Assembly: GCA_029245245.1 (NCBI GenBank)
Contig: JAQWPT010000032.1
Span: 62,001-126,000 of the forward strand
DNA length: 64,000 bases
Origin: Phycisphaerales bacterium
Lineage (GTDB): Bacteria; Planctomycetota; Phycisphaerae; Phycisphaerales; SM1A02
Direction of reading: 5' to 3'
Positions 1 through 64,000 of the stretch are shown in pieces. The notes beneath the pieces are model-generated. The model was not told the origin of the DNA. It did no database searches and worked only from the letters and a program-made list of their open reading frames with translations. The position numbers and the translations under genes are program-made. Each line of letters begins with the position of its first letter. Position 1 is the first letter of the stretch.

Positions 1-402
1 CAGGTAGAAGATCCAGGTGGTCGTCGGCTGCTGCAACAACCAGCTCGGCGCCCACTGGGGAATCGTGTCCTGCAGCATGAGCATGATCGCGAACCGTGCA
101 TCCGCCAGCTCTCCCTCCTGGTCGAAGAGGGTCGGCAGCAACAGTGGATCCACGCTCCGCACGACTCCGTCAATCTTCACGGACCCGGTCTCGCGAAGGG
201 TCGTGGCGAAGCGATCGCCCTCGGGGCCGGTCAGGGCGTTGACGATCCCCCGGGCGGAGGAGTCGTAGGAGTAGCTCGTTGTCAGCAGCGGTACGAAGTA
301 CCCGGAGACGGCGACCAACGCGATCACGGAGAACAGTACCCGGACCCACAGCCGCTGCTGCAGTGCGGTCAAGACTCGATGGAGATTCCGCAGGCCGCTC
401 AT
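1..402 (-). CDS. ABC transporter permease, N-terminal part (runs off window)
   Basis: The reading frame is open from the ATG at 402 down to base 1, 134 codons, and continues outside the window. The N-terminus is basic, then residues about 18-40 form one hydrophobic helix, followed by an extracytoplasmic-looking stretch. Its ATG overlaps the stop of the upstream ABC ATPase gene by four bases (ATGA), so the two are translationally coupled. That arrangement, plus one helix followed by a large loop, fits an ABC-2 type exporter permease such as the NatB or gliding-transporter families. The permease identity is inferred mainly from context because the membrane core is not in the window. Confidence 0.6.
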   Translation of the reverse strand, partial: MSGLRNLHRVLTALQQRLWVRVLFSVIALVAVSGYFVPLLTTSYSYDSSARGIVNALTGPEGDRFATTLRETGSVKIDGVVRSVDPLLLPTLFDQEGELADARFAIMLMLQDTIPQWAPSWLLQQPTTTWIFYL

Positions 403-1604
403 TCCCGGGACTCGTCCGATTCGTCAGAAGCAGCGGGACGGTCGATGAGGTCATCGATCATGGAGTGGTCGACCTCCGGTCGTTTCTCCTGTTCGCCCTG
501 AACCTCGCGACTCCGCACCTGGGGTTCCGGTGCCGCAGCCGTCAGCCCCTCGACCACGGCCTTGACGGTCTTCTCCTGCGCAGCCACGGCCGGCTCTTCG
601 TTGACTTCGTGGGCACGAGCGGGCGCCTCCTGGGGAGTATCGGATGTCAGCGAGCTGATGAGGCCCTCGCCTTCCTCCTGTGCGCGAAGGAAGTCGGCGG
701 TCTGCCCGGTCTCGGTCACCCCGGCGGTTTCGATGTGCTCACGCCGTGCTTTCTCGACGATGTCGAGGAACAGGTCTTCGAGCCGCTGTCGTGGCTGGCT
801 GACCTTCTCGATGGCCAGGCCCTCTGTTTCGCGGATGACGGCTTCGACCCGCTCAATCGTCTCGGGCTTGAGCCGCGGCACCTGGATGATCGTCCGTCCG
901 GTGTCTTCGAGGAGTTCGTCGACCGTGCCCTCGGCTCGAATGGTTCCCCCGTAGAGCATCACCATGCGATCACACACGTCCTGGACGTCCGAAAGCAGGT
1001 GCGAACTCAGGAGGATGGTCTTCTTCCGACTTCGAAGGTTCAGGAGGAGGTCCTTGACCTGCTTGGTTCCGATGGGATCGAGCCCTGACGTGGGCTCATC
1101 GAGAATCAGGAATTCCGGATCGTTGATCAACGCCTGGGCGATGCCGATGCGTCGCGCCATGCCCTTGGAGAACTCACCGATGGGCCGGTGGGCAACGTGG
1201 GTAAGACCGACCATCTCCAGCAGTTCCTCGATGCGGGTCTTGCGGGTGGCTCGATCAAGCCCGAAGAGGCGACCGTAGTAGTCGAGCGTCTCCTGTGGAT
1301 TCAGGTACCGGTAGAGATAGGACTCCTCGGGCAGGAACCCGATGTGCTTCTTGACCGTGACGTCCGAGGGAGTTCGGCCGAAGACCGTCAACTGCCCCGA
1401 GGTCTTGTGGAGCAGACCGAGGATCATCTTGATCGTCGTGCTCTTGCCCGATCCGTTGGGACCGAGCAGGCCGAAGATCTCGCCGGGCTGGATCTCGAAG
1501 TCGATGTGATCGACCGCAAGAGCCTTGGTCCGCATCCAGAAGTCGCGGAAGACCTTTGTCAGGCCAACGGCCTCGACAATCGGGTTCGAAGATTGCTTCA
1601 CCAT
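399..1604 (-). CDS. ABC transporter ATP-binding protein (ABC-2 exporter type)
   Basis: A 401-residue ATPase. Walker A GPNGSGKST lies at residues 48-56, the signature is FSKGM at about 145-149 instead of LSGGQ, Walker B LILDEP is near 167, and the H-loop SH is at 201-202. The nucleotide-binding domain ends near 230 and is followed by a CcmA/NatA-like C-terminal segment. The last 100 residues are an unusual Ala/Glu-rich acidic tail with no motif I recognise. The ATG at 1604 is chosen because the longer frame would run into the upstream SPFH gene (stop at 1636) and the ATPase homology begins right after it. The permease gene downstream overlaps by four bases. It probably energises export or membrane-protein handling linked to the SPFH complex. 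Confidence 0.9.
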   Translation of the reverse strand: MVKQSSNPIVEAVGLTKVFRDFWMRTKALAVDHIDFEIQPGEIFGLLGPNGSGKSTTIKMILGLLHKTSGQLTVFGRTPSDVTVKKHIGFLPEESYLYRYLNPQETLDYYGRLFGLDRATRKTRIEELLEMVGLTHVAHRPIGEFSKGMARRIGIAQALINDPEFLILDEPTSGLDPIGTKQVKDLLLNLRSRKKTILLSSHLLSDVQDVCDRMVMLYGGTIRAEGTVDELLEDTGRTIIQVPRLKPETIERVEAVIRETEGLAIEKVSQPRQRLEDLFLDIVEKARREHIETAGVTETGQTADFLRAQEEGEGLISSLTSDTPQEAPARAHEVNEEPAVAAQEKTVKAVVEGLTAAAPEPQVRSREVQGEQEKRPEVDHSMIDDLIDRPAASDESDESRE

Positions 1605-1635
1605 GTGAGCTCCAACTCCAGTACCGGGCCCGGCA

Positions 1636-3114
1636 TCATTTCTTGTCCAGTTCTTCGGACCGCAGTCCCTTGACCCGACCCGCGTCATCGAATTCGAGTT
1701 GACGCCCGGCACGCCCGGCTTCCTTCATCTCGTCGACCCGCTTGAGAGTGGATCCGAGCAGGTCCAGGTCACGATACGTGGCCTCGAGTTCGCGACGCTG
1801 CATCTCGGTGCGGCGACGGATGTCCTTGACGGCCTGCAGGCCGGAGAGGTCCAACGCCATGGATCCCAGTTGCCGCGGAACATACATCACCTCGACGTCG
1901 GGACGATCCATGACCTCGCCGTAGACCTCGAGCCATCGCTGGGCCACCACGAGCTGTGGGTGCTCCCGGTACGCATCAAGCAGCCCCTGGAAGCGACGTG
2001 CTTCCATGCCGACGCTGGTGTCGATGTTCGCAAGGTATCCGTAGGCGTTGTTGATGTAATTCGATGAGACACCTGCAACCCGGTCTCCATCGAAGAACGC
2101 GTTGATCTGTTCCATGATGGAAGCCGCATCGGGGGAATCCAGTTCCCATGCTTCCTCGTACCTGTCAATGAGATTCGTCAACTCGGCGTAGTATTCGCCG
2201 GTGGTCTTGATCAGCAGTTCGTCCGCTTCCTTCTGGGCGGTCTGGATCACCTGCTGTGCCAACTGCCGATTGACCGTGAACTCCTCAAATGACTTCTGGA
2301 TGAATCGCGGCGGCAGGAACTTCTCCTCGAGAATCACATCGACGATCCTGATCCCGCTGTCGACGGCATTGAGAGTGGCCTGCGCTTCTGCCCTGATCAG
2401 GGCCCGGAGCTCCTCGGCGGACAAGGTCTCGCGGAGCTGCTGGAGAGTGTGCTTGGCACCCACGTGCACCACGGCACGTTGGATTGCCAACTGCACCAGG
2501 CGAGGCGGAGCGCCGGCGGGAAGCTGCTCGATGAACTCCACTACGTCGGCCACCTCGTACTGGACCGAGATCTCGACGTGGGCAAGTTCTCCGCCCTCGA
2601 CCAGCACCGATCCGTCCCTGCCGGGCACGAGTCCTGAACTGGCAAGAGTATTCTGGATGGCATCCTCTTCATTGATGGCTCCACCGGTGGAAGCCAGGAA
2701 GGCCCGGCCATCGGTGGCGGTACGGGGCTCGGTTCCCACGACCACGAACCCACCCACCGGTGCAGGCCAGTTCATGTGGAACCCGGGGCCGAGGCCCTCG
2801 ATATCGTCCACACGTCCCCACGTGGTGGCCACGCCGCTTTCGTTGTTGCCGATTGTCTTGAATCCGGAGAAGAGGAAGAGCACCAGGAGCACGATGATGA
2901 CGAACTGGAGCACACGGAAACTCATGTGCAACGCGTCGGTCAACGACTTGTTGGCGGGATCCATGGCTTCCCGCAGCGCCGCTTCGGAACCAATCTCCGC
3001 ATCGACGTTGAACTCCGCCGAGGCCACGCGGCGCGCGGGAGCCTCGATGTCCATCGGCTGCGGCTCGATCGGGACGTTCAGGTCCTGGTGAGGATCGTTG
3101 GGAGAGTCGTTCAC
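1636..3114 (-). CDS. SPFH/Band 7 protein, HflK-like
   Basis: A 492-residue protein with a cytoplasmic N-terminal tail of about 65 residues and one membrane helix at about 67-84. A prohibitin/HflK-type SPFH domain follows ('GNNESGVATTWGRV', then 'GLGPGFHMNWPAP'). A long helical region after residue 300 probably forms the cage-like coiled coil known for HflK/C. Compared with classical HflK it lacks the Gly-rich N-terminus and carries an extra C-terminal helical domain. It overlaps hflC by four bases at 3111-3114. HflK/HflC normally surround and restrain the FtsH protease. No ftsH is present here, so that role is by family only. Confidence 0.8.
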   Translation of the reverse strand: MNDSPNDPHQDLNVPIEPQPMDIEAPARRVASAEFNVDAEIGSEAALREAMDPANKSLTDALHMSFRVLQFVIIVLLVLFLFSGFKTIGNNESGVATTWGRVDDIEGLGPGFHMNWPAPVGGFVVVGTEPRTATDGRAFLASTGGAINEEDAIQNTLASSGLVPGRDGSVLVEGGELAHVEISVQYEVADVVEFIEQLPAGAPPRLVQLAIQRAVVHVGAKHTLQQLRETLSAEELRALIRAEAQATLNAVDSGIRIVDVILEEKFLPPRFIQKSFEEFTVNRQLAQQVIQTAQKEADELLIKTTGEYYAELTNLIDRYEEAWELDSPDAASIMEQINAFFDGDRVAGVSSNYINNAYGYLANIDTSVGMEARRFQGLLDAYREHPQLVVAQRWLEVYGEVMDRPDVEVMYVPRQLGSMALDLSGLQAVKDIRRRTEMQRRELEATYRDLDLLGSTLKRVDEMKEAGRAGRQLEFDDAGRVKGLRSEELDKK

Positions 3115-4100
3115 GGCGACACTGCTCCGGAACGTGCGGTCTGGTTGGAACCCGGGGCATCGGGAGCCTTGGCGCCCCCACCATCGAGACGCTCCACGGG
3201 CTGCGGAATCGGATTCTCCGCATCCGGTGCCTGGATGTTCATGAGGTGCCAGGGCGCGAAATCAGTCTCAAGAATGACGGTGGTGTTCTCCGCCAGCGCC
3301 TGTTCCAGGGCGTCGAGCCAGATCAGGAAGATCGCCAGATCCTCATCCTGCGACATCTGCTGCAGGTACTTGGCAGCCTGCTCCTCGCCTCGGGTTCGAA
3401 TCTCCTGGGCACGCTGGGACGCGAAGGCAAGCACCTTGTCTGCCGTGGTCTTTGCTTCCGAGGTGACCCGCTGCGCTTCAGCCACACCGCGAGCCCGTTC
3501 GTTCTCGGCCAGGGTGTCGCGTCGCGCCTTCATTCGCCGGATCACGGCCTGCGACGTCTTCTCCTTCAGCAGGACGCGACTGACACCGGTGAAAATCGGA
3601 TCGACGCCTTCGGACTTCACGGACTGCATGCGGGAGAGGATCTCCGCTTCCGCCTCCTGGAGCTTGCTGTCGGGGCCGAGAAGCTCGTTGAACCGGTACT
3701 GGCTGAGGACCGAGATCGCATCGCGGAACTTGGACTCCAGGGTCGGGAAGGCCTCCCGCACGGAGGCGTAGCTCTCGTAGAACTTCAGTGGGCCATCGCC
3801 GTCGGTCTGGATCTTCCAGAGCATGAATGCCTCGACCACGATCTGCTGCCCGTCCTTCGTCTGGAGGTTGTCCATCGGGGACTTGAGCAACTGGGTCCGG
3901 GTATCGAAGGTCTGCACCGAATCCGCGAAGAACGGGAGGCGAAAATGCAGCCCGGGCTCGCTGATGATGCTGCTCTGATCAATCTTGCCGAACCGACTCC
4001 GGATGCCCACCTCGTGGTATGACACGGAGTAGGTCATGCTGAACAGGATCAGCACGGCCAGGATGATGAGTCCGACGACGATTGCAACCAACTTCTTCAT
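3111..4100 (-). CDS. hflC: SPFH protein, HflC-like protease modulator
   Basis: A 329-residue protein with a single N-terminal membrane anchor at residues about 4-24, an SPFH domain ('YHEVGIRSRFGK', 'SEPGLHFRLPF'), and a long Ala/Glu/Arg-rich helix typical of HflC ('RRMKARRDTLAENERARG'). Length and domain order match HflC. The segment after about residue 290 is Pro/Gly-rich and looks disordered. The gene overlaps both neighbours by four bases (ATGA), so it sits mid-operon. Family knowledge makes it a partner of HflK in a membrane cage regulating FtsH proteolysis. Here three SPFH proteins are encoded together, so the cage may be hetero-oligomeric. Confidence 0.85.
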   Translation of the reverse strand: MKKLVAIVVGLIILAVLILFSMTYSVSYHEVGIRSRFGKIDQSSIISEPGLHFRLPFFADSVQTFDTRTQLLKSPMDNLQTKDGQQIVVEAFMLWKIQTDGDGPLKFYESYASVREAFPTLESKFRDAISVLSQYRFNELLGPDSKLQEAEAEILSRMQSVKSEGVDPIFTGVSRVLLKEKTSQAVIRRMKARRDTLAENERARGVAEAQRVTSEAKTTADKVLAFASQRAQEIRTRGEEQAAKYLQQMSQDEDLAIFLIWLDALEQALAENTTVILETDFAPWHLMNIQAPDAENPIPQPVERLDGGGAKAPDAPGSNQTARSGAVSP

Positions 4101-6283
4101 TGGGACGATTCCTCTTCCAGGGACATGCCTTCGAAGATCGTGTTCGGCGAAGCCAGATCACGCAGCTCCACCTTGACATTCATTCGCTCGGGCGCAATCC
4201 CGACGATGTACTTCCGAAGGTCATGCAGCTTGCGAACATAGGTCTGCATGATGGATCGCTGCCGATAGAGTTTCGGAGCCGCCTGGTACGCGGCCACCTG
4301 ACTCTTGACTCGATCCGCTTTGGCCCGCTTCTCCATGATCTCCACCCAGCGATCGCGCTCTGCGGACTGGATGAGCGAGACGGCCGATCCGCCACCCTGC
4401 TGGAGCAGCTGCTCGGCATTGATGATCTTCCCCGCGAGGAGCTTCCGAGCCGCCACGGCTTCCGGCGAACCGATGCCGTGGGCGGAAACCGCATTGTCCA
4501 GCGACTGGCGGGCATCATTCGTGCTGTCGATGGCGGCTACGATGCCGTCGATGCTGTCCGTATTGCCGGCAATGGCCGTGTAGAGCGTGATGCGATTCCG
4601 CTCGGCATTGGCTACCAGCTGATCACGCTGCTGGATGGCCAGCGGCAGATCCTGGAAGTCCTTGGCGGCGTCACCGGCAGGACGGATCATCGGGATGTTG
4701 ATGGAGACGACCTGCACGCCGGTTCCCAGGGAATCGAAGCGATCCTGGATCAGTGATCGCAGTTCACCGGAGAGTTCAGCCCGCTGGTCGGACAGGACAT
4801 CATCCAGTGAACGAGTGGCCATGTACCGGGTCGTAACCGAGAGGGCCAGGTCCCGCAGGCCCCGCTCCCGGTCCGTGAGAGTCTGTCGCCGGGCGACGTG
4901 CTCGGTTCCGAAGCTGAGGTACCGCAAGAGGCCCGGCTCACCGGATCCGGCATCGGGCTGAATGTGATAGTTCATCATCAGGAGCATGTCTACGAGGGCG
5001 TAGTCGTCACCAAAGTCGTCGTTCTCGTCAGTTTCACCGACAGGATCGACATCGGCGGCTCCAATACCCAGTCTCGACTTCCCCACGATGAAGGGGTCAA
5101 GTGTCTGACCAGGTGGGAGTTGAATCTCGTCTTCCCAGAGAAATCCACGCCGACGCATTGTGTCCATGGGTGTCAACGGCAGTTGACGAACCATGCTCAC
5201 GTCATAGAGGGCGGTGGTTTCAACCGGCCAAGGGAGCTTCCAGAAGAATCCGGAATCATGGATCTGTGTGTCGCCGGATCCAACGATGGCTCCGGATCGC
5301 AGTCGAAGCCCCTGCTCACGACCGCCGACGACGGCCAGGGCCGAGAGGGCCACGAGAACGAACAGGCCGAGCACGATCAGCCACGCGCTGCTGCGCAGCA
5401 GGAGCTGATAGCCCCATGAACTGGTGATGTCGAATCCAAACTGGTAGTTGACCGCGTCGTTGATCGAACGGACGAAACTGTCCGGAGTCGCCAGCAGGCT
5501 CAGGCCTCGCGAGTCGTAGGCCGCTCGCGGCCAGTCCCCGCCGATGCGAGGGCGGTACATGTTCAGGATGATGTTCAGCACGATCTCGATGGCGATGATG
5601 ATCATCAGGATCGGAATCAGCCAGGCCACCACCCCGATCACGCTGTCAATCTCGAAGAAACGGAAGATCGTACCGATGACCACGCCCATGAGCACGATCA
5701 CGTTTCCGACCATCACGCCCGCACCGGCCCGGAGATTCTGCCAGACACCAAGTGCCGCCATGCCCGCGAGGTAACGGGAAAAGATGAAGCAGACGACCGC
5801 AAATCCGAGTCCGATGGCGATCAGCCAGCCCTTGTTCTGCGTCAACGAGAGCTCAGTTTGACCCGAGTTGTCGGCGATGTCCGAGAGCTGGTCGAAGATG
5901 ATCCAGCCAAGCGTGATGAGCATCAGCACGACAAGCATGCTTGCCGCGGGCAGGACCCACTTGTACATCAGTCGCAGGCGACGGGCGGCGGTGCGGATCT
6001 CGTCACCGGATCGATCGAAGATCGATTCGGCCCCGCTGCCGGATGCAACCAGTTCACCTTCTTCGAGAGCCTCCAGCCGCTCGAGCTTGTGCTGGTTGAA
6101 GATGATGATCATTCCCAGCCAGACGATCAGTCCAACGTAGAGGTACCACGAGGCGTACTCCGCCGTAGTGTCACCGGCACGAAGACCGAAGATCAGCAGA
6201 ACCGTCGCGACAACGAGTTGAAGCAGGAATCCAAAGGCTGCGATGTTCGTCGCACGCTGATAGGCAAGGTGGTCGATTCTCAT
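4097..6283 (-). CDS. Polytopic SPFH-domain membrane protein, HflK-like
   Basis: A 728-residue protein. The N-terminal half has about seven hydrophobic segments (roughly residues 10-35, 45-60, 110-135, 155-175, 190-210, 215-240, 300-325). An SPFH-type domain then follows ('GGREQGLRLRSGAIVGS', 'SGFFWKLPWP') and a helical C-terminus. Start: ATG at 6283 has GGAAGAG ten bases upstream (6294-6300); an in-frame ATG at 6337 would add 18 unlikely residues. It heads the operon hflC - hflK-like - ABC ATPase - permease. A fused polytopic domain on an SPFH protein is unlike enterobacterial HflK, and its function is unknown to me. Confidence 0.75.
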   Translation of the reverse strand: MRIDHLAYQRATNIAAFGFLLQLVVATVLLIFGLRAGDTTAEYASWYLYVGLIVWLGMIIIFNQHKLERLEALEEGELVASGSGAESIFDRSGDEIRTAARRLRLMYKWVLPAASMLVVLMLITLGWIIFDQLSDIADNSGQTELSLTQNKGWLIAIGLGFAVVCFIFSRYLAGMAALGVWQNLRAGAGVMVGNVIVLMGVVIGTIFRFFEIDSVIGVVAWLIPILMIIIAIEIVLNIILNMYRPRIGGDWPRAAYDSRGLSLLATPDSFVRSINDAVNYQFGFDITSSWGYQLLLRSSAWLIVLGLFVLVALSALAVVGGREQGLRLRSGAIVGSGDTQIHDSGFFWKLPWPVETTALYDVSMVRQLPLTPMDTMRRRGFLWEDEIQLPPGQTLDPFIVGKSRLGIGAADVDPVGETDENDDFGDDYALVDMLLMMNYHIQPDAGSGEPGLLRYLSFGTEHVARRQTLTDRERGLRDLALSVTTRYMATRSLDDVLSDQRAELSGELRSLIQDRFDSLGTGVQVVSINIPMIRPAGDAAKDFQDLPLAIQQRDQLVANAERNRITLYTAIAGNTDSIDGIVAAIDSTNDARQSLDNAVSAHGIGSPEAVAARKLLAGKIINAEQLLQQGGGSAVSLIQSAERDRWVEIMEKRAKADRVKSQVAAYQAAPKLYRQRSIMQTYVRKLHDLRKYIVGIAPERMNVKVELRDLASPNTIFEGMSLEEESSQ

Positions 6284-6530
6284 TGTTGAATGACTCTTCC
6301 CCTGTGCCTGGGATCCTGTCCTGATGGCTGAAACCACCCGGGAGCCCGATTTACGGACTCATACCCTCTCTACGGTTCGCCCCCTCCCCCGGGTTCACCA
6401 CTGAGAGCGGCAATGTAGCAAAAAGAGAGGAATGGGGCCCTCCAAGGCCAGTTCATGGCCATCAGGTCGGCATTTGTGGGGAAATCCACCCGAACTCCAT
6501 GGCCTCGGTGCGGGTACCATCTGCAACCCG
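6284..6530. other. Divergent intergenic region, no gene
   Basis: This 247-base gap separates the minus-strand SPFH operon from the plus-strand permease, so it must carry promoters for both. On the plus side TACCAT at 6515-6520 lies ten bases before the ATG at 6531. On the minus side I see no convincing -35/-10 pair. The short frame here (6370-6558 minus) is Gly/Arg/Trp-rich with no motif and is not called. Confidence 0.5.
6515..6520 (+). promoter_or_regulatory. -10-like hexamer TACCAT
   Basis: TACCAT lies ten bases before the ATG at 6531, and no Shine-Dalgarno is seen in between. The same arrangement recurs at other gene starts in this window, so transcription probably begins at or just before the start codon. 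There is no clear -35 box. Confidence 0.45.
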
Positions 6531-7670
6531 ATGTTTCAGCAACTCTTCGCCATCGCACGCAACACCTTCTTCGAAAGCATCCGCCAGCCGATCATGTTGG
6601 TGATCCTGGTTGCGGCGATGGTGATGATCGTTCTGAGCAACCCCCTCTCGGCCTTCACCATGGACGAGAACCAACGGATGCTCATCGACATCGGACTGGC
6701 CACGGTGTTTCTCGCCGGAGCCGTCCTTGCAGCATTCGTTGCCACCAACGTCCTGGGACGCGAGATCGAGAACCGAACGGCATTGACGGTCATCAGCAAG
6801 CCGGTCAACCGACCTGTTTTCGTCGTCGGCAAGTTCCTGGGCGTCACGGCCGCCATGATCATCGCCGCCCTCTGCATGACCTTCACCTTCATGCTCGTGG
6901 AACTGCATTCCGTCATCGAGACGGTCCGGGACCCGATCCACCTGCCGGTCGTTTTCTTCGGGATCGGTGGCGTGATTCTCGGCATCGCGGCAGCCGCCTG
7001 GTGCAACTACTTCTACGGCACGGTGTTCTCCAGCAGTGTCATCTGCTTCGTAACGCCGCTCCTGTTCCTCGCCTACCTGCTCGCACTGAACTTCGGACCC
7101 GAGTTCGACTCGCGGCCGTTTCTCCAGAACTTCAAGGACCAGATCTGGCTTGCCGTCATCGGCATCATGGTCGCCATCGTCGTGCTCTGCTCGATCGCAG
7201 TGGCGGTCTCGACCCGTCTTGGACAGTTGATGACCCTTGTCGTCACGGTGGGCCTCTTCATGATGGGCCTGCTCTCTGACTGGATCTTCGGCCGCAACAT
7301 CTCCCGCATCGAGGAGAACTGGCTGACGTTGGCCCGGAACCAGGGTCTCACCACCCAGGAGGAACGCACCCGTGTCATGCAGTGGGCCAGCGGGGAGATC
7401 GAGGAGACGACGAAGATCATCGACGTCTCCAGCGTGCCCCTGCTGGACGTTCCCGGTGTCACCAACGGTGAAATCGCGGAGTGGACCTTCTCCTGGATCG
7501 GGTACAGCGTGCTGCCGAATTTCCAGGTCCTCTGGCTGTCGGATGCTCTCACCCAGAACCTCGTGATCCCTGGCGACTACCTGTTGGATTCCATCATCTA
7601 TGGCGTGCTCTATGCGATCGCGATCCTCGGCATCGGCATCTTCCTCTTCCAGCGACGTGAAATCGGTTGA
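6531..7670 (+). CDS. ABC-2 family transporter permease
   Basis: A 379-residue integral membrane protein with six or more hydrophobic segments (residues about 20-40, 55-80, 110-130, 150-185, 215-245, 350-375). The opening 'MFQQLFAIARNTFFESIRQP' is typical of ABC-2 permeases ('ar.tf.e.lR.p'). A loop of about 90 residues lies before the last helix. Start ATG 6531 is preferred over upstream in-frame ATGs because the family homology begins there and TACCAT is positioned just upstream. No ATPase is beside it on this strand; the ATPase of the divergent SPFH operon is the nearest possible partner. Substrate unknown. Confidence 0.8.
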   Translation: MFQQLFAIARNTFFESIRQPIMLVILVAAMVMIVLSNPLSAFTMDENQRMLIDIGLATVFLAGAVLAAFVATNVLGREIENRTALTVISKPVNRPVFVVGKFLGVTAAMIIAALCMTFTFMLVELHSVIETVRDPIHLPVVFFGIGGVILGIAAAAWCNYFYGTVFSSSVICFVTPLLFLAYLLALNFGPEFDSRPFLQNFKDQIWLAVIGIMVAIVVLCSIAVAVSTRLGQLMTLVVTVGLFMMGLLSDWIFGRNISRIEENWLTLARNQGLTTQEERTRVMQWASGEIEETTKIIDVSSVPLLDVPGVTNGEIAEWTFSWIGYSVLPNFQVLWLSDALTQNLVIPGDYLLDSIIYGVLYAIAILGIGIFLFQRREIG

Positions 7671-7692
7671 CGAACCAGGCGACACCACCGCC

Positions 7693-7698
7693 TATGAT
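7693..7698 (+). promoter_or_regulatory. -10-like hexamer TATGAT before uvrA
   Basis: TATGAT ends 18 bases before the GTG at 7717. It lies just past the permease stop and supports the short start chosen for uvrA. No LexA-box-like palindrome is evident. Confidence 0.4.
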
Positions 7699-7716
7699 GG
7701 TCATCGGACCAGCATC

Positions 7717-10593
7717 GTGAACCAGCAGCACAAGAGCATCCGGATCCGCGGCGCGCGGGAACACAACCTCGATTCAGTCGATGTGGAGATCCCGCGTGAT
7801 CGCCTCGTGGTCGTGACCGGTGTCTCGGGCTCGGGCAAGAGCTCACTCGCCTTCGACACCATCTTCGCCGAGGGCCAGCGGAAATACATGGAATCGCTCA
7901 GCGCGTACGCGCGGCAGTTCCTGACCCAGCTCAGCAAGCCGGATGTCGAATCCATCGAGGGACTTCCACCCACGATTGCGATCCAGCAGCGAAGCGGCGG
8001 GCACAACCCACGATCAACGGTCGCGACCACGACCGAAATCCACGACTACCTTCGCCTGCTGATGGCCCGCTGCGGTACTCCCACCTGCTGGGCCCCGGTG
8101 CGTGGCGGCACATGCGGGCGGCCCATCGACTCCACTTCGGCTTCCCAGATCGTTGACCGCCTTGCCGATTTTCCCAACGGGTCAAAACTCATTCTCTGCG
8201 CACCGGTGATCCAGGGCCGCAAGGGCTACCACCGTGACACGGTGGCGCGGCTGCAGAAGGAAGGGTTCGTACGAGCCCGGGTCGACGGCGAGATCATCGA
8301 CATCCGCGCAGCCCTGGCCGAGGGAGGCGAGAATCCCCTCTCGATCGGCCGCTACGTCAAGCACGACATCGAGGCGGTCGTGGACAGGATCACGATCAAG
8401 AACGGCGTTCGCCCCCGGCTGGTCGATTCGATCGAGACGGCCCTTCGCATCGGCGAGGGTCGGCTGCTCGCGCTGGAGGGAACTGGTGCAGAGGAGATCG
8501 TGCATCGCTTCAGCGACCGGATGAGCTGCCCCGATCATCCTCAGTGCAACCTCGACGAACTTGAACCTCGACTGTTCTCCTTCAACTCCCCCGCCGGAGC
8601 CTGCCGGACATGCGACGGCCTGGGCACCATCGACGAGTTCGACGAGTCGATGGTCATCCCGGATGACTCACTGGGCATCAGCACCAAGTCGATCCCCGCC
8701 ATGGCGGGCCGAGGGCGGCGAATGAATGCGTGGAACGCACGGCAACTTCGCAAGTACTGCGAAGGAATGGACGTGTCGAAGACCACCCCGATCTCGGAAC
8801 TGGACGACGAGCAACGACACATCCTGCTCCATGGCTCGGACGGCCCGAAGAAGCGAGGCGAGTTCCACTTCGAAGGCGTGATCCCGATGCTGGAGCGACG
8901 ACTCAAGCAGACGGAAAGCGAACTGGTGCGGGAGCGACTGCGTGGCTTCATGAGCACCGCCACCTGCACGGACTGCAATGGGGCGCGGCTTCGTTCGGCA
9001 TCGCTGCACGTGATGCTCGAGACGGTCGACGGGCCCAGGTCCATCGCCGAACTCTCATCTCTGACGATCGGCATCGCTTCGTCGCTGCTGCTGGATCCAC
9101 CACTGAGCGCCTCGCGCCGCATCATCGCGGAACCGATTCTCAGGGAAATCACGGCCAGGCTCGGCTTCATGGAATCCGTCGGGCTGGACTACCTGTCACT
9201 GGACCGGGCTGCGAACACGCTCTCGGGCGGAGAAGCTCAGCGCATCCGACTGGCGACCCAGGTCGGCTCCGGGCTTGTCGGCGTCTGCTACGTGCTCGAT
9301 GAACCGACGATCGGCCTGCACCAGCGTGACAACGACCGGCTCGTGCGAACGCTCCGGAACCTGGCCGACATCGGCAACACCGTGCTCGTGGTCGAACACG
9401 ACGAGGGCATGATCCGAGCTGCTGATTACGTGCTCGACATCGGTCCCGGCCCCGGCGTGCACGGCGGCAGGGTCGTGGCCCAGGGCACTGTCGAGGATCT
9501 CGAGAACGACCCGGCCTCGCTGACCGGCCAGTTCCTCTCGGGCCGACGACGCATCGAACCGGCGCAGACACCACGGACCGTCGACACCGATCGCTCGATC
9601 GTGGTGCGCGGAGCCCGAGCCAACAATCTCCAGGGCATTGACGTGGCCTTCCCCCTGGGCGCCATGACCTGCGTGACCGGCGTCTCCGGCTCGGGCAAGT
9701 CGACGCTCGTCAACCAGGTCCTGCTCCGCGGCGTGAACCGAAGCCTGCATGGCAGCCGCGATGTACCGGGAGCGCACGATTCCATCGAAGGACTCGATGC
9801 CATCGACCGCGTGGTGGCCGTCGACCAGTCCCCCATCGGCAGAACACCGAGATCGAACCCCGCTACCTACACCGGCATCTTCGACGGCATCCGCAAACTG
9901 TTTACCGCCACCCGGGAAGCCAAGATCAGGGCCTACCAGCCGGGTCGATTCAGTTTCAACGTCAAGGGTGGACGATGTGAATCCTGCCAGGGTCAGGGCG
10001 TCCAGAAGATCGAGATGCACTTCCTGCCTGATGTCTTCGTCACCTGCGACGACTGCCAGGGCAGCCGATACAACCCCGAAACCCTCGAGATTCGATGGCG
10101 TGACCGGACCATCGCCGATGTGCTCTCCATGACCGTCGAGGATGCAGTCGACTTCTTCGAAGCGCACCAGAAGATCCATCGGATGCTCTCGTGCCTGCGT
10201 GACGTGGGACTCGGGTACATCAAGCTCGGACAACCATCCACCACCCTTTCGGGCGGGGAAGCACAACGAATCAAGCTGGCCCGTGAACTCGGCACCCGGC
10301 AGCAGGGCATGGTGCTCTACGTGCTCGATGAGCCCACGACGGGGCTGCACTTCGCCGACGTGGAGAAACTGCTGCAGGTCCTGGACCGACTCGTCGATCG
10401 TGGGCACCCACTGGTCGTCATCGAGCACAACATCGATGTCATTCGGCATGCCGATTGGATCATCGACCTCGGACCCGAGGGTGGCGACGGTGGCGGACTC
10501 GTCATCGCGACGGGAACACCGGAGTCGATTGCCGAGGAGGCCGCGAGTCACACCGGCCAGTTCCTGGCCGCGCCGATGCCTACGCCCGCCTGA
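7717..10593 (+). CDS. uvrA: Excinuclease ABC subunit UvrA
   Basis: A 958-residue damage-sensing ATPase of nucleotide excision repair. The first Walker A GVSGSGKSS is at 35-43 and the second GVSGSGKST near 655. Two ABC signatures of the form LSGGEAQRI lie near 502 and 844. The C-terminal zinc module has paired CxxC at about 754/757 and 777/780. The first zinc site is unusual: its leading pair is C-x5-C (CPDHPQC, about 271-277) instead of CxxC, followed by a normal CxxC near 295. The GTG at 7717 is chosen because conserved sequence ('IRIRGAREHNL') starts there and the longer frame overlaps the permease in a low-complexity Ser run. It converges with the GT2-GtrA gene, overlapping 14 bases. Confidence 0.96.
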   Translation: MNQQHKSIRIRGAREHNLDSVDVEIPRDRLVVVTGVSGSGKSSLAFDTIFAEGQRKYMESLSAYARQFLTQLSKPDVESIEGLPPTIAIQQRSGGHNPRSTVATTTEIHDYLRLLMARCGTPTCWAPVRGGTCGRPIDSTSASQIVDRLADFPNGSKLILCAPVIQGRKGYHRDTVARLQKEGFVRARVDGEIIDIRAALAEGGENPLSIGRYVKHDIEAVVDRITIKNGVRPRLVDSIETALRIGEGRLLALEGTGAEEIVHRFSDRMSCPDHPQCNLDELEPRLFSFNSPAGACRTCDGLGTIDEFDESMVIPDDSLGISTKSIPAMAGRGRRMNAWNARQLRKYCEGMDVSKTTPISELDDEQRHILLHGSDGPKKRGEFHFEGVIPMLERRLKQTESELVRERLRGFMSTATCTDCNGARLRSASLHVMLETVDGPRSIAELSSLTIGIASSLLLDPPLSASRRIIAEPILREITARLGFMESVGLDYLSLDRAANTLSGGEAQRIRLATQVGSGLVGVCYVLDEPTIGLHQRDNDRLVRTLRNLADIGNTVLVVEHDEGMIRAADYVLDIGPGPGVHGGRVVAQGTVEDLENDPASLTGQFLSGRRRIEPAQTPRTVDTDRSIVVRGARANNLQGIDVAFPLGAMTCVTGVSGSGKSTLVNQVLLRGVNRSLHGSRDVPGAHDSIEGLDAIDRVVAVDQSPIGRTPRSNPATYTGIFDGIRKLFTATREAKIRAYQPGRFSFNVKGGRCESCQGQGVQKIEMHFLPDVFVTCDDCQGSRYNPETLEIRWRDRTIADVLSMTVEDAVDFFEAHQKIHRMLSCLRDVGLGYIKLGQPSTTLSGGEAQRIKLARELGTRQQGMVLYVLDEPTTGLHFADVEKLLQVLDRLVDRGHPLVVIEHNIDVIRHADWIIDLGPEGGDGGGLVIATGTPESIAEEAASHTGQFLAAPMPTPA

Positions 10594-11686
10594 ACACCAG
10601 CCAGCGGTTGCCGAACCAGTTGAACACCAGGCCGAACGCGGAACCGATCACCGATCCGAGCAGACCGGCCAGTGGCAGCACGGTGGTCTCGCTGAAGGAC
10701 CAGGTCACGAAGTAGGTCACGATCAGGGGGATCGCGCAGATCGCGACGAACCCGAGGTACTGCCGGACGATGGAGCCCCGGGCATCCCAGAAGGCCAGTC
10801 GCCGGTCCCAGGCGAAGTTCCAGGTCATCGTGAGCACGATGGCGATGAGAATGCGCAGCCATGGCTCAAATGAACCGGCAAAGGCCAGGTCCAGCAGTGC
10901 CAGCAATCCCGTGTACACGCCGATGCCGGACAGACCCACGAGGGCGAATGGAAGGAAACTTGCCAGGCGTGGATACTTGAAGCGACAGAGATTCAGGATG
11001 TGCAGCAGGTACTCCCACTGCACCCGCAGCGTCAACTTGCTCTCCCCTTCGCAACGCGTGCTGAAGTGGATGGGAACCTCCACGACGTTCCGGCAGCGAC
11101 ACTTGACGATCAACTCCAGGCCGATCTTGTAGCCGATTGGATCCAGCGGCGCCCCGGCCTTCCAGGTGGACCGCTTGATGCAGAAGAATCCCGACATCGG
11201 ATCACGCACGGACGTGAAAGGGCGTGCCATGACCGTGGCGATCTTGGAGTTGACCCAACGCAGAACACCCCAGCCGTCCTCGGTGGAACCGCCGGGCACG
11301 TAGCGTGATCCCAGTGAGAAATCAGCACCGTCGTCAAGCGCCTGGGCCATGGCGGGAATGGCCTCCGGAGGATGCGAACCATCGGCATCCATGACCAGGA
11401 GAATTTCGTTGCTTGATTCGTCCATGCCACGAAGCACGGCACTGGAAAGACCTCGTTCCGTGCGGCGGACGATGAGTCGTTCCCAGGAATTTCCACGGGA
11501 GGCGAAGAGTTCCTCGGTTCCGTCGCGCGAGTCATCGTCGACGACGATGACCTCGAGATCCCACTCGCCATCGCGCAGAGCAGCAAGGCGATCCAGGAGC
11601 GTGGGCAGGCTGCCCGCCTCCTGGTAGGTGGGGATGATCACTGAGATCGCCCGCGACTGGATGGGACTGCTTTCCGTACTCACCAT
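10580..11686 (-). CDS. GT2 glycosyltransferase (polyprenyl-phosphate type) fused to GtrA domain
   Basis: A 368-residue fusion. Residues about 12-235 are a GT-A family 2 domain like dolichol/polyprenyl-phosphate mannose synthases ('SVIIPTYQEAGSL', 'VVDDDSRDGT', 'DADGSHPPEAI', 'GSRYVPGG'). Residues about 240-368 form four membrane helices of the GtrA family ('FALVGLSGIGVYTGLLALLDL', ending 'FNWFGNRWLVFRR'). It should load a sugar onto a lipid carrier at the membrane and perhaps flip it for envelope glycan or glycoprotein synthesis. Start ATG 11686 has AGGA eight bases upstream; ATGs at 11737 and 11776 are poorer. It ends inside the tail of uvrA. Confidence 0.88.
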   Translation of the reverse strand: MVSTESSPIQSRAISVIIPTYQEAGSLPTLLDRLAALRDGEWDLEVIVVDDDSRDGTEELFASRGNSWERLIVRRTERGLSSAVLRGMDESSNEILLVMDADGSHPPEAIPAMAQALDDGADFSLGSRYVPGGSTEDGWGVLRWVNSKIATVMARPFTSVRDPMSGFFCIKRSTWKAGAPLDPIGYKIGLELIVKCRCRNVVEVPIHFSTRCEGESKLTLRVQWEYLLHILNLCRFKYPRLASFLPFALVGLSGIGVYTGLLALLDLAFAGSFEPWLRILIAIVLTMTWNFAWDRRLAFWDARGSIVRQYLGFVAICAIPLIVTYFVTWSFSETTVLPLAGLLGSVIGSAFGLVFNWFGNRWLVFRRA

Positions 11687-11786
11687 TGCATCCTGGTTGG
11701 TTCCCCTGACGGACCATGCCCGGGGCCTGTTCTCCATCGGCCGTTCCCCGTGACGACCTGAACCGAGCCCCTGCATTTGGAAGCCC

Positions 11787-12581
11787 TTACGGGGCGAAAG
11801 GATCTGCTCCGGCCTTGGAAGCCCGTTGACGCGTCTTCAGGAGGGCCGCGCAGAGATCGAGGTCCCCCTCCGTCGTGATCTTGATGTTGGCAGGATCACC
11901 AGGGACGACGTGCACCGGTTCTCCCAGCCGCTCCACCGCCTGGGCGTCGTCCGTCACTCCCGCCCCCTCCTGCTCGTAGGCCCGCAGAATCAGTTCCCTT
12001 CTGAAGACCTGCGGCGTCTGGGCCGCGACGAGTTCCCGCCGATCCGCCGTCTCGAGAATCTGCCGTGCCTCAACAGCCAGTTTCCCGGCATCACCGAGAA
12101 TCGAGTCGGCCAGCACGTCGCCGCCCTCTCCAGCATCCACCGAGGCATCCGGATCAATTCGCTTGATGGTCGAGGTCATGTCGGTGGCGGGGACGACCGC
12201 ATCAAGCCGCGCAGCGGCGGTGAAGATCCGATCCAGCAGCACGTCGTCGATCAGGGGGCGTGCCGCGTCGTGGATCGCGACATGCGTCGCATCCTCCGGC
12301 ACATGCGACAAGGCGCGCTGCACTGTCTCCCACCGGTCTTCACGTCCACCCTCGACCAGGGTGACTCCATGGAATCCCAGAGCGGCCCCGTAGCGATTGC
12401 GAAAGGCATCGAAGTCGTCCGGCGGGCCGGCAACGATGATGGCCGACACGTCGGAGCGTCGCGTGAAACACTCGATGGTCCGAAGCAGAACGGCCCGGCC
12501 CCCGAGATCTCTCGCCAGCTTGTCGTCACGACCGAACCGTGTTCCACGGCCGGCGGCGGGGATGATCACGCAGAGATTCAT
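11787..12581 (-). CDS. ispD: 2-C-methyl-D-erythritol 4-phosphate cytidylyltransferase
   Basis: A 264-residue enzyme joining CTP and MEP in the non-mevalonate isoprenoid pathway. The N-terminus 'VIIPAAGRGTRFG' with a following Lys is the nucleotide-binding motif. 'HDAARPL' at mid-protein, 'QTPQVF' and 'TDDAQAVE' are IspD signatures. The ATG at 12581 overlaps the stop of the DUF1573 gene by four bases and is where family homology starts; the longer frame lies inside that gene. Length is slightly above the usual 230 residues owing to insertions near 'DPDASVDAGEGGD'. Confidence 0.93.
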   Translation of the reverse strand: MNLCVIIPAAGRGTRFGRDDKLARDLGGRAVLLRTIECFTRRSDVSAIIVAGPPDDFDAFRNRYGAALGFHGVTLVEGGREDRWETVQRALSHVPEDATHVAIHDAARPLIDDVLLDRIFTAAARLDAVVPATDMTSTIKRIDPDASVDAGEGGDVLADSILGDAGKLAVEARQILETADRRELVAAQTPQVFRRELILRAYEQEGAGVTDDAQAVERLGEPVHVVPGDPANIKITTEGDLDLCAALLKTRQRASKAGADPFAP

Positions 12582-13789
12582 GAGCCTTTGGGATCCCGGA
12601 CGAAGCCGATGACGCTGAAGGGTGCTTCCCAATTGGCGGACTTGAGCAGAAGTTTCCCGCTATAGGCACCAGAGGTGGTGCTCGCCGGGGTGATGCGAAT
12701 CAGGAGGTTCATCACCTTTCCATCGGGTGCAGGCGTGCTGGAGATCAACTCGGCCTTGAAGGCCGGGGTATCCGAATCCACCATGTACACGGGATCCGAC
12801 GTCGTCGGAAGACGGTTGCCGTTGAGTGGAAGCATGAAGTCCACCGATCCACCAGCATCCACCGGGTCGATGACTCCGAAGCGATCGATGGTGAACCAGG
12901 GACGGCTGCCACGTGGCTGCAACCGGTGAATGCGATGGTTCAGCGCAACCCCGACCAAGGGGGCTCCGGGATGATCCGTTTCCACCATCCAGAATTCGGG
13001 CACCAGTTCACCAGACTCGTTGAGTCCTGTCTCGGGGTCATACCCTTCGAGATTCCATCGCACCTGATGCTTCAGTGACAGCATGGTCGAATCGACCACC
13101 GGGATCAGGAACTCCGGATCCACTCCGCCGGACTGGGTGACTCGAAACGGTTTATTGTCCGCACTGGTGAGTTGGATGATGCCCTTTGTCTGGTACGCCG
13201 GTTCGTCGTATCCCTTGGGGTGCATGCGGATATCCGACGGCTCGATCTTCACCGGAAGCGAGATGAAGCCCTCGATGCCGATGGTTGTCGGCGCATGCGC
13301 GGCATACTGGAGGATCACTTTCACCGTGCTCTTGTCGGCCTGCCGCAAGCCGGCGGTCATGGTGGCCGTCACTGGAATCTCGTCCCCGGGCTGGAGCACT
13401 GTCGGCTTCACGTCGACCATGGTGCATGAACACGACTTCTTGCTGCCAAGGACTTCGATTGGTTTCGATCCGACATTTCTCAATTGAACTGTTCTTGAAG
13501 TGACAGATCCGGGAGCCATGAGTCCGAAATCGAATCGCTCCGGCGCCACCCGAACCGTAGCTGGTTCGAGGCTTGCCTCATCCACCACAGTGGCCTGCGA
13601 AGCCGACGCAGGGGCTGGGACCGGGGCCGCCACGGGGGGGATCGCCCGGGCAACTGACGATGGCTTCCTGTTCATCGACCTTCCGAGGAAGATGATGGCC
13701 AGCACCAGCAGGCCGGCGACACAGAGCGTCAGGATCATCTTTGGCGCAAGACCACGTCGGAACGACTTGATGCGGGATTCTGAATGCAT
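12578..13789 (-). CDS. Membrane-anchored DUF1573 protein
   Basis: A 403-residue protein: a basic N-terminus, one membrane helix at about 18-36, an Ala/Pro linker, then a DUF1573 domain (Ig-like fold) with 'FDFGLMAPGSVTSRTVQLRN' and the Cys motif 'KKSCSCT' about 35 residues later. The large remainder is extracytoplasmic and beta-rich. DUF1573 proteins are common in planctomycetes and Bacteroidetes and have no firm function. The ATG at 13789 lies six bases after a TACACT hexamer with no Shine-Dalgarno, a likely leaderless start. It heads a two-gene unit with ispD. Confidence 0.8.
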   Translation of the reverse strand: MHSESRIKSFRRGLAPKMILTLCVAGLLVLAIIFLGRSMNRKPSSVARAIPPVAAPVPAPASASQATVVDEASLEPATVRVAPERFDFGLMAPGSVTSRTVQLRNVGSKPIEVLGSKKSCSCTMVDVKPTVLQPGDEIPVTATMTAGLRQADKSTVKVILQYAAHAPTTIGIEGFISLPVKIEPSDIRMHPKGYDEPAYQTKGIIQLTSADNKPFRVTQSGGVDPEFLIPVVDSTMLSLKHQVRWNLEGYDPETGLNESGELVPEFWMVETDHPGAPLVGVALNHRIHRLQPRGSRPWFTIDRFGVIDPVDAGGSVDFMLPLNGNRLPTTSDPVYMVDSDTPAFKAELISSTPAPDGKVMNLLIRITPASTTSGAYSGKLLLKSANWEAPFSVIGFVRDPKGS

Positions 13790-13795
13790 GATGAC

Positions 13796-13801
13796 AGTGT
13801 A
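13796..13801 (-). promoter_or_regulatory. -10 TACACT for the DUF1573-ispD unit
   Basis: TACACT on the minus strand is followed by GTCATC and then the ATG at 13789. TTGACT lies 19 bases upstream of it on the same strand, a plausible if long-spaced -35. Transcription would begin at about the A of the start codon. Confidence 0.55.
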
Positions 13802-13896
13802 TCCCGAGCCGGGAACTGGCAGTCAACACGGTTTGACGAGCAGCAGCCTGAGGGCGAAGATGCCTCGCCATGGCTGTGCATGCACCATGACTTGAA

Positions 13897-13980
13897 GCCG
13901 AAGTGGCGGAATTGGCAGACGCGCCGGATTCAAAATCCGGTTCCCCTTGGGGAGTGTGGGTTCGAGTCCCACCTTCGGTA
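13897..13980 (+). tRNA. tRNA-Leu(CAA)
   Basis: An 84-base class II tRNA. The acceptor stem GCCGAAG pairs with CTTCGGT (first pair G-U), with discriminator A at 13980. The anticodon stem CCGGA/TCCGG encloses TTCAAAA, giving anticodon CAA at 13931-13933, which reads UUG. A long variable arm (CCCC/GGGG) and T-arm GTGGG-TTCGAGT-CCCAC complete it. No 3' CCA is encoded. The long variable arm with CAA supports leucine. Confidence 0.96.
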
Positions 13981-14057
13981 TTGATTGATCCTGGGCCAAG
14001 CCCCCGCGGCGGGACACCCACTTCCATGGGCCAGAACATCCTTCGAGACTTGTTTGA

Positions 14058-14165
14058 ATGAGCAAGCGAAAGCGAATAGCCCGTGCAATTGGCTGGGGAA
14101 TGATGATTCTTGGGGGAATCCTGATTGCATTCGGCCTGTTCTATGTCACGGTTTCAAGCCGATGA
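14058..14165 (+). CDS. Possible 35-residue single-helix membrane protein
   Basis: A small ORF below usual gene-calling limits. It begins 'MSKRKRIARAIGW' and continues as about 20 hydrophobic residues (Gly/Ile/Leu/Phe) before ending 'TVSSR'. The basic N-terminus and single helix have the layout of known bacterial small membrane proteins. No clear Shine-Dalgarno is present. It sits between tRNA-Leu and the hairpin-rich region. It could be a chance frame; conservation would decide. Confidence 0.35.
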   Translation: MSKRKRIARAIGWGMMILGGILIAFGLFYVTVSSR

Positions 14166-14187
14166 TGAGGATGAATCCCTTCCTGAT

Positions 14188-14432
14188 CCGTTTCAGCAAT
14201 ATTTCTTGAAACGGTTCGCACCTTCTCCCAGGGCCCTGCGTACAGGGGAAACCCGGGGACGAAGGCCTCGATTCGAGGGATTTCAGGAGGCCACCCGGTG
14301 CAAGTAGCGCCACCCCTCTTGTGGGGAACACCATGCCTGTGGGGCTGGGGGCGCAATGTGGGTCGTGCCACAACCAGAGGTGCAGTGCATCAACACTGCA
14401 TGCCGTACCCGCCGGAAGACCTGTCTTCCGGC
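14188..14432 (+). ncRNA. Hairpin-dense region, candidate structured RNA or leader of the ArsR-type gene
   Basis: Perfect stems follow one another. 14188-14195 pairs with 14207-14214 (8 bp). 14234-14238 pairs with 14243-14247 (5 bp, CGTA loop). 14266-14270 pairs with 14274-14278, and alternatively 14264-14269 pairs with 14287-14292. 14297-14300 pairs with 14311-14314, and alternatively 14313-14316 with 14323-14326. 14357-14361 pairs with 14368-14372. 14381-14387 pairs with 14394-14400 (7 bp). 14411-14419 pairs with 14424-14432 (9 bp, CCTG loop). Two mutually exclusive stem pairs resemble a switch. I could not match it to tmRNA, RNase P RNA, 6S or a riboswitch class. It ends just before the Shine-Dalgarno of the regulator gene. 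Confidence 0.45.
14411..14432 (+). promoter_or_regulatory. 22-base palindrome immediately before the ArsR-type gene
   Basis: GCCGGAAGAC and GTCTTCCGGC flank a two-base centre, a perfect inverted repeat six bases from the GAGG Shine-Dalgarno of the regulator gene. As DNA it has the size and symmetry of an operator for a winged-helix dimer. As RNA it is a stable hairpin beside the ribosome site. Autoregulation is inferred. Confidence 0.5.
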
Positions 14433-14449
14433 CGGCCGAGGATTGTCCC

Positions 14450-14896
14450 ATGAACCTGTCCACGCATCACAACCAACACCCGGGCAACACCAAGAAGGAT
14501 GAAGGACCACTGCGAACGGACAAGTTGCTCTCACTGCTTGGGGGCAACGTCCGATTCGAACTGATCCGTCATCTGGCCCAGCAACCTCAGTCTGTTTCCA
14601 GCCTGGCTGAAAAACTCGACCAGAGCATCGGGCTTGTCAGTCACAACCTCAGATTGCTTCGCCAGCACGAACTGGTGGACGTCAAGCCCAATGCCAGACA
14701 ACGCATCTACAGCCTCTCGCAGAACATCCGTTGCGAGCAGGCCGATGCACGGATCCGGCTGGTCTTCACGCTGCCCTCCCAGGACAAGATCGCCCTGGAT
14801 GTGCCGCTGCCACGCGAACAGGAAGCCTCGACACCCGTCCCTTCCATCCAGGTCCAGCCAAATCCACTGGGGCGGCATACGAATCCTGCCTCCTGA
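14450..14896 (+). CDS. ArsR-family winged-helix transcriptional regulator
   Basis: A 148-residue protein. Residues about 20-95 form an ArsR-type winged helix: 'KLLSLLGGNVRFELIRHLAQ' (helix 1-2), 'SVSSLAEKLDQSIGLVSHNLRLLRQHELV' (recognition helix and following helix) and 'NARQRIYSLSQ' (wing). No metal-binding Cys pair of the ArsR type (CxC) is seen, so the signal is unknown. The C-terminal 50 residues are Pro-rich and not conserved in the family. The ATG at 14450 has GAGG at 14438-14441, eight bases away; the longer upstream frame reads through the hairpin region and is not credible. Confidence 0.8.
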   Translation: MNLSTHHNQHPGNTKKDEGPLRTDKLLSLLGGNVRFELIRHLAQQPQSVSSLAEKLDQSIGLVSHNLRLLRQHELVDVKPNARQRIYSLSQNIRCEQADARIRLVFTLPSQDKIALDVPLPREQEASTPVPSIQVQPNPLGRHTNPAS

Positions 14897-14995
14897 GTCG
14901 TCTTGTGGAAGTCTTCACCCGCTCCAGCATGGGCTGAGCACACCAAATCCATCCTTGATTTCGATCTTCATGGCTTGATTCCAATGATGATCGAG

Positions 14996-15001
14996 TACCC
15001 T
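14996..15001 (+). promoter_or_regulatory. -10-like hexamer TACCCT
   Basis: TACCCT with TTGATT 15 bases upstream (14975-14980) gives a candidate promoter for the 15072 gene. It leaves a leader of about 65 bases with a GGAGAG ribosome site. Confidence 0.35.
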
Positions 15002-15071
15002 TGAGCGGACCGGTCGGCGTACATGGAAGGCACGCCGACCGGTGTCAATCACCTGAGGATGGAGAGAAACA

Positions 15072-18000
15072 ATGCCCCGGACCACCTTCGCCTGCTTGGC
15101 GACCCTCGCGGTCGCCGGATCCGCTCTGACCCACACCGCCCTGGCGACAACCTCCGGGACGGGTCTCACGGAGCAACCACGCTTTGGCCCGAGCAACAAC
15201 AATCCCACGCAGTTGCAACTGCGGGGTGTGCTCGCGGACTGTGATCCCGGCAATTCCACCATCATCACCGAGAACGTCGATCACACTACGATCAACACAA
15301 CCGGCTCCCTGAACTGCAGTACCAACGACGGCACCTACAGTCATGCCTACGGCCGGTACCACGATCTCTCGGCCTACAGCAATGGCGAGGAACTCGAACT
15401 GGTCTGCGTCCACTGGGGACTCGAATCCGCCAGCCACGCCCTTGCGGTCGACGTCAACCTCTACCGTGATGTCGATGGCAACGCAGTACCCAACAGCAGC
15501 CCCGGGGACCTGGTTCTGCTGGCCACCAGCAGTGCGACGCTCATCCCCGGAACCACCCACTACCACACCAGCAACTTCGGAACAGAATGGGGCGGCAGTT
15601 TCGGGCCCAACGACCTGATCTTCGTGGAACTGGTCGTCGCCGACGGTTCGATCCCCAACGAGTTCGGCGAACCCGCCGACCATTACGTCGGGACCAACAG
15701 CCTCGGACAACTCAGCGAAAGCTGGATCCGTACGACCGATGGGTTCTGTGGCCTGGGTTCCTGGACGACGATGACCAACATCGGCTTCTCGGATCTCCAC
15801 TTCGTGGAGTACATGGAAGTCCGCGAGGCTGCTCCCAGCGATCCCTGCGAGGACCTCCTCCCCGAGACCTGTGCAGGCGACATCTGGGGCCCGGATGACG
15901 GGCCGGACGGAGCGGTCAATGTCAGCGATCTCCTCAAGGTCATCTCCGACTGGAACCAGAGCGGCGACGGCACCAGCCGACCGACTGCCGATTGCGCACC
16001 GCCTCCCATCGGCGACTGCACCGTCGATGTCTCGGACCTCCTGAAGGTCATCGGCGACTGGGGAAGCGATTGCGGCCCGATCCTCACCGGGGCATGCTGC
16101 ATCACGCCGGGCAACTGCCAGAACGACGTCGCGGAAGCGGACTGCACCGATGGCGACTGGACGCAGGACCTCAGCTGCAATGATCTCGGGTGCGACGTCA
16201 TTGAAATCGACCTTGCCCTCAACGAGATCCGCACCAACCAGCCCGGCGCCGACACCGATGAATACGTGGAGATCACGGGTGATCCCGGTGCTTCACTGGA
16301 TGACTACACCTACCTCGTCATCGCCGACAGCAACACCGTTGGCGACTACGGGATCGTCGAGGAAGCCCTTCTCCTCACCGGATACACCATCCCCAGCAGC
16401 GGCTATTTCCTCATCGGCGAGGAAACCATGACCCTGGGCGTCCCTGATCTGACTATTCCCCTGAACCACGAGAACAGCAATGCCGCGACCTACATGATTG
16501 TCCGCGGTTTTACAGGCTTTCTCGATGACGACCTCGATACCGATGACGACGGCGTGCTGGACATCACCCCCTGGCTGCTGATCAAGGACTCCGTTGCCTT
16601 CGTGGGCCCAGATCCTTCCCTCGACAACGCGGTGTACTCCGATACCCTTGTCGGCCCTGACGGCGACTACGTTCCCGCCCACGCGATCCGCTGTGGCGCC
16701 AACGACTGGAACACCGGCTGCTTCGAGCTTCTGGGTGATACGCCCGGCACGAACAACGACTGCACCACGGGCGACAGTGATGGCGACGGAATCTCCGACA
16801 CCTGCGACAACTGTCCGGATCTGGCCAATGAGGACCAGAACGACTGTGACAACGACGGCACCGGCGACGCCTGCGCGATTGCCGACGGCATCGTCCTGGA
16901 CTGCAACGGCAACAGCATTCCCGACAATTGTGAAACCGACTGCAACAACAACGACATCCCCGATGACTGTGACATCGCCGATGGTGCAGGAGACTGCGAC
17001 GGCAATGGGATCATGGATGACTGCGAAGAAGATTGCAATGGAAACGGCACTGCGGACCCCTGCGACATCCTCAGTGGCTTCTCGATCGACGACAATGGCA
17101 ACGGGGTCCCCGATGAATGCGAAACCCCGGTCTTCGTCATCAACGAGATCAATGCCGATCCTTCCAGCAACCCCGATGGCACATATGGCGACGGGGATGC
17201 CAACGGCGACGGCGTGGGCCACTACGGCGATGACGAGTTCGTGGAGCTCGTCAACTACTCCGGCGACGCGATCGACATGAGCAACTGGACGCTTTCCGAC
17301 GCCGTGAGCCTGCGGCACACCTTCCCCATCGGGACCGTACTCGACGACCAGTGCGTGCTGATCCTCTTCGGTGGCGGAACGCCGACCGGCGATTTCGGCG
17401 GCGCGATCGTCCAAACCGCCTCCGAGGGCTACATCGGCCTCAACAATGGTGGCGACACCGTCACGATCGCCGACGAGACGGGAGCTGTGGTTCTGAGCGT
17501 GACCTACGGGAGCGAGGCCGGGGAGAACCAGTCCATCACCCTGGTCCCTGATGTCTACGGCAGCGACTATTTCAAGCACTCCGAGGTCGCCCCGGATGGC
17601 AGCCTGTTCTCTCCGGGCTATCGGATCGACGGCACCCCTCTGGGAACCTGCGAGCCGCCGCTGGACACCGATGGCGACGGGATACCCGATTCCATCGACA
17701 ACTGTGACCTGCCCAATCCGAACCAGAACGACTGCGACGGTGACGGCATTGGAGACGTCTGCGAACTGGCCGACGGAACCCAGATTGACGACGACGGCAA
17801 TGGGGTTCCCGACGACTGCGAAGGTGACATGCCCACAACGCTGTGGATCAACGAGTTCCACTACGACAATGCGGGCTCGGATGTCAATGAGTTTGTCGAA
17901 GTGGTCCTGCTGGACAGCGTTGACCCCTCACAGGTCACTTTGACGCTGTACAACGGAAGCAACGGTTCAACCTACGGAACCTTCAGTGTTGGAACGGAGT

Positions 18001-18332
18001 TCATCCTTGGAGAATCTGGTGCAGGCTGGACCGTCTATTCACTGGCGATCAGTGGTATTCAGAATGGCGCCCCAGACGGACTTTGCCTTGATCTTGGTGG
18101 CCAGGTTGCCCACTTCATCTCCTACGAAGGCTCCCTGACAGCCACAGAGGGGCCTGCATCAGGCCTTACCTCAACTGATGTGGGTGTTGCTGAGACATCA
18201 GCAACCACAGAAAACTCCTCTCTGGGCCTTACAGGTGCTGGTGGCGCCGCGGCTGACTTCACCTGGGCGATCCAGGTAGACATTGCTTCGAATGGCTCAT
18301 CCAACGACGGGCAAACAATCACGGCACCCTGA
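15072..18332 (+). CDS. Large secreted protein with dockerin-like, lamin-tail-like and TSP3-like repeats
   Basis: A 1086-residue exported protein. A signal peptide covers about residues 1-26. Paired 'VNVSDLLKVI..W' and 'VDVSDLLKVIGDWG' EF-like motifs lie at about 281 and 318, followed by a 'GACC' cysteine module near 340. Three segments begin with LTD-like 'xNEI/F...EYVE/EFVE' patterns, near 381, 688 and 924. Asp/Asn/Cys repeats of the thrombospondin-3 kind ('DGDGISDTCDNCPD') lie at about 568-685 and 866-917. This is a calcium-rich cell-surface or matrix protein; no catalytic motif is seen. GGAGAG precedes the ATG. From about 17,900 the gene becomes less GC-rich, like the region after it. Confidence 0.8.
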   Translation: MPRTTFACLATLAVAGSALTHTALATTSGTGLTEQPRFGPSNNNPTQLQLRGVLADCDPGNSTIITENVDHTTINTTGSLNCSTNDGTYSHAYGRYHDLSAYSNGEELELVCVHWGLESASHALAVDVNLYRDVDGNAVPNSSPGDLVLLATSSATLIPGTTHYHTSNFGTEWGGSFGPNDLIFVELVVADGSIPNEFGEPADHYVGTNSLGQLSESWIRTTDGFCGLGSWTTMTNIGFSDLHFVEYMEVREAAPSDPCEDLLPETCAGDIWGPDDGPDGAVNVSDLLKVISDWNQSGDGTSRPTADCAPPPIGDCTVDVSDLLKVIGDWGSDCGPILTGACCITPGNCQNDVAEADCTDGDWTQDLSCNDLGCDVIEIDLALNEIRTNQPGADTDEYVEITGDPGASLDDYTYLVIADSNTVGDYGIVEEALLLTGYTIPSSGYFLIGEETMTLGVPDLTIPLNHENSNAATYMIVRGFTGFLDDDLDTDDDGVLDITPWLLIKDSVAFVGPDPSLDNAVYSDTLVGPDGDYVPAHAIRCGANDWNTGCFELLGDTPGTNNDCTTGDSDGDGISDTCDNCPDLANEDQNDCDNDGTGDACAIADGIVLDCNGNSIPDNCETDCNNNDIPDDCDIADGAGDCDGNGIMDDCEEDCNGNGTADPCDILSGFSIDDNGNGVPDECETPVFVINEINADPSSNPDGTYGDGDANGDGVGHYGDDEFVELVNYSGDAIDMSNWTLSDAVSLRHTFPIGTVLDDQCVLILFGGGTPTGDFGGAIVQTASEGYIGLNNGGDTVTIADETGAVVLSVTYGSEAGENQSITLVPDVYGSDYFKHSEVAPDGSLFSPGYRIDGTPLGTCEPPLDTDGDGIPDSIDNCDLPNPNQNDCDGDGIGDVCELADGTQIDDDGNGVPDDCEGDMPTTLWINEFHYDNAGSDVNEFVEVVLLDSVDPSQVTLTLYNGSNGSTYGTFSVGTEFILGESGAGWTVYSLAISGIQNGAPDGLCLDLGGQVAHFISYEGSLTATEGPASGLTSTDVGVAETSATTENSSLGLTGAGGAAADFTWAIQVDIASNGSSNDGQTITAP

Positions 18333-18359
18333 AGAGTGGTTCAAACGATGATTCAACTC

Positions 18360-18405
18360 ATGCACTCCCCCCAGTTTCACACAGGGGGTGGTGAGTGCAT
18401 TTTTC
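18360..18405 (+). terminator. Intrinsic terminator after the 15072 gene
   Basis: ATGCACTC (18360-18367) pairs with GAGTGCAT (18393-18400), and inside it CCCCC pairs with GGGGG across an asymmetric TGGT bulge. TTTT follows at once. It lies 28 bases after the stop codon. Confidence 0.75.
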
Positions 18406-18428
18406 GCCGTATAAACCGATAAACCACC

Positions 18429-18650
18429 GTGACCCCTCCTGAAGCACTCGCCAAGGACCTCTGGCCAAAAAGAGCCGTTTCATGGCTAAGAATCGCGGAC
18501 AAATACTTGACATGGTGTGCCTTAGCATTCATTGTAGGGGTGTGCCTGCAAGTCCTTGAAGCCATGCTTCGAGTTGCAGGTGAGGAGAGAGGTGACTGCA
18601 GCATTGCTGCAGTGCACATGGAGAAGAAGGAAGAACTCTCCAAATCCTAA
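18429..18650 (+). CDS. Possible small membrane protein (73 residues)
   Basis: A GTG-initiated frame with a basic N-terminal third, one hydrophobic helix at about 27-46 containing two Cys, and a charged Lys/Glu tail. TATAAA at 18410-18415 lies 13 bases before the GTG and no Shine-Dalgarno is visible, so it could be a short-leader gene. Two minus-strand frames overlap it, and the block is lower in GC than its neighbours, so random frames are more likely here. No family is recognised. Confidence 0.35.
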   Translation: MTPPEALAKDLWPKRAVSWLRIADKYLTWCALAFIVGVCLQVLEAMLRVAGEERGDCSIAAVHMEKKEELSKS

Positions 18651-18656
18651 GGATTC

Positions 18657-18701
18657 CACACCGACTGTTCGTCGGTGTGTATCAACCTCGTGTGTGTGTG
18701 T
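18657..18701 (+). repeat. Strong hairpin followed by a (GT)6 run upstream of the secreted-protein gene
   Basis: CACACCGAC (18657-18665) and GTCGGTGTG (18671-18679) form a perfect 9-bp stem with a TGTTC loop. Eleven bases later a six-unit GT dinucleotide run spans 18690-18701. There is no U-tract, so it is not an intrinsic terminator. It lies 84-128 bases upstream of the 18785 start, in its probable promoter or leader. Confidence 0.6.
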
Positions 18702-18784
18702 GGGTTGGGTCCTATTTGTCGTACCTGGCATCCGTGTCAGGCTTTGATTTAAGAGATGTGTTCGCTAGGAGGGGAATACTCATT

Positions 18785-21502
18785 ATGAAAACCCTACCGT
18801 CTTGTTTATGTATCCTCGGTTTCGCGACCGCCTCTCTTGGCGGCGCTGGAACTATTCTGCTCGACAACATTGGACCGGAAGACGGCTCCAATCTTTACGG
18901 CGGATATGGTGGTGCCAACCAGATCTTCGAAGCAGGCTTTGCTGCTTATGATGTCGGCACCCTCGAAACCTTTGACAACCCTGATGGCCTCGGTGCTGTT
19001 GGTGTACAGGCAGTCGTTTCCGGCTGGTCTGGCACCGCATACGCCGGCCCTGATGGAATCGAAGGCTGGGTCGTCAGCTTCTACTCGGGCTCAGGCACCA
19101 CTGGCGCCTACTGCTCGAGTCTTGTAGGCGACCTTGGTTATTACAACCTGCTGCCTGCGGATGTCACATATCAGCCCGACTTCGCACCAAATACTCAGGA
19201 TCCCGCAATGGGATGCTTCCTGGTCACTCCGGGTCTCGGTGGAGGCAACGATCTTCCCGCCGGTCTCAACACCGTCGGCTTGATGCCCATCAACCCCTTC
19301 GGGGCCAATGGCCAGATGCTCATTACTCAGGTCGGTGCTGCTGGGATTGCCCAGGACCCCGACTCCATCTTCGCCAACCCTGCTGGCGGCTTTGGTAATG
19401 GAGCATGCACTGACAACCTCGGACTCGCCGTGGCACTTCGTGTCTACGGTGGTACGCCTGACCCCTGTGGTACGGCTCTCCCCGAGATCTGCCCCGCAGA
19501 TGTCAGTGGTCCTCTTGACGAGCCTGATGGCTACGTCAACGTCAGCGATCTCCTTGCTGTGATCGCAAACTGGAATGCTCAAGGCGACGGCACCTTCCGT
19601 CCCACGGGCGACTGCGCACCGCATCCTGATGGCGACTGCGAAGTCAACGTCTCTGACCTTCTCGCCGTTATTGGTGGATGGGGCAGCGATTGCATCGCAA
19701 AGGGTGCATGCTGCTACAGCGACGGTTCCTGCATTGATGACGTTGCAGAAGCTGACTGCTCCGGCAGCTGGCTTGGCAACGCCTCGACCTGTGGCGAGTG
19801 CTTGAGTGGTGCATGCTGCGCTGCTGACGGCTCCTGCTCGCAGGCAACTGCTGACGGATGTGCTGGCAACTACCAGGGCGACGGTACCGACTGCGGTAGC
19901 GTTACCTGTGGTACTGCACCTCCCAATAACACCTGCGCAACTGCAGCTATTGCTTCAGACGGTGAAAACTTCGTCACGACCGTTGGTGCTACCACCGATG
20001 GCCCTGCCGATTTCAACGTCTGCGACAACTTCGACGTTGAGCAGAACTACAACGATGTGTACTACACCTACACTGCTTCCTGCGAAGGCATCGTCACGGT
20101 CACCCTGTGCAACACGGTTGACTTTGACTCCCGCATTCAGATCTATGCTGACTGCACCTTCGCCGATCAGATCGGTTGCAACGACGACGCACTGTCCGGC
20201 ACCTGTGGCCTGACTTCCGAAATCAACTTCGGCGCTGTCGCTGGTACTGAGTACATCATCCGAATTGGTGGATACTCTGATGGCGGTACCGGTTCCGGTA
20301 CCTTCGTCGTCGGTTGTGAGGAATATGCTCCGGGCGCTTGCTGCCTGGGCACAGACCTCTGCCAGGAAGTTCCTGATCAGCTCAGCTGTGAAGGTTTCGG
20401 TGGTACATGGCAGGGCAACGGCTCCGCCTGTGCTGACGTCGATTGCGACCCCACGCCTGATAACAATGCCTGCGCAGACGCAACGGCAGCTGTTGAAGGC
20501 CCGAACGCTTTCGATACTTCCTACGCTTCTCCCTCCGAAGGGGATCCTGACGACACCCTGTGTGCCGACAGCTTCCTCGATTGGGGCGGTTCGCCTGACG
20601 TGTGGTTCTCCTTCGCCCCTGGTGGAGACGGAACCCTCACCCTTGATACGTGTGACGCCGCTTCCTACGACACCTCCCTGGTGCTGTACGAAGGCGACTG
20701 CACGACCAAGGTCGTAGTTGCATGTAACGGTGACGGAGCTGGCTTTGACGGTTGTCAGGCCTACTACTCCGCCATCGTCAATCACCCGGTCACGGGCGGC
20801 AACAACTACCTCATCCGTTTGGGTGGGTGGAATGCCTCCACTGGTCCGGGCACGCTCACAGTGTCTTACACGTCTGCATCCGCCGTTGGCGCATGCTGCG
20901 TGAGCGATGGCACCTGCGCAGGTGACAACTTCACCTACGACGAGTGTGTCAATGTCCTTGGTGGTCTCTGGGCCGACGGCGCACTGTGCGCCGACGTGAG
21001 TTGCCCGCAGCCGTACCTTGGTTGTGATTCCAGTGACCTTGAGTCCGACATGGTCGGAACCAATGGTTACGTCTGTGTCTGCCCGACCGACGGGTTCAAT
21101 ACTGACACTGATGATTGCAATGGTGGCGCCAACCAGGCAAGCCCGAGCTACACCGCTTACACCCTCGGGTCGTACGTGTGTGGCGAAGCTTCTGTCTACG
21201 TTGACTTCACCGGCGGAACCTATCGAGACCTCGATTGGTTCACCAATGCAGAGATTGCACTCGGCGGCATGATGACCCTGACTATCGGGTCCGATGCTCC
21301 CAAGTACTGCCTGATCTATGATCTGGTATCTGCAGGCAATGGTGGTTACATCAACGAAGCCGGCTACTACGCCGTCGCTGACTATGATGCACCCGCTGGC
21401 GACAACGTGGTCCTGACTGGTCCCATCGATTGGGATACGACTTGGACCTGTGGTAGCGGTCTTGAGACCTATACCTTCGGCGTTGATTTCGCGGCTCCGT
21501 AA
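18785..21502 (+). CDS. Large secreted Cys-rich protein with dockerin-like motifs and four GACC modules
   Basis: A 905-residue exported protein with a signal peptide at about 1-20. Two 'VNVSDLLAVI' EF-like motifs lie at about 252 and 286. Four Cys modules of the pattern GACC..DG.C...C start near 307, 342, 517 and 702. Two beta-rich domains of about 130 residues (about 382-510, 560-695) resemble bacterial pre-peptidase C-terminal domains ('DVYYTYTA', 'DVWFSFAP'). The C-terminal 165 residues are not recognised. The start at 18785 is decided by a very strong AGGAGGGG (18767-18774), ten bases away. Codons such as GCT, GGT and GTT are frequent, unlike the GC-ending codons of most neighbours. Probably an abundant surface protein. 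Confidence 0.8.
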   Translation: MKTLPSCLCILGFATASLGGAGTILLDNIGPEDGSNLYGGYGGANQIFEAGFAAYDVGTLETFDNPDGLGAVGVQAVVSGWSGTAYAGPDGIEGWVVSFYSGSGTTGAYCSSLVGDLGYYNLLPADVTYQPDFAPNTQDPAMGCFLVTPGLGGGNDLPAGLNTVGLMPINPFGANGQMLITQVGAAGIAQDPDSIFANPAGGFGNGACTDNLGLAVALRVYGGTPDPCGTALPEICPADVSGPLDEPDGYVNVSDLLAVIANWNAQGDGTFRPTGDCAPHPDGDCEVNVSDLLAVIGGWGSDCIAKGACCYSDGSCIDDVAEADCSGSWLGNASTCGECLSGACCAADGSCSQATADGCAGNYQGDGTDCGSVTCGTAPPNNTCATAAIASDGENFVTTVGATTDGPADFNVCDNFDVEQNYNDVYYTYTASCEGIVTVTLCNTVDFDSRIQIYADCTFADQIGCNDDALSGTCGLTSEINFGAVAGTEYIIRIGGYSDGGTGSGTFVVGCEEYAPGACCLGTDLCQEVPDQLSCEGFGGTWQGNGSACADVDCDPTPDNNACADATAAVEGPNAFDTSYASPSEGDPDDTLCADSFLDWGGSPDVWFSFAPGGDGTLTLDTCDAASYDTSLVLYEGDCTTKVVVACNGDGAGFDGCQAYYSAIVNHPVTGGNNYLIRLGGWNASTGPGTLTVSYTSASAVGACCVSDGTCAGDNFTYDECVNVLGGLWADGALCADVSCPQPYLGCDSSDLESDMVGTNGYVCVCPTDGFNTDTDDCNGGANQASPSYTAYTLGSYVCGEASVYVDFTGGTYRDLDWFTNAEIALGGMMTLTIGSDAPKYCLIYDLVSAGNGGYINEAGYYAVADYDAPAGDNVVLTGPIDWDTTWTCGSGLETYTFGVDFAAP

Positions 21503-21559
21503 GGAACTGTGAAAACCAAGACGCGATTCTCGAGTCGCGTCAAGGCTACTTGCCTTACC

Positions 21560-21595
21560 CCGCCCCCCGGCTTCGGCCGGGGGGCGGTTCTTTTT
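21560..21595 (+). terminator. Strong intrinsic terminator
   Basis: A perfect 12-bp stem (21560-21571 with 21576-21587) with a TTCG tetraloop is followed by TTCTTTTT. It lies 57 bases after the 18785 gene and is the best terminator in the window. Confidence 0.92.
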
Positions 21596-21612
21596 CCGCC
21601 AGGTAATTCGAG

Positions 21613-21618
21613 TACTCT
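21613..21618 (+). promoter_or_regulatory. -10 TACTCT six bases before an ATG
   Basis: TACTCT is followed by TGCGAG and the ATG at 21625, so the transcript would start at the start codon. The promoter lies directly behind the terminator of the previous gene. Confidence 0.55.
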
Positions 21619-21624
21619 TGCGAG

Positions 21625-22824
21625 ATGAAAATCTCAAAGACAACTCGCAGCATCATGCTGCGGATGATGTTGGCAATGCTTGCGATCGATGCCCTCCTCG
21701 GCATCTCGCTGGTGCTGGTGGAGGACGATGATCTCCTTCTCAAGGCAGCACTGACGGCACTCTCACTCTCGTGCACACTCGGCCTTCTTCTCGTCGGCTC
21801 CAGTGCCACCCAGACTCCAAGGTGGGCCCCCCTGGGCTTCGGGCTGATCGGCATCGTGCTCATGCAGTGCATCTGCTCCCTCCTGCTCATCTGGGGTGAG
21901 GAGCTGCTGCCGAACATGTTCACCAGGCGTGTGACCGCAAGTTGGGCGATCCTGTTCTGGGCCACCTTCCCTTTCTGCATCGCCCTGCGTGCAGCCGGAT
22001 ACCGATCCACCAGAGCCATGGGATTCGTCGCCGCGGGCGGAACCCTGCTGGGCTGCATGCTGCTGCTGATCGTGGCATGGGCCAGGTGGAACACGTTCAA
22101 TTCATTGGGGCTTCCCGTCACCGTCTCATTCGCGATCGCGACATGCAGTTGGATCGGTGGACTGGGCCTGATCGCTCGGAACAGGCGACCGGCTCGCTGG
22201 CAGTATCTGGCGATGGTGCTCGCCGCGATCACGGCAGTACTGTGGGTCTACACCGCTCACCTTGAACAAGGTCGCAGCACCGATACCTGGGGATCGCCGA
22301 TCCTGAACATCACCGTCGCCGTTGGACTGCTGACCCTGCTTGCAGGCGTCATCGCGATCTGCCTGGCCATCCCGCTGCCCCTTGCCATGCGATGGCTTCG
22401 TCACCTGACCATCGTGACCACCGCCGTGGCCATGGGCGCCCAGGAGTTCACGGTGATTACTGCCGCCGACTGGCCCGATGACCTGTCGACCCGAATCACC
22501 GGCGCCGCGTGGATTCTCAGCACATGCTGCCTCCTGGCAATGTTCATCATGGGATGGAAGGATTCCTGGGATCGGGAAGACCGGCAGAACGGACGCACCA
22601 TGTCAATCCAGTGCCCAGCCTGTGGTCGCAAACAGCATCGACCACTCGGACGATCCGCATGCGATCGGTGCGATCAGCCACTGTGGCTCTGGTGCCGCAT
22701 GGTCCAGTGCCCCTCGTGCAACTACGACCTGACCGGTGCCACAACGCCCCACTGCCCGGAATGCGGCCAGGAGATCCGGGTTCCCATGGAACCACCTGAG
22801 TTCACCGTCAGCGGCGGGGAATGA
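21625..22824 (+). CDS. Polytopic membrane protein with C-terminal double zinc ribbon
   Basis: A 399-residue protein. About nine hydrophobic helices fill residues 8-315. The cytosolic C-terminus carries two zinc-ribbon units: 'CPACGRK' with a later 'CDRC' (about 333-353), and 'CPSCNYDLTGATTPHCPECG' (about 365-384). The latter phrase is typical of many planctomycete hypothetical membrane proteins. Function unknown. The gene probably starts leaderless (see 21613). Its 3' end overlaps the convergent CRTAC1 gene by 17 bases. Confidence 0.78.
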   Translation: MKISKTTRSIMLRMMLAMLAIDALLGISLVLVEDDDLLLKAALTALSLSCTLGLLLVGSSATQTPRWAPLGFGLIGIVLMQCICSLLLIWGEELLPNMFTRRVTASWAILFWATFPFCIALRAAGYRSTRAMGFVAAGGTLLGCMLLLIVAWARWNTFNSLGLPVTVSFAIATCSWIGGLGLIARNRRPARWQYLAMVLAAITAVLWVYTAHLEQGRSTDTWGSPILNITVAVGLLTLLAGVIAICLAIPLPLAMRWLRHLTIVTTAVAMGAQEFTVITAADWPDDLSTRITGAAWILSTCCLLAMFIMGWKDSWDREDRQNGRTMSIQCPACGRKQHRPLGRSACDRCDQPLWLWCRMVQCPSCNYDLTGATTPHCPECGQEIRVPMEPPEFTVSGGE

Positions 22825-24670
22825 CCCTCGTGCGATCCACGGCCACGTCGCTGCCATGCACGACCTGCTCCATGCCGTCAGGCCACGTGATCCGGATCTC
22901 GTCCACTTGATCGCTGGAACCAAGACCGAATGTCACGGGAAGTTCGACCTGTGACAGGTAACTGCGAGTTGGCATGACCTGGCGTCGCTGTGTGACTCCG
23001 CCGGCATCGATCTCGACCCAGGCCCCGATTGCATCCGGATTGGCCCCGGGCTGCTCCAGGCGGAGGCGGATCCAGTGATGGCCGAGTTGCTGGTCGTTGC
23101 GAAGCAGCAGCGGACGATCCCCCGCCTGCGTCACGATCACGTCCAGGTCACCATCGGCATCGATGTCCGCATAGGCGGCGCCGCGACCGACGATCGGAGT
23201 CACGAGATCGCCCGCAGTTTCAGAGGGCACGAGTTCAAAGCAGCCCCCACGCTGAGCCCCTGAGTTCCAGAACAACTGGGCCGGCTGCCGGTATCGCTGG
23301 GAAGGCTGGACCTGGCTGATCTCCTCTTCGAGGTGCCCGTTGGTCTGGAAGAGATCAAGCCGTCCATCGAGGTCGTAGTCGAAGAAGAACAGGCCGAAGG
23401 AAAGGAGCGGCCTCGTCGGCGAACCGATGCCCTCGATGATGGCCTCGTCCGTGAACAGCATCGGATCCCGATCGGAGACGTAGAAACTGGTCATCTCGTT
23501 GGCGAAGTTGCCGATGCCGATTCCCAGCAGGTGATCGTTGCGGTAGTGAGCCGCATCGATTCCCATGGCCCCTGTCGCTGAACCACGATCATCGAACGCC
23601 AGGCCACTCTCCATTCCAATCTCCAGGAAGGTGCCATCACCCTGGTTGTGATAGAGAAAGTTGCGGGTGGTGTCGTTTGCTACGACCAGGTCCATCGCGC
23701 CATCGCGATCCAGGTCGATGGGAGCCACGGCAAGCGACTTGCCGACCGGTACCCCGGTGCTCGCATTCTGAACATGCATGCCGGCCGCCTCGGAGACGTC
23801 TTCGAACGTGCCATCACCGCGATTCCGGTACAGGTACGGCTGCGAACCTCCGTACTGGATCGGAGGTCCGTAGGCCCGATCCTGTCCGTTGAGGGTGAAG
23901 TTCAACTCGCTGTCCTTCTCGGCCGACCAGTCGACGTAGTTGGCAATGAAGAGGTCGAGATCCCCATCACCTTCCATGTCGAAGAATGCGGGGCTGGTGC
24001 TCCATGTTTCAGAATCCCCCTCGATGCCCGCCTGCGAGCTGACATCAAGAAAACGCCCCTGTCCCAGGTTGCGGTAGAGGCGATTGTGACCGAGCCCGGC
24101 GATGAATACATCCGGAAGCCCATCGGCATCGACATCCCCGACCGCCACGCCGGTGCCGTACATCGGCGAGTCGAGCCCGGATCCCTCGGTCACATTCGTG
24201 AATCGCCCTGTACTGTCGTTGGCGTAGAGAGCCATCACGTCCGCTGGTCCGCCCCGTGCCTTGGAACCAGCCCAGGGCATCGCGTTGACCAGCAGCAGGT
24301 CCTGGTCACCGTCGCGGTCCATGTCCAGGAATGCGGCTCCGGAGCCCATGGTCTCGGGCAGGAACTTCTCTCCTTCGGCACCGGACTCGTGGACGAAGTC
24401 GATGCCCGCATCAGCGGTGATGTCGGTGAACCGGACGTCGGGCAGAACAGCGAGATCCGGAACCAGCGCCTCGGGAGCCTCGATCTGCTTCGTGATGACC
24501 ACCTCGGTCTCATCTGAACCACCGAGAAACAGCAGCATCAGCAGCAGGGCGATCCCGGCGAGAATGCCCACCACGAGCAGGGACCACCAGAAGACCACGC
24601 CGATGACGGCATCATCTTCGGGGACGAACTCCTCATGGTGTTCCTGTTCGTGCTCTGGAAGATCGCTCAT
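22808..24670 (-). CDS. CRTAC1-type FG-GAP/UnbV repeat protein, membrane-anchored
   Basis: A 620-residue protein. A short acidic cytoplasmic N-terminus precedes one membrane helix at about 25-50. Repeated FG-GAP/VCBS units follow ('FLDMDRDGDQDLLLVN', 'GDVDADGLPDVFIA', 'FFDMEGDGDLDLFIAN', 'DLDRDGAMDLVVAN'), forming a calcium-binding beta-propeller. The C-terminal 80 residues are the ASPIC/UnbV domain ('GHHWIRLRLEQPGANPDAIGA', 'FGLGSSDQVDEIRITWPDG'). It overlaps the cytochrome gene by four bases and is the last gene of the minus-strand cluster. CRTAC1-type proteins often travel with multihaem cytochromes and TPR proteins in marine bacteria; a biochemical role is not established. Confidence 0.88.
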   Translation of the reverse strand: MSDLPEHEQEHHEEFVPEDDAVIGVVFWWSLLVVGILAGIALLLMLLFLGGSDETEVVITKQIEAPEALVPDLAVLPDVRFTDITADAGIDFVHESGAEGEKFLPETMGSGAAFLDMDRDGDQDLLLVNAMPWAGSKARGGPADVMALYANDSTGRFTNVTEGSGLDSPMYGTGVAVGDVDADGLPDVFIAGLGHNRLYRNLGQGRFLDVSSQAGIEGDSETWSTSPAFFDMEGDGDLDLFIANYVDWSAEKDSELNFTLNGQDRAYGPPIQYGGSQPYLYRNRGDGTFEDVSEAAGMHVQNASTGVPVGKSLAVAPIDLDRDGAMDLVVANDTTRNFLYHNQGDGTFLEIGMESGLAFDDRGSATGAMGIDAAHYRNDHLLGIGIGNFANEMTSFYVSDRDPMLFTDEAIIEGIGSPTRPLLSFGLFFFDYDLDGRLDLFQTNGHLEEEISQVQPSQRYRQPAQLFWNSGAQRGGCFELVPSETAGDLVTPIVGRGAAYADIDADGDLDVIVTQAGDRPLLLRNDQQLGHHWIRLRLEQPGANPDAIGAWVEIDAGGVTQRRQVMPTRSYLSQVELPVTFGLGSSDQVDEIRITWPDGMEQVVHGSDVAVDRTRVIPRR

Positions 24671-27495
24671 CGTGAATCCACTTCGGTCTCCGCGTCCAGT
24701 CCCGGGGCCCCTGGTCGCTGGAGATCGTAGATCACGACCGCCTCGGATGCACGATTCGCAGCCGGGTACCGCCTCCGGGCCTCGGCGATCGCCCGGTCAC
24801 GGGCATTGTCATCAACCTTGTACCGGGAGTGCATCTCGGCGTGATGGCCAGAAGCCGCTTCATCACCGAGCTCGGCATGAATCTGCTGCAGCGTGTAGTG
24901 GGCTGTCGCATTCTCGGGGTCCAGCGCCAACACGCCATCGAGAACCTCCACCGCCTCGGCAAGGAGTCGATCCCGCTCCGCCCGGTTGGCATCGCCGCGC
25001 TCCTGGCGGGCACGCTGGTACAGGGCATTGCCAAGTTCGTTGAGCACCCGGTAGTCCTTGGAGAAATCGAACCCTCGCCCCTGTGCCTGGGCAAACCCCC
25101 CATCGGTCACCTGCCTGAACTTGCTGATGGCCTCGTCCAACCGACCATTCTGCTTGTCGACAAGACCACCGAACCAGAGCAGGTGCCACTGCCGGGCCTC
25201 GTGATCGAGTTCGTCGGCCCGATCCAGAGCAGCTGGCGCCTCCTCGGTAACCCGTCCCTCGCGCAGGTACACACGGGCCAGGTTGATGGGCCCCTCGCTG
25301 CGTCCAAGTTCCTCGACCCTCTGGAAAGCGGCCTCGGCACCTCGAAGTTCTCCCTGCCCACCCTTGCGAAGGAGTCCGATGCCGTAGTCGTTCCACCGGA
25401 CCCACTCCTCCACGTCCTCCTCCATCACCGCACCGGGCGCACCGGAAACGCCGGCGACCGGCAGGGTCACCTCGTCGCGGGCGAGCACCGTGATCGGAAG
25501 ATCATTGACATGATCCGGATCATCCATCACGAACTTCATGTATTCCGCGTCGAACTTGCGGTACTTCAACTCGGCGGTGATGGTGATCGGGGCGTCCAGA
25601 TCCTCCGGCACCGTGAACCCGTAGTGCACGACATCGGCTGCACCAGGTGGAATCTGGTGGTTGTAGAGAGCCGTGAAGATGTCCTCGGCATTGCGGCGGT
25701 TGATGCGGTAGCCGTCGCGGTCCACCACGAACGAGTTGACGAAGTGGGACCATGAGTCGACATCGTTGAACTGGTCCTCCATTGCCCCGCTGCGACCGAT
25801 GATCCGGTCTCCACTGCGTACGACCACGTCCAGCCAGACCTCGTTGGAATCCGCCGTCCCCTGCGTAAAGAGATGCCCCATCTTCATGGTCCGGATGACT
25901 GCTTCCAGGAGGTACCGGTCCCCGGGCTCGAGCACCGGGATGTCCGGACCGATCGGAGCAATCAACGCTCCATCGATGGCTCCGTCACGACGAAGCCCGA
26001 AGAGATCCAGCCGCATCACACCCTCAAGGAACTCGCGATGCTTCTCGATCGCCTCCTCCGGGCGAGGCATGTCGACCATCGTGGGAATGGCGGTGTTGGC
26101 CGAGGGGAACATGTGGTCGTGCACGGTCGGGACACCGGACGCATCACGCACCCGGGCCCCGAAGTCGTCCGAGGCCATCAGCGGCATGTGGCAATCGTTG
26201 CAATTCACCTGGGCGACCGGGGGGTAGTAGAAGCTGGAAACACCCTGGCCGGAGACGCCGCTGAGCCAGAAGGAGTCGTAGTGATTCTGCCCGCGCAGCC
26301 AGCGGTACCCGTTGAGCTCCTCGGGCAGGTGCACTTTGTGGCAGGTGCCGCAGAACTCAGTGCTCTGGTGCAGCGGCTTGAGGAACGTCTTGCGATGGAA
26401 CTCCGGCTTGGCCTTGACCAACTGGCGATTGATCCACTTGAGGGTCGGATTGTCACTGAAGGCAAACGGATAGTGCACCGGCTCGTCGATCGTGTAGTCG
26501 GCATTGCCTCGCACGCTGTTGACATGGGAGATGCTGTGACACACCGTGCAGGTGATGCCGGCATGGGCCGTGACGTCATTGAGCATGTCGTACTCGGGGT
26601 CGTTGAACTGCCCGCTGAAGAAGGGAACCGGATCATGGCAGCCGGCGCAGAACCGCGATGCATTCACGTTGCCGTCACGCTCCATCGAGAACTCACGGGT
26701 CTCGATGACGGATGCAAGGTACGCCGGGTTGTTGAACGAACTGAACTTGTGGACTCCATGCATCCAGCTGTCGTGGATGTCCGCGTGGCATTCCAGGCAG
26801 TACTCGTCATTCTGGAGAACTTCCGAGTGAATGAAGTCGCCACTGACGGTCCGGGCCTGCGACGGGAAGAAGTAGGTGTCACCTTCCGGATTGCCCTCCA
26901 CGTTCCACTGCCTGGGATCCTGCGCCTGCAGCACGATCATGACCACCGCGAAGCACCCGGCGACGACAGCCCACCCCGCCCCCACCTTCCAGCGGATGCG
27001 CCGACCGGCCAGGCGATGCAGAACGAACAACCACATCACCATCAATGGCGTGATCACGTGCAGCCACCAACTGACGGAACGCACGACCTCATTCCGCACC
27101 ACGAACAGCCCATCGATCCGCAGGAGGAGGAAGCCCGTCAACAGCAGGATGATCGCAGTCGTAAACAGCGCGTACCCGGCCCGCACCGCACGACGATTGG
27201 GGCGATCGTGGGCATTACGGATGTGGAAGAAGCCGAAGACGATGATCGGCAGGCAGATCGCCAGCCCCAGCACGAGGTGGGCGATGAACATGTTCAGGTA
27301 GAACCAGTTCTCGTAGGTCTCTCCCGTGGAGAGGCCCAGGACACGAATGCTCACCAGGTAGACGGAATTGACCACGAGCAGGGCGAACAAGGCGAAGATC
27401 ACCGCCAGCAGCCGACGCAAGGCCGGACCGATGACCGGGACGTACCGCCTGCGACCTGCCGGAGCGGGGCCCTGGGATGGCTTCTGGTCGCTCAC
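24667..27495 (-). CDS. Membrane-anchored pentahaem cytochrome c with C-terminal TPRs
   Basis: A 942-residue protein. About four N-terminal helices with paired His ('HLVLGLAICLPIIVFGFFH', 'WWLHVITPLMVMWLFVLH') resemble a cytochrome-b-like module. Five CxxCH haem sites (CLECH, CAGCH, CTVCH, CGTCH, CNDCH) lie at about 232, 282, 315, 381 and 431, as in cytochrome c554-like proteins. A beta-rich segment follows at about 520-680, then TPR-like helices from about 700. It probably moves electrons across the membrane into the periplasm. GTG 27495 has AGGGAGA nine bases upstream; the alternative ATG at 27558 lies 11 bases after a possible promoter (TTGTCT-17-GATGAT), so the start is uncertain. Confidence 0.85.
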   Translation of the reverse strand: MSDQKPSQGPAPAGRRRYVPVIGPALRRLLAVIFALFALLVVNSVYLVSIRVLGLSTGETYENWFYLNMFIAHLVLGLAICLPIIVFGFFHIRNAHDRPNRRAVRAGYALFTTAIILLLTGFLLLRIDGLFVVRNEVVRSVSWWLHVITPLMVMWLFVLHRLAGRRIRWKVGAGWAVVAGCFAVVMIVLQAQDPRQWNVEGNPEGDTYFFPSQARTVSGDFIHSEVLQNDEYCLECHADIHDSWMHGVHKFSSFNNPAYLASVIETREFSMERDGNVNASRFCAGCHDPVPFFSGQFNDPEYDMLNDVTAHAGITCTVCHSISHVNSVRGNADYTIDEPVHYPFAFSDNPTLKWINRQLVKAKPEFHRKTFLKPLHQSTEFCGTCHKVHLPEELNGYRWLRGQNHYDSFWLSGVSGQGVSSFYYPPVAQVNCNDCHMPLMASDDFGARVRDASGVPTVHDHMFPSANTAIPTMVDMPRPEEAIEKHREFLEGVMRLDLFGLRRDGAIDGALIAPIGPDIPVLEPGDRYLLEAVIRTMKMGHLFTQGTADSNEVWLDVVVRSGDRIIGRSGAMEDQFNDVDSWSHFVNSFVVDRDGYRINRRNAEDIFTALYNHQIPPGAADVVHYGFTVPEDLDAPITITAELKYRKFDAEYMKFVMDDPDHVNDLPITVLARDEVTLPVAGVSGAPGAVMEEDVEEWVRWNDYGIGLLRKGGQGELRGAEAAFQRVEELGRSEGPINLARVYLREGRVTEEAPAALDRADELDHEARQWHLLWFGGLVDKQNGRLDEAISKFRQVTDGGFAQAQGRGFDFSKDYRVLNELGNALYQRARQERGDANRAERDRLLAEAVEVLDGVLALDPENATAHYTLQQIHAELGDEAASGHHAEMHSRYKVDDNARDRAIAEARRRYPAANRASEAVVIYDLQRPGAPGLDAETEVDSR

Positions 27496-27602
27496 GAACG
27501 ACGTCTCCCTGGTGGACCGGGACGCGGATCGCCCTGCGGCGACCCTGAGCCTGAACATTTCATGAATGCATCATCGACCTCCCCCATTTGGAAGACAACA
27601 GG

Positions 27603-27639
27603 AAAAACCGAGATTCCGCCCACAGGCGGCATTTGTCGG
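27603..27639 (-). terminator. Probable intrinsic terminator after the TPR/FG-GAP lipoprotein gene
   Basis: On the minus strand CCGA...TCGG encloses CCGCC-TGTG-GGCGG, and TTTTT follows at 27607-27603. It lies 18 bases past the stop at 27658 and would separate the lipoprotein gene from the cytochrome gene. Confidence 0.5.
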
Positions 27640-27657
27640 TCCATCGACGATCATGGC

Positions 27658-30600
27658 TCAGAAGCCGGATCGGTACCTGGTATTGAAACGATCATGCAAG
27701 CGTGGATGCGACTGAATCGAGTCGTGCCGGGGAAGCGGCCCCACCTGCTCCCCCCCGCGAGTGGCCAGGTCCATGTCCTTGCACCAGCCCCGGACGTCAA
27801 GCACGTGCTGACGCGTCCAGCCCTCATCCAGTCCCACCGACTCGACGTCCCAGCTCAGGCTGATGGCCTCCCCGGTTCCGAAGATCGCCAGGTTTCCATC
27901 ATCCGAAGCGACCAGTTGATCCGCTGGACCGAACGCCGTGTAGAAGCCACGCTGGGCCCGCATGTCCGCAAGTGGTGCCCGGTCATTCCAGTCGTAGCCA
28001 GGCAGAAAGAACGGACCGGTGAAACGCCGCGGGTACCCGGCACCGAAGACTCGGGCGGAGTCGAGTGAACGCAACGCCTTGACGGCTCGTGGACACGGCT
28101 CCGACCATGCCACCTGGATTCGATCCCAGTAGATCTGCAGGTTCGTGACCAGCCGCAGTCGCCGGCATCCTGATGGCAACCCATCGAGCGAAACGACCAT
28201 CTGCCGTGGCATGCCGGCGGGATAGCCGAACCTCGGCAACACCTCGATCCATCGACCCTGTTCATCTTCGGCCAGCAGTGTCGGCGGGTCGTAGGAAGCC
28301 GAAGCCTGCCACGCTGCGAACATGGTCTGTGAGTACGGATATTCAACCCATCCGTCGATCAGCAGGAACGGTGCACCGGGTCCGGATTCGATTTCCAGGG
28401 GGAACTCCAGCAGGAGGTCCATGGGCTCGGCCAGTCGACCGAGGAACCTTCGATCGAGTTCACCGGGCTCCACAGGCTCCAGGTCAGCCGTCTCGACATC
28501 ACCTGTCACATCGACCGTCCCGGACCGCACCGCACGCCGAGGCGTCATCGCCTCGCGGTAGAAGAACGGTGCTCCAGTTGGCTCCGGGGGCCCCGTGGCC
28601 ATGCGATCATCGATCGCCAGCGACCAGCCGGGAGGCAGGTCCCAGGTCTCAAGCATGGCGGCATCCAGGTAGCAGAGTTCTTCCATGGGCTCGGCAAGGA
28701 TCAGTTCATACCGACCATCCCGTGGCACAAGGGCATGCTCGGGCAGCAGGATCCGTTCCCACGGCCTCGGTGTCGAAACCGTGTCCTTGTCCAACGCAAA
28801 GCCGATCCCCGCCACGCCAAGGCAGTCCGTGATGAACCGGTACTCCTGTCCATCCCAGGCAAAGAGCACCGGGCAGCTCGACAACTGCCGCTGGGTCTCC
28901 ACGATGTCATGCACCTCGTGCGAGGAGAGATCCAGTTCCGTCTGGAACACCCCATCGGACCAGTCGATCGCAATGAAGTCCAGAGCACGCGCTCCGCCCA
29001 ATCCGATGCTCATCGGCTGCAGCCCCTGCCCGGGGCCGGAATCCATTCGCAGCGTTCCCGTCACCGTCCATCGTGAACCGGCACGAGCGGCCACCTCTGT
29101 CCCGATGCCGGATGGATTCGATCGCATCGAGGCACCCGTGTCGGTTCGCCCCGTGAACCGGAGTGTGGCGAAATCGAATCGACCGGGACCCGGTGGATAC
29201 ACGATCACTCTTCCCCCCTGCGCAACGGCGAAGGATGGCCCGTGGATTGGATCAAGCACCAACGGCGAAGAGCACGGGCCAGCGGCATCTCCTGTCATCT
29301 GGACCCCACCTTCGACTCCACTGGATGCGAGGAACCACCCGGATGATCCCGACGCGACAAGATCGAGCCGACCGTCACCAGTCATGTCCACCAGTGCCAG
29401 TCGCTCGGGACGGACTCCGGACGTCTTGAGCGACACCGTCGTCGGTTCCCAGCGTGCCCCGCCCATCGGCGACCACCACTGGATGCTCTTGGGTCCGGTG
29501 GTGCAGATCGAAAGGACACCATCCGCGTCGATGTCACCAGCAACTGCAGCCGCAACATGGGCCGCCTTGAGCAAGGCGTATTCCTCGCCGCCGGCCTTCC
29601 AGTCCCAGAGGCGGTCGTTGATGTAGATGTCATGCGGAGCGGACTCGTTGAGGACGATGAGATCAACGTCCCGATCACGATCGAGGTCCGCCACCATCAC
29701 CTGCCGTGATGCCGGTGACGTGCCCAGCAGGCCCACCTCTGAAGCGATGTCCTGGAACGTGCCATCACGATTGTTGTTCAGCAGTGCGTTGGGGCCATCG
29801 GAGTTGACGCAGAAGATGTCGAGATCACCATCATGATCGGCATCGAACATCGCCCCATCAACGGTCCGCAGTGAAAAGCGATCGCCTTGAAGCGGCTCGC
29901 TCCGTTCCCATGTGTCGACGGCAGGTTGCAGCCAGAGCTCGTTCACTCCATCACGGCAGAGGTAGGCATCCACTCGACCGTCATCATCGACGTCGCCCCA
30001 CAGCACGGCGAGCACGGAATCAACCCCGGCCAGCGGGTGCCCGGGCTCCACGGTGAGGTGTCCACCCACGTTTCGAAGGAAGGCGTTTCCATCACGCCCC
30101 CCGCTCACCATCGCGTCCACGTCCCCGTCACCATCCACATCGCACCCGGTAAGCGAACCCGTATCCAGCGACTGCATCGGGATCGCAACGCCTTGCGGCG
30201 CCCCGAACACCATTCCCTGGGGGCGTGGGGATGACTCCGCCGACGAATCACCGATCACGATGGCCATGGCCTTGGGTCCCATTCGGGCGTACTTGATCTC
30301 CGCCAGGTGCGCTCTGGGATTCATTTCCAATCGAGTGAAGAGTTTGAGCATCGCCGAGGAATCATCGGTGCGACCCAGCCGACGATAGACCTGACTGGCT
30401 CCGTACACCGCGCTTCGCAGGTACGGGTCCAGTTGCATCGCCTGTTCGTAGTACGCAATCGCCGACTCATCATCACCGCTCTGGGCCGCGCACTGCCCGG
30501 CGTAGTAGGCGGAGAAGGCGTCCGATTCGTCCCTGGCCAGCACCGTTTCGAATCGACTCCTGGCCGCCTCGGGATCTTCCAGGTAGAACTGGAGAATGGC

Positions 30601-30936
30601 CGCCGTGTAGATGGCCCGCAGGTGGCCCGGGTGCTCCTTGATGATGGTCCCGAGTTGCTGGAGAGCCTCGGCTTCATCTCCTTCTTCCTGCCGATTCAAT
30701 CTTGCGATTTCACGATTGACCAGCAGGTCGGGCTCCTCGGGATGCGATCGGGCCGCCTGGTCGAAGACCTCGTAGGCCTGTCGGTAGTCGTATTGGCCCA
30801 TGAGCGCCACGCCACGATTGTTGGCGGCGATCGTGGTGGCATCCATCGGCCTTGAGGTGGCGTCACGCTCCTCGTCACAGCCCGGCAGAAGCAGCAGGAT
30901 CGCCAGTGCCAACCATGCAAACCGGTCAATGCTCAT
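27658..30936 (-). CDS. Lipoprotein with TPRs, FG-GAP repeats and UnbV-like C-terminus
   Basis: A 1092-residue lipoprotein. The N-terminus 'MSIDRFAWLALAILLLLPGC' has a lipobox (LLPGC, Cys20). TPR-like helices cover about 35-220. FG-GAP/VCBS repeats follow ('GCDVDGDGDVDAMVSGG', 'FDADHDGDLDIFCVN', 'ADLDRDRDVDLIVLN'). An ASPIC/UnbV-like piece lies near 600-680, and the long C-terminal beta region is not recognised. The start at 30936 is set by the lipobox and AGGGAG six bases upstream; the frame is open much further but inside the nitrilase gene. It overlaps the nitrilase stop by 11 bases. Combining TPR and CRTAC1 modules in one chain mirrors the two separate genes on the other strand (31978 and 33411). 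Confidence 0.85.
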   Translation of the reverse strand: MSIDRFAWLALAILLLLPGCDEERDATSRPMDATTIAANNRGVALMGQYDYRQAYEVFDQAARSHPEEPDLLVNREIARLNRQEEGDEAEALQQLGTIIKEHPGHLRAIYTAAILQFYLEDPEAARSRFETVLARDESDAFSAYYAGQCAAQSGDDESAIAYYEQAMQLDPYLRSAVYGASQVYRRLGRTDDSSAMLKLFTRLEMNPRAHLAEIKYARMGPKAMAIVIGDSSAESSPRPQGMVFGAPQGVAIPMQSLDTGSLTGCDVDGDGDVDAMVSGGRDGNAFLRNVGGHLTVEPGHPLAGVDSVLAVLWGDVDDDGRVDAYLCRDGVNELWLQPAVDTWERSEPLQGDRFSLRTVDGAMFDADHDGDLDIFCVNSDGPNALLNNNRDGTFQDIASEVGLLGTSPASRQVMVADLDRDRDVDLIVLNESAPHDIYINDRLWDWKAGGEEYALLKAAHVAAAVAGDIDADGVLSICTTGPKSIQWWSPMGGARWEPTTVSLKTSGVRPERLALVDMTGDGRLDLVASGSSGWFLASSGVEGGVQMTGDAAGPCSSPLVLDPIHGPSFAVAQGGRVIVYPPGPGRFDFATLRFTGRTDTGASMRSNPSGIGTEVAARAGSRWTVTGTLRMDSGPGQGLQPMSIGLGGARALDFIAIDWSDGVFQTELDLSSHEVHDIVETQRQLSSCPVLFAWDGQEYRFITDCLGVAGIGFALDKDTVSTPRPWERILLPEHALVPRDGRYELILAEPMEELCYLDAAMLETWDLPPGWSLAIDDRMATGPPEPTGAPFFYREAMTPRRAVRSGTVDVTGDVETADLEPVEPGELDRRFLGRLAEPMDLLLEFPLEIESGPGAPFLLIDGWVEYPYSQTMFAAWQASASYDPPTLLAEDEQGRWIEVLPRFGYPAGMPRQMVVSLDGLPSGCRRLRLVTNLQIYWDRIQVAWSEPCPRAVKALRSLDSARVFGAGYPRRFTGPFFLPGYDWNDRAPLADMRAQRGFYTAFGPADQLVASDDGNLAIFGTGEAISLSWDVESVGLDEGWTRQHVLDVRGWCKDMDLATRGGEQVGPLPRHDSIQSHPRLHDRFNTRYRSGF

Positions 30937-31924
30937 GCGGGACTCCCTGGGAACGAGCCGACGCGATCCGATCTTCGAGGGAACTGCTCGTGATGGGGTG
31001 GACCTCTGCAGGAGCGAGGTGACCCGTCCGCAGATAGTCATAGGCTTCGCTGCGCAGGTGGGAACGCATGTCGTGCCCGAGTCGTCGCTCCCGCTCGTAC
31101 CGGAGCACATCGATGGCGATTGGCGCCACCACAACACGCTCCCCGGGACCGGCATCGGCCTGTGACAGGATGCGCCCGTCGTAGTCGACGATCATGCTCG
31201 AGCCTGGCCAACTGAAGGGTGGGAAGTGCTCACGACTGGCCCCCTGGTTGCACGCAACGACGTACGCCGTGTTCTCAAGTGCACGGGTGCGGTTGATGAG
31301 CGTCCACCAGTCCATCGGGGGCTGTGATCCCCAGGGATCCATGTACGCCGAGACCCGGTTGATGACCTCGGCCCCGTTCATCGCCAACTGGCGAATGGAC
31401 TCGGGGAACAACCAGTCGTAGCAGACCGCCACTCCGATGCGACCGATCTCGGTGTCCGCCACCGGGAAGTGGTCTCCTTCCGGATCAAGGTCATGCGGCG
31501 ATGCGCTCACCTCCCATGGAATCCAGGGGTTCACCTTCCGGTAGATGAGCTCGATGCCACCAGGTCCCACCAACACGGTGGTGTTGAAGATCACATCCGA
31601 TCCGTGTTCAGGAACATGTTCCAGAAAGGTACCGGTCTGGATCCAGCACCCGTGCTCGGCACAGAAGTCGGCGTATGCATCGACGTGCTCATTGGGAACC
31701 TCGACGGCAAGATGCCGATTCAGTTCCTCGACCGTGGAGTAGATGGGGGCGGCGTGAGCAAACTCGGGGAAGACAAACAGCCGGATATCGTGGTTCGGCT
31801 CGTAGGCAGACAGGGTCTGCTCAGCCATCTGAATCATGGCCTTTGTTCGATCCTGGATCTCGCCTCGCCTTCTTGGGGCCGGGAAGTCGGTCTGGCAGGC
31901 CGCTGCATAGTACGGATCGGGCAT
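30926..31924 (-). CDS. Carbon-nitrogen hydrolase (nitrilase superfamily)
   Basis: A 332-residue enzyme with the full nitrilase catalytic triad: Glu54 in 'VFPEFAHA', Lys130 in 'YRKVNPW' and Cys168 in 'VAVCYDWLFPES'. Such enzymes hydrolyse amide or nitrile C-N bonds in the cytoplasm; the substrate here is unknown. Length is within the family range. ATG 31924 is chosen because TAGAAT lies seven bases upstream and overlaps the earlier in-frame ATG at 31933, so that ATG would not be in the transcript. It heads the minus-strand cluster of redox and CRTAC1 genes. Confidence 0.9.
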   Translation of the reverse strand: MPDPYYAAACQTDFPAPRRRGEIQDRTKAMIQMAEQTLSAYEPNHDIRLFVFPEFAHAAPIYSTVEELNRHLAVEVPNEHVDAYADFCAEHGCWIQTGTFLEHVPEHGSDVIFNTTVLVGPGGIELIYRKVNPWIPWEVSASPHDLDPEGDHFPVADTEIGRIGVAVCYDWLFPESIRQLAMNGAEVINRVSAYMDPWGSQPPMDWWTLINRTRALENTAYVVACNQGASREHFPPFSWPGSSMIVDYDGRILSQADAGPGERVVVAPIAIDVLRYERERRLGHDMRSHLRSEAYDYLRTGHLAPAEVHPITSSSLEDRIASARSQGVPHEH

Positions 31925-31931
31925 GTGGAGC

Positions 31932-31937
31932 ATTCTA
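31932..31937 (-). promoter_or_regulatory. -10 TAGAAT for the nitrilase cluster
   Basis: TAGAAT on the minus strand is followed by seven bases and the ATG at 31924. It is half of a divergent promoter pair with 31963-31968. No -35 is evident. Confidence 0.55.
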
Positions 31938-31962
31938 GCCCCCTCACGCTCCAACGCGGCTG

Positions 31963-31968
31963 TATGAT
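31963..31968 (+). promoter_or_regulatory. -10 TATGAT for the TPR-CRTAC1 unit
   Basis: TATGAT lies nine bases before the ATG at 31978. Only 53 bases separate the two divergent start codons, so a single bound regulator could control both directions. Confidence 0.55.
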
Positions 31969-31977
31969 CGAGTTCGC

Positions 31978-33414
31978 ATGCATTCCCGAAGGCTCATCAT
32001 GGCCTGCCTGATCATGGCACCAGGGATGGGCTGGACCGGCTGCGATCTGCCCGACCAGAGCACTGCGCAAGCCCCCATGCCTGCCCCTGAACCGACGGTG
32101 CCCTGGTCGAGTTTCAACTCCCGTGTTCAGGCTGTACTTCAAGCCGGCCTCGGAGCGGTCAGTGCCGCTCCAGACGATCCCACGGTTCGCCTCCGACTCG
32201 CCCAGCTCTACCACGGCAACGGGCTGCCCAGGCAGGCCATCGAAACCTACCAGCAGTCCCTGGACATGGAACCCGGCAACTCCAGAGCCTGGTACGGGCT
32301 GGCGCTGCTCCTGACCCAGGAGGGAAGAATCGATGAGGCAATCGATGCTCACCTTCAGGTTTCCCGAAATGCCCCTGACTACGCACCCGCCATCTGGCAC
32401 CGTGGGTACCTCCTCCTGGACCTTGGCCGGCATGCCGATGCCGAACTCGCCTTCCGTGCCACGATGGACGTCGAGCCGACCTCACCGGCGGCTCGTGTCG
32501 GCCTTGCGCGAACAGCGTTGTCGGACGGCAGGCCGGGCGATGCCGTCCCTCACCTCGAATCACTGCGCGCCGTTGTCAGCAACTCCTATCTGGACTTCCT
32601 GCTCGGTCAGGCCTATCGGCGACAGGGCCGGATCGAGGAAGCCGCCCTGCTGCTTGCGAACGTCAAGGGCGATCCTCCTCAGTTCGAGGATCCCTGGCAC
32701 CAGGTCATCCTTGATGCCGGCGCAAGCACCCAATCCCGCATCGATCGCATCGATCGACTGATCGATGCCGGGAACCTTCGCGATGCCATGACCGAAACCC
32801 GCAGCGCGATCGAAGATGAACCGGAAAACCTGGTGTTGCTGAACCGACTCAGCCATCTCCAGGCGGCATTGGGACAGCAGAAGGCGTGCATTCGAACGCT
32901 CAAGCGGGCGCTCCGCATCGATGAAGCCTACGCACCAACCCACCTGAGCCTTTCCTACCAGTACCAGGCTTCCGACGACCGCTCCCGGGCCCGGGCCCAC
33001 GCCCAGCGAGCCACCGAATTGAATCCGAACATGGCCCAGGCCCACATGCAACTCGGCATCTTGCGCGTACAGGAGCAGGACCTGCCGCAGGCAATCGAGA
33101 GTTTCGATACTGCATTCGCACTGGGCATCCAGGACACTGCTGCACGTCATCAGTACGCCCATGCACTGACCCGGACCGGACGATTCCCCGATGCACTCAA
33201 GCAGTATCAGCTGGTCCTTGCCCTGAATCGAAATGACGGGCGAAGCTGGGCTGGACTCGCCGACGTCTACCTTCTGCAGAACAACCTCGCGGCGGCCAGG
33301 GATGCCGTCCAACGCGGACTGGCACGAGCCCCCGACTCCCACCACCTGCAGACGATGGCTCAAGTCGTCCAGGAACGCATCCAGTCCGAAATGAACACGG
33401 GCACGCAGCCATGA
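31978..33414 (+). CDS. Exported TPR protein, probable lipoprotein
   Basis: A 478-residue protein. The N-terminus 'MHSRRLIMACLIMAPG' with 'GWTGC' after it is a lipoprotein-like signal (Cys near 22). A Pro/Ala linker follows, then about ten tetratricopeptide repeats from about 60 to 470 ('ARLYHGNGLPRQAIETYQQSL'-like units: 'LAQLYHGNGLPRQAIETYQQ', 'AYRRQGRIEEAALLL'). It overlaps the following CRTAC1 gene by four bases. TPRs suggest a scaffold for the CRTAC1 partner on the periplasmic side of a membrane; this is inferred. Confidence 0.85.
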   Translation: MHSRRLIMACLIMAPGMGWTGCDLPDQSTAQAPMPAPEPTVPWSSFNSRVQAVLQAGLGAVSAAPDDPTVRLRLAQLYHGNGLPRQAIETYQQSLDMEPGNSRAWYGLALLLTQEGRIDEAIDAHLQVSRNAPDYAPAIWHRGYLLLDLGRHADAELAFRATMDVEPTSPAARVGLARTALSDGRPGDAVPHLESLRAVVSNSYLDFLLGQAYRRQGRIEEAALLLANVKGDPPQFEDPWHQVILDAGASTQSRIDRIDRLIDAGNLRDAMTETRSAIEDEPENLVLLNRLSHLQAALGQQKACIRTLKRALRIDEAYAPTHLSLSYQYQASDDRSRARAHAQRATELNPNMAQAHMQLGILRVQEQDLPQAIESFDTAFALGIQDTAARHQYAHALTRTGRFPDALKQYQLVLALNRNDGRSWAGLADVYLLQNNLAAARDAVQRGLARAPDSHHLQTMAQVVQERIQSEMNTGTQP

Positions 33415-35114
33415 TCCGCAGCGCCTTGATCACCGGCCTCGCCTGCCTGCTGCTGGCCGGATGCGGAGAGTCTGCACCCCCGCAACGCACGCCGCCCGCC
33501 ACCGCCGCGGCACCAGCACCTCCGGCGGCACCATGGTTCGTCGATGCCACCACGGAAAGCAACATCAACTTCAACTGGACAAGTGGACAGTTCGGCGACT
33601 ACCTGCTGCCGGAAATCATCGGCGGTGGCGTCGCCCTCCTGGACGTCGACGGAGACAATGACCTCGATATCTACCTGGTGCAGGGCGGCGAAATCGAGTC
33701 CGCCCTCGACTCCAGCCGCACGAACCCCGCCTCAAATCGACTCTACCGGAACGATGGAGACTGGCACTTCCAGGACATCACCGAGGAAAGCGGCGCCGGG
33801 AATACCGGGTATGGACAGGGTGTGGCAACCGGGGACTACGACAACGATGGTGACCTCGATCTCTACGTGACGAACGTGGGACCGAATGCCCTCCTCCGCA
33901 ACGATGGCAATGGGCGATTCACCGATGTCACGACTGCTTCCGGCACGGCCCACCCCGGCTGGGGGACCAGCGCTGCGTTCCTTGATACCGATCGGGATGG
34001 TGACCTGGACCTCTACATCACCAACTACATCTCCTGGTCACCGGAAACGGAACTGGACTGTTCGCTGATGACTACCGGACGGGACTACTGTTCGCCCCGG
34101 AATTATGATGCCCCGGCCCGGGACGTGCTCTACGAGAACCTTGGCAATGGCCGCTTCAGCGATGTCACCGCCAAGGCCGGCATCGACACGAGCATGGGCA
34201 ACGGGCTCGGCATCGCCTGCGTCGATTTCGACGATGACGGGTGGACAGACATCTTCATTGCCAACGACGGAACCCGCGATCTGCTCTGGCACAACCAGCG
34301 CGATGGCTCCTTCAAGGACATCGGCCTGCTCGCCGGCTGCGCGCTTGATGATGAGGGGCGTCCCAAGGCCGGCATGGGCGTCACCGTGAGCGACATCGAT
34401 GACGACGGTGACATGGACCTGCTTGTCTGCAATCTCACCGGGGAGTCCGACTCTCTCTTCCGGAACGAGGGAACCTACTTCGTCGACATCACCGCATCAT
34501 CCGATCTGAGGACCACGACCAAGCCGTTCACCCGATTCGGCATGGCCTGGCTTGATTTCAACAACGATGGGTACCTGGATCTCTACGAAGCAAATGGTCG
34601 CGTCCTGCGGAGCCCCGTGCCCGAGGGCGTAGATCCCTACGCACAGCAGAACATGCTGATGCGTGGCTCCAGCCAGGGTGTCTTCAGCGAAGTCCTGCCT
34701 CGAGGTGGCGTCGTTGACCCCATTTCCCTGACTTCCAGGGCGGCGGCGTTCGGAGATCTGGACAACGATGGAGCCATGGACATCATCGTGGTCAACCGAG
34801 ATGCTCCGATCACCCTGCTCCGCAACATCGCCCCCGATGCGGGCCACTGGATACTGCTGCAGGTTCTTGATGAGCATGGGAGGGACGCGATCGGAGCCGT
34901 CGTCTCCGCCAGGATCGGCTCCAGAACCCTCAGTCGTCCCCTGCTGACCAACTACAGCTACCTGGCCGCCAACGACCCCCGCATCCATCTGGGACTGGGT
35001 GCCAACAAGTCCGTGGACACTGTGACCATCCGGTGGGTGGATGGGACTGCCGAGACCTTCGGTCCGCTCGCCGCCGATCGGCAGCATGTGCTTCAACGCG
35101 GCTCAGGACACTGA
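33411..35114 (+). CDS. CRTAC1-type FG-GAP/UnbV lipoprotein
   Basis: A 567-residue lipoprotein with lipobox LLAGC (Cys18) and an Ala/Pro-rich linker. The propeller of FG-GAP units begins about residue 40 ('LDVDGDNDLDIYLV', 'GDYDNDGDLDLYVTN', 'LDTDRDGDLDLYITN', 'VDFDDDGWTDIFIAND', 'LDFNNDGYLDLYEANG'). The ASPIC/UnbV domain closes the protein ('DAIGAVVSARIG', 'LGLGANKSVDTVTIRWVDG'). It is translationally coupled to the TPR lipoprotein. It is a paralogue of the 22808 and 27658 products, making three such proteins within 13 kb. Confidence 0.9.
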   Translation: MIRSALITGLACLLLAGCGESAPPQRTPPATAAAPAPPAAPWFVDATTESNINFNWTSGQFGDYLLPEIIGGGVALLDVDGDNDLDIYLVQGGEIESALDSSRTNPASNRLYRNDGDWHFQDITEESGAGNTGYGQGVATGDYDNDGDLDLYVTNVGPNALLRNDGNGRFTDVTTASGTAHPGWGTSAAFLDTDRDGDLDLYITNYISWSPETELDCSLMTTGRDYCSPRNYDAPARDVLYENLGNGRFSDVTAKAGIDTSMGNGLGIACVDFDDDGWTDIFIANDGTRDLLWHNQRDGSFKDIGLLAGCALDDEGRPKAGMGVTVSDIDDDGDMDLLVCNLTGESDSLFRNEGTYFVDITASSDLRTTTKPFTRFGMAWLDFNNDGYLDLYEANGRVLRSPVPEGVDPYAQQNMLMRGSSQGVFSEVLPRGGVVDPISLTSRAAAFGDLDNDGAMDIIVVNRDAPITLLRNIAPDAGHWILLQVLDEHGRDAIGAVVSARIGSRTLSRPLLTNYSYLAANDPRIHLGLGANKSVDTVTIRWVDGTAETFGPLAADRQHVLQRGSGH

Positions 35115-35129
35115 AACGCAGGGTCCGAT

Positions 35130-35169
35130 AGTCCTGCCCCGGTGCGGCCAGGCCCGATCGTTTTTTTTT
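35130..35169 (+). terminator. Possible terminator with nine-T tract
   Basis: Imperfect complementarity (CGAT/ATCG outside, CCTG/CAGG inside, with mismatches) precedes nine consecutive T at 35161-35169. It lies 16-55 bases after the CRTAC1 stop. The T tract is striking in this GC-rich region, but the stem is weak. Confidence 0.4.
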
Positions 35170-35251
35170 GACGCCCCAACATCCTGTGGGTACGCCCCCA
35201 CGGACCCCGGCCCATCGTGGGCCATGCTGTATCTGGCCTGATTCCCAGAGC

Positions 35252-35278
35252 GTCCGGCCAATTATCAGTTGGACGGAC
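35252..35278 (+). promoter_or_regulatory. Inverted repeat upstream of the 65-residue protein
   Basis: GTCCG-G-CCAA and TTGG-A-CGGAC pair as nine base pairs with one G/A mismatch around a seven-base centre, 57 bases before the ATG at 35336. It could be an operator or a leader hairpin. The rest of the 35170-35335 gap shows no gene. Confidence 0.4.
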
Positions 35279-35335
35279 ACCCTGCCGCATGTCGACATCA
35301 AATCCGTCAACACCATTCCAACGCAAGGGGCCGAC

Positions 35336-35533
35336 ATGTTGAGCAAGCAACAGCTGATGGACGGGATCACCGAGATGAATCCAACCGCGGACCTTGGATG
35401 GCTTGACAGTTTCGACAAGCCCGCCCTCCGCCTCTATCTGGATCACCTCCAGGTGACGATCGAACCCCGGGGAACCAGTTGGCTCCGAACCAACGAGACG
35501 ACCGCCGTCGTCTGCCGCCGACCTGCGGCCTGA
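35336..35533 (+). CDS. Small conserved-looking hypothetical protein (65 residues)
   Basis: A soluble, mostly helical small protein ('QQLMDGITEMNPTADLGWLDSF', 'LRLYLDHLQVTIEPRG') with a single Cys near the C-terminus. AAGGGG at 35325-35330 sits five bases before the ATG and decides the start; the frame is open upstream but passes through the hairpin and T-tract region. The 'fD..aL..YL.HL....EPRG..W.R..ET.AVV' pattern looks like a constrained protein and not a chance frame. I know no function. Confidence 0.6.
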   Translation: MLSKQQLMDGITEMNPTADLGWLDSFDKPALRLYLDHLQVTIEPRGTSWLRTNETTAVVCRRPAA

Positions 35534-35618
35534 CCGACCGAACAACACGAACAAAGGCACGCCCGGTGACATGGCCCTCGTGGTCCTGGTGGGACACCGG
35601 GTGTGTCGTTTTTGGGGT

Positions 35619-36185
35619 TCAGAATCGAGGTGCCTTGGGTGCATCCTCGTCGAACTCCTCATCCTCTGGAGGAGGCAGGATCGTGTCACCCTCGTCGGTC
35701 AACATCCGGAAATCCGGCGTCGGCACGTGTTCCTTGAGACCAAGTTGATCGTAGGTCCGCATGAGCAGGCGATGCTCAAGGAGTGAACGAACCTTGGTCA
35801 GCAGTTCCAGCTTGTTGACCGGCTTGGCGATGTAGTCATCCGTACCGCACTCCACCGCTCGCTCGAAATCTCCCACCTCGTTCAAGGCAGTCACCATGAT
35901 GATCACGATCTCGCTGGTGGTCGGCTGCGCCTTGATCTTCTGGCAGACCTCGAAGCCTGACATCCTGGGCATCATGACATCCAGCAACATCAGGTCCGGC
36001 GCGGATCGATCAATGGCCTCGATCGCCTCCAGTCCATCGGTAGCGGTGGTGATCCCGCACCCGAGTTCCTCCAGGTAGGCCTGCATCAATTCCAGATTCT
36101 GAAGGTTGTCGTCGACGATCAGGATCGAGGCCTCGGAAAGATCCGGGGGCTGGATGCCTTCGGGCAGATCGGAGGAGGGGGCCAT
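35619..36185 (-). CDS. Single-domain response regulator
   Basis: A 188-residue protein with a complete receiver domain at about 19-140. The acidic pair is Asp25/Asp26 ('ILIVDDN'), the phosphoacceptor Asp69 ('LMLLDVMMP'), the switch Thr99 and Lys121 ('AKPVNK'). No output domain is present: the last 45 residues are acidic and Pro-rich, so it acts by protein contact or feeds a phosphorelay. No histidine kinase is adjacent. ATG 36185 is chosen over 36224 because TAGGAT at 36224-36229 overlaps the latter. Confidence 0.9.
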   Translation of the reverse strand: MAPSSDLPEGIQPPDLSEASILIVDDNLQNLELMQAYLEELGCGITTATDGLEAIEAIDRSAPDLMLLDVMMPRMSGFEVCQKIKAQPTTSEIVIIMVTALNEVGDFERAVECGTDDYIAKPVNKLELLTKVRSLLEHRLLMRTYDQLGLKEHVPTPDFRMLTDEGDTILPPPEDEEFDEDAPKAPRF

Positions 36186-36223
36186 GCAACACCTGTGGGA
36201 CTGTGGGGAAATACGAGCCCTCA

Positions 36224-36229
36224 TCCTAC
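36224..36229 (-). promoter_or_regulatory. -10-like TAGGAT for the response regulator
   Basis: TAGGAT on the minus strand lies 38 bases before the ATG at 36185 and overlaps an alternative in-frame ATG, arguing against that longer start. Confidence 0.4.
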
Positions 36230-36301
36230 CACCGGGAGGCGGGAGGCGGGCCTGGTCCCCTCCATGAGCGATCCGGACCGGTCCCCATGGCGTGTTCCTG
36301 A

Positions 36302-36307
36302 TACACT
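36302..36307 (+). promoter_or_regulatory. -10-like TACACT
   Basis: TACACT lies 39 bases before the ATG at 36347, and a GAAGGA ribosome site lies in the leader. This is a conventional leadered start, in contrast to the leaderless ones. Confidence 0.45.
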
Positions 36308-36346
36308 GGCAATTTCCACGGGAATCTGAAGGACGGGAAACGGACC

Positions 36347-36802
36347 ATGTCGAATTTCACACGCCCAATCTGGACCGACGAGTTCTCCACGCCGACGATC
36401 GAGTCGCTTCGAGGCGAACTTGAAGCCACGAGTCGACCACTCTTCGACCATGCCCAATCCCTGTTCATGGACATGGACGAGATCGAGCAGGACTTCGCCT
36501 GGTACGGAGATTGCTGGCACTGGGTCATCACATTCTCCCTGGCCGATCACCATGATGATGAGCCGCTTGGCATCATCATTCCATCCCCCGAAGACCTCCA
36601 GGTGGCCATGCCGATGGACCAGAAGTTCCACAATTCGGTTCCCACCAAGCGAATGAAGCGAATGATCAAGGATGGTTTTGAACTGGCAGCCGAGCCGTTC
36701 CACACTTCATGGGCCGTCTGGAGCATCACCACCACCAGCATGCTCACGGACCTCGGTCAGCTGGCCAAGCAGAAACTCCGCTGGATCCTCGACAATCACT
36801 GA
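36347..36802 (+). CDS. Hypothetical soluble protein (151 residues)
   Basis: The protein is rich in Trp, His and Met, with 'DFAWYGDCWHWVITFSLAD' followed by an acidic turn and 'PLGIIIPSPEDLQVAMPMD'. The alternation suggests a beta-sheet ligand-binding fold somewhat like DUF3788, but that link is tentative. TACACT and a GAAGGA ribosome site support the start. It overlaps the 3' end of the convergent operon by seven bases. No signal peptide, no catalytic motif. Confidence 0.7.
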   Translation: MSNFTRPIWTDEFSTPTIESLRGELEATSRPLFDHAQSLFMDMDEIEQDFAWYGDCWHWVITFSLADHHDDEPLGIIIPSPEDLQVAMPMDQKFHNSVPTKRMKRMIKDGFELAAEPFHTSWAVWSITTTSMLTDLGQLAKQKLRWILDNH

Positions 36803-37584
36803 TCCGTATCGGCAGGCAGGACCTCTTCGACCGGTTGCCAGCGATCGCTGCGCCAGACCCGGCGATCGAGATCCAGTCCCAGCAGCGACCCGAGGTCGTG
36901 CGACTCGAGACTCTGCATCGGCCTTCCCCGCCAGGCCATCAGGGTCGCCGACCATGATTCCTCTCGACCACCGAGCAACCGCAACTGCACCTGCAGTTGA
37001 GCCACCTGTTCCGCCTGCGTCAACCGTTGCCGAGATCCTGATTCCTTGGACACCGACAGGTCATCGATGAGCCGTTGCATGCCGCCGGGAATCTCATCCT
37101 GGTAGACAAGCAGTCGTTCACGGACACCGGGAATGCTCCTGAGTCGCCGCCGGGCGTCCAACACTTCTCCCGATCGTGCGTACGACAGCACATCGAACGC
37201 AGCAATGGTAGCGCGATCTGTCTGGCCGAGCACGACGCGGGAATCCGGAAGCAGCCCAGCGGACCGTCCCTCCTGCAACTCGATCATCGATCGCAGCGCC
37301 CGGATCGTCGACTCGTCCTCGACCAGTTCGATGATCCCCAACAGGCCGCTGGTGCCCCACTGCTCGGGATCGAGGGTGACCGCAAGAGCGTAGAGTCGAA
37401 TGGCGAGACGCCGTTGCCGGGCATCCGTGGCCACATCGGCCACTTCCTCGGCCCGAAGGAAGTACTGGGAGGGATCCGATGGATCCAGTGCATCCAGTTG
37501 CCATCGTACAGCCGTTGAAGGGGCAGCCGCAGCCATGAATGAACTCAGGACGATGATGCCTGCCAGGGACAGCAATCGGATCAT
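36796..37584 (-). CDS. Secreted hypothetical protein, last gene of the ExbBD/VWA operon
   Basis: A 262-residue protein with a signal peptide or anchor at about 1-20 ('RLLSLAGIIVLSSFMAAAA') and a helical, TPR-like body ('LRAEEVADVATDARQRRLAIRLYALAV'). No known domain is recognised. The ATG overlaps the upstream stop by four bases, which fixes the start within the long open frame. Position at the end of the operon implies an envelope role with the ExbBD motor. Confidence 0.7.
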   Translation of the reverse strand: MIRLLSLAGIIVLSSFMAAAAPSTAVRWQLDALDPSDPSQYFLRAEEVADVATDARQRRLAIRLYALAVTLDPEQWGTSGLLGIIELVEDESTIRALRSMIELQEGRSAGLLPDSRVVLGQTDRATIAAFDVLSYARSGEVLDARRRLRSIPGVRERLLVYQDEIPGGMQRLIDDLSVSKESGSRQRLTQAEQVAQLQVQLRLLGGREESWSATLMAWRGRPMQSLESHDLGSLLGLDLDRRVWRSDRWQPVEEVLPADTDQ

Positions 37585-40484
37585 GTTCCACCTCCCCGAC
37601 CGCCCTGTTGCAGTTGCGAAAGAATGAACCTGATTCGAATCGACCAGAGTTCGACCACCGCGGTTTCCGTCAGCAGCATCTGCTCGACGACATGCACGGC
37701 GCGATCTCGCTTGAGGACCAGGTCGGATTGCAACTCGTCGAGCATGCTGGTTGCGCCGGGCTGGACCTGCTTCATCCAATACACCAGCAGTTCATGCATG
37801 GCGATCTGTTCAACGAGGAAACGCTGCAGCGAGTCGCCAGAAAGCATGAGCCGGGCAGTGTGTCGATCCTCCCACTCCCGTCCCCATGGCCATGGCTCTC
37901 CGTCCTGGAGTGTTTCAAGATGGTTCTGCCAGGCCGCAGTCAGTGCATGTGCAGATGCCTCTGGGGAACCGGCCGGATCGGCCGCCCAACCCAGGCCTTT
38001 CGATTCACGCCGCATGGATCGAGCAAGGGACTCCGACAGTGCATCGATCTGGCCGGATTCATTGAGACGAAGAGCCAAGGCATGATTGACCATGGCCAGG
38101 CGTGCCTCGATGGGCCAGCGCGTCGCACTCGGGCGAGGAAGTTCAGCCCCGGTCAACGATTCGATGAGCCCGGTCACGTCGACCGTCGCGGAAGCCTGCG
38201 GGAGCCGGTCAACCATTGCCTGAGCCATGTTCGGACCCAGGCTGTACCGGGTCTCGATGAGGTAGTGCGCCGCTTCACGAACACCGATGTTCGCGGTCAG
38301 CGCCTCTGACGCCAGGAGATCGGCATCGATCGGCCCCAGGTCGTCGCCACCATGCCGTTCCAGTTCCTGCATCATGTCGATCTTGTCGGCACGATTCCGG
38401 GCGCGGACGCCGTAGAGACGAGCCCACTGCCCGTCGACGCGCCCCCCGAGGCTGGTGACATCACGATTGAAACCGCGTGGATCGGAATCCAACAGGTCAT
38501 CGTACTGCTCAAGAACTCCTTCCAGTTCATTGAGCACGGACAACGTGTCACCTCCATGGCCCGTGACCAGGCCATCCGCTGCTTCCGCCAGCAACCGTTC
38601 CAGCAGCAGTCGGTGAAGCATCGGAAGCGTTCCACGATCACGGTCCACCGCACGAGCCTGCTTGAGCAGCGAGAGCCAGGTCTCCGCCAGTTGCGGATCG
38701 AAGCCTTCGGGTATGCCACGACCCGGCATGCCCACGATCGCGGTCGGCCGTGGCCAGGCCTGGGCCAGCCGTGCCTGGATGCGACGCCGCATGGGCAGGT
38801 CCGCATCCGGAGCCACGACGAATCGCCGCTCGTACCATGGCGTCTGTTCGATGGTGGCCAACGAACTGCCGAGCACCCACAGGTCCGTTGAACTGATGGC
38901 GGGATCCACGAACCAGCCGAGCACGGCACTGCGTACGCCGGCGGATTTGTCCCAATCGAGCTCGACCAGAAGGCGACCCAGCACCATCTGTGGGACTTCC
39001 GGTCGCGAGAGATCTGCCTGGGTCTCCAGCAGTTGCCGTGCCGCCTTCAGCAGGATCGCCTCACGCCCGGGCCCGTCATCGATGACGGCAAGGCATCGGA
39101 ACCAGAGTTTCCATGCCTCCGCCGCCGTCGCCCGCACATCAAGGCTCTCCACGAGTGACGGGATGCAGGCCGAAAGCCAGACCAGGACGCCATCATTGAA
39201 GGTGTCGGGGATGGCCTGCCGCCCGAGGGAAGTTCGAACATACTGCGTGGCAAGCGATCTCGCCGCAGGGGAGATGGTGTCGATGCCGACCAGGGCGCCG
39301 GTCATGCCACACTGCCAGGCTCCCCTGGGAATCGACAGTGGCTCAGCGGTGACCCCCGGACTCGGCGGAGCCAATGCTCCCAGCAGCGGTCCTGCGAGTC
39401 GTGGATTGGAACCGGTGACTTCGAGGACGCCGGCCATGGCCTTTCGCATGTTCTTCGCGGTCGTGGGGTCCGCCCCGAACCAACCCGTCGACGCCACGTC
39501 GATGGCACCCTCCCACTCCTCCTTCATGCGCCGATCGATGTCCTCCATTCCGACTGCATGTCGCGACAGCGAGTAGAGCGTCTGGATCGTCTCTGAACTC
39601 GCATCGACATCATCAAGTACTTCCGCCGGAAGCGGCTTCAACGGCAGTACCAGCGTTGACGTGAACGGGGCCAGGGGAACCTGGTTCACGCTGCCTCCTC
39701 CCGACTCGCCTGCAACCATGTCCAAGGCATCACGTGACTGCTTGAGTTCCAATGTCCCCGCCTGCTGCACACCGCCTGTTGTATCGACGAGCAGCAGTCG
39801 AAGCATCAGCAGCAGCGCAAGGATTCCCAGGCCACCAAAGAGGAAGCAGAGTTTGACCAGGGACCGGTTGTCTGATGCCCGAAGTTCCGGCGCGTACTGT
39901 CCGACCACCCGCTCCACGAACCCCGGTTCCATGGCACGCTGGGAAGATGATCCACGCCACGCCGGCCTGGTGGCAGCCGCAGGCAAGGCACTCAATCGAA
40001 CGACCGAAGTCAATCCGCGAAGTTCATCCACCATCTCCAGGGGCGACAGGCCGTGCATGGCTCCGATGGACGCCAGGCGGGAACGGGAAACCGCATTCCA
40101 TCCCCCGCACGATGCGAGTACCTGCATGAGCTGCACCTGGATGGTCGTCAACTCCACGGAGGCTGCCGAGGGAGGCGTGGCGGTAGTCGATGGAATCGGT
40201 ACTTCCGCCGGCGTCTCCACCCGCCTCGACGCATGCTCCACCTGGATGTCCTGCCACTGGTCCGGATCCTTGAGTCGCGATGCAGCGTCCCGAAGCGTGG
40301 CCCGCGCCGCCTCGGCCATGCTCGAACGTCCGTCCGGGTGGTCGTAGATCCGGGCCAGGCGGGACACGAGCGCCGCGTCCACCACCGGGCCACTGCACGA
40401 ACTCGGGTCAAGCCCCAGCAGTGTCAAGGGATCGCTGTCCGCCGGAACACCGATGAAGCGCATCGTGGGGTCCGGACGGCTCAT
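37581..40484 (-). CDS. Hypothetical membrane protein of the ExbBD/VWA operon
   Basis: A 967-residue protein. The first 80 residues ('DPLTLLGLDPSSCSG...LARIYDHPDGRSSMAEAARATLRDAASRL') look like a J-domain or similar helical adaptor but lack an HPD motif. A second helical segment at about 110-165 resembles a winged helix or tellurite-resistance-like fold. One membrane helix lies at about 215-235, and the remaining 730 residues are helical and extracytoplasmic. ATGA overlaps at both ends place it firmly in the operon. Function unknown. Confidence 0.75.
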   Translation of the reverse strand: MSRPDPTMRFIGVPADSDPLTLLGLDPSSCSGPVVDAALVSRLARIYDHPDGRSSMAEAARATLRDAASRLKDPDQWQDIQVEHASRRVETPAEVPIPSTTATPPSAASVELTTIQVQLMQVLASCGGWNAVSRSRLASIGAMHGLSPLEMVDELRGLTSVVRLSALPAAATRPAWRGSSSQRAMEPGFVERVVGQYAPELRASDNRSLVKLCFLFGGLGILALLLMLRLLLVDTTGGVQQAGTLELKQSRDALDMVAGESGGGSVNQVPLAPFTSTLVLPLKPLPAEVLDDVDASSETIQTLYSLSRHAVGMEDIDRRMKEEWEGAIDVASTGWFGADPTTAKNMRKAMAGVLEVTGSNPRLAGPLLGALAPPSPGVTAEPLSIPRGAWQCGMTGALVGIDTISPAARSLATQYVRTSLGRQAIPDTFNDGVLVWLSACIPSLVESLDVRATAAEAWKLWFRCLAVIDDGPGREAILLKAARQLLETQADLSRPEVPQMVLGRLLVELDWDKSAGVRSAVLGWFVDPAISSTDLWVLGSSLATIEQTPWYERRFVVAPDADLPMRRRIQARLAQAWPRPTAIVGMPGRGIPEGFDPQLAETWLSLLKQARAVDRDRGTLPMLHRLLLERLLAEAADGLVTGHGGDTLSVLNELEGVLEQYDDLLDSDPRGFNRDVTSLGGRVDGQWARLYGVRARNRADKIDMMQELERHGGDDLGPIDADLLASEALTANIGVREAAHYLIETRYSLGPNMAQAMVDRLPQASATVDVTGLIESLTGAELPRPSATRWPIEARLAMVNHALALRLNESGQIDALSESLARSMRRESKGLGWAADPAGSPEASAHALTAAWQNHLETLQDGEPWPWGREWEDRHTARLMLSGDSLQRFLVEQIAMHELLVYWMKQVQPGATSMLDELQSDLVLKRDRAVHVVEQMLLTETAVVELWSIRIRFILSQLQQGGRGGGT

Positions 40485-43081
40485 GGAGCACCACCGTCGG
40501 GAGTCGTCCCCAAACGCCGGTGGATGGCTCGAAGCCGACTCCCCCACGGTTCCGGGCCCCACCCTGGAAAGAGCACCTGGTGCTGCTCCAGCACGCTTCT
40601 CGCATGCTCATGGTCTGCATGTTCCAGCAGTTCAAGCAGGTTGGTACGCGCTTCGAACCACGCATCGGAACCGGAGGACGTGCCGTTCATCAGGATGCGC
40701 CAGCAACGCATGGCCTCCTCGGTTTCACCCTGCGAAGGAGAAAGGAGCCCGCGTCCACGGAGAAACTTCTGGTTGCGAGGGTGGACGGCGAGCAGTTGCC
40801 CATACATGAGCCATGCATCTCGTCCGACGGATTCGTCCCTGCTGCCAAGCCAGGATTCAAGACCGGCGGATGCGACGATGGATGCAACGGCAACCATCCC
40901 GGGAGATTCCATCGCTTCGGATACGGACGCCTCCTCCTGCAGCAGCAGGCCCCCGTACCAGATCAGCCGCTGGGCATCACTGCGCCGATCCATCGATGCA
41001 TCGGCTGCCACCCAGCGATCCCGGGTGAACCGGAAGAAGGCCCGGATCGCAAGCCGGGTCCACAGTCCTTCTGGATCCACCTCGATCAGCCTCTCGACCA
41101 GCTGCTGGGCCGCTTCAATCCTGTCGCGTGCCAGGTCCAGCTGGACCGCCCGGTAGGCGATTTCATGGGTGTACCCCTCCGGAGGCTGGATGGCCATGGC
41201 GTCCAGTTCCGCCAGAGCGTCAAGTACCGTGTCGGCTGCGACAAGGCGCTGCAGCCCTTCATCAAGAGCGACCTCGAGAATACGTCGACTGCGGGCGATG
41301 GCTCGCCCTGCTGCCTGGGCGTCTGTACTGCCCGCTTCCATGTCGAGCATGAACAGCGGAACGGCGATGGTCAGGTATTTTCCACCGCTTTCAACTCGCT
41401 GCTCCTGCGTCCCGGAGGCAAAGAGCTGGTAGAGCATCCGGGATGCGCCATGCTGGGCATCGAGCCAGGCAGAATCCTGATCGGACACCGACAGGAGCTG
41501 TTCAACCACATCCAATGACGGCTCCGCACCGGCGGCCCGACGCACGGCGAGCTCGCCCGCCCTGGCACCATCGGGAAACATCGACAGGTACCGCTCCACG
41601 AGCGAGTCCAACCGTTGAATCGATTCCGCCTGTTCATCGATGTGAACCACCTGGTCCTGGCACACGATGGCCATCCACAGCGACTCCTCGTAGCGATCCC
41701 GATCGTTCTGCTCCAGGACCCAGAGGAAGCGGTCCCGGGCATCGGCGTAGCGGCCCTGCGAGTACAGGCACCAGGCAAGCAGTGATCCACAGCCAGCCTT
41801 CGCCGTACCCCATCGATCCCGATCGGACTCGGCAAGCGCCATCGCAAGCAGTCGCCCGGCCTCCTGGTATGCCTCCCGGGCCTCATCCGTTTCCGGCACG
41901 CCATCGGCATTGGACCTGGACTTCGCCTCCTGGAAGTTCAGCACACCCCGCGCGTAGGCCAGGGCGAAGCCACCACGATCGGCCAGGACTTCGCCATAGC
42001 GTTCAACGAGGTCATAGAGATGATTCAGTGCATTGCGTGCCGCCAGTTCCGCAACCGCCCGGTCCGCAAGTTGCAGAGCCCAGGCGTCTCCTCCCGCCTC
42101 CAGGGCATGGACGGCGATCAGGCGCCACCATGTCGTGGGGATGATGGTGCCCGCCTCCTGCAGGTCGTCCACCAGCATCGACGCTCGCTCGTACTCCCCG
42201 TTGTCCAGCAACACCGCCAATCGCCAACCCGGAAGCATGGACTGGATCGATTCGGACACGTTGGATTCTTCCAGCAGGTCGAACCAGAGCATCGTGGTGA
42301 CCGAACTGTGCGTCATGCCGCGGCTCGCTGCCATCCCGAGAATCGACCAGGCGATGACATCCTCACTGCGCAGATCCCTTGAGACGTACTCGGGCTTGAT
42401 GAAGCCGGGCTCCAGTTCAAGGAGTTCCGCGAAGATCGCCTCGGCCTGCTCCGCCAGCATCGGGTCACTCGACAACCAGGCCCGGTAGTAACTTGCCCAG
42501 CCAAGCAGGTACCGCGTGCGGCGCAGCAGTTGTTCCTGCCGAGCCAGCCGCTCTCGACGAGAGGTCGCTCGGAAGGGAGCCCCCCGCTCGATCGAACGTG
42601 CCGTGCTCTCAAGGGCTCGCTGCGTGCGGGCCTGGACCTGCTCCAGTTCCGTAATGAGTTCATCCAGTGTCTCGATGGCCTGCTGCGTCTCGCCGAGATC
42701 ATCGAGCCGAAGGCGATGCCGCTCGGCGACGTCCTCGGCGACCAGGTAGCGGCCATTGATCAGTTCCACCCGCAGATCGTCCGCCTCTCCGGCGGGAATG
42801 CCCTTGAGCAACTGGAGCCCACGCATCTCCAGGTATGCCCTGTCTCCACGGTCCTCCGCCGTCATCAGCAGGCGGGCGTAGAGCCTGGCCAGCCGCTTGG
42901 CCGCAGCGGACCTGGCATCGCCGGTCATGGAATCCATCTGCTGCTCGAGGTGAATCACGAGCAGACGTTCCAATCCCCGTGATTCGAGGAACGACGACAC
43001 GTCATCCGCCCTGGCCGAACCAGCCATGAGGACGCACACGCTGAAGACCATGGCGAGAAGATGGCTACTCCTGAGGCACAT
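40481..43081 (-). CDS. Secreted TPR-like protein of the ExbBD/VWA operon
   Basis: An 866-residue protein with a signal peptide (cleavage likely after 'SARA', about residue 25). The body is almost wholly helical with degenerate tetratricopeptide-like units ('LAWCLYSQGRYADARDRFLWVLEQND', 'RAVQLDLARDRIEAAQQLVERLIEVDPEG'). It is periplasmic. ATG 43081 has AGGTGA five bases upstream and overlaps exbD by 17 bases; ATG 43051 would also leave a signal peptide. It probably forms the periplasmic arm contacting the ExbD dimers; this is inferred from order only. Confidence 0.8.
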   Translation of the reverse strand: MCLRSSHLLAMVFSVCVLMAGSARADDVSSFLESRGLERLLVIHLEQQMDSMTGDARSAAAKRLARLYARLLMTAEDRGDRAYLEMRGLQLLKGIPAGEADDLRVELINGRYLVAEDVAERHRLRLDDLGETQQAIETLDELITELEQVQARTQRALESTARSIERGAPFRATSRRERLARQEQLLRRTRYLLGWASYYRAWLSSDPMLAEQAEAIFAELLELEPGFIKPEYVSRDLRSEDVIAWSILGMAASRGMTHSSVTTMLWFDLLEESNVSESIQSMLPGWRLAVLLDNGEYERASMLVDDLQEAGTIIPTTWWRLIAVHALEAGGDAWALQLADRAVAELAARNALNHLYDLVERYGEVLADRGGFALAYARGVLNFQEAKSRSNADGVPETDEAREAYQEAGRLLAMALAESDRDRWGTAKAGCGSLLAWCLYSQGRYADARDRFLWVLEQNDRDRYEESLWMAIVCQDQVVHIDEQAESIQRLDSLVERYLSMFPDGARAGELAVRRAAGAEPSLDVVEQLLSVSDQDSAWLDAQHGASRMLYQLFASGTQEQRVESGGKYLTIAVPLFMLDMEAGSTDAQAAGRAIARSRRILEVALDEGLQRLVAADTVLDALAELDAMAIQPPEGYTHEIAYRAVQLDLARDRIEAAQQLVERLIEVDPEGLWTRLAIRAFFRFTRDRWVAADASMDRRSDAQRLIWYGGLLLQEEASVSEAMESPGMVAVASIVASAGLESWLGSRDESVGRDAWLMYGQLLAVHPRNQKFLRGRGLLSPSQGETEEAMRCWRILMNGTSSGSDAWFEARTNLLELLEHADHEHARSVLEQHQVLFPGWGPEPWGSRLRAIHRRLGTTPDGGAP

Positions 43082-43487
43082 ACGTCACCTGCTGAAATCC
43101 GGCGTCACGTGCCGACTGCACCGCAGCCAACGCGAACTCCACCGGGATGCCCGGGGATACCCGGACGAATACGCCGATCTCCTTGGGCAGATCCTCAAGC
43201 ACCCGTGTCAGGGACGGCAGGTCATGAAGCATGCGATCACCGATGATGTACGTGGATCTCCCCTTGAGTTGAACCACCTCGATGACCTGTGGCTGGTAGT
43301 CGACTTCCGCTCCGGACGTCTCCGAATCACGTGTCTGGATCGAGGACGTCAACTGGTCTTCGGGACGAGCCATCACCGTGCTGACGATGAAGTACACCAG
43401 CAGCAGGAAGGTTACGTCGATCATGCTGGCGAGATTCAGAGCCAGGCGATCCACGCGTGCACGTGATTTTCGCGCCTGGAATCTCAC
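43065..43487 (-). CDS. ExbD/TolR family protein (second copy)
   Basis: A 140-residue biopolymer transport protein: short cytoplasmic N-terminus, one membrane helix at about 18-40 containing the functional Asp ('LASMIDVTFLLLVYF'), and a periplasmic domain ending 'ARDAGFQQVTYVP'. In ExbB-ExbD motors this Asp carries the proton path. It overlaps the first exbD by four bases. Two divergent ExbD copies in tandem suggest a heterodimer in the motor pore. Confidence 0.92.
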   Translation of the reverse strand: MRFQARKSRARVDRLALNLASMIDVTFLLLVYFIVSTVMARPEDQLTSSIQTRDSETSGAEVDYQPQVIEVVQLKGRSTYIIGDRMLHDLPSLTRVLEDLPKEIGVFVRVSPGIPVEFALAAVQSARDAGFQQVTYVPQE

Positions 43488-43933
43488 GGCGTCCTCCCAC
43501 GGCCTCCCATGGCCGGCACTTCCGTGCCCATCCGGGCCGCTCCCACTCCAACCTTGTGCAGCAGTCGAACCACCTCGTTCAACCGCGTGGTCGATGCCCG
43601 GGCATCGGCACGCACCAGGACACGGGCCTCCGTAGCCCCCTCGCCCACGAAGGTGTCTCGGAGGCGCTGCTCAAGTTCATCAAGTTGCAGCGGCGTCTCG
43701 GAAACCGACAGGATGATGGATCCGTCTTCCTGGATGTTGATCACCAGTCCGGCTTCCTCCGATTCATCCCGCTGTTCGCCGTCGAGCTTCGGCAGTTCCA
43801 AATCGGCCCGGACGTCACGAGCGAACTCCGAGGTCACCATGAAGAAGACGATGAGCAGGAAAACGACATCGATCATGGGAGTCAACTCCACCATGAGCGT
43901 GCGTGTTCGAGCTCGTCGACCGGAGAATCTCAA
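43484..43933 (-). CDS. ExbD/TolR family protein (first copy)
   Basis: A 149-residue protein. The membrane helix at about 15-37 carries the conserved Asp ('LTPMIDVVFLLIVFFMV'), followed by a periplasmic domain ('VVRLLHKVGVGAARMGTE'). It is closer to the ExbD consensus than the second copy. It is coupled by four-base overlaps to exbB upstream and exbD2 downstream. Confidence 0.93.
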   Translation of the reverse strand: MRFSGRRARTRTLMVELTPMIDVVFLLIVFFMVTSEFARDVRADLELPKLDGEQRDESEEAGLVINIQEDGSIILSVSETPLQLDELEQRLRDTFVGEGATEARVLVRADARASTTRLNEVVRLLHKVGVGAARMGTEVPAMGGRGRTP

Positions 43934-44637
43934 CGGGCCGACCCGCTGGAACCGGCCCCGCTGTCCTCAAGATGCAGCAGAAGCCGCTCGATCTCTCGCC
44001 CGGCCTCGGATGCAAGGGCATCGATCCGGTTTCGAAAGTATGTGAAGAGTGCCACGCAGGGAATCGCGAGAATCAGCCCCATCAAGGTGGTGACGAGTGC
44101 GAGACTGATGTTCGATGCCAGTTCCTCGTAGTTGGAACCTGCGCTGCGCGAGACCGAGTCGAATGCGCCGACCATGCCGATGACCGTGCCGAGCAGGCCC
44201 AGCAACGGAGCGATCGTGCCGATCACTCCAAGTCCGTCCGTCGCCCTGTACAACCGTGCGGTCTGGTCTTCACCAGCCTCCTCGATGGCGTTCTTGATCT
44301 CGAAGATGCCGAACGCGGATCGCTGGAACCGCAGCAGGCCGGCTCCCATGACACGGGTCAGGAAGGAATCATGGATCGGATCGAGGCAGTACTCCAGTGC
44401 CCCGTCGAAGTTGCCCGTGGAAAGCCGCTGCTCCAGTTCCAGGAGTTGCGCCTCGGGCAGGACCGAGCTTCGCCGGATCTGGACGAAGTGGTAGACCACC
44501 AGCCCGAACGCCACGATGCTCAGGGCGATGATGATGAACCCTACCGTTCCACCCGTAAGGATGGTGTCCCACCACGTCTTGGGGACATCCGGGATCGATG
44601 CGCCAAGGAACATCGAGGCTGGAATCGTGATACTCAT
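43930..44637 (-). CDS. ExbB/TolQ/MotA family proton channel protein
   Basis: A 235-residue protein with three membrane helices at about 25-50, 130-155 and 170-195. Helices 2-3 contain the family signature 'TIAPLLGLLGTVIGMVGAF' and 'ALVTTLMGLILAIPCVALF'. It forms the pentameric stator ring around the ExbD dimer and uses the proton gradient across the inner membrane. No TonB gene is in the operon, so force is presumably passed to the VWA or TPR partners. Four-base overlaps on both sides. Confidence 0.93.
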   Translation of the reverse strand: MSITIPASMFLGASIPDVPKTWWDTILTGGTVGFIIIALSIVAFGLVVYHFVQIRRSSVLPEAQLLELEQRLSTGNFDGALEYCLDPIHDSFLTRVMGAGLLRFQRSAFGIFEIKNAIEEAGEDQTARLYRATDGLGVIGTIAPLLGLLGTVIGMVGAFDSVSRSAGSNYEELASNISLALVTTLMGLILAIPCVALFTYFRNRIDALASEAGREIERLLLHLEDSGAGSSGSAR

Positions 44638-45770
44638 GGAGTCTCCTTCTCCGGAAGCGTTGCCATGCCTTCGACGCCACGTCGAAGTACGGGATGGGCA
44701 GGGTGCATGCGTCGAAGATCCGTCCGCATGCGGCGAGCCGCATCGACATCATCGTGCGCGTCGAACTGGTCGGCCATGATAGCCATGGCAACCCCCGACA
44801 GGTATGGCTGGGCCTGTCCCCAGCGGGCAGGCACATGCGACAACGAAAGGAGGCCTCGTCGTTGCTGGCCCATGCCCGGTTCCATCAACAACGAGCGACC
44901 GAGTTGGAAGCGGATCCAACTCTCCACCCATGGATCCGGATCCGTGGCCAGCATTGCTTCCAGGTCCGCTCGTGCCGACTTCCGCACGACATCATCCTGA
45001 TGCAGTGCATTGATCATCCGCCCCAGCAGGAGGGCCCCGGAGGATTCGAGAATCACCTCGTCCTCCAGATCGACGGGGTCGATCTTCTCTCCCATCGACT
45101 GCCGGATGCTGCGGCCATAGAGCGAACTCAGCAACGCCAGCGATTCGTCGTCCCCCGCGTCCCAGGATTCCGTCGCAGGAATCCGTGAGGCCAGTGCCGG
45201 CCCCCGGATCCAGGCCGGAGGAAGGTACGGAACAAGCCCGGCATCGACGTCCACAAGATGGATCAGCCCCGGGCTTTCTCCACCGATCGACGGGGGAAGC
45301 AGTTGCGCATAACTGTCGGTCTTGATGCCAAGTCGGCGGAGCCTGGATACTTCCAGCGCTGGCAGCAGCGCGGCATCGAGCTCTCCGCGCTTGAGTCGAC
45401 AACGAAGCAGTCCTTCCGCGACGACCAGTGCCGTTTCACTCGTTCGCCCGATGGTGCCGGGAAAGAGCACCTCGAAGATGGGTTCGGCCAGTTCGGTATC
45501 ACCCCGTTCAAGGCGGGTTCGAGCCCGCCAGAGCCGGGCCCCCTGTTCAAGGAACTGCTCCAGTCGCGGAAAGCGGTCGTCTTTCGACTGCACATCGGAG
45601 ATCCGATCCCAGGACAGGACCACCGGGGTGGCCCCCTCGACCTTGATCCGGACACCGTCTTCATCGAGACGCGAGATGCTGCCCTGCATCGGATCCCCGC
45701 CCCCCCGGGGCACGACGAGATCCGTGGCCAGTGTCCCAAGCGCGATGCACAGAATGGTGAACGACGTCAT
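44634..45770 (-). CDS. Secreted hypothetical protein of the ExbBD/VWA operon
   Basis: A 378-residue protein with a short signal peptide at about 1-18. An N-terminal beta motif ('DPMQGSISRLDEDGVRIKVEG...LSWDRI') resembles the small Sm-like or SH3-like repeats often found ahead of planctomycete TPR proteins. A helical, TPR-like body follows ('FQLGRSLLMEPGMGQQRRGLLSL'). It is translationally coupled between the VWA gene and exbB. No function assigned. Confidence 0.72.
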   Translation of the reverse strand: MTSFTILCIALGTLATDLVVPRGGGDPMQGSISRLDEDGVRIKVEGATPVVLSWDRISDVQSKDDRFPRLEQFLEQGARLWRARTRLERGDTELAEPIFEVLFPGTIGRTSETALVVAEGLLRCRLKRGELDAALLPALEVSRLRRLGIKTDSYAQLLPPSIGGESPGLIHLVDVDAGLVPYLPPAWIRGPALASRIPATESWDAGDDESLALLSSLYGRSIRQSMGEKIDPVDLEDEVILESSGALLLGRMINALHQDDVVRKSARADLEAMLATDPDPWVESWIRFQLGRSLLMEPGMGQQRRGLLSLSHVPARWGQAQPYLSGVAMAIMADQFDAHDDVDAARRMRTDLRRMHPAHPVLRRGVEGMATLPEKETP

Positions 45771-46747
45771 GGTCCCCCCGATTCAACGAAACGATAGACC
45801 CCACCGGATTCGAGGGCGATCTGCATGAGCAATTCCTGGCTGGTCGCCTCGCCGAATGCGATCGTATTCACCACGGTGCGAAGACCGCGATTGTTCAATG
45901 CGGCCACGTTCGCCGCCTTCATCCTCGTGATATCGCCGTCGGTCAGAAAGAAGATGACGTCAGGACGTTCATCAAGCCCGAACACCCGCTTGAATGCCGG
46001 AAGCGGATTTGTTCCGCCATTGGCGTGCAGGCCCTGCACCCAGTTGGAGATGCGACGGATGATCGGCGCCCGCGCCAGCATCCATCCCTCCTGGCCCGGC
46101 GGCTCCTCCGTGCCATCGCTGTAGAACACGATGAAGAACTTGGCAAAGTCCGGCAGGGCTCGGATTGATCGGCGGAGTTCCATCTTCGCCTTCTTCATGC
46201 GATCCCCTGTCATGGACCCGGACATGTCCACGATGTAGGCGAACCGGCGTCCGGCAGTGGTGATGCCGAAGAACGATCCCGCGGCTCCGGAGCCGCCCAG
46301 TCCGGTGACGTTGCTGCGCGAGCCGGCACCTCCGAGGGTCGGCGTCGAGCCAACGCCGGTGATCTCCAGCAGGGCCGAGCTGCTGTCGGCGGTCAACTCG
46401 CTCTGCTGCCGCTGGTCCAGCAGCTGGTCGAGACTGGCCAGTGCCTCCTCGGTCGGTTGCGTCAGATCGCTTTGCGGCAGGTCGGTCAACTCCTCGTCCG
46501 GGAGCAGGGTCGCGATCGAAACCTGGAACTCCTGGACACCCTGGGCCGCCCGGGCCCGATCAATCAGGTGAAGCCCGATCATCAGGCCGATGTGACAGAG
46601 GACCGAAATGAGGACCGCCCACAGCAGGAGATTCCGCAACCGGGAGCGGCGGATCAGCTGCTGGCGTTCCCGCAGTGCAAGCACCTGGGCGGCAAGTGAA
46701 CCGGGGGAGACTGGTTCAGCCCCTCTGGATGTCGGCCTCTCATGCAT
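45767..46747 (-). CDS. Membrane-anchored von Willebrand factor A domain protein
   Basis: A 326-residue protein: cytoplasmic basic N-terminus, one membrane helix at about 39-61, a low-complexity Gly/Ser linker, and a periplasmic VWA domain from about 165. The metal site is intact: 'DMSGS' at 174-178, with a later 'TDGD'. The layout of the helix and linker recalls TonB-like proteins, so it may be what the ExbBD motor pulls. It is the first gene of the operon; CAGGA lies upstream of the ATG. Confidence 0.88.
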   Translation of the reverse strand: MHERPTSRGAEPVSPGSLAAQVLALRERQQLIRRSRLRNLLLWAVLISVLCHIGLMIGLHLIDRARAAQGVQEFQVSIATLLPDEELTDLPQSDLTQPTEEALASLDQLLDQRQQSELTADSSSALLEITGVGSTPTLGGAGSRSNVTGLGGSGAAGSFFGITTAGRRFAYIVDMSGSMTGDRMKKAKMELRRSIRALPDFAKFFIVFYSDGTEEPPGQEGWMLARAPIIRRISNWVQGLHANGGTNPLPAFKRVFGLDERPDVIFFLTDGDITRMKAANVAALNNRGLRTVVNTIAFGEATSQELLMQIALESGGVYRFVESGGP

Positions 46748-46887
46748 CTATATGGTCCTGCTCGAAGCATATACCGGATCCTGGCCACGGTTCACTACGG
46801 AGCCAAACCTGGCGGACATTCCTTGGTCCCTGCTTGACCCTGCCCGCCTCAGCGGGTCCAATGCCCTGCAAGGAAACCTGTCCAGGC

Positions 46888-47655
46888 ATGTCGAAACAGC
46901 CCTTCTACCAACGAGTACTCCTGAAGATCAGCGGGGAGAGCTTCTCCAGCCCCGGTGGGTTCGGCATCGATGCCGATGAACTCAAGACCATCGCGGGCGA
47001 AATCGTCTCCGCCGCGGCTTCCGGCACCCGGATCGCCGTGGTCGTGGGAGGAGGCAACATGATCCGGGGCGCGGACCTTTCCCGCCGTATCGAGATCGAC
47101 CAGGCCACCGCCGACTACATGGGGATGCTTGGAACAATCATGAACGGCATGGCGCTCAAGGAGGCCATCGAGGGACTGGGGCACGAGGCCAGGGTCATGT
47201 CCGCCATTGATGTCCCGGCGATCGCCGAGCCGTTCATCCGAAAGCGGGCCATGCGGCATTTCGAGAAGGGACGAGTCGTCATTCTCGTCGCCGGAACAGG
47301 CAACCCATTCTTCACCACCGATACCTGCGCGTCCCTTCGAGCCACCGAGTTGAACGTGGACATCCTGCTGAAGGCGACCAAGGTCGACGGCATCTACGAC
47401 TCCGATCCGATGAAGAACCCCGACGCGAAACGCTACGACGTACTGAGCTACCAGGAAGCCCTTGAACGCCAACTGGGCGTCATGGACCTCACCGCGCTCT
47501 CGATGTGCATGGAGCGGAACCTGCCCGTCGTGGTCTTCGACTTCAAGGCCGATGGCAACATCCGCAGGGTGATCGAAGGCGAAGCAATCGGCACGCTCCT
47601 GACCACATCAGAAAATGCAACGAAGCCGAGATCGACCTCGGCCAGCCGATCCTGA
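46888..47655 (+). CDS. pyrH: UMP kinase
   Basis: A 255-residue hexameric UMP kinase of the amino-acid-kinase fold, making UDP from UMP and ATP. Motifs: 'LLKISGESF' (phosphate binding), 'VVVGGGNMIRG', 'ADYMGMLGTIMN' and 'AGTGNPFFTTDT'. The frame is open upstream, but ATG 46888 is where the family begins. The C-terminal 17 residues (Thr/Ser/Arg-rich) exceed the usual length. It is followed by frr, the common bacterial pyrH-frr order. The 140-base gap upstream is the divergent promoter region with the VWA operon. Confidence 0.95.
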   Translation: MSKQPFYQRVLLKISGESFSSPGGFGIDADELKTIAGEIVSAAASGTRIAVVVGGGNMIRGADLSRRIEIDQATADYMGMLGTIMNGMALKEAIEGLGHEARVMSAIDVPAIAEPFIRKRAMRHFEKGRVVILVAGTGNPFFTTDTCASLRATELNVDILLKATKVDGIYDSDPMKNPDAKRYDVLSYQEALERQLGVMDLTALSMCMERNLPVVVFDFKADGNIRRVIEGEAIGTLLTTSENATKPRSTSASRS

Positions 47656-47732
47656 AGTACACGAATGCCCACAGATATCCAGAATACCTGTCGCCCCTGG
47701 CGCCATGAACACGCTGACCCGAGGAACCGATC

Positions 47733-48299
47733 ATGAGTAATGACACCTTCCGCGAATGTCGATCAAAGATGGACAAGACCATCGAGCACTTCGAGTTGGA
47801 ACTGCGTGGCATTCGTACCGGTCGAGCCAGTACGGCACTCGTCGAGTTTCTCAAGGTCGAATGCTATGGATCGCTCTGCGACCTGCGTGATGTCGCGGGC
47901 GTCAGCGTACCCGAGCCCACCCAGATTCTCGTCAAGCCCTTCGATCCCACGACCAAGAACCCCATCGCGAAAGCGATCGAATCGGCCGAACTCGGTCTGA
48001 ACCCACAGGTCGAAGGCGACGCCATCCGGATCCACCTGCCACCTCCATCCGCCGAGCGTCGCAAGCAACTGTGCGCCCAGGTCAAGAAACTGGCCGAGGA
48101 TTCGAAGATCGCGATACGCAACGAGCGACGTGATGGTGTCAAGCAGGTGGAGTCGCTGGTCAAGGACAAGAGCAACTCGTTCTCGGAGGATCTCGGCAAG
48201 ATCTCGCGATCGAACATCGACGATCTGACCCGGGACATGACCAAGCGGATCGAAGACATCAGCATCCAGAAGACGCAGGAGATCGAGCACGCTTCCTGA
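47733..48299 (+). CDS. frr: Ribosome recycling factor
   Basis: A 188-residue protein that with EF-G splits post-termination ribosomes. The N-terminal helix contains 'ELRGIRTGRAST', and 'PEPTQILVKPFDPT', 'IRIHLPPPSAERRKQL' and 'RNERRDGVKQVE' are RRF signatures. GAGGAA precedes the ATG. It is the last gene of the pyrH unit; rpoN converges 18 bases away with no terminator visible. Confidence 0.97.
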   Translation: MSNDTFRECRSKMDKTIEHFELELRGIRTGRASTALVEFLKVECYGSLCDLRDVAGVSVPEPTQILVKPFDPTTKNPIAKAIESAELGLNPQVEGDAIRIHLPPPSAERRKQLCAQVKKLAEDSKIAIRNERRDGVKQVESLVKDKSNSFSEDLGKISRSNIDDLTRDMTKRIEDISIQKTQEIEHAS

Positions 48300-48317
48300 G
48301 GAAGGGGCTCGATCCGT

Positions 48318-49826
48318 TCAGAACTGCTTCCGAAGCCGGGCCGGGGGAATCCCCATCTGCTGCCGGTACTTGACGACCGTACGGCGGGCGATGTCGATCC
48401 CGCGTTCCTTCAACGCCACGGCGAGCAGTTCGTCGCTCAGTGGATGGGCGCGATCCTCCCCTTCCACGATCTCACGCAGAATCTCCTTGACGGCTTCCCA
48501 ACTGACGTTGCGCCCGGATTCCGTCTCGGTTCCGCCCGAGAAGAACCGCCGAAGGCGGATCATCCCGCGTGGAGTCTGCATCCACTTGTCGGCCACGGCC
48601 CGACTCACCGTCGCCACGTGCACACCGAGTTGATCGGCCACATCGACCATGGGCATGGGCTTGAGATGCTGGGGACCGAGATCGAAGAACTCCCGCTGCC
48701 GGGACAGCACGACATTCACGACCCGCAGGAGCGAGTTTGATCGCTGGTTGATGGACTCGATCAACCACTGCGCATTGCTGACGTTTCGACTGATGAAGCC
48801 TCGGGTTTCCTTGTCGAGCCCATTGTCCTTGGCCATCTCCCGATAGCGTGGAGAAACGCGAAGCGGCGGGAGCATCCCGTCGCACAGCGCCGCGATGTAC
48901 GCGTCGGCCTCCTGGTCGAACTCGACGATGACATCGGGGATGATCGGAGGAACGTCGACCTGAACCAGTTCCAGTCCCGGTGACAGGTTCAATCGGTGCA
49001 TCAGGTTCATGGCAGAACGGACCTGGTCGAGTGTCAGTCCGGTCTCGGATGCGATCCGTGGCAGACGATTCTGAACGAGGTCTTCCATGTGCTCCTCGAT
49101 GAGCCGCCCGACCACTTCCCAGTCTTCGCTGTCGTCGCTCTGCTGCTGGCACGCCTCGACCTGCAGAAGCAGGCATTCCTTGGTACTGCGGGCTCCGAGG
49201 CCCGCGGGTTCCAACCACCGCTGCAGGATCGGCAGAGTGTCCTCCAACTGCTGCAGCGTCATGCCCTGCTCGACCGCTTCCGAGTTCTGCTCGAGGATCG
49301 TCTCGAGATCCGTGCCGAGCAGTCCCTCGTCGGTGATGTTCTGGATCAACAGCGTCCCAGCCGCTTCGGCATGCTCGTCGACCTCCGCGAAGGTCCACTG
49401 GTGCTGCAACTGGTCGGCCAGCGGAGTGCCTCGCCCCTCAAGGTTCGCCATGGCATCCATCTTCCAGTCCCGCTCCCCGGACTGGCGGGAGGGCGAGAAA
49501 CTCGAGGATGAATACTCATTGTCCATGGCTTCCGAGTAGTTCGTCTCCAGCGATTCCAGTCGCTGAAAATCGTCGGCGCCGTCCGTCTCCTCTCCGACGA
49601 CCATCTCCTGGGAATCGATGGTGTCTTCGGTCCCCTCCTCGGGAACCTCTCCGCTGCCGTCTCCTTCGGCGATGTCCAGGGCGATGTTCGATTCCAGTTC
49701 CTGATCCACTCGTTCCTGCAACGCCAGCAGCGGCATCTGCAGGATCTCCATGGACTGGATCATCCGCGGGCTCAGCTTCATCTGCTGGCCCAACTTCATG
49801 TGCTGGTTGGTTTCGAACTGCATCAT
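48318..49826 (-). CDS. rpoN: RNA polymerase sigma-54 factor
   Basis: A 502-residue protein. Gln/Met-rich region I is at the N-terminus ('MKLGQQMKLSPRMIQSMEIL'), an acidic region II lies at about 55-120, and then come the core-binding and helix-turn-helix regions. The RpoN box 'ARRTVVKYRQQ' lies about 15 residues from the C-terminus and reads the -24 element. TAGAAT (49872-49877) lies 45 bases upstream of the start. No enhancer-binding activator is in the window. Confidence 0.95.
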   Translation of the reverse strand: MMQFETNQHMKLGQQMKLSPRMIQSMEILQMPLLALQERVDQELESNIALDIAEGDGSGEVPEEGTEDTIDSQEMVVGEETDGADDFQRLESLETNYSEAMDNEYSSSSFSPSRQSGERDWKMDAMANLEGRGTPLADQLQHQWTFAEVDEHAEAAGTLLIQNITDEGLLGTDLETILEQNSEAVEQGMTLQQLEDTLPILQRWLEPAGLGARSTKECLLLQVEACQQQSDDSEDWEVVGRLIEEHMEDLVQNRLPRIASETGLTLDQVRSAMNLMHRLNLSPGLELVQVDVPPIIPDVIVEFDQEADAYIAALCDGMLPPLRVSPRYREMAKDNGLDKETRGFISRNVSNAQWLIESINQRSNSLLRVVNVVLSRQREFFDLGPQHLKPMPMVDVADQLGVHVATVSRAVADKWMQTPRGMIRLRRFFSGGTETESGRNVSWEAVKEILREIVEGEDRAHPLSDELLAVALKERGIDIARRTVVKYRQQMGIPPARLRKQF

Positions 49827-49871
49827 GGGTGATCCCGGGAGTTCAGCGACCGGCCTTCGGCGACTCGTTCG

Positions 49872-49877
49872 ATTCTA
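49872..49877 (-). promoter_or_regulatory. -10-like TAGAAT for rpoN
   Basis: TAGAAT on the minus strand lies 45 bases before the rpoN ATG, in the 89-base gap after recR, so rpoN may be expressed apart from dnaX-ybaB-recR. Confidence 0.4.
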
Positions 49878-49915
49878 CGTCGTCACGCGTGCCATGAGCG
49901 GGAGATTCAAGGCAA

Positions 49916-50566
49916 TCAACCGAAGGTTTCATCCTCGAGCAGTTGGCGGCCCTCCAGCGCATCGGCAAGCACCGCGGCACTGGCGTACTCCAACTGGGTT
50001 CCGCTGGGAAGCCCGCGAGCCAACCGGGAAATCCTGATGCCTCGCTTGGTCAATTCCTCGGCGAGATACAGGGACGTGCTGTCTCCTTCGAGGGTGGGAT
50101 TCAAACCCAGGATGACTTCCTTGACCGTGGTACCGCGGCAGTTTCGACTGGAATCCTCAATACGATCGAACAGGACACCGATGGTCAGATCGGCCGGATC
50201 GACTCCCGCCAGTGGATCGATGCGGCCCGTCAGCACGTGGTAGACACCGCGATAGATTCCCGTCGCCTCGATGCTCATGAGATCGCGTGGCTGCTCGACG
50301 ACGAGTACCGTTGATGCATCACGCTTGGCATCTGCGCAGATCACGCAGGGGTCGGACTCGGTCAACTGGAAGCAGACGGAGCAGCAGGCAACCCGCTCCT
50401 TGGTGTCCTCGATGGCCCGGCTGAACTGCCGGGCTTCATCCTTGGATCCCTTCAGAACATGGAGCGCCAGGCGAGTCGCCGTCCGGCGACCAATGCCGGG
50501 CAGGCGTTCGAACGCTTCGATGAGCCGTTCCACCGGATCGGGATAGCCACTTCGTCCTGATGCCAT
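49916..50566 (-). CDS. recR: Recombination mediator RecR
   Basis: A 216-residue protein of the RecFOR pathway. An N-terminal helix-hairpin-helix ('FERLPGIGRRTATRLALHVL') is followed by a four-Cys zinc finger ('CCSVCFQLTESDPCVIC') and the Toprim domain ('VLVVEQPRDLMSIE'). ATG 50566 follows a GGAG and is where homology begins. It follows ybaB at 19 bases; the order dnaX-ybaB-recR is widely conserved. Confidence 0.96.
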   Translation of the reverse strand: MASGRSGYPDPVERLIEAFERLPGIGRRTATRLALHVLKGSKDEARQFSRAIEDTKERVACCSVCFQLTESDPCVICADAKRDASTVLVVEQPRDLMSIEATGIYRGVYHVLTGRIDPLAGVDPADLTIGVLFDRIEDSSRNCRGTTVKEVILGLNPTLEGDSTSLYLAEELTKRGIRISRLARGLPSGTQLEYASAAVLADALEGRQLLEDETFG

Positions 50567-50585
50567 CGACACTTCGTCTCCTCCC

Positions 50586-50936
50586 CTAGAAATCCAATCC
50601 GCCCGGCGGCAGTGGCAACCCCATCTCCGAAGCAACCGATGCGAGTTTCTCCTGCACACCCTCGCGGGCCCGCTCGAGGCCGTCATTGATCGCGCTGCGT
50701 ATCAGTTCCTGCAACTGGCCCGGTTCGAGCGAACCGGCCGCCGTGTCGTCAATCTCGATCGATTCAACTTCCATCCTGCCATTGACGACGACCCGGACGG
50801 TGCCGGAGCCGGATTCTGCTTGAATGGTCATGTCACCCAGATGCGCCTTGACCTCGGCCATGCGCGCCTGCATCTTCGGCAGGTCCTTCATCATTCCGGC
50901 CAGGGAGGCCATTCCTTTCAATCCATCGAACATCAA
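50586..50936 (-). CDS. ybaB: YbaB/EbfC family nucleoid-associated protein
   Basis: A 116-residue DNA-binding protein. It has the family pattern of an N-terminal Met-rich helix ('ASLAGMMKDLPKMQARMAEVK'), a central sheet ('GSGTVRVVVNGRMEVESIEID') and a C-terminal helix. It overlaps dnaX by four bases. Confidence 0.93.
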   Translation of the reverse strand: MMFDGLKGMASLAGMMKDLPKMQARMAEVKAHLGDMTIQAESGSGTVRVVVNGRMEVESIEIDDTAAGSLEPGQLQELIRSAINDGLERAREGVQEKLASVASEMGLPLPPGGLDF

Positions 50937-52600
50937 TTCGACTCCTTCCGTGCTGCACTCGGGTCGCTCTCGACCTCGATGACCATTGCATCAAACTTCT
51001 TCAACGCCGATCGAACCTCGGGATGGTTCTCCATCGGCGACGCTTTCGTGGTGGTACCCGGCTGCTCCATCGGTTCCGTTGGTTCATCGATCTCGATGGA
51101 GATCGCCCGACCGATCACCTTGCCCACCAGGCGTCCCAGGGCATCCCGTCGGGCCGGTGATGTGCCACCCTTCGCGTCCTCATCCTGCTCGCGACCAAGT
51201 CGCAGCACGCCGTCGGCATACGCCAGTGGGCGAAGACCTCCGACCGTGGCCTTGGCGCTTGAGGTCGTGGCTTCGTCGAGCACGCGGCGCCACAGGGCAT
51301 CCGCGGTCAACGGGGAGTCGGTCGCTGCCATGGGCGGAGGCGCCGGCGATTCCCGGATCGGTTCCGGGATCGGTTCCTCCGCTGGCGTCGGTGGTATCGG
51401 CGGCGATGCAACCCGGGTGGGCGACGCGGAGGGAATTCCCGCCGGCTTCACACGTGGTTGACTACCTTTTTTTTTTGAAACTGGCTCCGGCCCACCCTTG
51501 AGCAGCGCAGGAATACTCGCAAGGTGTTCGGCCATGCTCAGGCGAACCAGCAAGGCGTCGAAGAGTGCCCTCGAGGAAGCCGTGAACCTGGCATGCCGTG
51601 CGGTCGCCTCGCATCGAGCGATCATGTGCAGGACTCCTGCAGCATCGATGCCTTCCGCTCGCTGCCCGAGTACCTCCCTCGCCTCATCAGTCAACGGCAG
51701 CAGCGGCGTATCGATTCCGCAGGTCGTTGCGATCAGGAGGGTTCGAAGTGATTCGGTGAGGCTGTCGAGCGCCTGGTCAATGGTGATGCCTTCCTGCAGC
51801 AGATCCTGCCCCACTGCGAGGGCCTCGGCCGCATCTGCGGCCAGCACGGCGTCGAGCATCTTCTCGATCCTTGACTGGGCGGGCAGCCCCAGCATCTCCT
51901 CGATGAGTTCCTTGGTGATCCGCTTGGGATCCGCGGCGAGCAGCCGATCGAGAATGCTCAGGGCATCACGCATGGAGCCCGCACCGAGGCGGCTGACCTT
52001 TGCCAGGGCGTCGGGTTCCGCCTCCACTCCCTCCTTGCCGAGGACGTGCTGGAGGTGCTCGGCGATCAGGTGATCCGGAATGGCCCGGAAGTCGAATCGC
52101 TGGCATCGACTCTGGATGGTCTGCAGGACGTCATTGGGCTCGGTCGTGCAGAGGATGAACTTCACGTGCTCCGGCGGCTCCTCCATCGTCTTCAACAACG
52201 CGTTGAAGGCATCACGGGTCAGCATGTGGACCTCATCGATGATGTAGATCCGATACGGGCTCCGAGATGGCTTCAGCCCGGCCGATGCGATGAGATCCCG
52301 CGCTTCCTGAACACCACGATTCGAGGCGCCGTCGATCTCGATCACGTCGAGATCTTCTCCGCGCATGATGGCATCCGAGATCGCGTCCGCCTCGACGAGT
52401 TCATCCGTAACGTTCAGTTCCCGCGCAAGGAGCCGGGCCATGGTCGTCTTGCCGACGCCGCGCGTTCCGCAGAAGAGGTAGGCATGGGCGATGCGATTGG
52501 ATGCCACCGCGTTGGTCAGCGTTCGGGCGATGGGCTCCTGCCCCACGACTTCATCGAAGTCGCGTGATCGATATCGCCTTGCCAGAACGGTGTAACCCAC
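50933..52600 (-). CDS. dnaX: DNA polymerase III subunit tau/gamma
   Basis: A 555-residue clamp-loader ATPase. Walker A 'GTRGVGKTT' is at 45-53, the DEAD-like 'IIDEVHML' near 125, the sensor 'LCTTEPNDV' and SRC motif 'IQSRCQRF' near 165-180. The Cys4 zinc module normally found after Walker A is missing: 'LNVTDELVEADAISDAI' has no Cys. Ten consecutive A on the coding strand (51476-51467) encode 'SKKKG' at about 375-379. A -1 shift there reads AGG then TAG, giving a product of about 379 residues. GTG start, with AAGGAAG upstream. It is the first protein gene after the SRP RNA. Confidence 0.95.
   Translation of the reverse strand: MGYTVLARRYRSRDFDEVVGQEPIARTLTNAVASNRIAHAYLFCGTRGVGKTTMARLLARELNVTDELVEADAISDAIMRGEDLDVIEIDGASNRGVQEARDLIASAGLKPSRSPYRIYIIDEVHMLTRDAFNALLKTMEEPPEHVKFILCTTEPNDVLQTIQSRCQRFDFRAIPDHLIAEHLQHVLGKEGVEAEPDALAKVSRLGAGSMRDALSILDRLLAADPKRITKELIEEMLGLPAQSRIEKMLDAVLAADAAEALAVGQDLLQEGITIDQALDSLTESLRTLLIATTCGIDTPLLPLTDEAREVLGQRAEGIDAAGVLHMIARCEATARHARFTASSRALFDALLVRLSMAEHLASIPALLKGGPEPVSKKKGSQPRVKPAGIPSASPTRVASPPIPPTPAEEPIPEPIRESPAPPPMAATDSPLTADALWRRVLDEATTSSAKATVGGLRPLAYADGVLRLGREQDEDAKGGTSPARRDALGRLVGKVIGRAISIEIDEPTEPMEQPGTTTKASPMENHPEVRSALKKFDAMVIEVESDPSAARKESN
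51467..51476 (-). promoter_or_regulatory. A10 slippage site in dnaX
   Basis: Ten A in a row on the coding strand follow the ATPase core, before the Pro-rich linker. In the -1 frame translation stops at the second codon after the run (TAG). In the +1 frame it stops at TGA six codons on. This matches the logic of dnaX slippery sites that make the short gamma form, by ribosomal frameshift or transcriptional slippage. Confidence 0.65.
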
Positions 52601-52617
52601 GAGCCTGCTTCCTTGCT

Positions 52618-52661
52618 GGAGCGGTGGTTCCGCTCCTTGGCGGGCACCCCAAAGGTGCCCC
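52618..52661 (-). other. Two hairpins in the SRP RNA-dnaX spacer
   Basis: On the minus strand GGGCACC/GGTGCCC (52660-52642) and GGAGCGG/CCGCTCC (52636-52618) are perfect 7-bp stems with five-base loops, ending 18 bases before the GTG of dnaX. Neither has a U-tract. They may serve in 3' processing of the SRP RNA or in the dnaX leader. Confidence 0.5.
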
Positions 52662-52681
52662 GTTGATCCACGCGAGGGACG

Positions 52682-52791
52682 GGAAGGGCGGCCAGGAAAC
52701 CCACGGCTCGATCGACATCGCTTATGGCTGCTGCGGTCAAGCCCTGACCAGATTCACAAGCCGAGCGTCCATGGGGCCCGACCGCCCTTCC
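52682..52791 (-). ncRNA. ffs: Signal recognition particle RNA (4.5S-type)
   Basis: Read on the minus strand, GGAAGGGCGG at the 5' end pairs perfectly with CCGCCCTTCC at the 3' end. The domain IV core GGTCAGG...AGCAGCC has the standard ten-base apical segment between its halves. That apex reads GCTTGACCGC, so the usual GGAA tetraloop is absent. CGGCT/AGCCG pairing below the core fits. The location directly upstream of dnaX-ybaB-recR matches the scr-dnaX order of Bacillus. The true ends may extend a few bases outward (GACGG/CCGTC). Confidence 0.85.
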
Positions 52792-52809
52792 AGTCCGTCA
52801 CGGTCGTTC

Positions 52810-52815
52810 ATGGTA
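52810..52815 (-). promoter_or_regulatory. -10 TACCAT for the SRP RNA
   Basis: TACCAT on the minus strand would start transcription near 52803, about 12 bases before the paired 5' end of the SRP RNA. It is divergent to the 52835-52840 hexamer. Confidence 0.5.
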
Positions 52816-52834
52816 GCCGCCAAAGCGCCTCTGG

Positions 52835-52840
52835 TACACT
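52835..52840 (+). promoter_or_regulatory. -10 TACACT seven bases before an ATG
   Basis: TACACT is followed by TGCAAAG and the ATG at 52848. The layout is nearly identical to TACTCT-TGCGAG-ATG at 21613, a leaderless arrangement. Confidence 0.6.
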
Positions 52841-52847
52841 TGCAAAG

Positions 52848-53993
52848 ATGAGTTCACAGGACCCCAACACCAGCTCTCCACCCACGGCAGGCGGCACGCA
52901 GCCACCGATGCTCGCAGTTAGGCCCACGGACAAGGAAAAACCGCTGGTGCTGTTCACGGTCCGCCTGATCTACATGGTCCTGATGATCGCGGCCTCCATC
53001 CTCCCGTTCGCGAGCATGAGCGGGGCCTCACCCCTGGACATGCCCCTGATGGATTCCGTGGCCCCGTTCCTGACCACGATCGCGGTAGCCACGGTCATTG
53101 TCCTCCTGGACCTGCGAACCCCCAAAAAGCAACTCTCGGTGGTCGTCGCCATGTACCTGGCGATCCTCGCGGGACTCCTGGCCGCACTGGCGATCTCGGC
53201 CCTCATCGACCTGATCGCCGATGCCTGGGAGTTGCCTGAAACCAGCGTGTCCCTGAAATACCTCACCCTGCTCAAATTGGCGACCGGCATCACCCTGTGC
53301 TACCTCGCCGTCTCGATCGTGCTGACAACACGTGACGACATCCGTCTTGTCATCCCCTACGTGGAGTTCTCCAGGCAGATCCGTGGGATCCGTCCCATGC
53401 TGCTGGACACCTCCGTACTCATCGATGGTCGCTTCAACGCCTTCTGCCGCAGCGGCTTTCTCGATGCCCCCATCCAGGTGCCGAGATTCGTCATCGATGA
53501 ACTGCATCGACTGTCCGACTCCAGCGACCGCCTCAAGCGTGAGCGAGGCCGACGTGGCCTCGACAACCTCCGGACTCTCCAGGAAACACCGGACGCAAAC
53601 GTCAGCATCGAGGAGATGGATGCTGCCGAAGGCATGGTCGATCAGGAACTGATCCAACTCGCCCAGAAGGAACATCTTCGGCTTGTCAGCACCGATTCAA
53701 ACCTGCTCCGGGTCGCGGAGATCCGCCGCATCCCGACCCTGAGCCTCCATGATCTGGCCATGGTGATGCAGGGCCAGGTGACCCCCGGTGACACCATGCT
53801 GCTGGAAATCGTTCGAGCGGGCGAAGGTGAAGGCCAGGGCATCGCCTACCTCCCCGACGGAACCATGGTCGTGGTCGAGCATGCCGCAGAGATGATCGGG
53901 CAGCCCGTTGACGTCGTCGTCACCAACATGCTTCAGACCAGTGCCGGCCGCATGGTCTTCGCGAAGGCCACCCCCCCCGCCCCCGGCAAGTGA
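52848..53993 (+). CDS. PIN-TRAM membrane protein (YacL family)
   Basis: A 381-residue protein. Four membrane helices lie at about 35-60, 70-90, 98-122 and 140-162. A cytoplasmic PIN nuclease domain follows at about 182-310, with acidic residues in '[11 protein letters not shown]', 'VIDELHRL' and 'STDSNLL'. A TRAM RNA-binding domain lies at about 320-381 ('[31 protein letters not shown]'). Length and order match YacL-like proteins, thought to act on RNA at the membrane. It probably starts leaderless. The tail is Pro-rich. Confidence 0.9.
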
Positions 53994-54028
53994 CCCGGGA
54001 GCCGATGCAGCGATCGACTCGATCCGGG

Positions 54029-54034
54029 TATACT
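54029..54034 (+). promoter_or_regulatory. -10 TATACT for guaA
   Basis: TATACT (five of six to consensus TATAAT) lies 26 bases before the guaA ATG, with a GAGGAG ribosome site between them. Confidence 0.6.
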
Positions 54035-54060
54035 TTGACCTTTCCACTGAGGAGCCGACC

Positions 54061-55653
54061 ATGTCCCCCGATGCAGGGCGCGTCCGATCCACCCCGATGG
54101 ACGCCGAGACGATCCTGATCCTTGATTTCGGGAGCCAGTACGCCCAGTTGATCGCCCGGCGCGTCCGCGAGGCCGGCGCCTTCAGCCTGCTGATGTCCCC
54201 CGATGCATCCATCGAGGAACTCGCGGCACTCAAACCCAAGGGAATCATCCTCTCTGGAGGACCTGCCAGCATTCACGAGGAGGGATCACCACGGTGTGAT
54301 CCCCGGCTCTTTGAACTCGGAGTCCCGGTCCTGGGAATCTGCTACGGCATGCAGTTGGGGTGCCACCTGCTTGGTTGCCCGGTGGATGCCGCCGAGTCCC
54401 GGGAGTACGGACGAAGCCGAATCACCATCACCGATCACAGCGATCTGCTGGCCAGCATCCCCAGCGCCACGACGGTGTGGATGAGCCACGGCGACCAGGT
54501 CTCCGATCTGGCCGAGGACTTCGACTGCCTCGCCTCGACCGATACCTGCCCCCACGCGGCAGTACGACATCGGACCATGCCCTTCTACGGGCTCCAGTTC
54601 CACCCCGAGGTCACGCACACTCCCCATGGCGTGGACGTACTGAGGAACTTCCTCTACCAGATCTGCCGGTGCGAAGGCACATGGCGAATGGCAAACTTTC
54701 TCGAGTCCGAATGCGAGCGTGTTCGCAATCAGATTGGGGAAGGCCGCGTCATCTGCGGACTCTCCGGCGGCGTCGACTCCTCAGTCGTGGCCGCTCTGCT
54801 GGCCCGAGCCGTCGGAAACAAGCTCACCTGCATCTTCGTGGACAACGGCCTGCTCCGAAAGAACGAACGGGAACTGGTGGAAAACACCTTCCGGGACCAT
54901 TTCGACATCGATCTTCGCGTGATCGATGCTTCGGCCGATTTCCTCGACGATCTCGACGGCATCACCGATCCGCAGGAGAAACGGCGACGCATCGGCCATC
55001 GATTCATCGAGGTATTCCGAACCGCAGCGGCCGATGTGGCCGCAGAAGGCGGCGGAGACTTCCAGTTCCTGGCCCAGGGCACCCTGTACCCGGACGTCAT
55101 CGAATCCGGCCATGGCCATGCGGGCCAGGCAGCCAACATCAAACTGCATCACAACGTCGGGGGCCTGCCCGACGACCTGGAGTTCGATCTCGTCGAACCA
55201 CTTCGCGATCTCTTCAAGGATGAGGTCCGCGGCCTCGGCGAAGTCCTCGGCCTCCCCCCGCACATCGTCTGGCGACACCCCTTCCCGGGACCGGGACTTG
55301 CGGTTCGCTGCCTCGGGGCGGTCGAACTCGACAAACTCGATCTCCTGCGAGAGTGCGACGAGATCCTGCTGGAAGAGATTGTTTCACACAATCTCTATCG
55401 CAGCACCGACCAGGTGTTCACGGTGCTGCTGCCCGTCCAGAGCGTCGGGGTCATGGGCGATGGCCGCACCTACGAATCCGTGGTCGCGGTTCGAGCGGTC
55501 GAAACCTCCGATTTCATGACCGCGGACTGGGCCCGCATCCCCTACGACGTGCTGGCAATCGTCAGCAACCGGATCATCAACGAGGTCCCCGGGGTCAACC
55601 GGGTCGTCTACGATATCTCGTCGAAACCACCCGCCACCATCGAGTGGGAGTGA
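54061..55653 (+). CDS. guaA: GMP synthase (glutamine-hydrolysing)
   Basis: A 530-residue enzyme converting XMP to GMP. The glutamine amidotransferase domain has the nucleophile Cys94 in 'GICYGMQLG' and the His-x-Glu pair in '[10 protein letters not shown]'. The ATP-pyrophosphatase domain has the P-loop 'SGGVDSSV', and the C-terminal dimerisation domain has '[12 protein letters not shown]' and ends '[10 protein letters not shown]'. GAGGAG six bases before the ATG at 54061 fixes the start; the upstream open frame lies in the PIN-TRAM gene. Complete. Confidence 0.97.
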
Positions 55654-55680
55654 TTTTCCGCCCGTCATCGGCATGCCCGG

Positions 55681-55686
55681 TACCAT
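55681..55686 (+). promoter_or_regulatory. -10 TACCAT six bases before a GTG
   Basis: TACCAT is followed by GATCGG and the GTG at 55693, with no ribosome site between. It is the same spacing as at 13796 and 21613. Confidence 0.5.
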
Positions 55687-55692
55687 GATCGG

Positions 55693-56181
55693 GTGACGAA
55701 TACGACCACGATGCAACGTGTACCTGAACTCCTGGTGGAGTTCTACAGCCGCCCAGGGTACCTGGCGATCATCCGCCACATGATCGACACCCTCTGCGGT
55801 CGTCTTGGATTCACGCCCGCCGAGTCGAGCCAGGTCTGCCTCGCCGTCGATGAGGCCCTGTGCAATGTGATTCGCCATGGGTACGATTCGGCACCGGACG
55901 GCCGAATCCGCCTGGCCGTGCATGAATACTCGGAGAAGGGTCGGCTTGAGATCCTCATCGAAGATGATGCGAAACAGGTTGACCTCGATACCATACGGTC
56001 CCGCGATCTGGAAGATGTCCGACCCGGGGGCCTTGGCGTGCACCTGATCAACGAGATCATGGATGATGCCGTCTACGAACACCGCAAGGAAGGCGGCATG
56101 CGACTTCTGATGTGGAAAAGACTGCCAAGGACCGCTGAGCCGGCCAAGGCCAACCAGGAAGTGGATGCAGGGGAATCATGA
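55693..56181 (+). CDS. Anti-sigma-factor-type serine kinase (RsbW/HATPase_c_2)
   Basis: A 162-residue GHKL ATPase. The N-box is in 'CLAVDEALCNVIRHGY', and the G box in 'IEDDAKQVD' and 'RPGGLGVHLINEIMD'. Such kinases bind a sigma factor or phosphorylate a STAS antagonist. The next gene, one base after this stop, encodes that antagonist. No sigma-B-type gene is adjacent. GTG start; see the hexamer at 55681. Confidence 0.9.
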   Translation: MTNTTTMQRVPELLVEFYSRPGYLAIIRHMIDTLCGRLGFTPAESSQVCLAVDEALCNVIRHGYDSAPDGRIRLAVHEYSEKGRLEILIEDDAKQVDLDTIRSRDLEDVRPGGLGVHLINEIMDDAVYEHRKEGGMRLLMWKRLPRTAEPAKANQEVDAGES

Positions 56182-56182
56182 A

Positions 56183-56512
56183 ATGCAAGTGAACACGGAA
56201 CAACGCGATGGAGCTACGATCGTCCGACCCGAGGGCGACGTCGACCTCTCCTCATCCTCGACACTGCGGACGAGCCTCCAGGAAGCCCACGAATCCACCG
56301 AAGGCAAACTGATCATCGATCTTGCCAACGTGAAGTACATGGACTCATCCGGTGTAGCGACTCTGGTGGAATGCCTCCAGCTCTCGCGACGCTCTGGCAC
56401 TACCCTGCTGCTGTGCCAACTGCATGAACGCGTGCTCTCGGTGTTCCAGATCGCTCGACTCGACGGCGTCTTCGACATCGTTCCGAGCCTCGATGAAGCC
56501 CTCGCCCACTGA
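56183..56512 (+). CDS. STAS-domain anti-anti-sigma factor
   Basis: A 109-residue single STAS domain with the phosphorylation motif 'MDSSGVATLVE' at about 53-63 and 'VRPEGDVDLSSSSTLR' near the N-terminus. AGGGGAA seven bases before ATG 56183 sets the start (the in-frame ATG at 56165 lacks a site). It is the likely target of the kinase upstream. It could also act with the MlaE permease that follows, since MlaB of the Mla system is a STAS protein. Confidence 0.9.
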   Translation: MQVNTEQRDGATIVRPEGDVDLSSSSTLRTSLQEAHESTEGKLIIDLANVKYMDSSGVATLVECLQLSRRSGTTLLLCQLHERVLSVFQIARLDGVFDIVPSLDEALAH

Positions 56513-56534
56513 CACGAACTCTCCGGATCACACG

Positions 56535-57377
56535 ATGTCCGAAGCCGTTTCCGAATCAACCCGCCTGTCCACACTGCTGCGAATCCTCGATCGATGGGGC
56601 GGCATGTGGAACGCGGTCTTCGCCCTGTTCGGCGGCCTGTGGCTTGTACTGGCGGAGGTCACCGTCTGGATCACTCGGGGCATGACGGACTCCAACGTCC
56701 GCATCGGGCGATCGGCGATCATCAGCCAGATTGTCCGTGTCGGGGTCAAGTCGATCGGCATCATTCTGCTCGTGTCCGGCTGCATCGGCCTGATCCTCGC
56801 CATCTCCATGCAACCTCCGCTGGCGGAACTGGGGCAGCAGAACAAGATCGCCAACATCGTGGCCGTCGGGGTCTTCAGGGAAATGGGGCCTCTGATCGCC
56901 GCCATCGTCCTGACGGGGTTTGCCGGAGCCGCCATTGCAGCCGAGATCGGCACCATGGTGGTCGGTGAGGAGATCGAAGCCCTTGAGACCCATGCCCTGA
57001 ATCCCATCCGGTTTCTGGTGGTCCCCCGGGTGATCGCCACGATCCTGAGCCTGTTCCTGCTGACGATCCTCGGGGACGTCATGGCGGTCTTCGCTTCCGG
57101 CGTCATCACTGTCAACTTCCTGGATGTTCCCCAGGAGGTCTACATCAACAACACCATCGAACAGTTGAAGATGTCGGACTTCACCACCGGCCTGATCAAG
57201 GCCGCAACCTTCGGCACGCTGCTGAGCGCCATCGCCTGCTACAACGGGCTGAAGGTCACCGGCGGAGCTGCCGGCGTCGGCAAGGCGACAACCGACACCG
57301 TCGTCCAGACGGTGGTCCTGATCATCGTCGCCGACATGGTATTCGGCGTGGTGTTCCTGAAACTCGGCTGGACCTGA
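56535..57377 (+). CDS. mlaE: MlaE/YrbE-family lipid transport permease
   Basis: A 280-residue inner-membrane permease with five to six helices and the family core 'REMGPLIAAIVLTGFAGAAIAAEIGTM' and 'EEIEALETHALNPIRFLVVPR' followed by 'GVGKATTDTVV'. It belongs to the phospholipid ABC system that maintains outer-membrane asymmetry. Its usual ATPase (MlaF) and MCE protein (MlaD) are not in the window. The start is either ATG 56535 (used) or ATG 56493, which would overlap the STAS gene. It converges with the 57384 gene at a six-base gap. Confidence 0.9.
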   Translation: MSEAVSESTRLSTLLRILDRWGGMWNAVFALFGGLWLVLAEVTVWITRGMTDSNVRIGRSAIISQIVRVGVKSIGIILLVSGCIGLILAISMQPPLAELGQQNKIANIVAVGVFREMGPLIAAIVLTGFAGAAIAAEIGTMVVGEEIEALETHALNPIRFLVVPRVIATILSLFLLTILGDVMAVFASGVITVNFLDVPQEVYINNTIEQLKMSDFTTGLIKAATFGTLLSAIACYNGLKVTGGAAGVGKATTDTVVQTVVLIIVADMVFGVVFLKLGWT

Positions 57378-57383
57378 TCGAAC

Positions 57384-59168
57384 TCAGTCTTCCTTGCCGT
57401 CCTCCACTACTTCCAGCAAGGATGCCTGGATCATCATGCCTTTTTCGGTGGACCACATCGCAAAGGCGTAGCCGCCAAGGGTCTCGGCCAGTTCCTTCAT
57501 CAGTCCACTCTGCAAGGCCCGCTCTTCCTTCATCTCGGCCCGAATCTCTTCGGCGAGTTCCGGATCGTCCTCAGCGAGCTCCTTGAGGGACTGCTCCATC
57601 TGCATCTCTTCGATTTCCATGGCATCGTCCATGTACCGGAAGGTGTCCTGGACGCTCCAGCCACTGAGAGAGCGATCGGGCAGTACTGCAAGCCCAGCCT
57701 TGAGGTTTGGCGTCAACTCCAACTCGCCGCGATTTCCAACGTTGCGGAGCGCCTCCTCGATTCCGGACCTGTTTCCCATCATGACGTAGTCGCCACCCAT
57801 GGCCACAGCCATGTCTCCGGCCGAGAGCATGCCGGGCATGCTCATGCCGCTTTCCCCGCCGAGGGTGTAGATGGTGTGCCCCTGGAAATCACCCTGCTCC
57901 ATGCCCATGTCGCTGGCAAGAGTCGTGAAGGCATCGTTGAACTTCTGCGTATCCTTGGACTCCATTGCCATGACCGAGATCACGCTGTCCATCGTGATGG
58001 GACGACTGATCGATTCCATTGCGACCACCGTGCCATCAAGACTGTCAAGCAGGGCCGAGAGGGTCGGCTCGATCTGCTCCAGGGACTGCATGCCCTGGGC
58101 CTGGATGAACGGGTTGGAGCGGATGATTGTCTTGATCCAGTCGATCACCCCCGCGAAATCGAAGTTGTACCGGCCCATGCCGTAGATCTCGGTTTCGAGC
58201 AGCGCCGGAAGATTCTCACGGTCTGAATTCCGTGACATCAACTCAATGATGCCGGACTTTCCTTCGGGCATGTAGAGCCCGGCCCTGGCCTGCAGCATGG
58301 CGGGCGATTCACCGGCCTCGATGCTCATTCCAAGCGCGTTGATCTTGCCGGTGGCGGCTACGAGGGTTCCACCCATGAACCCCATCATGCCTGAACTGTC
58401 GAACGCGGAGACCATGTCCGCCATGTGACTGGTGAGCAGGACCACTGACGGGCCTCCGTCACCGATCATGCCCATGATCCCCTTCCAATCATCGTCGTCT
58501 GCAAGCGGGCTCTCGACGTCTTCGCCGTCGAGCCCATCCATGGCCCGCTCCATGCCGGTCACCGAGGATGCAAAGAGCAGGATGCCCTTGTCCTCATCCA
58601 TGTAGCCGTAGAAATCCATCGAATCCAGTGAGGACATGTCCGGACCCATCCGGAATCCACCGGGCTGTTCGTCGGAACTTTCTCCACCGGGGACCATGAG
58701 GCAGTCACGACCTGCGACTTCGATGGTCTCGCCACCCTCCTTGCGAGCCATTTCGAACAGCTCGTCGATGTGCTCCTTCATCATGTCCATGTTGCCACGA
58801 AGATTGACATACCCCATTACGTGAGGATGCACTCCTCCGGTCTCTGGATCAGACTCGGTGTACATGGCCATGCCGAAGCCGATCTGTGAAATCTGCTCCA
58901 TGACATCGCCATCTTCACGCATCTTGCGCATCGCTTCCACCATGGGGCCGCTCCCTGCATCCATCATCGAATCCATGTCGATGTAGTCCTCGCTCCACAA
59001 CATCTTGCTGAGGGGAGAACCCTGCATGCGAGTGACGATGGGAGCAATGTCATCCATCGAAACTACGAGGACCGAGGTGTCGGGAGCAAAGCTGCTGATG
59101 GTGAGATCTGCAGCGGAAGCGGCAGTAGCTCCCGTAAGAACGATGGCGGCCATGGTTGTCTTGATCAC
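57384..59168 (-). CDS. Secreted Met-rich protein, DUF3352-like
   Basis: A 594-residue protein with a signal peptide at about 1-19 and roughly 60 Met residues (about 10 percent), many in acidic contexts ('IDMDSMMDAG', 'GNMDMMKEH', 'MEIEEMQMEQ'). The fold pattern ('DTSVLVVSMDDIAPIVTRMQG', 'GGYAFAMWS') recalls the DUF3352 proteins of planctomycetes. No enzyme motif. GTG start with GGAAGA upstream; 32 bases after the HtrA-like gene, so probably co-transcribed. Met enrichment could mean metal binding or oxidant scavenging in the periplasm; this is inferred. Confidence 0.7.
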   Translation of the reverse strand: MIKTTMAAIVLTGATAASAADLTISSFAPDTSVLVVSMDDIAPIVTRMQGSPLSKMLWSEDYIDMDSMMDAGSGPMVEAMRKMREDGDVMEQISQIGFGMAMYTESDPETGGVHPHVMGYVNLRGNMDMMKEHIDELFEMARKEGGETIEVAGRDCLMVPGGESSDEQPGGFRMGPDMSSLDSMDFYGYMDEDKGILLFASSVTGMERAMDGLDGEDVESPLADDDDWKGIMGMIGDGGPSVVLLTSHMADMVSAFDSSGMMGFMGGTLVAATGKINALGMSIEAGESPAMLQARAGLYMPEGKSGIIELMSRNSDRENLPALLETEIYGMGRYNFDFAGVIDWIKTIIRSNPFIQAQGMQSLEQIEPTLSALLDSLDGTVVAMESISRPITMDSVISVMAMESKDTQKFNDAFTTLASDMGMEQGDFQGHTIYTLGGESGMSMPGMLSAGDMAVAMGGDYVMMGNRSGIEEALRNVGNRGELELTPNLKAGLAVLPDRSLSGWSVQDTFRYMDDAMEIEEMQMEQSLKELAEDDPELAEEIRAEMKEERALQSGLMKELAETLGGYAFAMWSTEKGMMIQASLLEVVEDGKED

Positions 59169-59200
59169 GTCTGTCTTCCTTCTCGAACAGTGAATGCGAG

Positions 59201-60145
59201 TCAGGGGCGAAGTTGCGGCGCAACTCCATCCTCCTGCCTGGCTGGAGGCTTCTGGTAGTTGTGGCCGGCATTCGGGTTCATCTCGTCGTAGGCGAATGCC
59301 TCTCGATTGCGGATGAAATCCTTCACGTACCGGGCGGGAATCGCGAATCCAAGGTTGTCCCCGGATGGGATACCCATGTTCGTAATGCCGATGACTTCTC
59401 CCTTGGTATTGAAGAGCGGTCCACCGGAGTTTCCGGGATTGATGGGCGTGTCCGTCTGGATGTAGGACAGGCCGTCGAAGTTGCGTTGGGTCGTGGAAAT
59501 GACGCCCTCCGTCATGGTCTGCTCCATGTTCAGCGGGTTGCCGATGGCGAAGACCGGCTGGCCGACCATGATCCCTTCGTACGATTCGATGGGCGTGTAG
59601 GGGAACGCGTTTCCACGGGGATGGGTCATCTTCAGCAGGGCCAGATCGAGGTGGTTGTTGACCGCGACGATCTCCACGTCCTCGACCGTAGTCCGCTTCT
59701 TGGTGCCATCGGGCTGGGGAACCCAGATGATCGCACGAAGGTCCTGTTCACCCTGGATGACATGGGCATTGGTGATTGCGTATCCATCCTCGTTGATCAC
59801 CACCCCGGAACCGATTGCTCCGGGCGTCTGCACCTTGATGACACTGGAAGACACCCGCTGGGCCTGCAGCTTTGAACTGAGCTCGCGGGGGTTCTGGACC
59901 GTGTGGTAGAGATCGTCGCGAATGACCTTGACCTCGTCATCACCGGATTCCTCAACCTCATTGACGTCGTTGTTGTCCAACTCGATGACCATCGGCCCGA
60001 TGTCGAGCCACAGCGTGGTGTCGTTCTGCTTCAGGAGCGTGCCCTCAAGCCGCTTGCCGTCATTGAGCACGACGATGTCACCCACGGTGGCATCAACCAT
60101 GAGCAGTCCAGAGGCGACAATGGCCGCAATGATGAAGAATCGCAT
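59201..60145 (-). CDS. Periplasmic trypsin-like serine protease (HtrA-like, no PDZ)
   Basis: A 314-residue exported protease. After a signal peptide (about 1-22) comes a small beta motif ('VVLNDGKRLEGTLLKQNDTTLWLDIG'). The protease domain follows with the triad His128 ('TNAHVI'), Asp167 ('NHLDLALLK') and Ser240 ('NPGNSGGPLFN'). The chain ends about 70 residues later without a PDZ domain, unlike DegP/DegS. TATACT at 60185-60190 and an ACAGGAGAC ribosome site precede the ATG. It probably forms a unit with the Met-rich protein. Confidence 0.9.
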   Translation of the reverse strand: MRFFIIAAIVASGLLMVDATVGDIVVLNDGKRLEGTLLKQNDTTLWLDIGPMVIELDNNDVNEVEESGDDEVKVIRDDLYHTVQNPRELSSKLQAQRVSSSVIKVQTPGAIGSGVVINEDGYAITNAHVIQGEQDLRAIIWVPQPDGTKKRTTVEDVEIVAVNNHLDLALLKMTHPRGNAFPYTPIESYEGIMVGQPVFAIGNPLNMEQTMTEGVISTTQRNFDGLSYIQTDTPINPGNSGGPLFNTKGEVIGITNMGIPSGDNLGFAIPARYVKDFIRNREAFAYDEMNPNAGHNYQKPPARQEDGVAPQLRP

Positions 60146-60184
60146 GGTCAGTCTCCTGTCGGGGAATCAATCCGCGAGCGGGCC

Positions 60185-60190
60185 AGTATA
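60185..60190 (-). promoter_or_regulatory. -10 TATACT for the HtrA-like gene
   Basis: TATACT on the minus strand lies 39 bases before the ATG at 60145, with GGAG in the leader. No clear -35. Confidence 0.5.
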
Positions 60191-60252
60191 GGCCCTTTGG
60201 GTCTACCGTCTGGAGAATCCACCCCCACCTGCCACCACCGACGCAGTGCGGC

Positions 60253-60258
60253 TACCAT
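60253..60258 (+). promoter_or_regulatory. -10-like TACCAT for the FG-GAP protein
   Basis: TACCAT lies 48 bases before the ATG at 60307; AGGAG at 60292-60296 is the ribosome site. It is divergent to the TATACT at 60185. Confidence 0.4.
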
Positions 60259-60306
60259 GACCCATCCCCAGCGGATGGCCTCCACTGGGACAGGAGATCA
60301 ACCGCC

Positions 60307-62628
60307 ATGTTCTGCCAGTCCACCCGTCCCGTACTCGTGATGACGACCACTCTGCTGCTCGGATCCGCCGCAGTGGCCCAGGAATCCTCCCTGCCGGACT
60401 ACTTCGGCTTCAGCAGCCTGGATGTCATAAAGATCGGGGACGATCCCGGCCCGATGATTGCAGCCGATCTCAACGGCGACGGACTGCAGGACCTGCTGGT
60501 TCTCAACAATCACGACTCCCGGATCGACGTTCTGTACCAGAAGCACGATCCAAGTCCGGACATGGTCGAGTCGCCCAAGCGAACCAACGAACTTCCCGAC
60601 CACTGGCGCTACCGCCGGGAGACCATTCCCCTTTCGGACTATGCCAACGCGCTGCGGACCCTCGATGCCGATGGCGACGGGGACCTCGACATCCTGTACG
60701 CGGGTCGCGGACGAATCGTGTTCCTGATGCAGGAATCTCCCGAGCAGTTCAAGAAGGGGCGTATTCACAAGATCCGTCAACTCGAAGCCGGGCAGGGCTC
60801 GTTCACACTGGCCGACGTGCTGGGCTCCAGCACCCTCGACCTCGTGAGCATCGTCGACGGAAACGTCACGGTGTGGCCGCTGGAAGGCGATGACCTCGGC
60901 AAACCGGTCACCCTCGCTGCCGGGCAGAACGTCAAGGGCCTCGTCCCCGCAGATTACGACGGAGACGGCACCATCGACATCGCCGGCATTGTTCCCGACG
61001 ATCCCGCCCCGATCCGGATCTGGTTCGGCCAGGGATCTGCTGGACAACGCGGGCTCGGTGCCCAGGTGATCTTCGAAATGCCGCCGATCACGGTCTTCGA
61101 GGCTGTCCAACTCCCCGGGCTTGCCGCCTCACGCATCGCGGTCATCGAACGAGCCTCCAAACGCGTCGTCGTCTACGACCTCGCCAGCGAGCAGGTCGAA
61201 GACACCGGCAACCGGGACGCATCCTTCGTCGTCCACAGCTTTGACGATCCGGGCAACCGGGACCGGGCCCAGACCGTGGTGGACATCAACGGCGACGGAC
61301 TCCATGACCTCGTGGCAACCGACACCCGCGCCAACGCCATCGTGGTCTACCACCAGGAAGCAGGGCACGGCATGAGTTCCGGGGAATCCTTCGCCACGCT
61401 GTCGGATGTCGGCTACATCGCCGCGGCGGACACCGACAATGACAAGATGGCCGAGGTCTTCGTGCTTTCCGAGGACGAAGGCGTCGTGGGCCGATCGAAG
61501 ATCGAAGGCGCCGAGATCGGGTTCCCCCGGCCGATGTCGATCTCCGACGGCTACACCCCGGTCTCCATGAACCTGGTTCAACTTGAAACCGGGCCGAAGC
61601 TCGCCGTCATCGCCGCAGACAAGCGAGAGTACCTCATCGACCTGATCAACATGGACGGCACCAGTGAGACCATCGAACTGGGATCGATGAGCCGGGCTCC
61701 CGACACCATCATGGCCGTGGACGCCGACCAGGACGATCACATGGACCTTCTTCTGTTCACACGCGAGAAGCCGATGATCATGCTCCAGTCCACCCCCCCC
61801 ACCGAGGGTGAGGGCGAGCCTGAGGATGAGGACAAGCCAGGCTTCACCAAGCGTGAGAAGGAGGACATGGGGCAGTTCGGCCTCGTGGCCAAGGCCGCTT
61901 CGGACAACACCACCACCTTCGACATCGATGGCAGCGGCAGTGAAGAACTGCTCATCGCCGACAAGAACTTCGTCCGGGCCGTCCGCTACGAAGCAGATCC
62001 CACGGACGGAAGCAGCCCGGGGTGGCAGGTGGTCAAGCAGATCAATACGGACGACCCCGACTCCAGCCTGGTGTCGCTGACCACCATCGGTCGACGCATC
62101 ATCGCCGCGGACAAGACCAACAATCGACTGGTCGTCTTCGAAACCGATGCGGATGGACGCTGGGGCGAGTCCGAAGCACTGAACGTCCGGGGGTTCGCCC
62201 TCGGCCCCATCTACGGGGGGCAGTTCACGGGTGACGACGAGGCGAGCATTCTCGCCATCGGCGACGACGGGTTCGCCGTGATCCGCCTCGGCGGACAGCG
62301 ACGCTCTCTCGAGGAGGTCGCCGCCTGGCGAACCGACGAAGAACGGCGATTGCACTACGACCTGGCCGTCGGCGACATCAATGCCGACGGGTATACCGAC
62401 ATGGTGGCACTCGACGCGGGTGAGCAGATGTTCGAGATCTTCACCTTCGACGGCGGCGGCGAAATGCTGCACGTGACGAACTTCAAGATCTACGAATCGA
62501 AACTGTTCGGCCGAGGCGAGGGGCGGGAGTACCAGCCTTCACAGATCCTGATCGCCGACCTCACCGGTGACGCGGCGCACGACGTCGTCATGATCGTGCA
62601 CGATCGCATCCTGCTGTATCCGCAGTAG
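60307..62628 (+). CDS. Secreted FG-GAP/VCBS repeat protein
   Basis: A 773-residue exported protein. The signal peptide covers about 1-25 (cleavage after 'AVA'). Repeated calcium-loop units ('ADLNGDGLQDLLVLNN', 'LDADGDGDLDILYAG', 'ADYDGDGTIDIAGI', 'VDINGDGLHDLVATD', 'GDINADGYTDMVALD') indicate one or two beta-propellers. An acidic Gly/Glu/Asp linker lies near 500. There is no ASPIC/UnbV domain, unlike the other three FG-GAP proteins here. Probably a surface or periplasmic structural or adhesive protein. Confidence 0.85.
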   Translation: MFCQSTRPVLVMTTTLLLGSAAVAQESSLPDYFGFSSLDVIKIGDDPGPMIAADLNGDGLQDLLVLNNHDSRIDVLYQKHDPSPDMVESPKRTNELPDHWRYRRETIPLSDYANALRTLDADGDGDLDILYAGRGRIVFLMQESPEQFKKGRIHKIRQLEAGQGSFTLADVLGSSTLDLVSIVDGNVTVWPLEGDDLGKPVTLAAGQNVKGLVPADYDGDGTIDIAGIVPDDPAPIRIWFGQGSAGQRGLGAQVIFEMPPITVFEAVQLPGLAASRIAVIERASKRVVVYDLASEQVEDTGNRDASFVVHSFDDPGNRDRAQTVVDINGDGLHDLVATDTRANAIVVYHQEAGHGMSSGESFATLSDVGYIAAADTDNDKMAEVFVLSEDEGVVGRSKIEGAEIGFPRPMSISDGYTPVSMNLVQLETGPKLAVIAADKREYLIDLINMDGTSETIELGSMSRAPDTIMAVDADQDDHMDLLLFTREKPMIMLQSTPPTEGEGEPEDEDKPGFTKREKEDMGQFGLVAKAASDNTTTFDIDGSGSEELLIADKNFVRAVRYEADPTDGSSPGWQVVKQINTDDPDSSLVSLTTIGRRIIAADKTNNRLVVFETDADGRWGESEALNVRGFALGPIYGGQFTGDDEASILAIGDDGFAVIRLGGQRRSLEEVAAWRTDEERRLHYDLAVGDINADGYTDMVALDAGEQMFEIFTFDGGGEMLHVTNFKIYESKLFGRGEGREYQPSQILIADLTGDAAHDVVMIVHDRILLYPQ

Positions 62629-62631
62629 AAC

Positions 62632-63780
62632 TCAGCGATCTTCGATCGCCACGTACGGGGCCCCATGGGGGCCGGTGTACTGGCATCGAGGACGGATCAA
62701 CCGGTTGTCCTGGTGCTGCTCGAGCACGTGGGCGGCCCAACCGGCATTGCGACTGAGCGCGAACACCGGCGTGAAGAGGTCGATCTCCAGACCCAGCGAG
62801 AAGTAGGTGGTCGCCGAGTAGAAGTCCACGTTCGGGTAGATGCCCCGATCGCCGACCTCTCGTTCCATGATTTCCTGGATTCGAGTGCTCATGGCATAGA
62901 GATCGTGATTGCCGGTTTCGTCGGCGATCTGCTCTGCAAAGGTCCTGAGGTACTTTGCACGGGGATCCAGTGCCTTGTACACACGATGGCCGAAGCCCAT
63001 GATCTTCCGCTTGTTGGCCAGGGAATCCTCGACGAACTCGTCGACCTTGTCGATGCTGCCGATCTCCTGGAGCATCCGCATGACGCGTTCGTTGGCACCG
63101 CCGTGCAGCGGGCCACGGAGGGTGCCGATCGCGGAGGTCAGCGATGAATACATGTCACTCTGAGTCGCGATGGTCACCATGGCCGAGAACGTCGAAGCGT
63201 TGATGCCGTGGTCGGCATGCAGCACGAGGCAGACATCGATGGCTCTGGCACTTGCTTCGCCCGGCATCTCGCCGTTGAGCATCCAGAGGAAGTTGGTCGC
63301 GATATTGAGATCGGGCTTGGGAGCCACGGGATCCTTGCCACTGCGCAGCCGGGAGAAGGCCGCGATGATGGCCGGCGTCTTGGCCAGCACCTTCAGGGCC
63401 TTGCTGCGTTCGGCTTTGAACGACTGGTCATTGCAATCAGGATCGGTCGTGCCCATGGCCGAGACCATTGTCCGCAGCACGTGCATGGGCGAGGCATCCC
63501 GAGGAACGAGCCGAAGCATGTCCATCAGGTCCGAACCGATTTCATACTCCGAGCGGATCTCCGCCTCGAACGCGGCAAGCTCATCCGCAGAAGGAAGGCG
63601 ATCATTCCAGAGGAGGAAGACAACTTCCTCGAATGTTGAATGGCGTGCAAGAGCGTCGATATCAATCCCGAGAAACTCGAGCACGCCCTTCTGACCATCA
63701 ATGAAGGATTTGGTCGACTCACCGATGATGGTGTGATCGAGTCCCTTGTCCATGTTCATCGTTACTGTTGCCTCGGCCAT
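62632..63780 (-). CDS. gltA: Citrate synthase
   Basis: A 382-residue enzyme condensing acetyl-CoA and oxaloacetate. Active-site His lies in 'LHADHGINAST' and 'GPLHGGANE', with 'GFGHRVYK' following, and the catalytic Asp in 'YPNVDFYSA'. Length fits the compact citrate/2-methylcitrate synthase group, so methylcitrate activity cannot be excluded. The start could be ATG 63780 (used), ATG 63789 or an internal ATG before 'DKGLDHTIIGES'. A well-formed sigma-70-like promoter lies at 63914-63942. It converges with the FG-GAP gene at three bases. Confidence 0.93.
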   Translation of the reverse strand: MAEATVTMNMDKGLDHTIIGESTKSFIDGQKGVLEFLGIDIDALARHSTFEEVVFLLWNDRLPSADELAAFEAEIRSEYEIGSDLMDMLRLVPRDASPMHVLRTMVSAMGTTDPDCNDQSFKAERSKALKVLAKTPAIIAAFSRLRSGKDPVAPKPDLNIATNFLWMLNGEMPGEASARAIDVCLVLHADHGINASTFSAMVTIATQSDMYSSLTSAIGTLRGPLHGGANERVMRMLQEIGSIDKVDEFVEDSLANKRKIMGFGHRVYKALDPRAKYLRTFAEQIADETGNHDLYAMSTRIQEIMEREVGDRGIYPNVDFYSATTYFSLGLEIDLFTPVFALSRNAGWAAHVLEQHQDNRLIRPRCQYTGPHGAPYVAIEDR

Positions 63781-63913
63781 CGGTACCATCCCGCAGCGGC
63801 TCAGGCCACTGCCAGCTCCATGTCGAACGTCACGCTGCCCCGGTTTCCCTCAGGAAACACGTCATGTTCGTACTTCAAACACGACTCGGACCCACCTCAG
63901 GGCCAGCCAAGCC

Positions 63914-63942
63914 ATTCTAGGGCAGCACACCTCCCCTTTCAA
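63914..63942 (-). promoter_or_regulatory. Sigma-70-type promoter of gltA
   Basis: On the minus strand TTGAAA (63942-63937), a 17-base spacer and TAGAAT (63919-63914) form the best -35/-10 pair found in the window. Confidence 0.65.
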
Positions 63943-63981
63943 TGACCACCCTTCCAGAGGGCAGTAGACCTGCCTCGGGCC

Positions 63982-63987
63982 TACACT
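63982..63987 (+). promoter_or_regulatory. -10-like TACACT at the window edge
   Basis: TACACT followed eight bases later by GTG at 63996 copies the leaderless layout seen elsewhere, so a plus-strand gene may begin at 63996. Only five bases of it are visible. Confidence 0.25.
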
Positions 63988-64000
63988 GTCACGTCGTGTT

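Follow-up and report, generated by a model that had tools for sequence, protein, structure and literature searches.

Eight minus-strand genes at positions 36796-46747 of the 64-kb window (the whole stretch of DNA analysed) very probably encode a proton-driven, envelope-spanning machine in which a VWA protein stands in TonB's place. The first-pass annotation had described an eight-gene overlapping operon with six four-base overlaps and one of 17 bases, in the order VWA, TPR-like, ExbB, ExbD, ExbD, 866-residue TPR-like, 967-residue membrane and secreted protein; coordinates and gene calls agree with it throughout. With the starts chosen below, the 17-base overlap is the one between ExbD2 and TPR-like protein 2 (TPR2). 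The features, all on the minus strand, are:

45767..46747, minus strand: VWA force-transducer candidate, 326 aa, ATG start; N-terminal tail, one membrane helix, linker of ~105 residues, VWA domain (Pfam VWA_3)
46568..46630, minus strand: VWA protein residues 40-60, a membrane helix of TonB/TolA type; S and H in 20/20
46592-46606, minus strand: S48 to H52 of that helix, SxxxH motif
44634..45770, minus strand: TPR-like protein 1, 378 aa, ATG start; signal-like N-terminus; family without a Pfam name
43930..44637, minus strand: ExbB/TolQ-type motor subunit, 235 aa, ATG start; PF01618
43484..43933, minus strand: ExbD1, 149 aa, TTG start; PF02472
43065..43487, minus strand: ExbD2, 140 aa, GTG start; PF02472
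40481..43081, minus strand: TPR-like protein 2, 866 aa, ATG start; all-helical solenoid, signal-like N-terminus
37581..40484, minus strand: membrane protein, 967 aa, ATG start; J-like N-terminal domain, one membrane helix, helical solenoid
40221..40442, minus strand: divergent J-domain-like domain of the 967-aa protein, residues 15-88; helix layout and weak profile support
39786..39869, minus strand: predicted membrane helix of the 967-aa protein, residues 206-233; helix in the model, pLDDT ~41-77, hydrophobic by eye
36796..37584, minus strand: secreted protein, 262 aa, ATG start

Two of these lengths depend on the start: the longest open reading frame of the membrane protein gives 993 aa from an upstream GTG, and that of the last secreted protein 327 aa from an upstream TTG.

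The full set was found in 15 of 20 fetched relatives, which were hand-picked among the listed matches for spread and size of contig. Homologs of TPR-like protein 1 occur in 19 of the 20 and of the 262-aa protein in 15. Three loci (L041, L045, L049) each lack one or two of the eight genes, and two more (L042, L050) lack some because the contig ends. Gene order is kept across distant families of the order (Phycisphaerales, according to record titles), and the core order also occurs in other planctomycete families. The unusual overlap between ExbD2 and TPR2 recurs as well, at 17 or 20 bases in 17 of the 19 relatives with both starts assigned; this recurrence, together with the kept order, shows that the operon is more than chance. 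Are the genes, then, unrelated and merely adjoining? Movement of the motor trio out of the operon does occur, and to this extent the refuting case named beforehand, homologous genes scattered in relatives, applies: six genomes carry the trio at another site, and in four more it was not found. It does not apply to the array itself, and since order and overlaps are conserved and six of the ten motor-less genomes retain the departed motor in trans, we rejected chance clustering as scarcely credible.

The range of the system was followed with the gene for the 866-residue solenoid, which 129 of 201 Phycisphaerales genomes carry (E<=1e-20), mostly as a single copy and across four families. All 67 genomes of family f2 have it; in family f1, 12 of 67 were missed at this threshold, of which at least one (G023, the genome of locus L045) has a divergent copy. 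At the same threshold it is absent from families f5 (0/9) and f6 (0/51), so some members of the order can do without the machine. Of 100 fetched loci, 86 include pyrH. In a sample of the phylum, 15 of 25 matches to the solenoid profile were partial, and nine fetched loci had the solenoid gene without an adjoining motor. A plasmid collection gave no match.

The motor proteins are readily recognized. ExbB matches MotA_ExbB (PF01618, E 2e-27), and ExbD1 and ExbD2 match the ExbD domain (PF02472, E 1e-20 and 2e-11), all over the Pfam cut-off. The pore threonines T151, T183 and T184 of ExbB are kept in 21/21 sequences, as are the membrane aspartates D22 of ExbD1 and D24 of ExbD2. The earlier claim of a proton-driven motor is thus backed by kept proton-path residues in all three subunits, from which proton flow is predicted. 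A MotA/MotB-like pair (MotB assigned by eye) is encoded on contig C27 of the genome that carries the operon.

The VWA protein had been suggested to be what the motor pulls on instead of TonB. Its VWA_3 domain (residues 172-320, E 5e-12) retains the metal-site residues D174, S176, S178, T246 and D270, all invariant in 20/20 sequences. The membrane helix ends near residue 61, leaving a linker of ~100 residues before the domain. SxxxH in this helix is invariant in the 20 rows of alignment A2, from which L037 was excluded because its VWA gene contains a masked run, and it occurs in 72 of 74 scorable VWA loci. These came from 80 named loci, the best of 319; six were omitted, three being cut by contig ends and three having no recognized metal-site motif but showing SxxxH all the same. 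At the H position the exceptions are L111, which has N, and L162, which has nothing; N also occupies this column in TonBs L252, L253 and L257 of the same order, and by our own count H is found there in only 15 of 20 TonB rows. Compared with TonB N-termini of the order, the VWA helix gave an hhalign score of 33.5, as against <=14.1 for nine control segments. The TonB-like L27 position is not kept (L in 10/20) and the S31 position is variable in the 20-row alignment. A scan of genome contigs with the single VWA protein covered 96 stretches and gave no relative.

Searches for Ton and Tol markers bear on the same point. The genome that carries the operon has no match to the TonB C-terminal domain (PF03544) or to the receptor Plug (PF07715), so we rejected a hidden TonB system, and the absence of TonB and an outer-membrane receptor, first noted in the operon, extends to the genome; a standard TonB-box partner was not seen either. 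The TolB N-terminal domain (PF04052) was found in none of 61 genomes of the order, this one included, with the search positive in E. coli, Caulobacter and Bacteroides as controls, and on this ground we rejected a Tol-Pal operon. Plug is present in 30 of the 61 genomes. In family f2 it is found in none of 15 sampled genomes, and TonB_C is over the cut-off in one of the 15 and below it in one more. Omp85 is present in all 61, and the operon's own genome has an Omp85/BamA protein. Given the conservation, the motor residues, the TonB-like helix and the lack of Ton and TolB markers in the genome itself, we consider the replacement of TonB by the VWA protein to be well supported at the level of sequence.

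How does this arrangement compare with known systems? It shares with TonB-ExbB-ExbD the ExbB/ExbD motor and a TonB-type anchor helix, but the TonB C-terminal domain and receptor plug are missing from its genome. It shares with Tol-Pal a motor, a single-helix transducer and genes for periplasmic partners, including a TPR protein (CpoB in Tol-Pal; PMC12204202), but no TolB_N was found in the 61 genomes and VWA stands where the C-terminal domain of TolA does. The closest parallel is that of Williams-Jones et al. 2025 (PMC12204202), who, in the part of the paper available, describe SHLS-vWA force transducers in the PVC group, encoded next to tolQ, a pair of tolR genes and one gene for a TPR protein and given as of unknown function. 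As there, the operon's VWA protein has a membrane helix with SxxxH, a linker of about 100 residues and a VWA fold replacing the C-terminal domain of TolA/TonB, and its neighbors are tolQ-like, two tolR-like and TPR, the TPR assignment here coming from a model and a weak profile; likeness to the Tichowtungia-type vWA was judged from such published features (PMC12204202). The differences from that description are that the later L and S of the motif are not kept here, that VWA is the first gene rather than a downstream one, that there are two TPR-like genes rather than one plus the 967-aa J-like membrane protein and the 262-aa secreted protein, and that the motor is in trans in some genomes (PMC12204202). 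A second published vWA family, whose helix lies inside the TolQ pore and which has no TolR, likewise has a VWA protein with one membrane helix and an adjoining ExbB/TolQ; we rejected it here because of the two ExbD genes and SxxxH (PMC12204202). The machine had first been called undescribed. The principle has been in print since 2025 (PMC12204202), so that label no longer fits it, whereas a larger version with the extra parts was not found in the literature searched. What is new is the additional conserved subunits, the distribution in the absence of Ton or TolB, measured here in one order and going beyond the available account of SHLS-vWA (PMC12204202), and the detachable motor. The main text of two PVC essential-gene papers (PMC10632474, PMC12283558), the part of them covered, does not contain ExbB, ExbD, TolQ, biopolymer or von Willebrand.

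The accessory subunits are harder to annotate. The TPR labels fall below the Pfam cut-off (best E 0.007 for TPR2, 0.34 for TPR-like protein 1), the 967-aa and 262-aa proteins have no Pfam match and the former no NCBIfam match; a solved-structure search with TPR-like protein 1 gave nothing convincing (best E 0.028). The AlphaFold2 model of TPR2 (mean pLDDT 88.5) is an all-helical solenoid of ~40 helices without strands; that of the 967-aa protein has mean pLDDT 78. Among the 50 Foldseek matches listed for each model most were eukaryotic solenoids, with a few bacterial ones (9hmf, 8sxf, 8rw5), and TM-scores did not exceed 0.28 among those listed. The Campylobacter flagellar periplasmic scaffold (9hmf) also places a large helical periplasmic protein around a proton motor; its chain 9hmf_K ranked 15 with the 866-aa model at a TM-score of ~0.2, a generic solenoid match. 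VIA-align gave the 967-aa model a best Z of 8.6 and others below 8, all beyond residue 180 and so not covering the J-like domain. Neither fold comparison pointed to a function. In that domain the modeled helix layout fits the J fold, with weak sequence support. Against a profile of 23 J domains of the order, recovered by pattern among DnaJ loci, it scored 22.3 (P 0.0014), at an hhalign probability of only 17.5; shuffling the columns 30 times gave <=13.2 and other windows of three operon families <=16.3. The five best matches in a solved-structure search were all DnaJ (best E 0.016), and two of 16 family members match Pfam DnaJ (best E 0.0037). The HPD motif is not conserved, being present in only some of the 16 rows, where L23 and A38 alone are invariant (alignment A3 has 15 rows, alignment A4 16).

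What might the machine do? We think it probable that the operon specifies a single trans-envelope machine driven by the proton gradient, with VWA as the pulled element and general envelope upkeep of the Tol-Pal kind as its task, the task being our best guess. Upkeep is the most likely one because the genome has an outer-membrane assembly protein and lacks the TonB C-terminal domain, receptor plug and TolB N-terminal domain. ExbB, probably in five copies, would hold ExbD1 and ExbD2, probably as a heterodimer, in a 5:2 proton motor. The VWA protein would dock outside ExbB by its TonB/TolA-type helix with SxxxH, its linker would cross the periplasm, and its domain, with the metal site intact, would grip a partner near the outer membrane on which the motor could pull. 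Both secreted helical proteins, together with the J-like/solenoid protein anchored in the membrane, may form a scaffold or the gripped complex.

Ton-type motors classically energize uptake, and the same machine could serve that end if VWA opened or loaded a non-TonB outer-membrane transporter and the solenoids passed on a polymer or other large substrate; receptor plugs are missing from half of the genomes sampled in the order, which might depend on a different active route. However, no transporter or degradative enzyme was recognized by eye among the genes at 33.4-49.8 kb, and the operon's occurrence in four families, mostly as a single copy and usually near pyrH, counts against uptake because uptake systems vary with diet. 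We therefore regard uptake as unlikely. Less likely still is adhesion or surface motility, with the VWA domain an adhesin moved by the motor, as Myxococcus gliding pairs AglRQS with the VWA adhesin CglB. The metal site here is intact, and gliding was suggested for the published vWA family (Williams-Jones et al., PMC12204202, available part); the TonB-like helix, however, is predicted to tether the protein to the inner membrane, and the genome has the MotA/MotB-like pair besides. Bat operons also combine VWA and TPR genes, and with a J-like domain to recruit DnaK the operon could be a Bat/MoxR-type unit for envelope protein quality in which VWA and TPR proteins assemble clients. The chance of this is slim, since none of the eight proteins has a MoxR/AAA match, HPD is not conserved, and such a unit has no place for a motor with fully kept proton residues.

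To our knowledge, ExbB/TolQ motors were long known to transmit force to the outer membrane through TonB and TolA alone. Going beyond the upkeep reading, we tentatively suggest that in most Phycisphaerales the eight-protein complex may be a general envelope force machine that replaces Tol-Pal and, where TonB is gone, any Ton-type task, with VWA as the hand, the J-like solenoid protein as a link to the cytoplasm and a swappable motor: the operonic motor has left in some lineages, and a second ExbB-ExbD-ExbD set may drive the machine in others. If so, one VWA-handed complex does the job of Tol-Pal in most of the order. A lineage with Omp85 in all sampled genomes, no TolB and in part no plugs, which retains a motor operon with a VWA transducer, mostly in single copy, makes the role of vWA transducers testable, and candidate co-subunits can now be named: two secreted helical proteins, the J-like membrane solenoid and the small secreted protein.

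The motor trio is missing from the operon in nine or ten genomes, which are natural tests of which motor, relocated or otherwise, drives the VWA protein. No operon-type ExbB was found in G483, G485, G486 and G487 (best 149 bits); either the partnership of VWA with this motor is not absolute or these draft genomes are incomplete. Eight comparison genomes score 288-363 bits, five of them having been rows of the model. Six of the ten genomes have an operon-type ExbB-ExbD1-ExbD2 elsewhere, with ExbB scoring 252-289 bits in a profile built from operonic ExbBs only, as against <=169 bits for the order's ExbBs encoded outside any such operon or trio, and in the tree the relocated ExbB nests inside the operonic clade with support of 98/95.

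The eight genes form a real, conserved proton-motor operon. They occupy the minus strand from 46747 down to 36796, in the order VWA protein, TPR1 (378 residues), ExbB, ExbD1, ExbD2, TPR2 (866 residues; the solenoid gene), a 967-residue membrane protein and a 262-residue secreted protein. The coordinates of the window's ORFs bear out the tight packing described in the first-pass annotation, with six junction overlaps of 4 bases and one of 17. Pfam matches were obtained for four of the eight proteins (VWA, MotA_ExbB, ExbD, ExbD); TPR signals in the 378- and 866-residue proteins were weak, and the 967- and 262-residue proteins had no Pfam match. Since pyrH is divergent upstream and a convergent gene lies downstream, the operon appears to extend over these eight genes. 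A pyrH match was found inside 86 of 100 fetched loci and a frr match inside 71, positions being checked among the matches listed; some contigs are represented by two loci, and a short locus cannot reveal a match. The surroundings hold:

46912-49826, pyrH, frr and rpoN, adjoining the operon
36347-36802, plus strand, convergent 151-residue gene overlapping the operon end by 7 bases, with a homologue in 23 of the 100 loci
33411-35114, plus strand, 567-residue lipoprotein-like protein with repeated D-x-D-x-D-G motifs, which by eye we take to be of the FG-GAP/ASPIC-UnbV type

The source genome comprises 2.69 Mb in 38 contigs and is 96% complete. Searching 201 genomes of the order with the VWA protein gave matches in 191, many through the VWA domain only, and from the matches listed 20 loci were hand-picked and fetched as relatives. 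All eight families occur in the same order in 15 of the 20, one to three genes being missing from the other five (in L042 and L050 through a contig end); the full standard order is also present in 36 of the 80 named loci, which are the best 80 of 319. The 4-base overlap of ExbB and ExbD1 recurs in 16/20 relatives; at the other 4-base junctions, five in all, it recurs in 9-11 of 15-20. Of 19 relatives, 12 have a 17-base and five a 20-base overlap between ExbD2 and TPR2; junction starts were set by script, and some odd overlap values may be start errors. As a marker, the 866-residue family is found at E<=1e-20 in 129 of the 201 genomes (a single match in 125, two in four), distributed by family as f1 55/67, f2 67/67, f3 1/1, f4 6/6, f5 0/9 and f6 0/51. 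In the phylum sample it was detected at E<=1e-8 in 25 of 294 genomes, 15 of the 25 matches being partial. The core VWA-TPR1-ExbB-ExbD-ExbD-TPR2 is present in the neighbourhood fetched from family f56 and in two copies per genome in f73, where one copy also has the membrane protein. Family f9, of the same class, has the core without TPR1 and matches the last two genes weakly, and in nine other fetched phylum loci the solenoid gene has no adjoining motor.

Could the VWA protein be the pulled element in place of TonB, as initially proposed? Its membrane helix has only two invariant residues, S48 and H52 (20/20 aligned sequences), and this SxxxH is kept in 72 of 74 scorable loci among the best 80 of 319. 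SxxxH is part of the SHLS motif of TonB, whose subsequent L and S are not conserved here. In a profile comparison with 20 TonB N-termini from the same order, the helix and first linker part scored 33.5 (P 1.8e-6, probability 90, His aligned on His), against at most 14.1 for nine control segments (further membrane or signal sequences from this operon) and at most 25.9 for 60 shuffles of the helix columns; masking S and H lowered the score to 21.1. These results support the proposal. The VWA domain likewise has an invariant metal site. Three TonB proteins of the order (L252, L253, L257) have N at the conserved membrane His position, as does the VWA protein of L111. A VWA protein of family f6 (L083, 5436-6545, minus strand) has one hydrophobic helix without SxxxH and is a possible contrast case; no ExbB-profile match was found in the 14 kb fetched around it.

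In the motor, ExbD1 D22, ExbD2 D24 and ExbB T151, T183 and T184 are conserved in 21/21 sequences (window plus 20 relatives). Because two different ExbDs both carry the aspartate, their sequences suggest an ExbD1/ExbD2 heterodimer.

Homologous genes scattered in relatives, an outcome named in the first-pass annotation as telling against its reading, were not found, with one exception: the ExbB-ExbD1-ExbD2 trio alone lies elsewhere in six of ten motor-less genomes, and the other four have no operon-type ExbB. ExbB and ExbD are absent between TPR1 and TPR2, which are adjacent or fused, in 9 of 62 named loci extending as far as the solenoid gene (L108, L109, L113, L123, L126, L137, L145, L155 and L159; L104 is similar but cut). 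L108, L109 and L113 have a TPR1-TPR2 fusion of ~1200-1300 residues, and SxxxH is kept in all eight of the nine loci with an uncut VWA N-terminus. The six relocated ExbBs scored 252-289 bits with a profile built only from operonic ExbBs, whereas ExbBs not belonging to such an operon or trio reached at most 169. The six nest in the operonic clade of a 57-row tree (support 98/95); the tree program flagged long branches in other parts of the tree. Five of the six are among the rows of a second profile, A7, which gave the six 327-363 bits and found no ExbB above 149 bits in the other four genomes. These four carry a different ExbB-ExbD-ExbD set (L171, truncated beyond its first ExbD; L173, L176, L179). 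Genome G490 has two trios around one VWA gene (locus L120):

6539-8331 and 12187-13920, the two motor trios, one just upstream of the VWA gene and the other inside the operon

The upstream ExbB groups with the relocated ExbBs (99/96). This arrangement looks like a likely intermediate step of motor relocation.

An AlphaFold2 model of TPR2 is an all-helical solenoid (mean pLDDT 88.5). That of the 967-residue protein (mean pLDDT 78) has helices at 19-23, 32-48, 55-72 and 74-88, then one at 206-233, interpreted as the membrane helix, followed by a helical solenoid. Its N-terminus resembles a J domain in its first helices and in the HP(D) that separates helix two from helix three:

40221-40442, minus strand, divergent J-domain-like N-terminus, residues 15-88 of the 967-residue membrane-anchored solenoid protein

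Against a profile of 23 J domains of the order this region scored 22.3 (P 0.0014, probability only 17.5; shuffles <=13.2), and its top five solved-structure matches were DnaJ (best E 0.016). Because the HPD motif is not retained in all 16 aligned rows of the family, the domain may serve as a scaffold and not as a DnaK activator.

No Plug, TonB_C or TolB_N was detected in the source genome, which extends to the genome the first-pass remark that TonB and an outer-membrane receptor are missing. Among 61 genomes of the order, Plug occurs in 30 (f1 8/16, f2 0/15, f3 1/1, f4 6/6, f5 8/9, f6 7/14), TonB_C in 29 (28 over the cut-off; in f2, 1/15 over it and one more below), Omp85 in 61 and TolB_N in none. 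The solenoid gene is present without a receptor plug in 20 of the 61; therefore the machine is independent of TonB receptors. As to its task, Tol-Pal-like envelope upkeep is our first choice, because the operon is mostly single-copy, is usually near pyrH and occurs in genomes that lack TolB, and because inspection by eye of the genes at 33.4-49.8 kb showed no transporter partner.

We are fairly sure of the machine type. The description 'undescribed proton-driven envelope machine' stands in part: the force-transducer class is published, as SHLS-vWA force transducers encoded next to a TPR gene, tolQ and two tolR genes in the PVC group, whose function is stated as unknown in the passage concerned (Williams-Jones et al. 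2025, PMC12204202), whereas section 8 of that paper leaves the further subunits seen here unmentioned. Judged from titles and abstract openings in the open-licence PMC literature, no other paper describes this operon. On the features examined, the operon belongs to that class as a larger variant.

The source genome has a second, paralogous vWA-motor operon (L207, contig C33), all on the minus strand:

9295-8327, VWA gene, whose helix carries SAVLH
within 8450-7251, further gene
7254-6457, ExbB
6450-5980, ExbD
within 6229-5459, second ExbD
5666-2982, gene for ~890 residues

Its ExbB sits on a long branch of the ExbB tree, apart from the operonic clade, and the genome's Omp85 gene lies ~6 kb from the operon.
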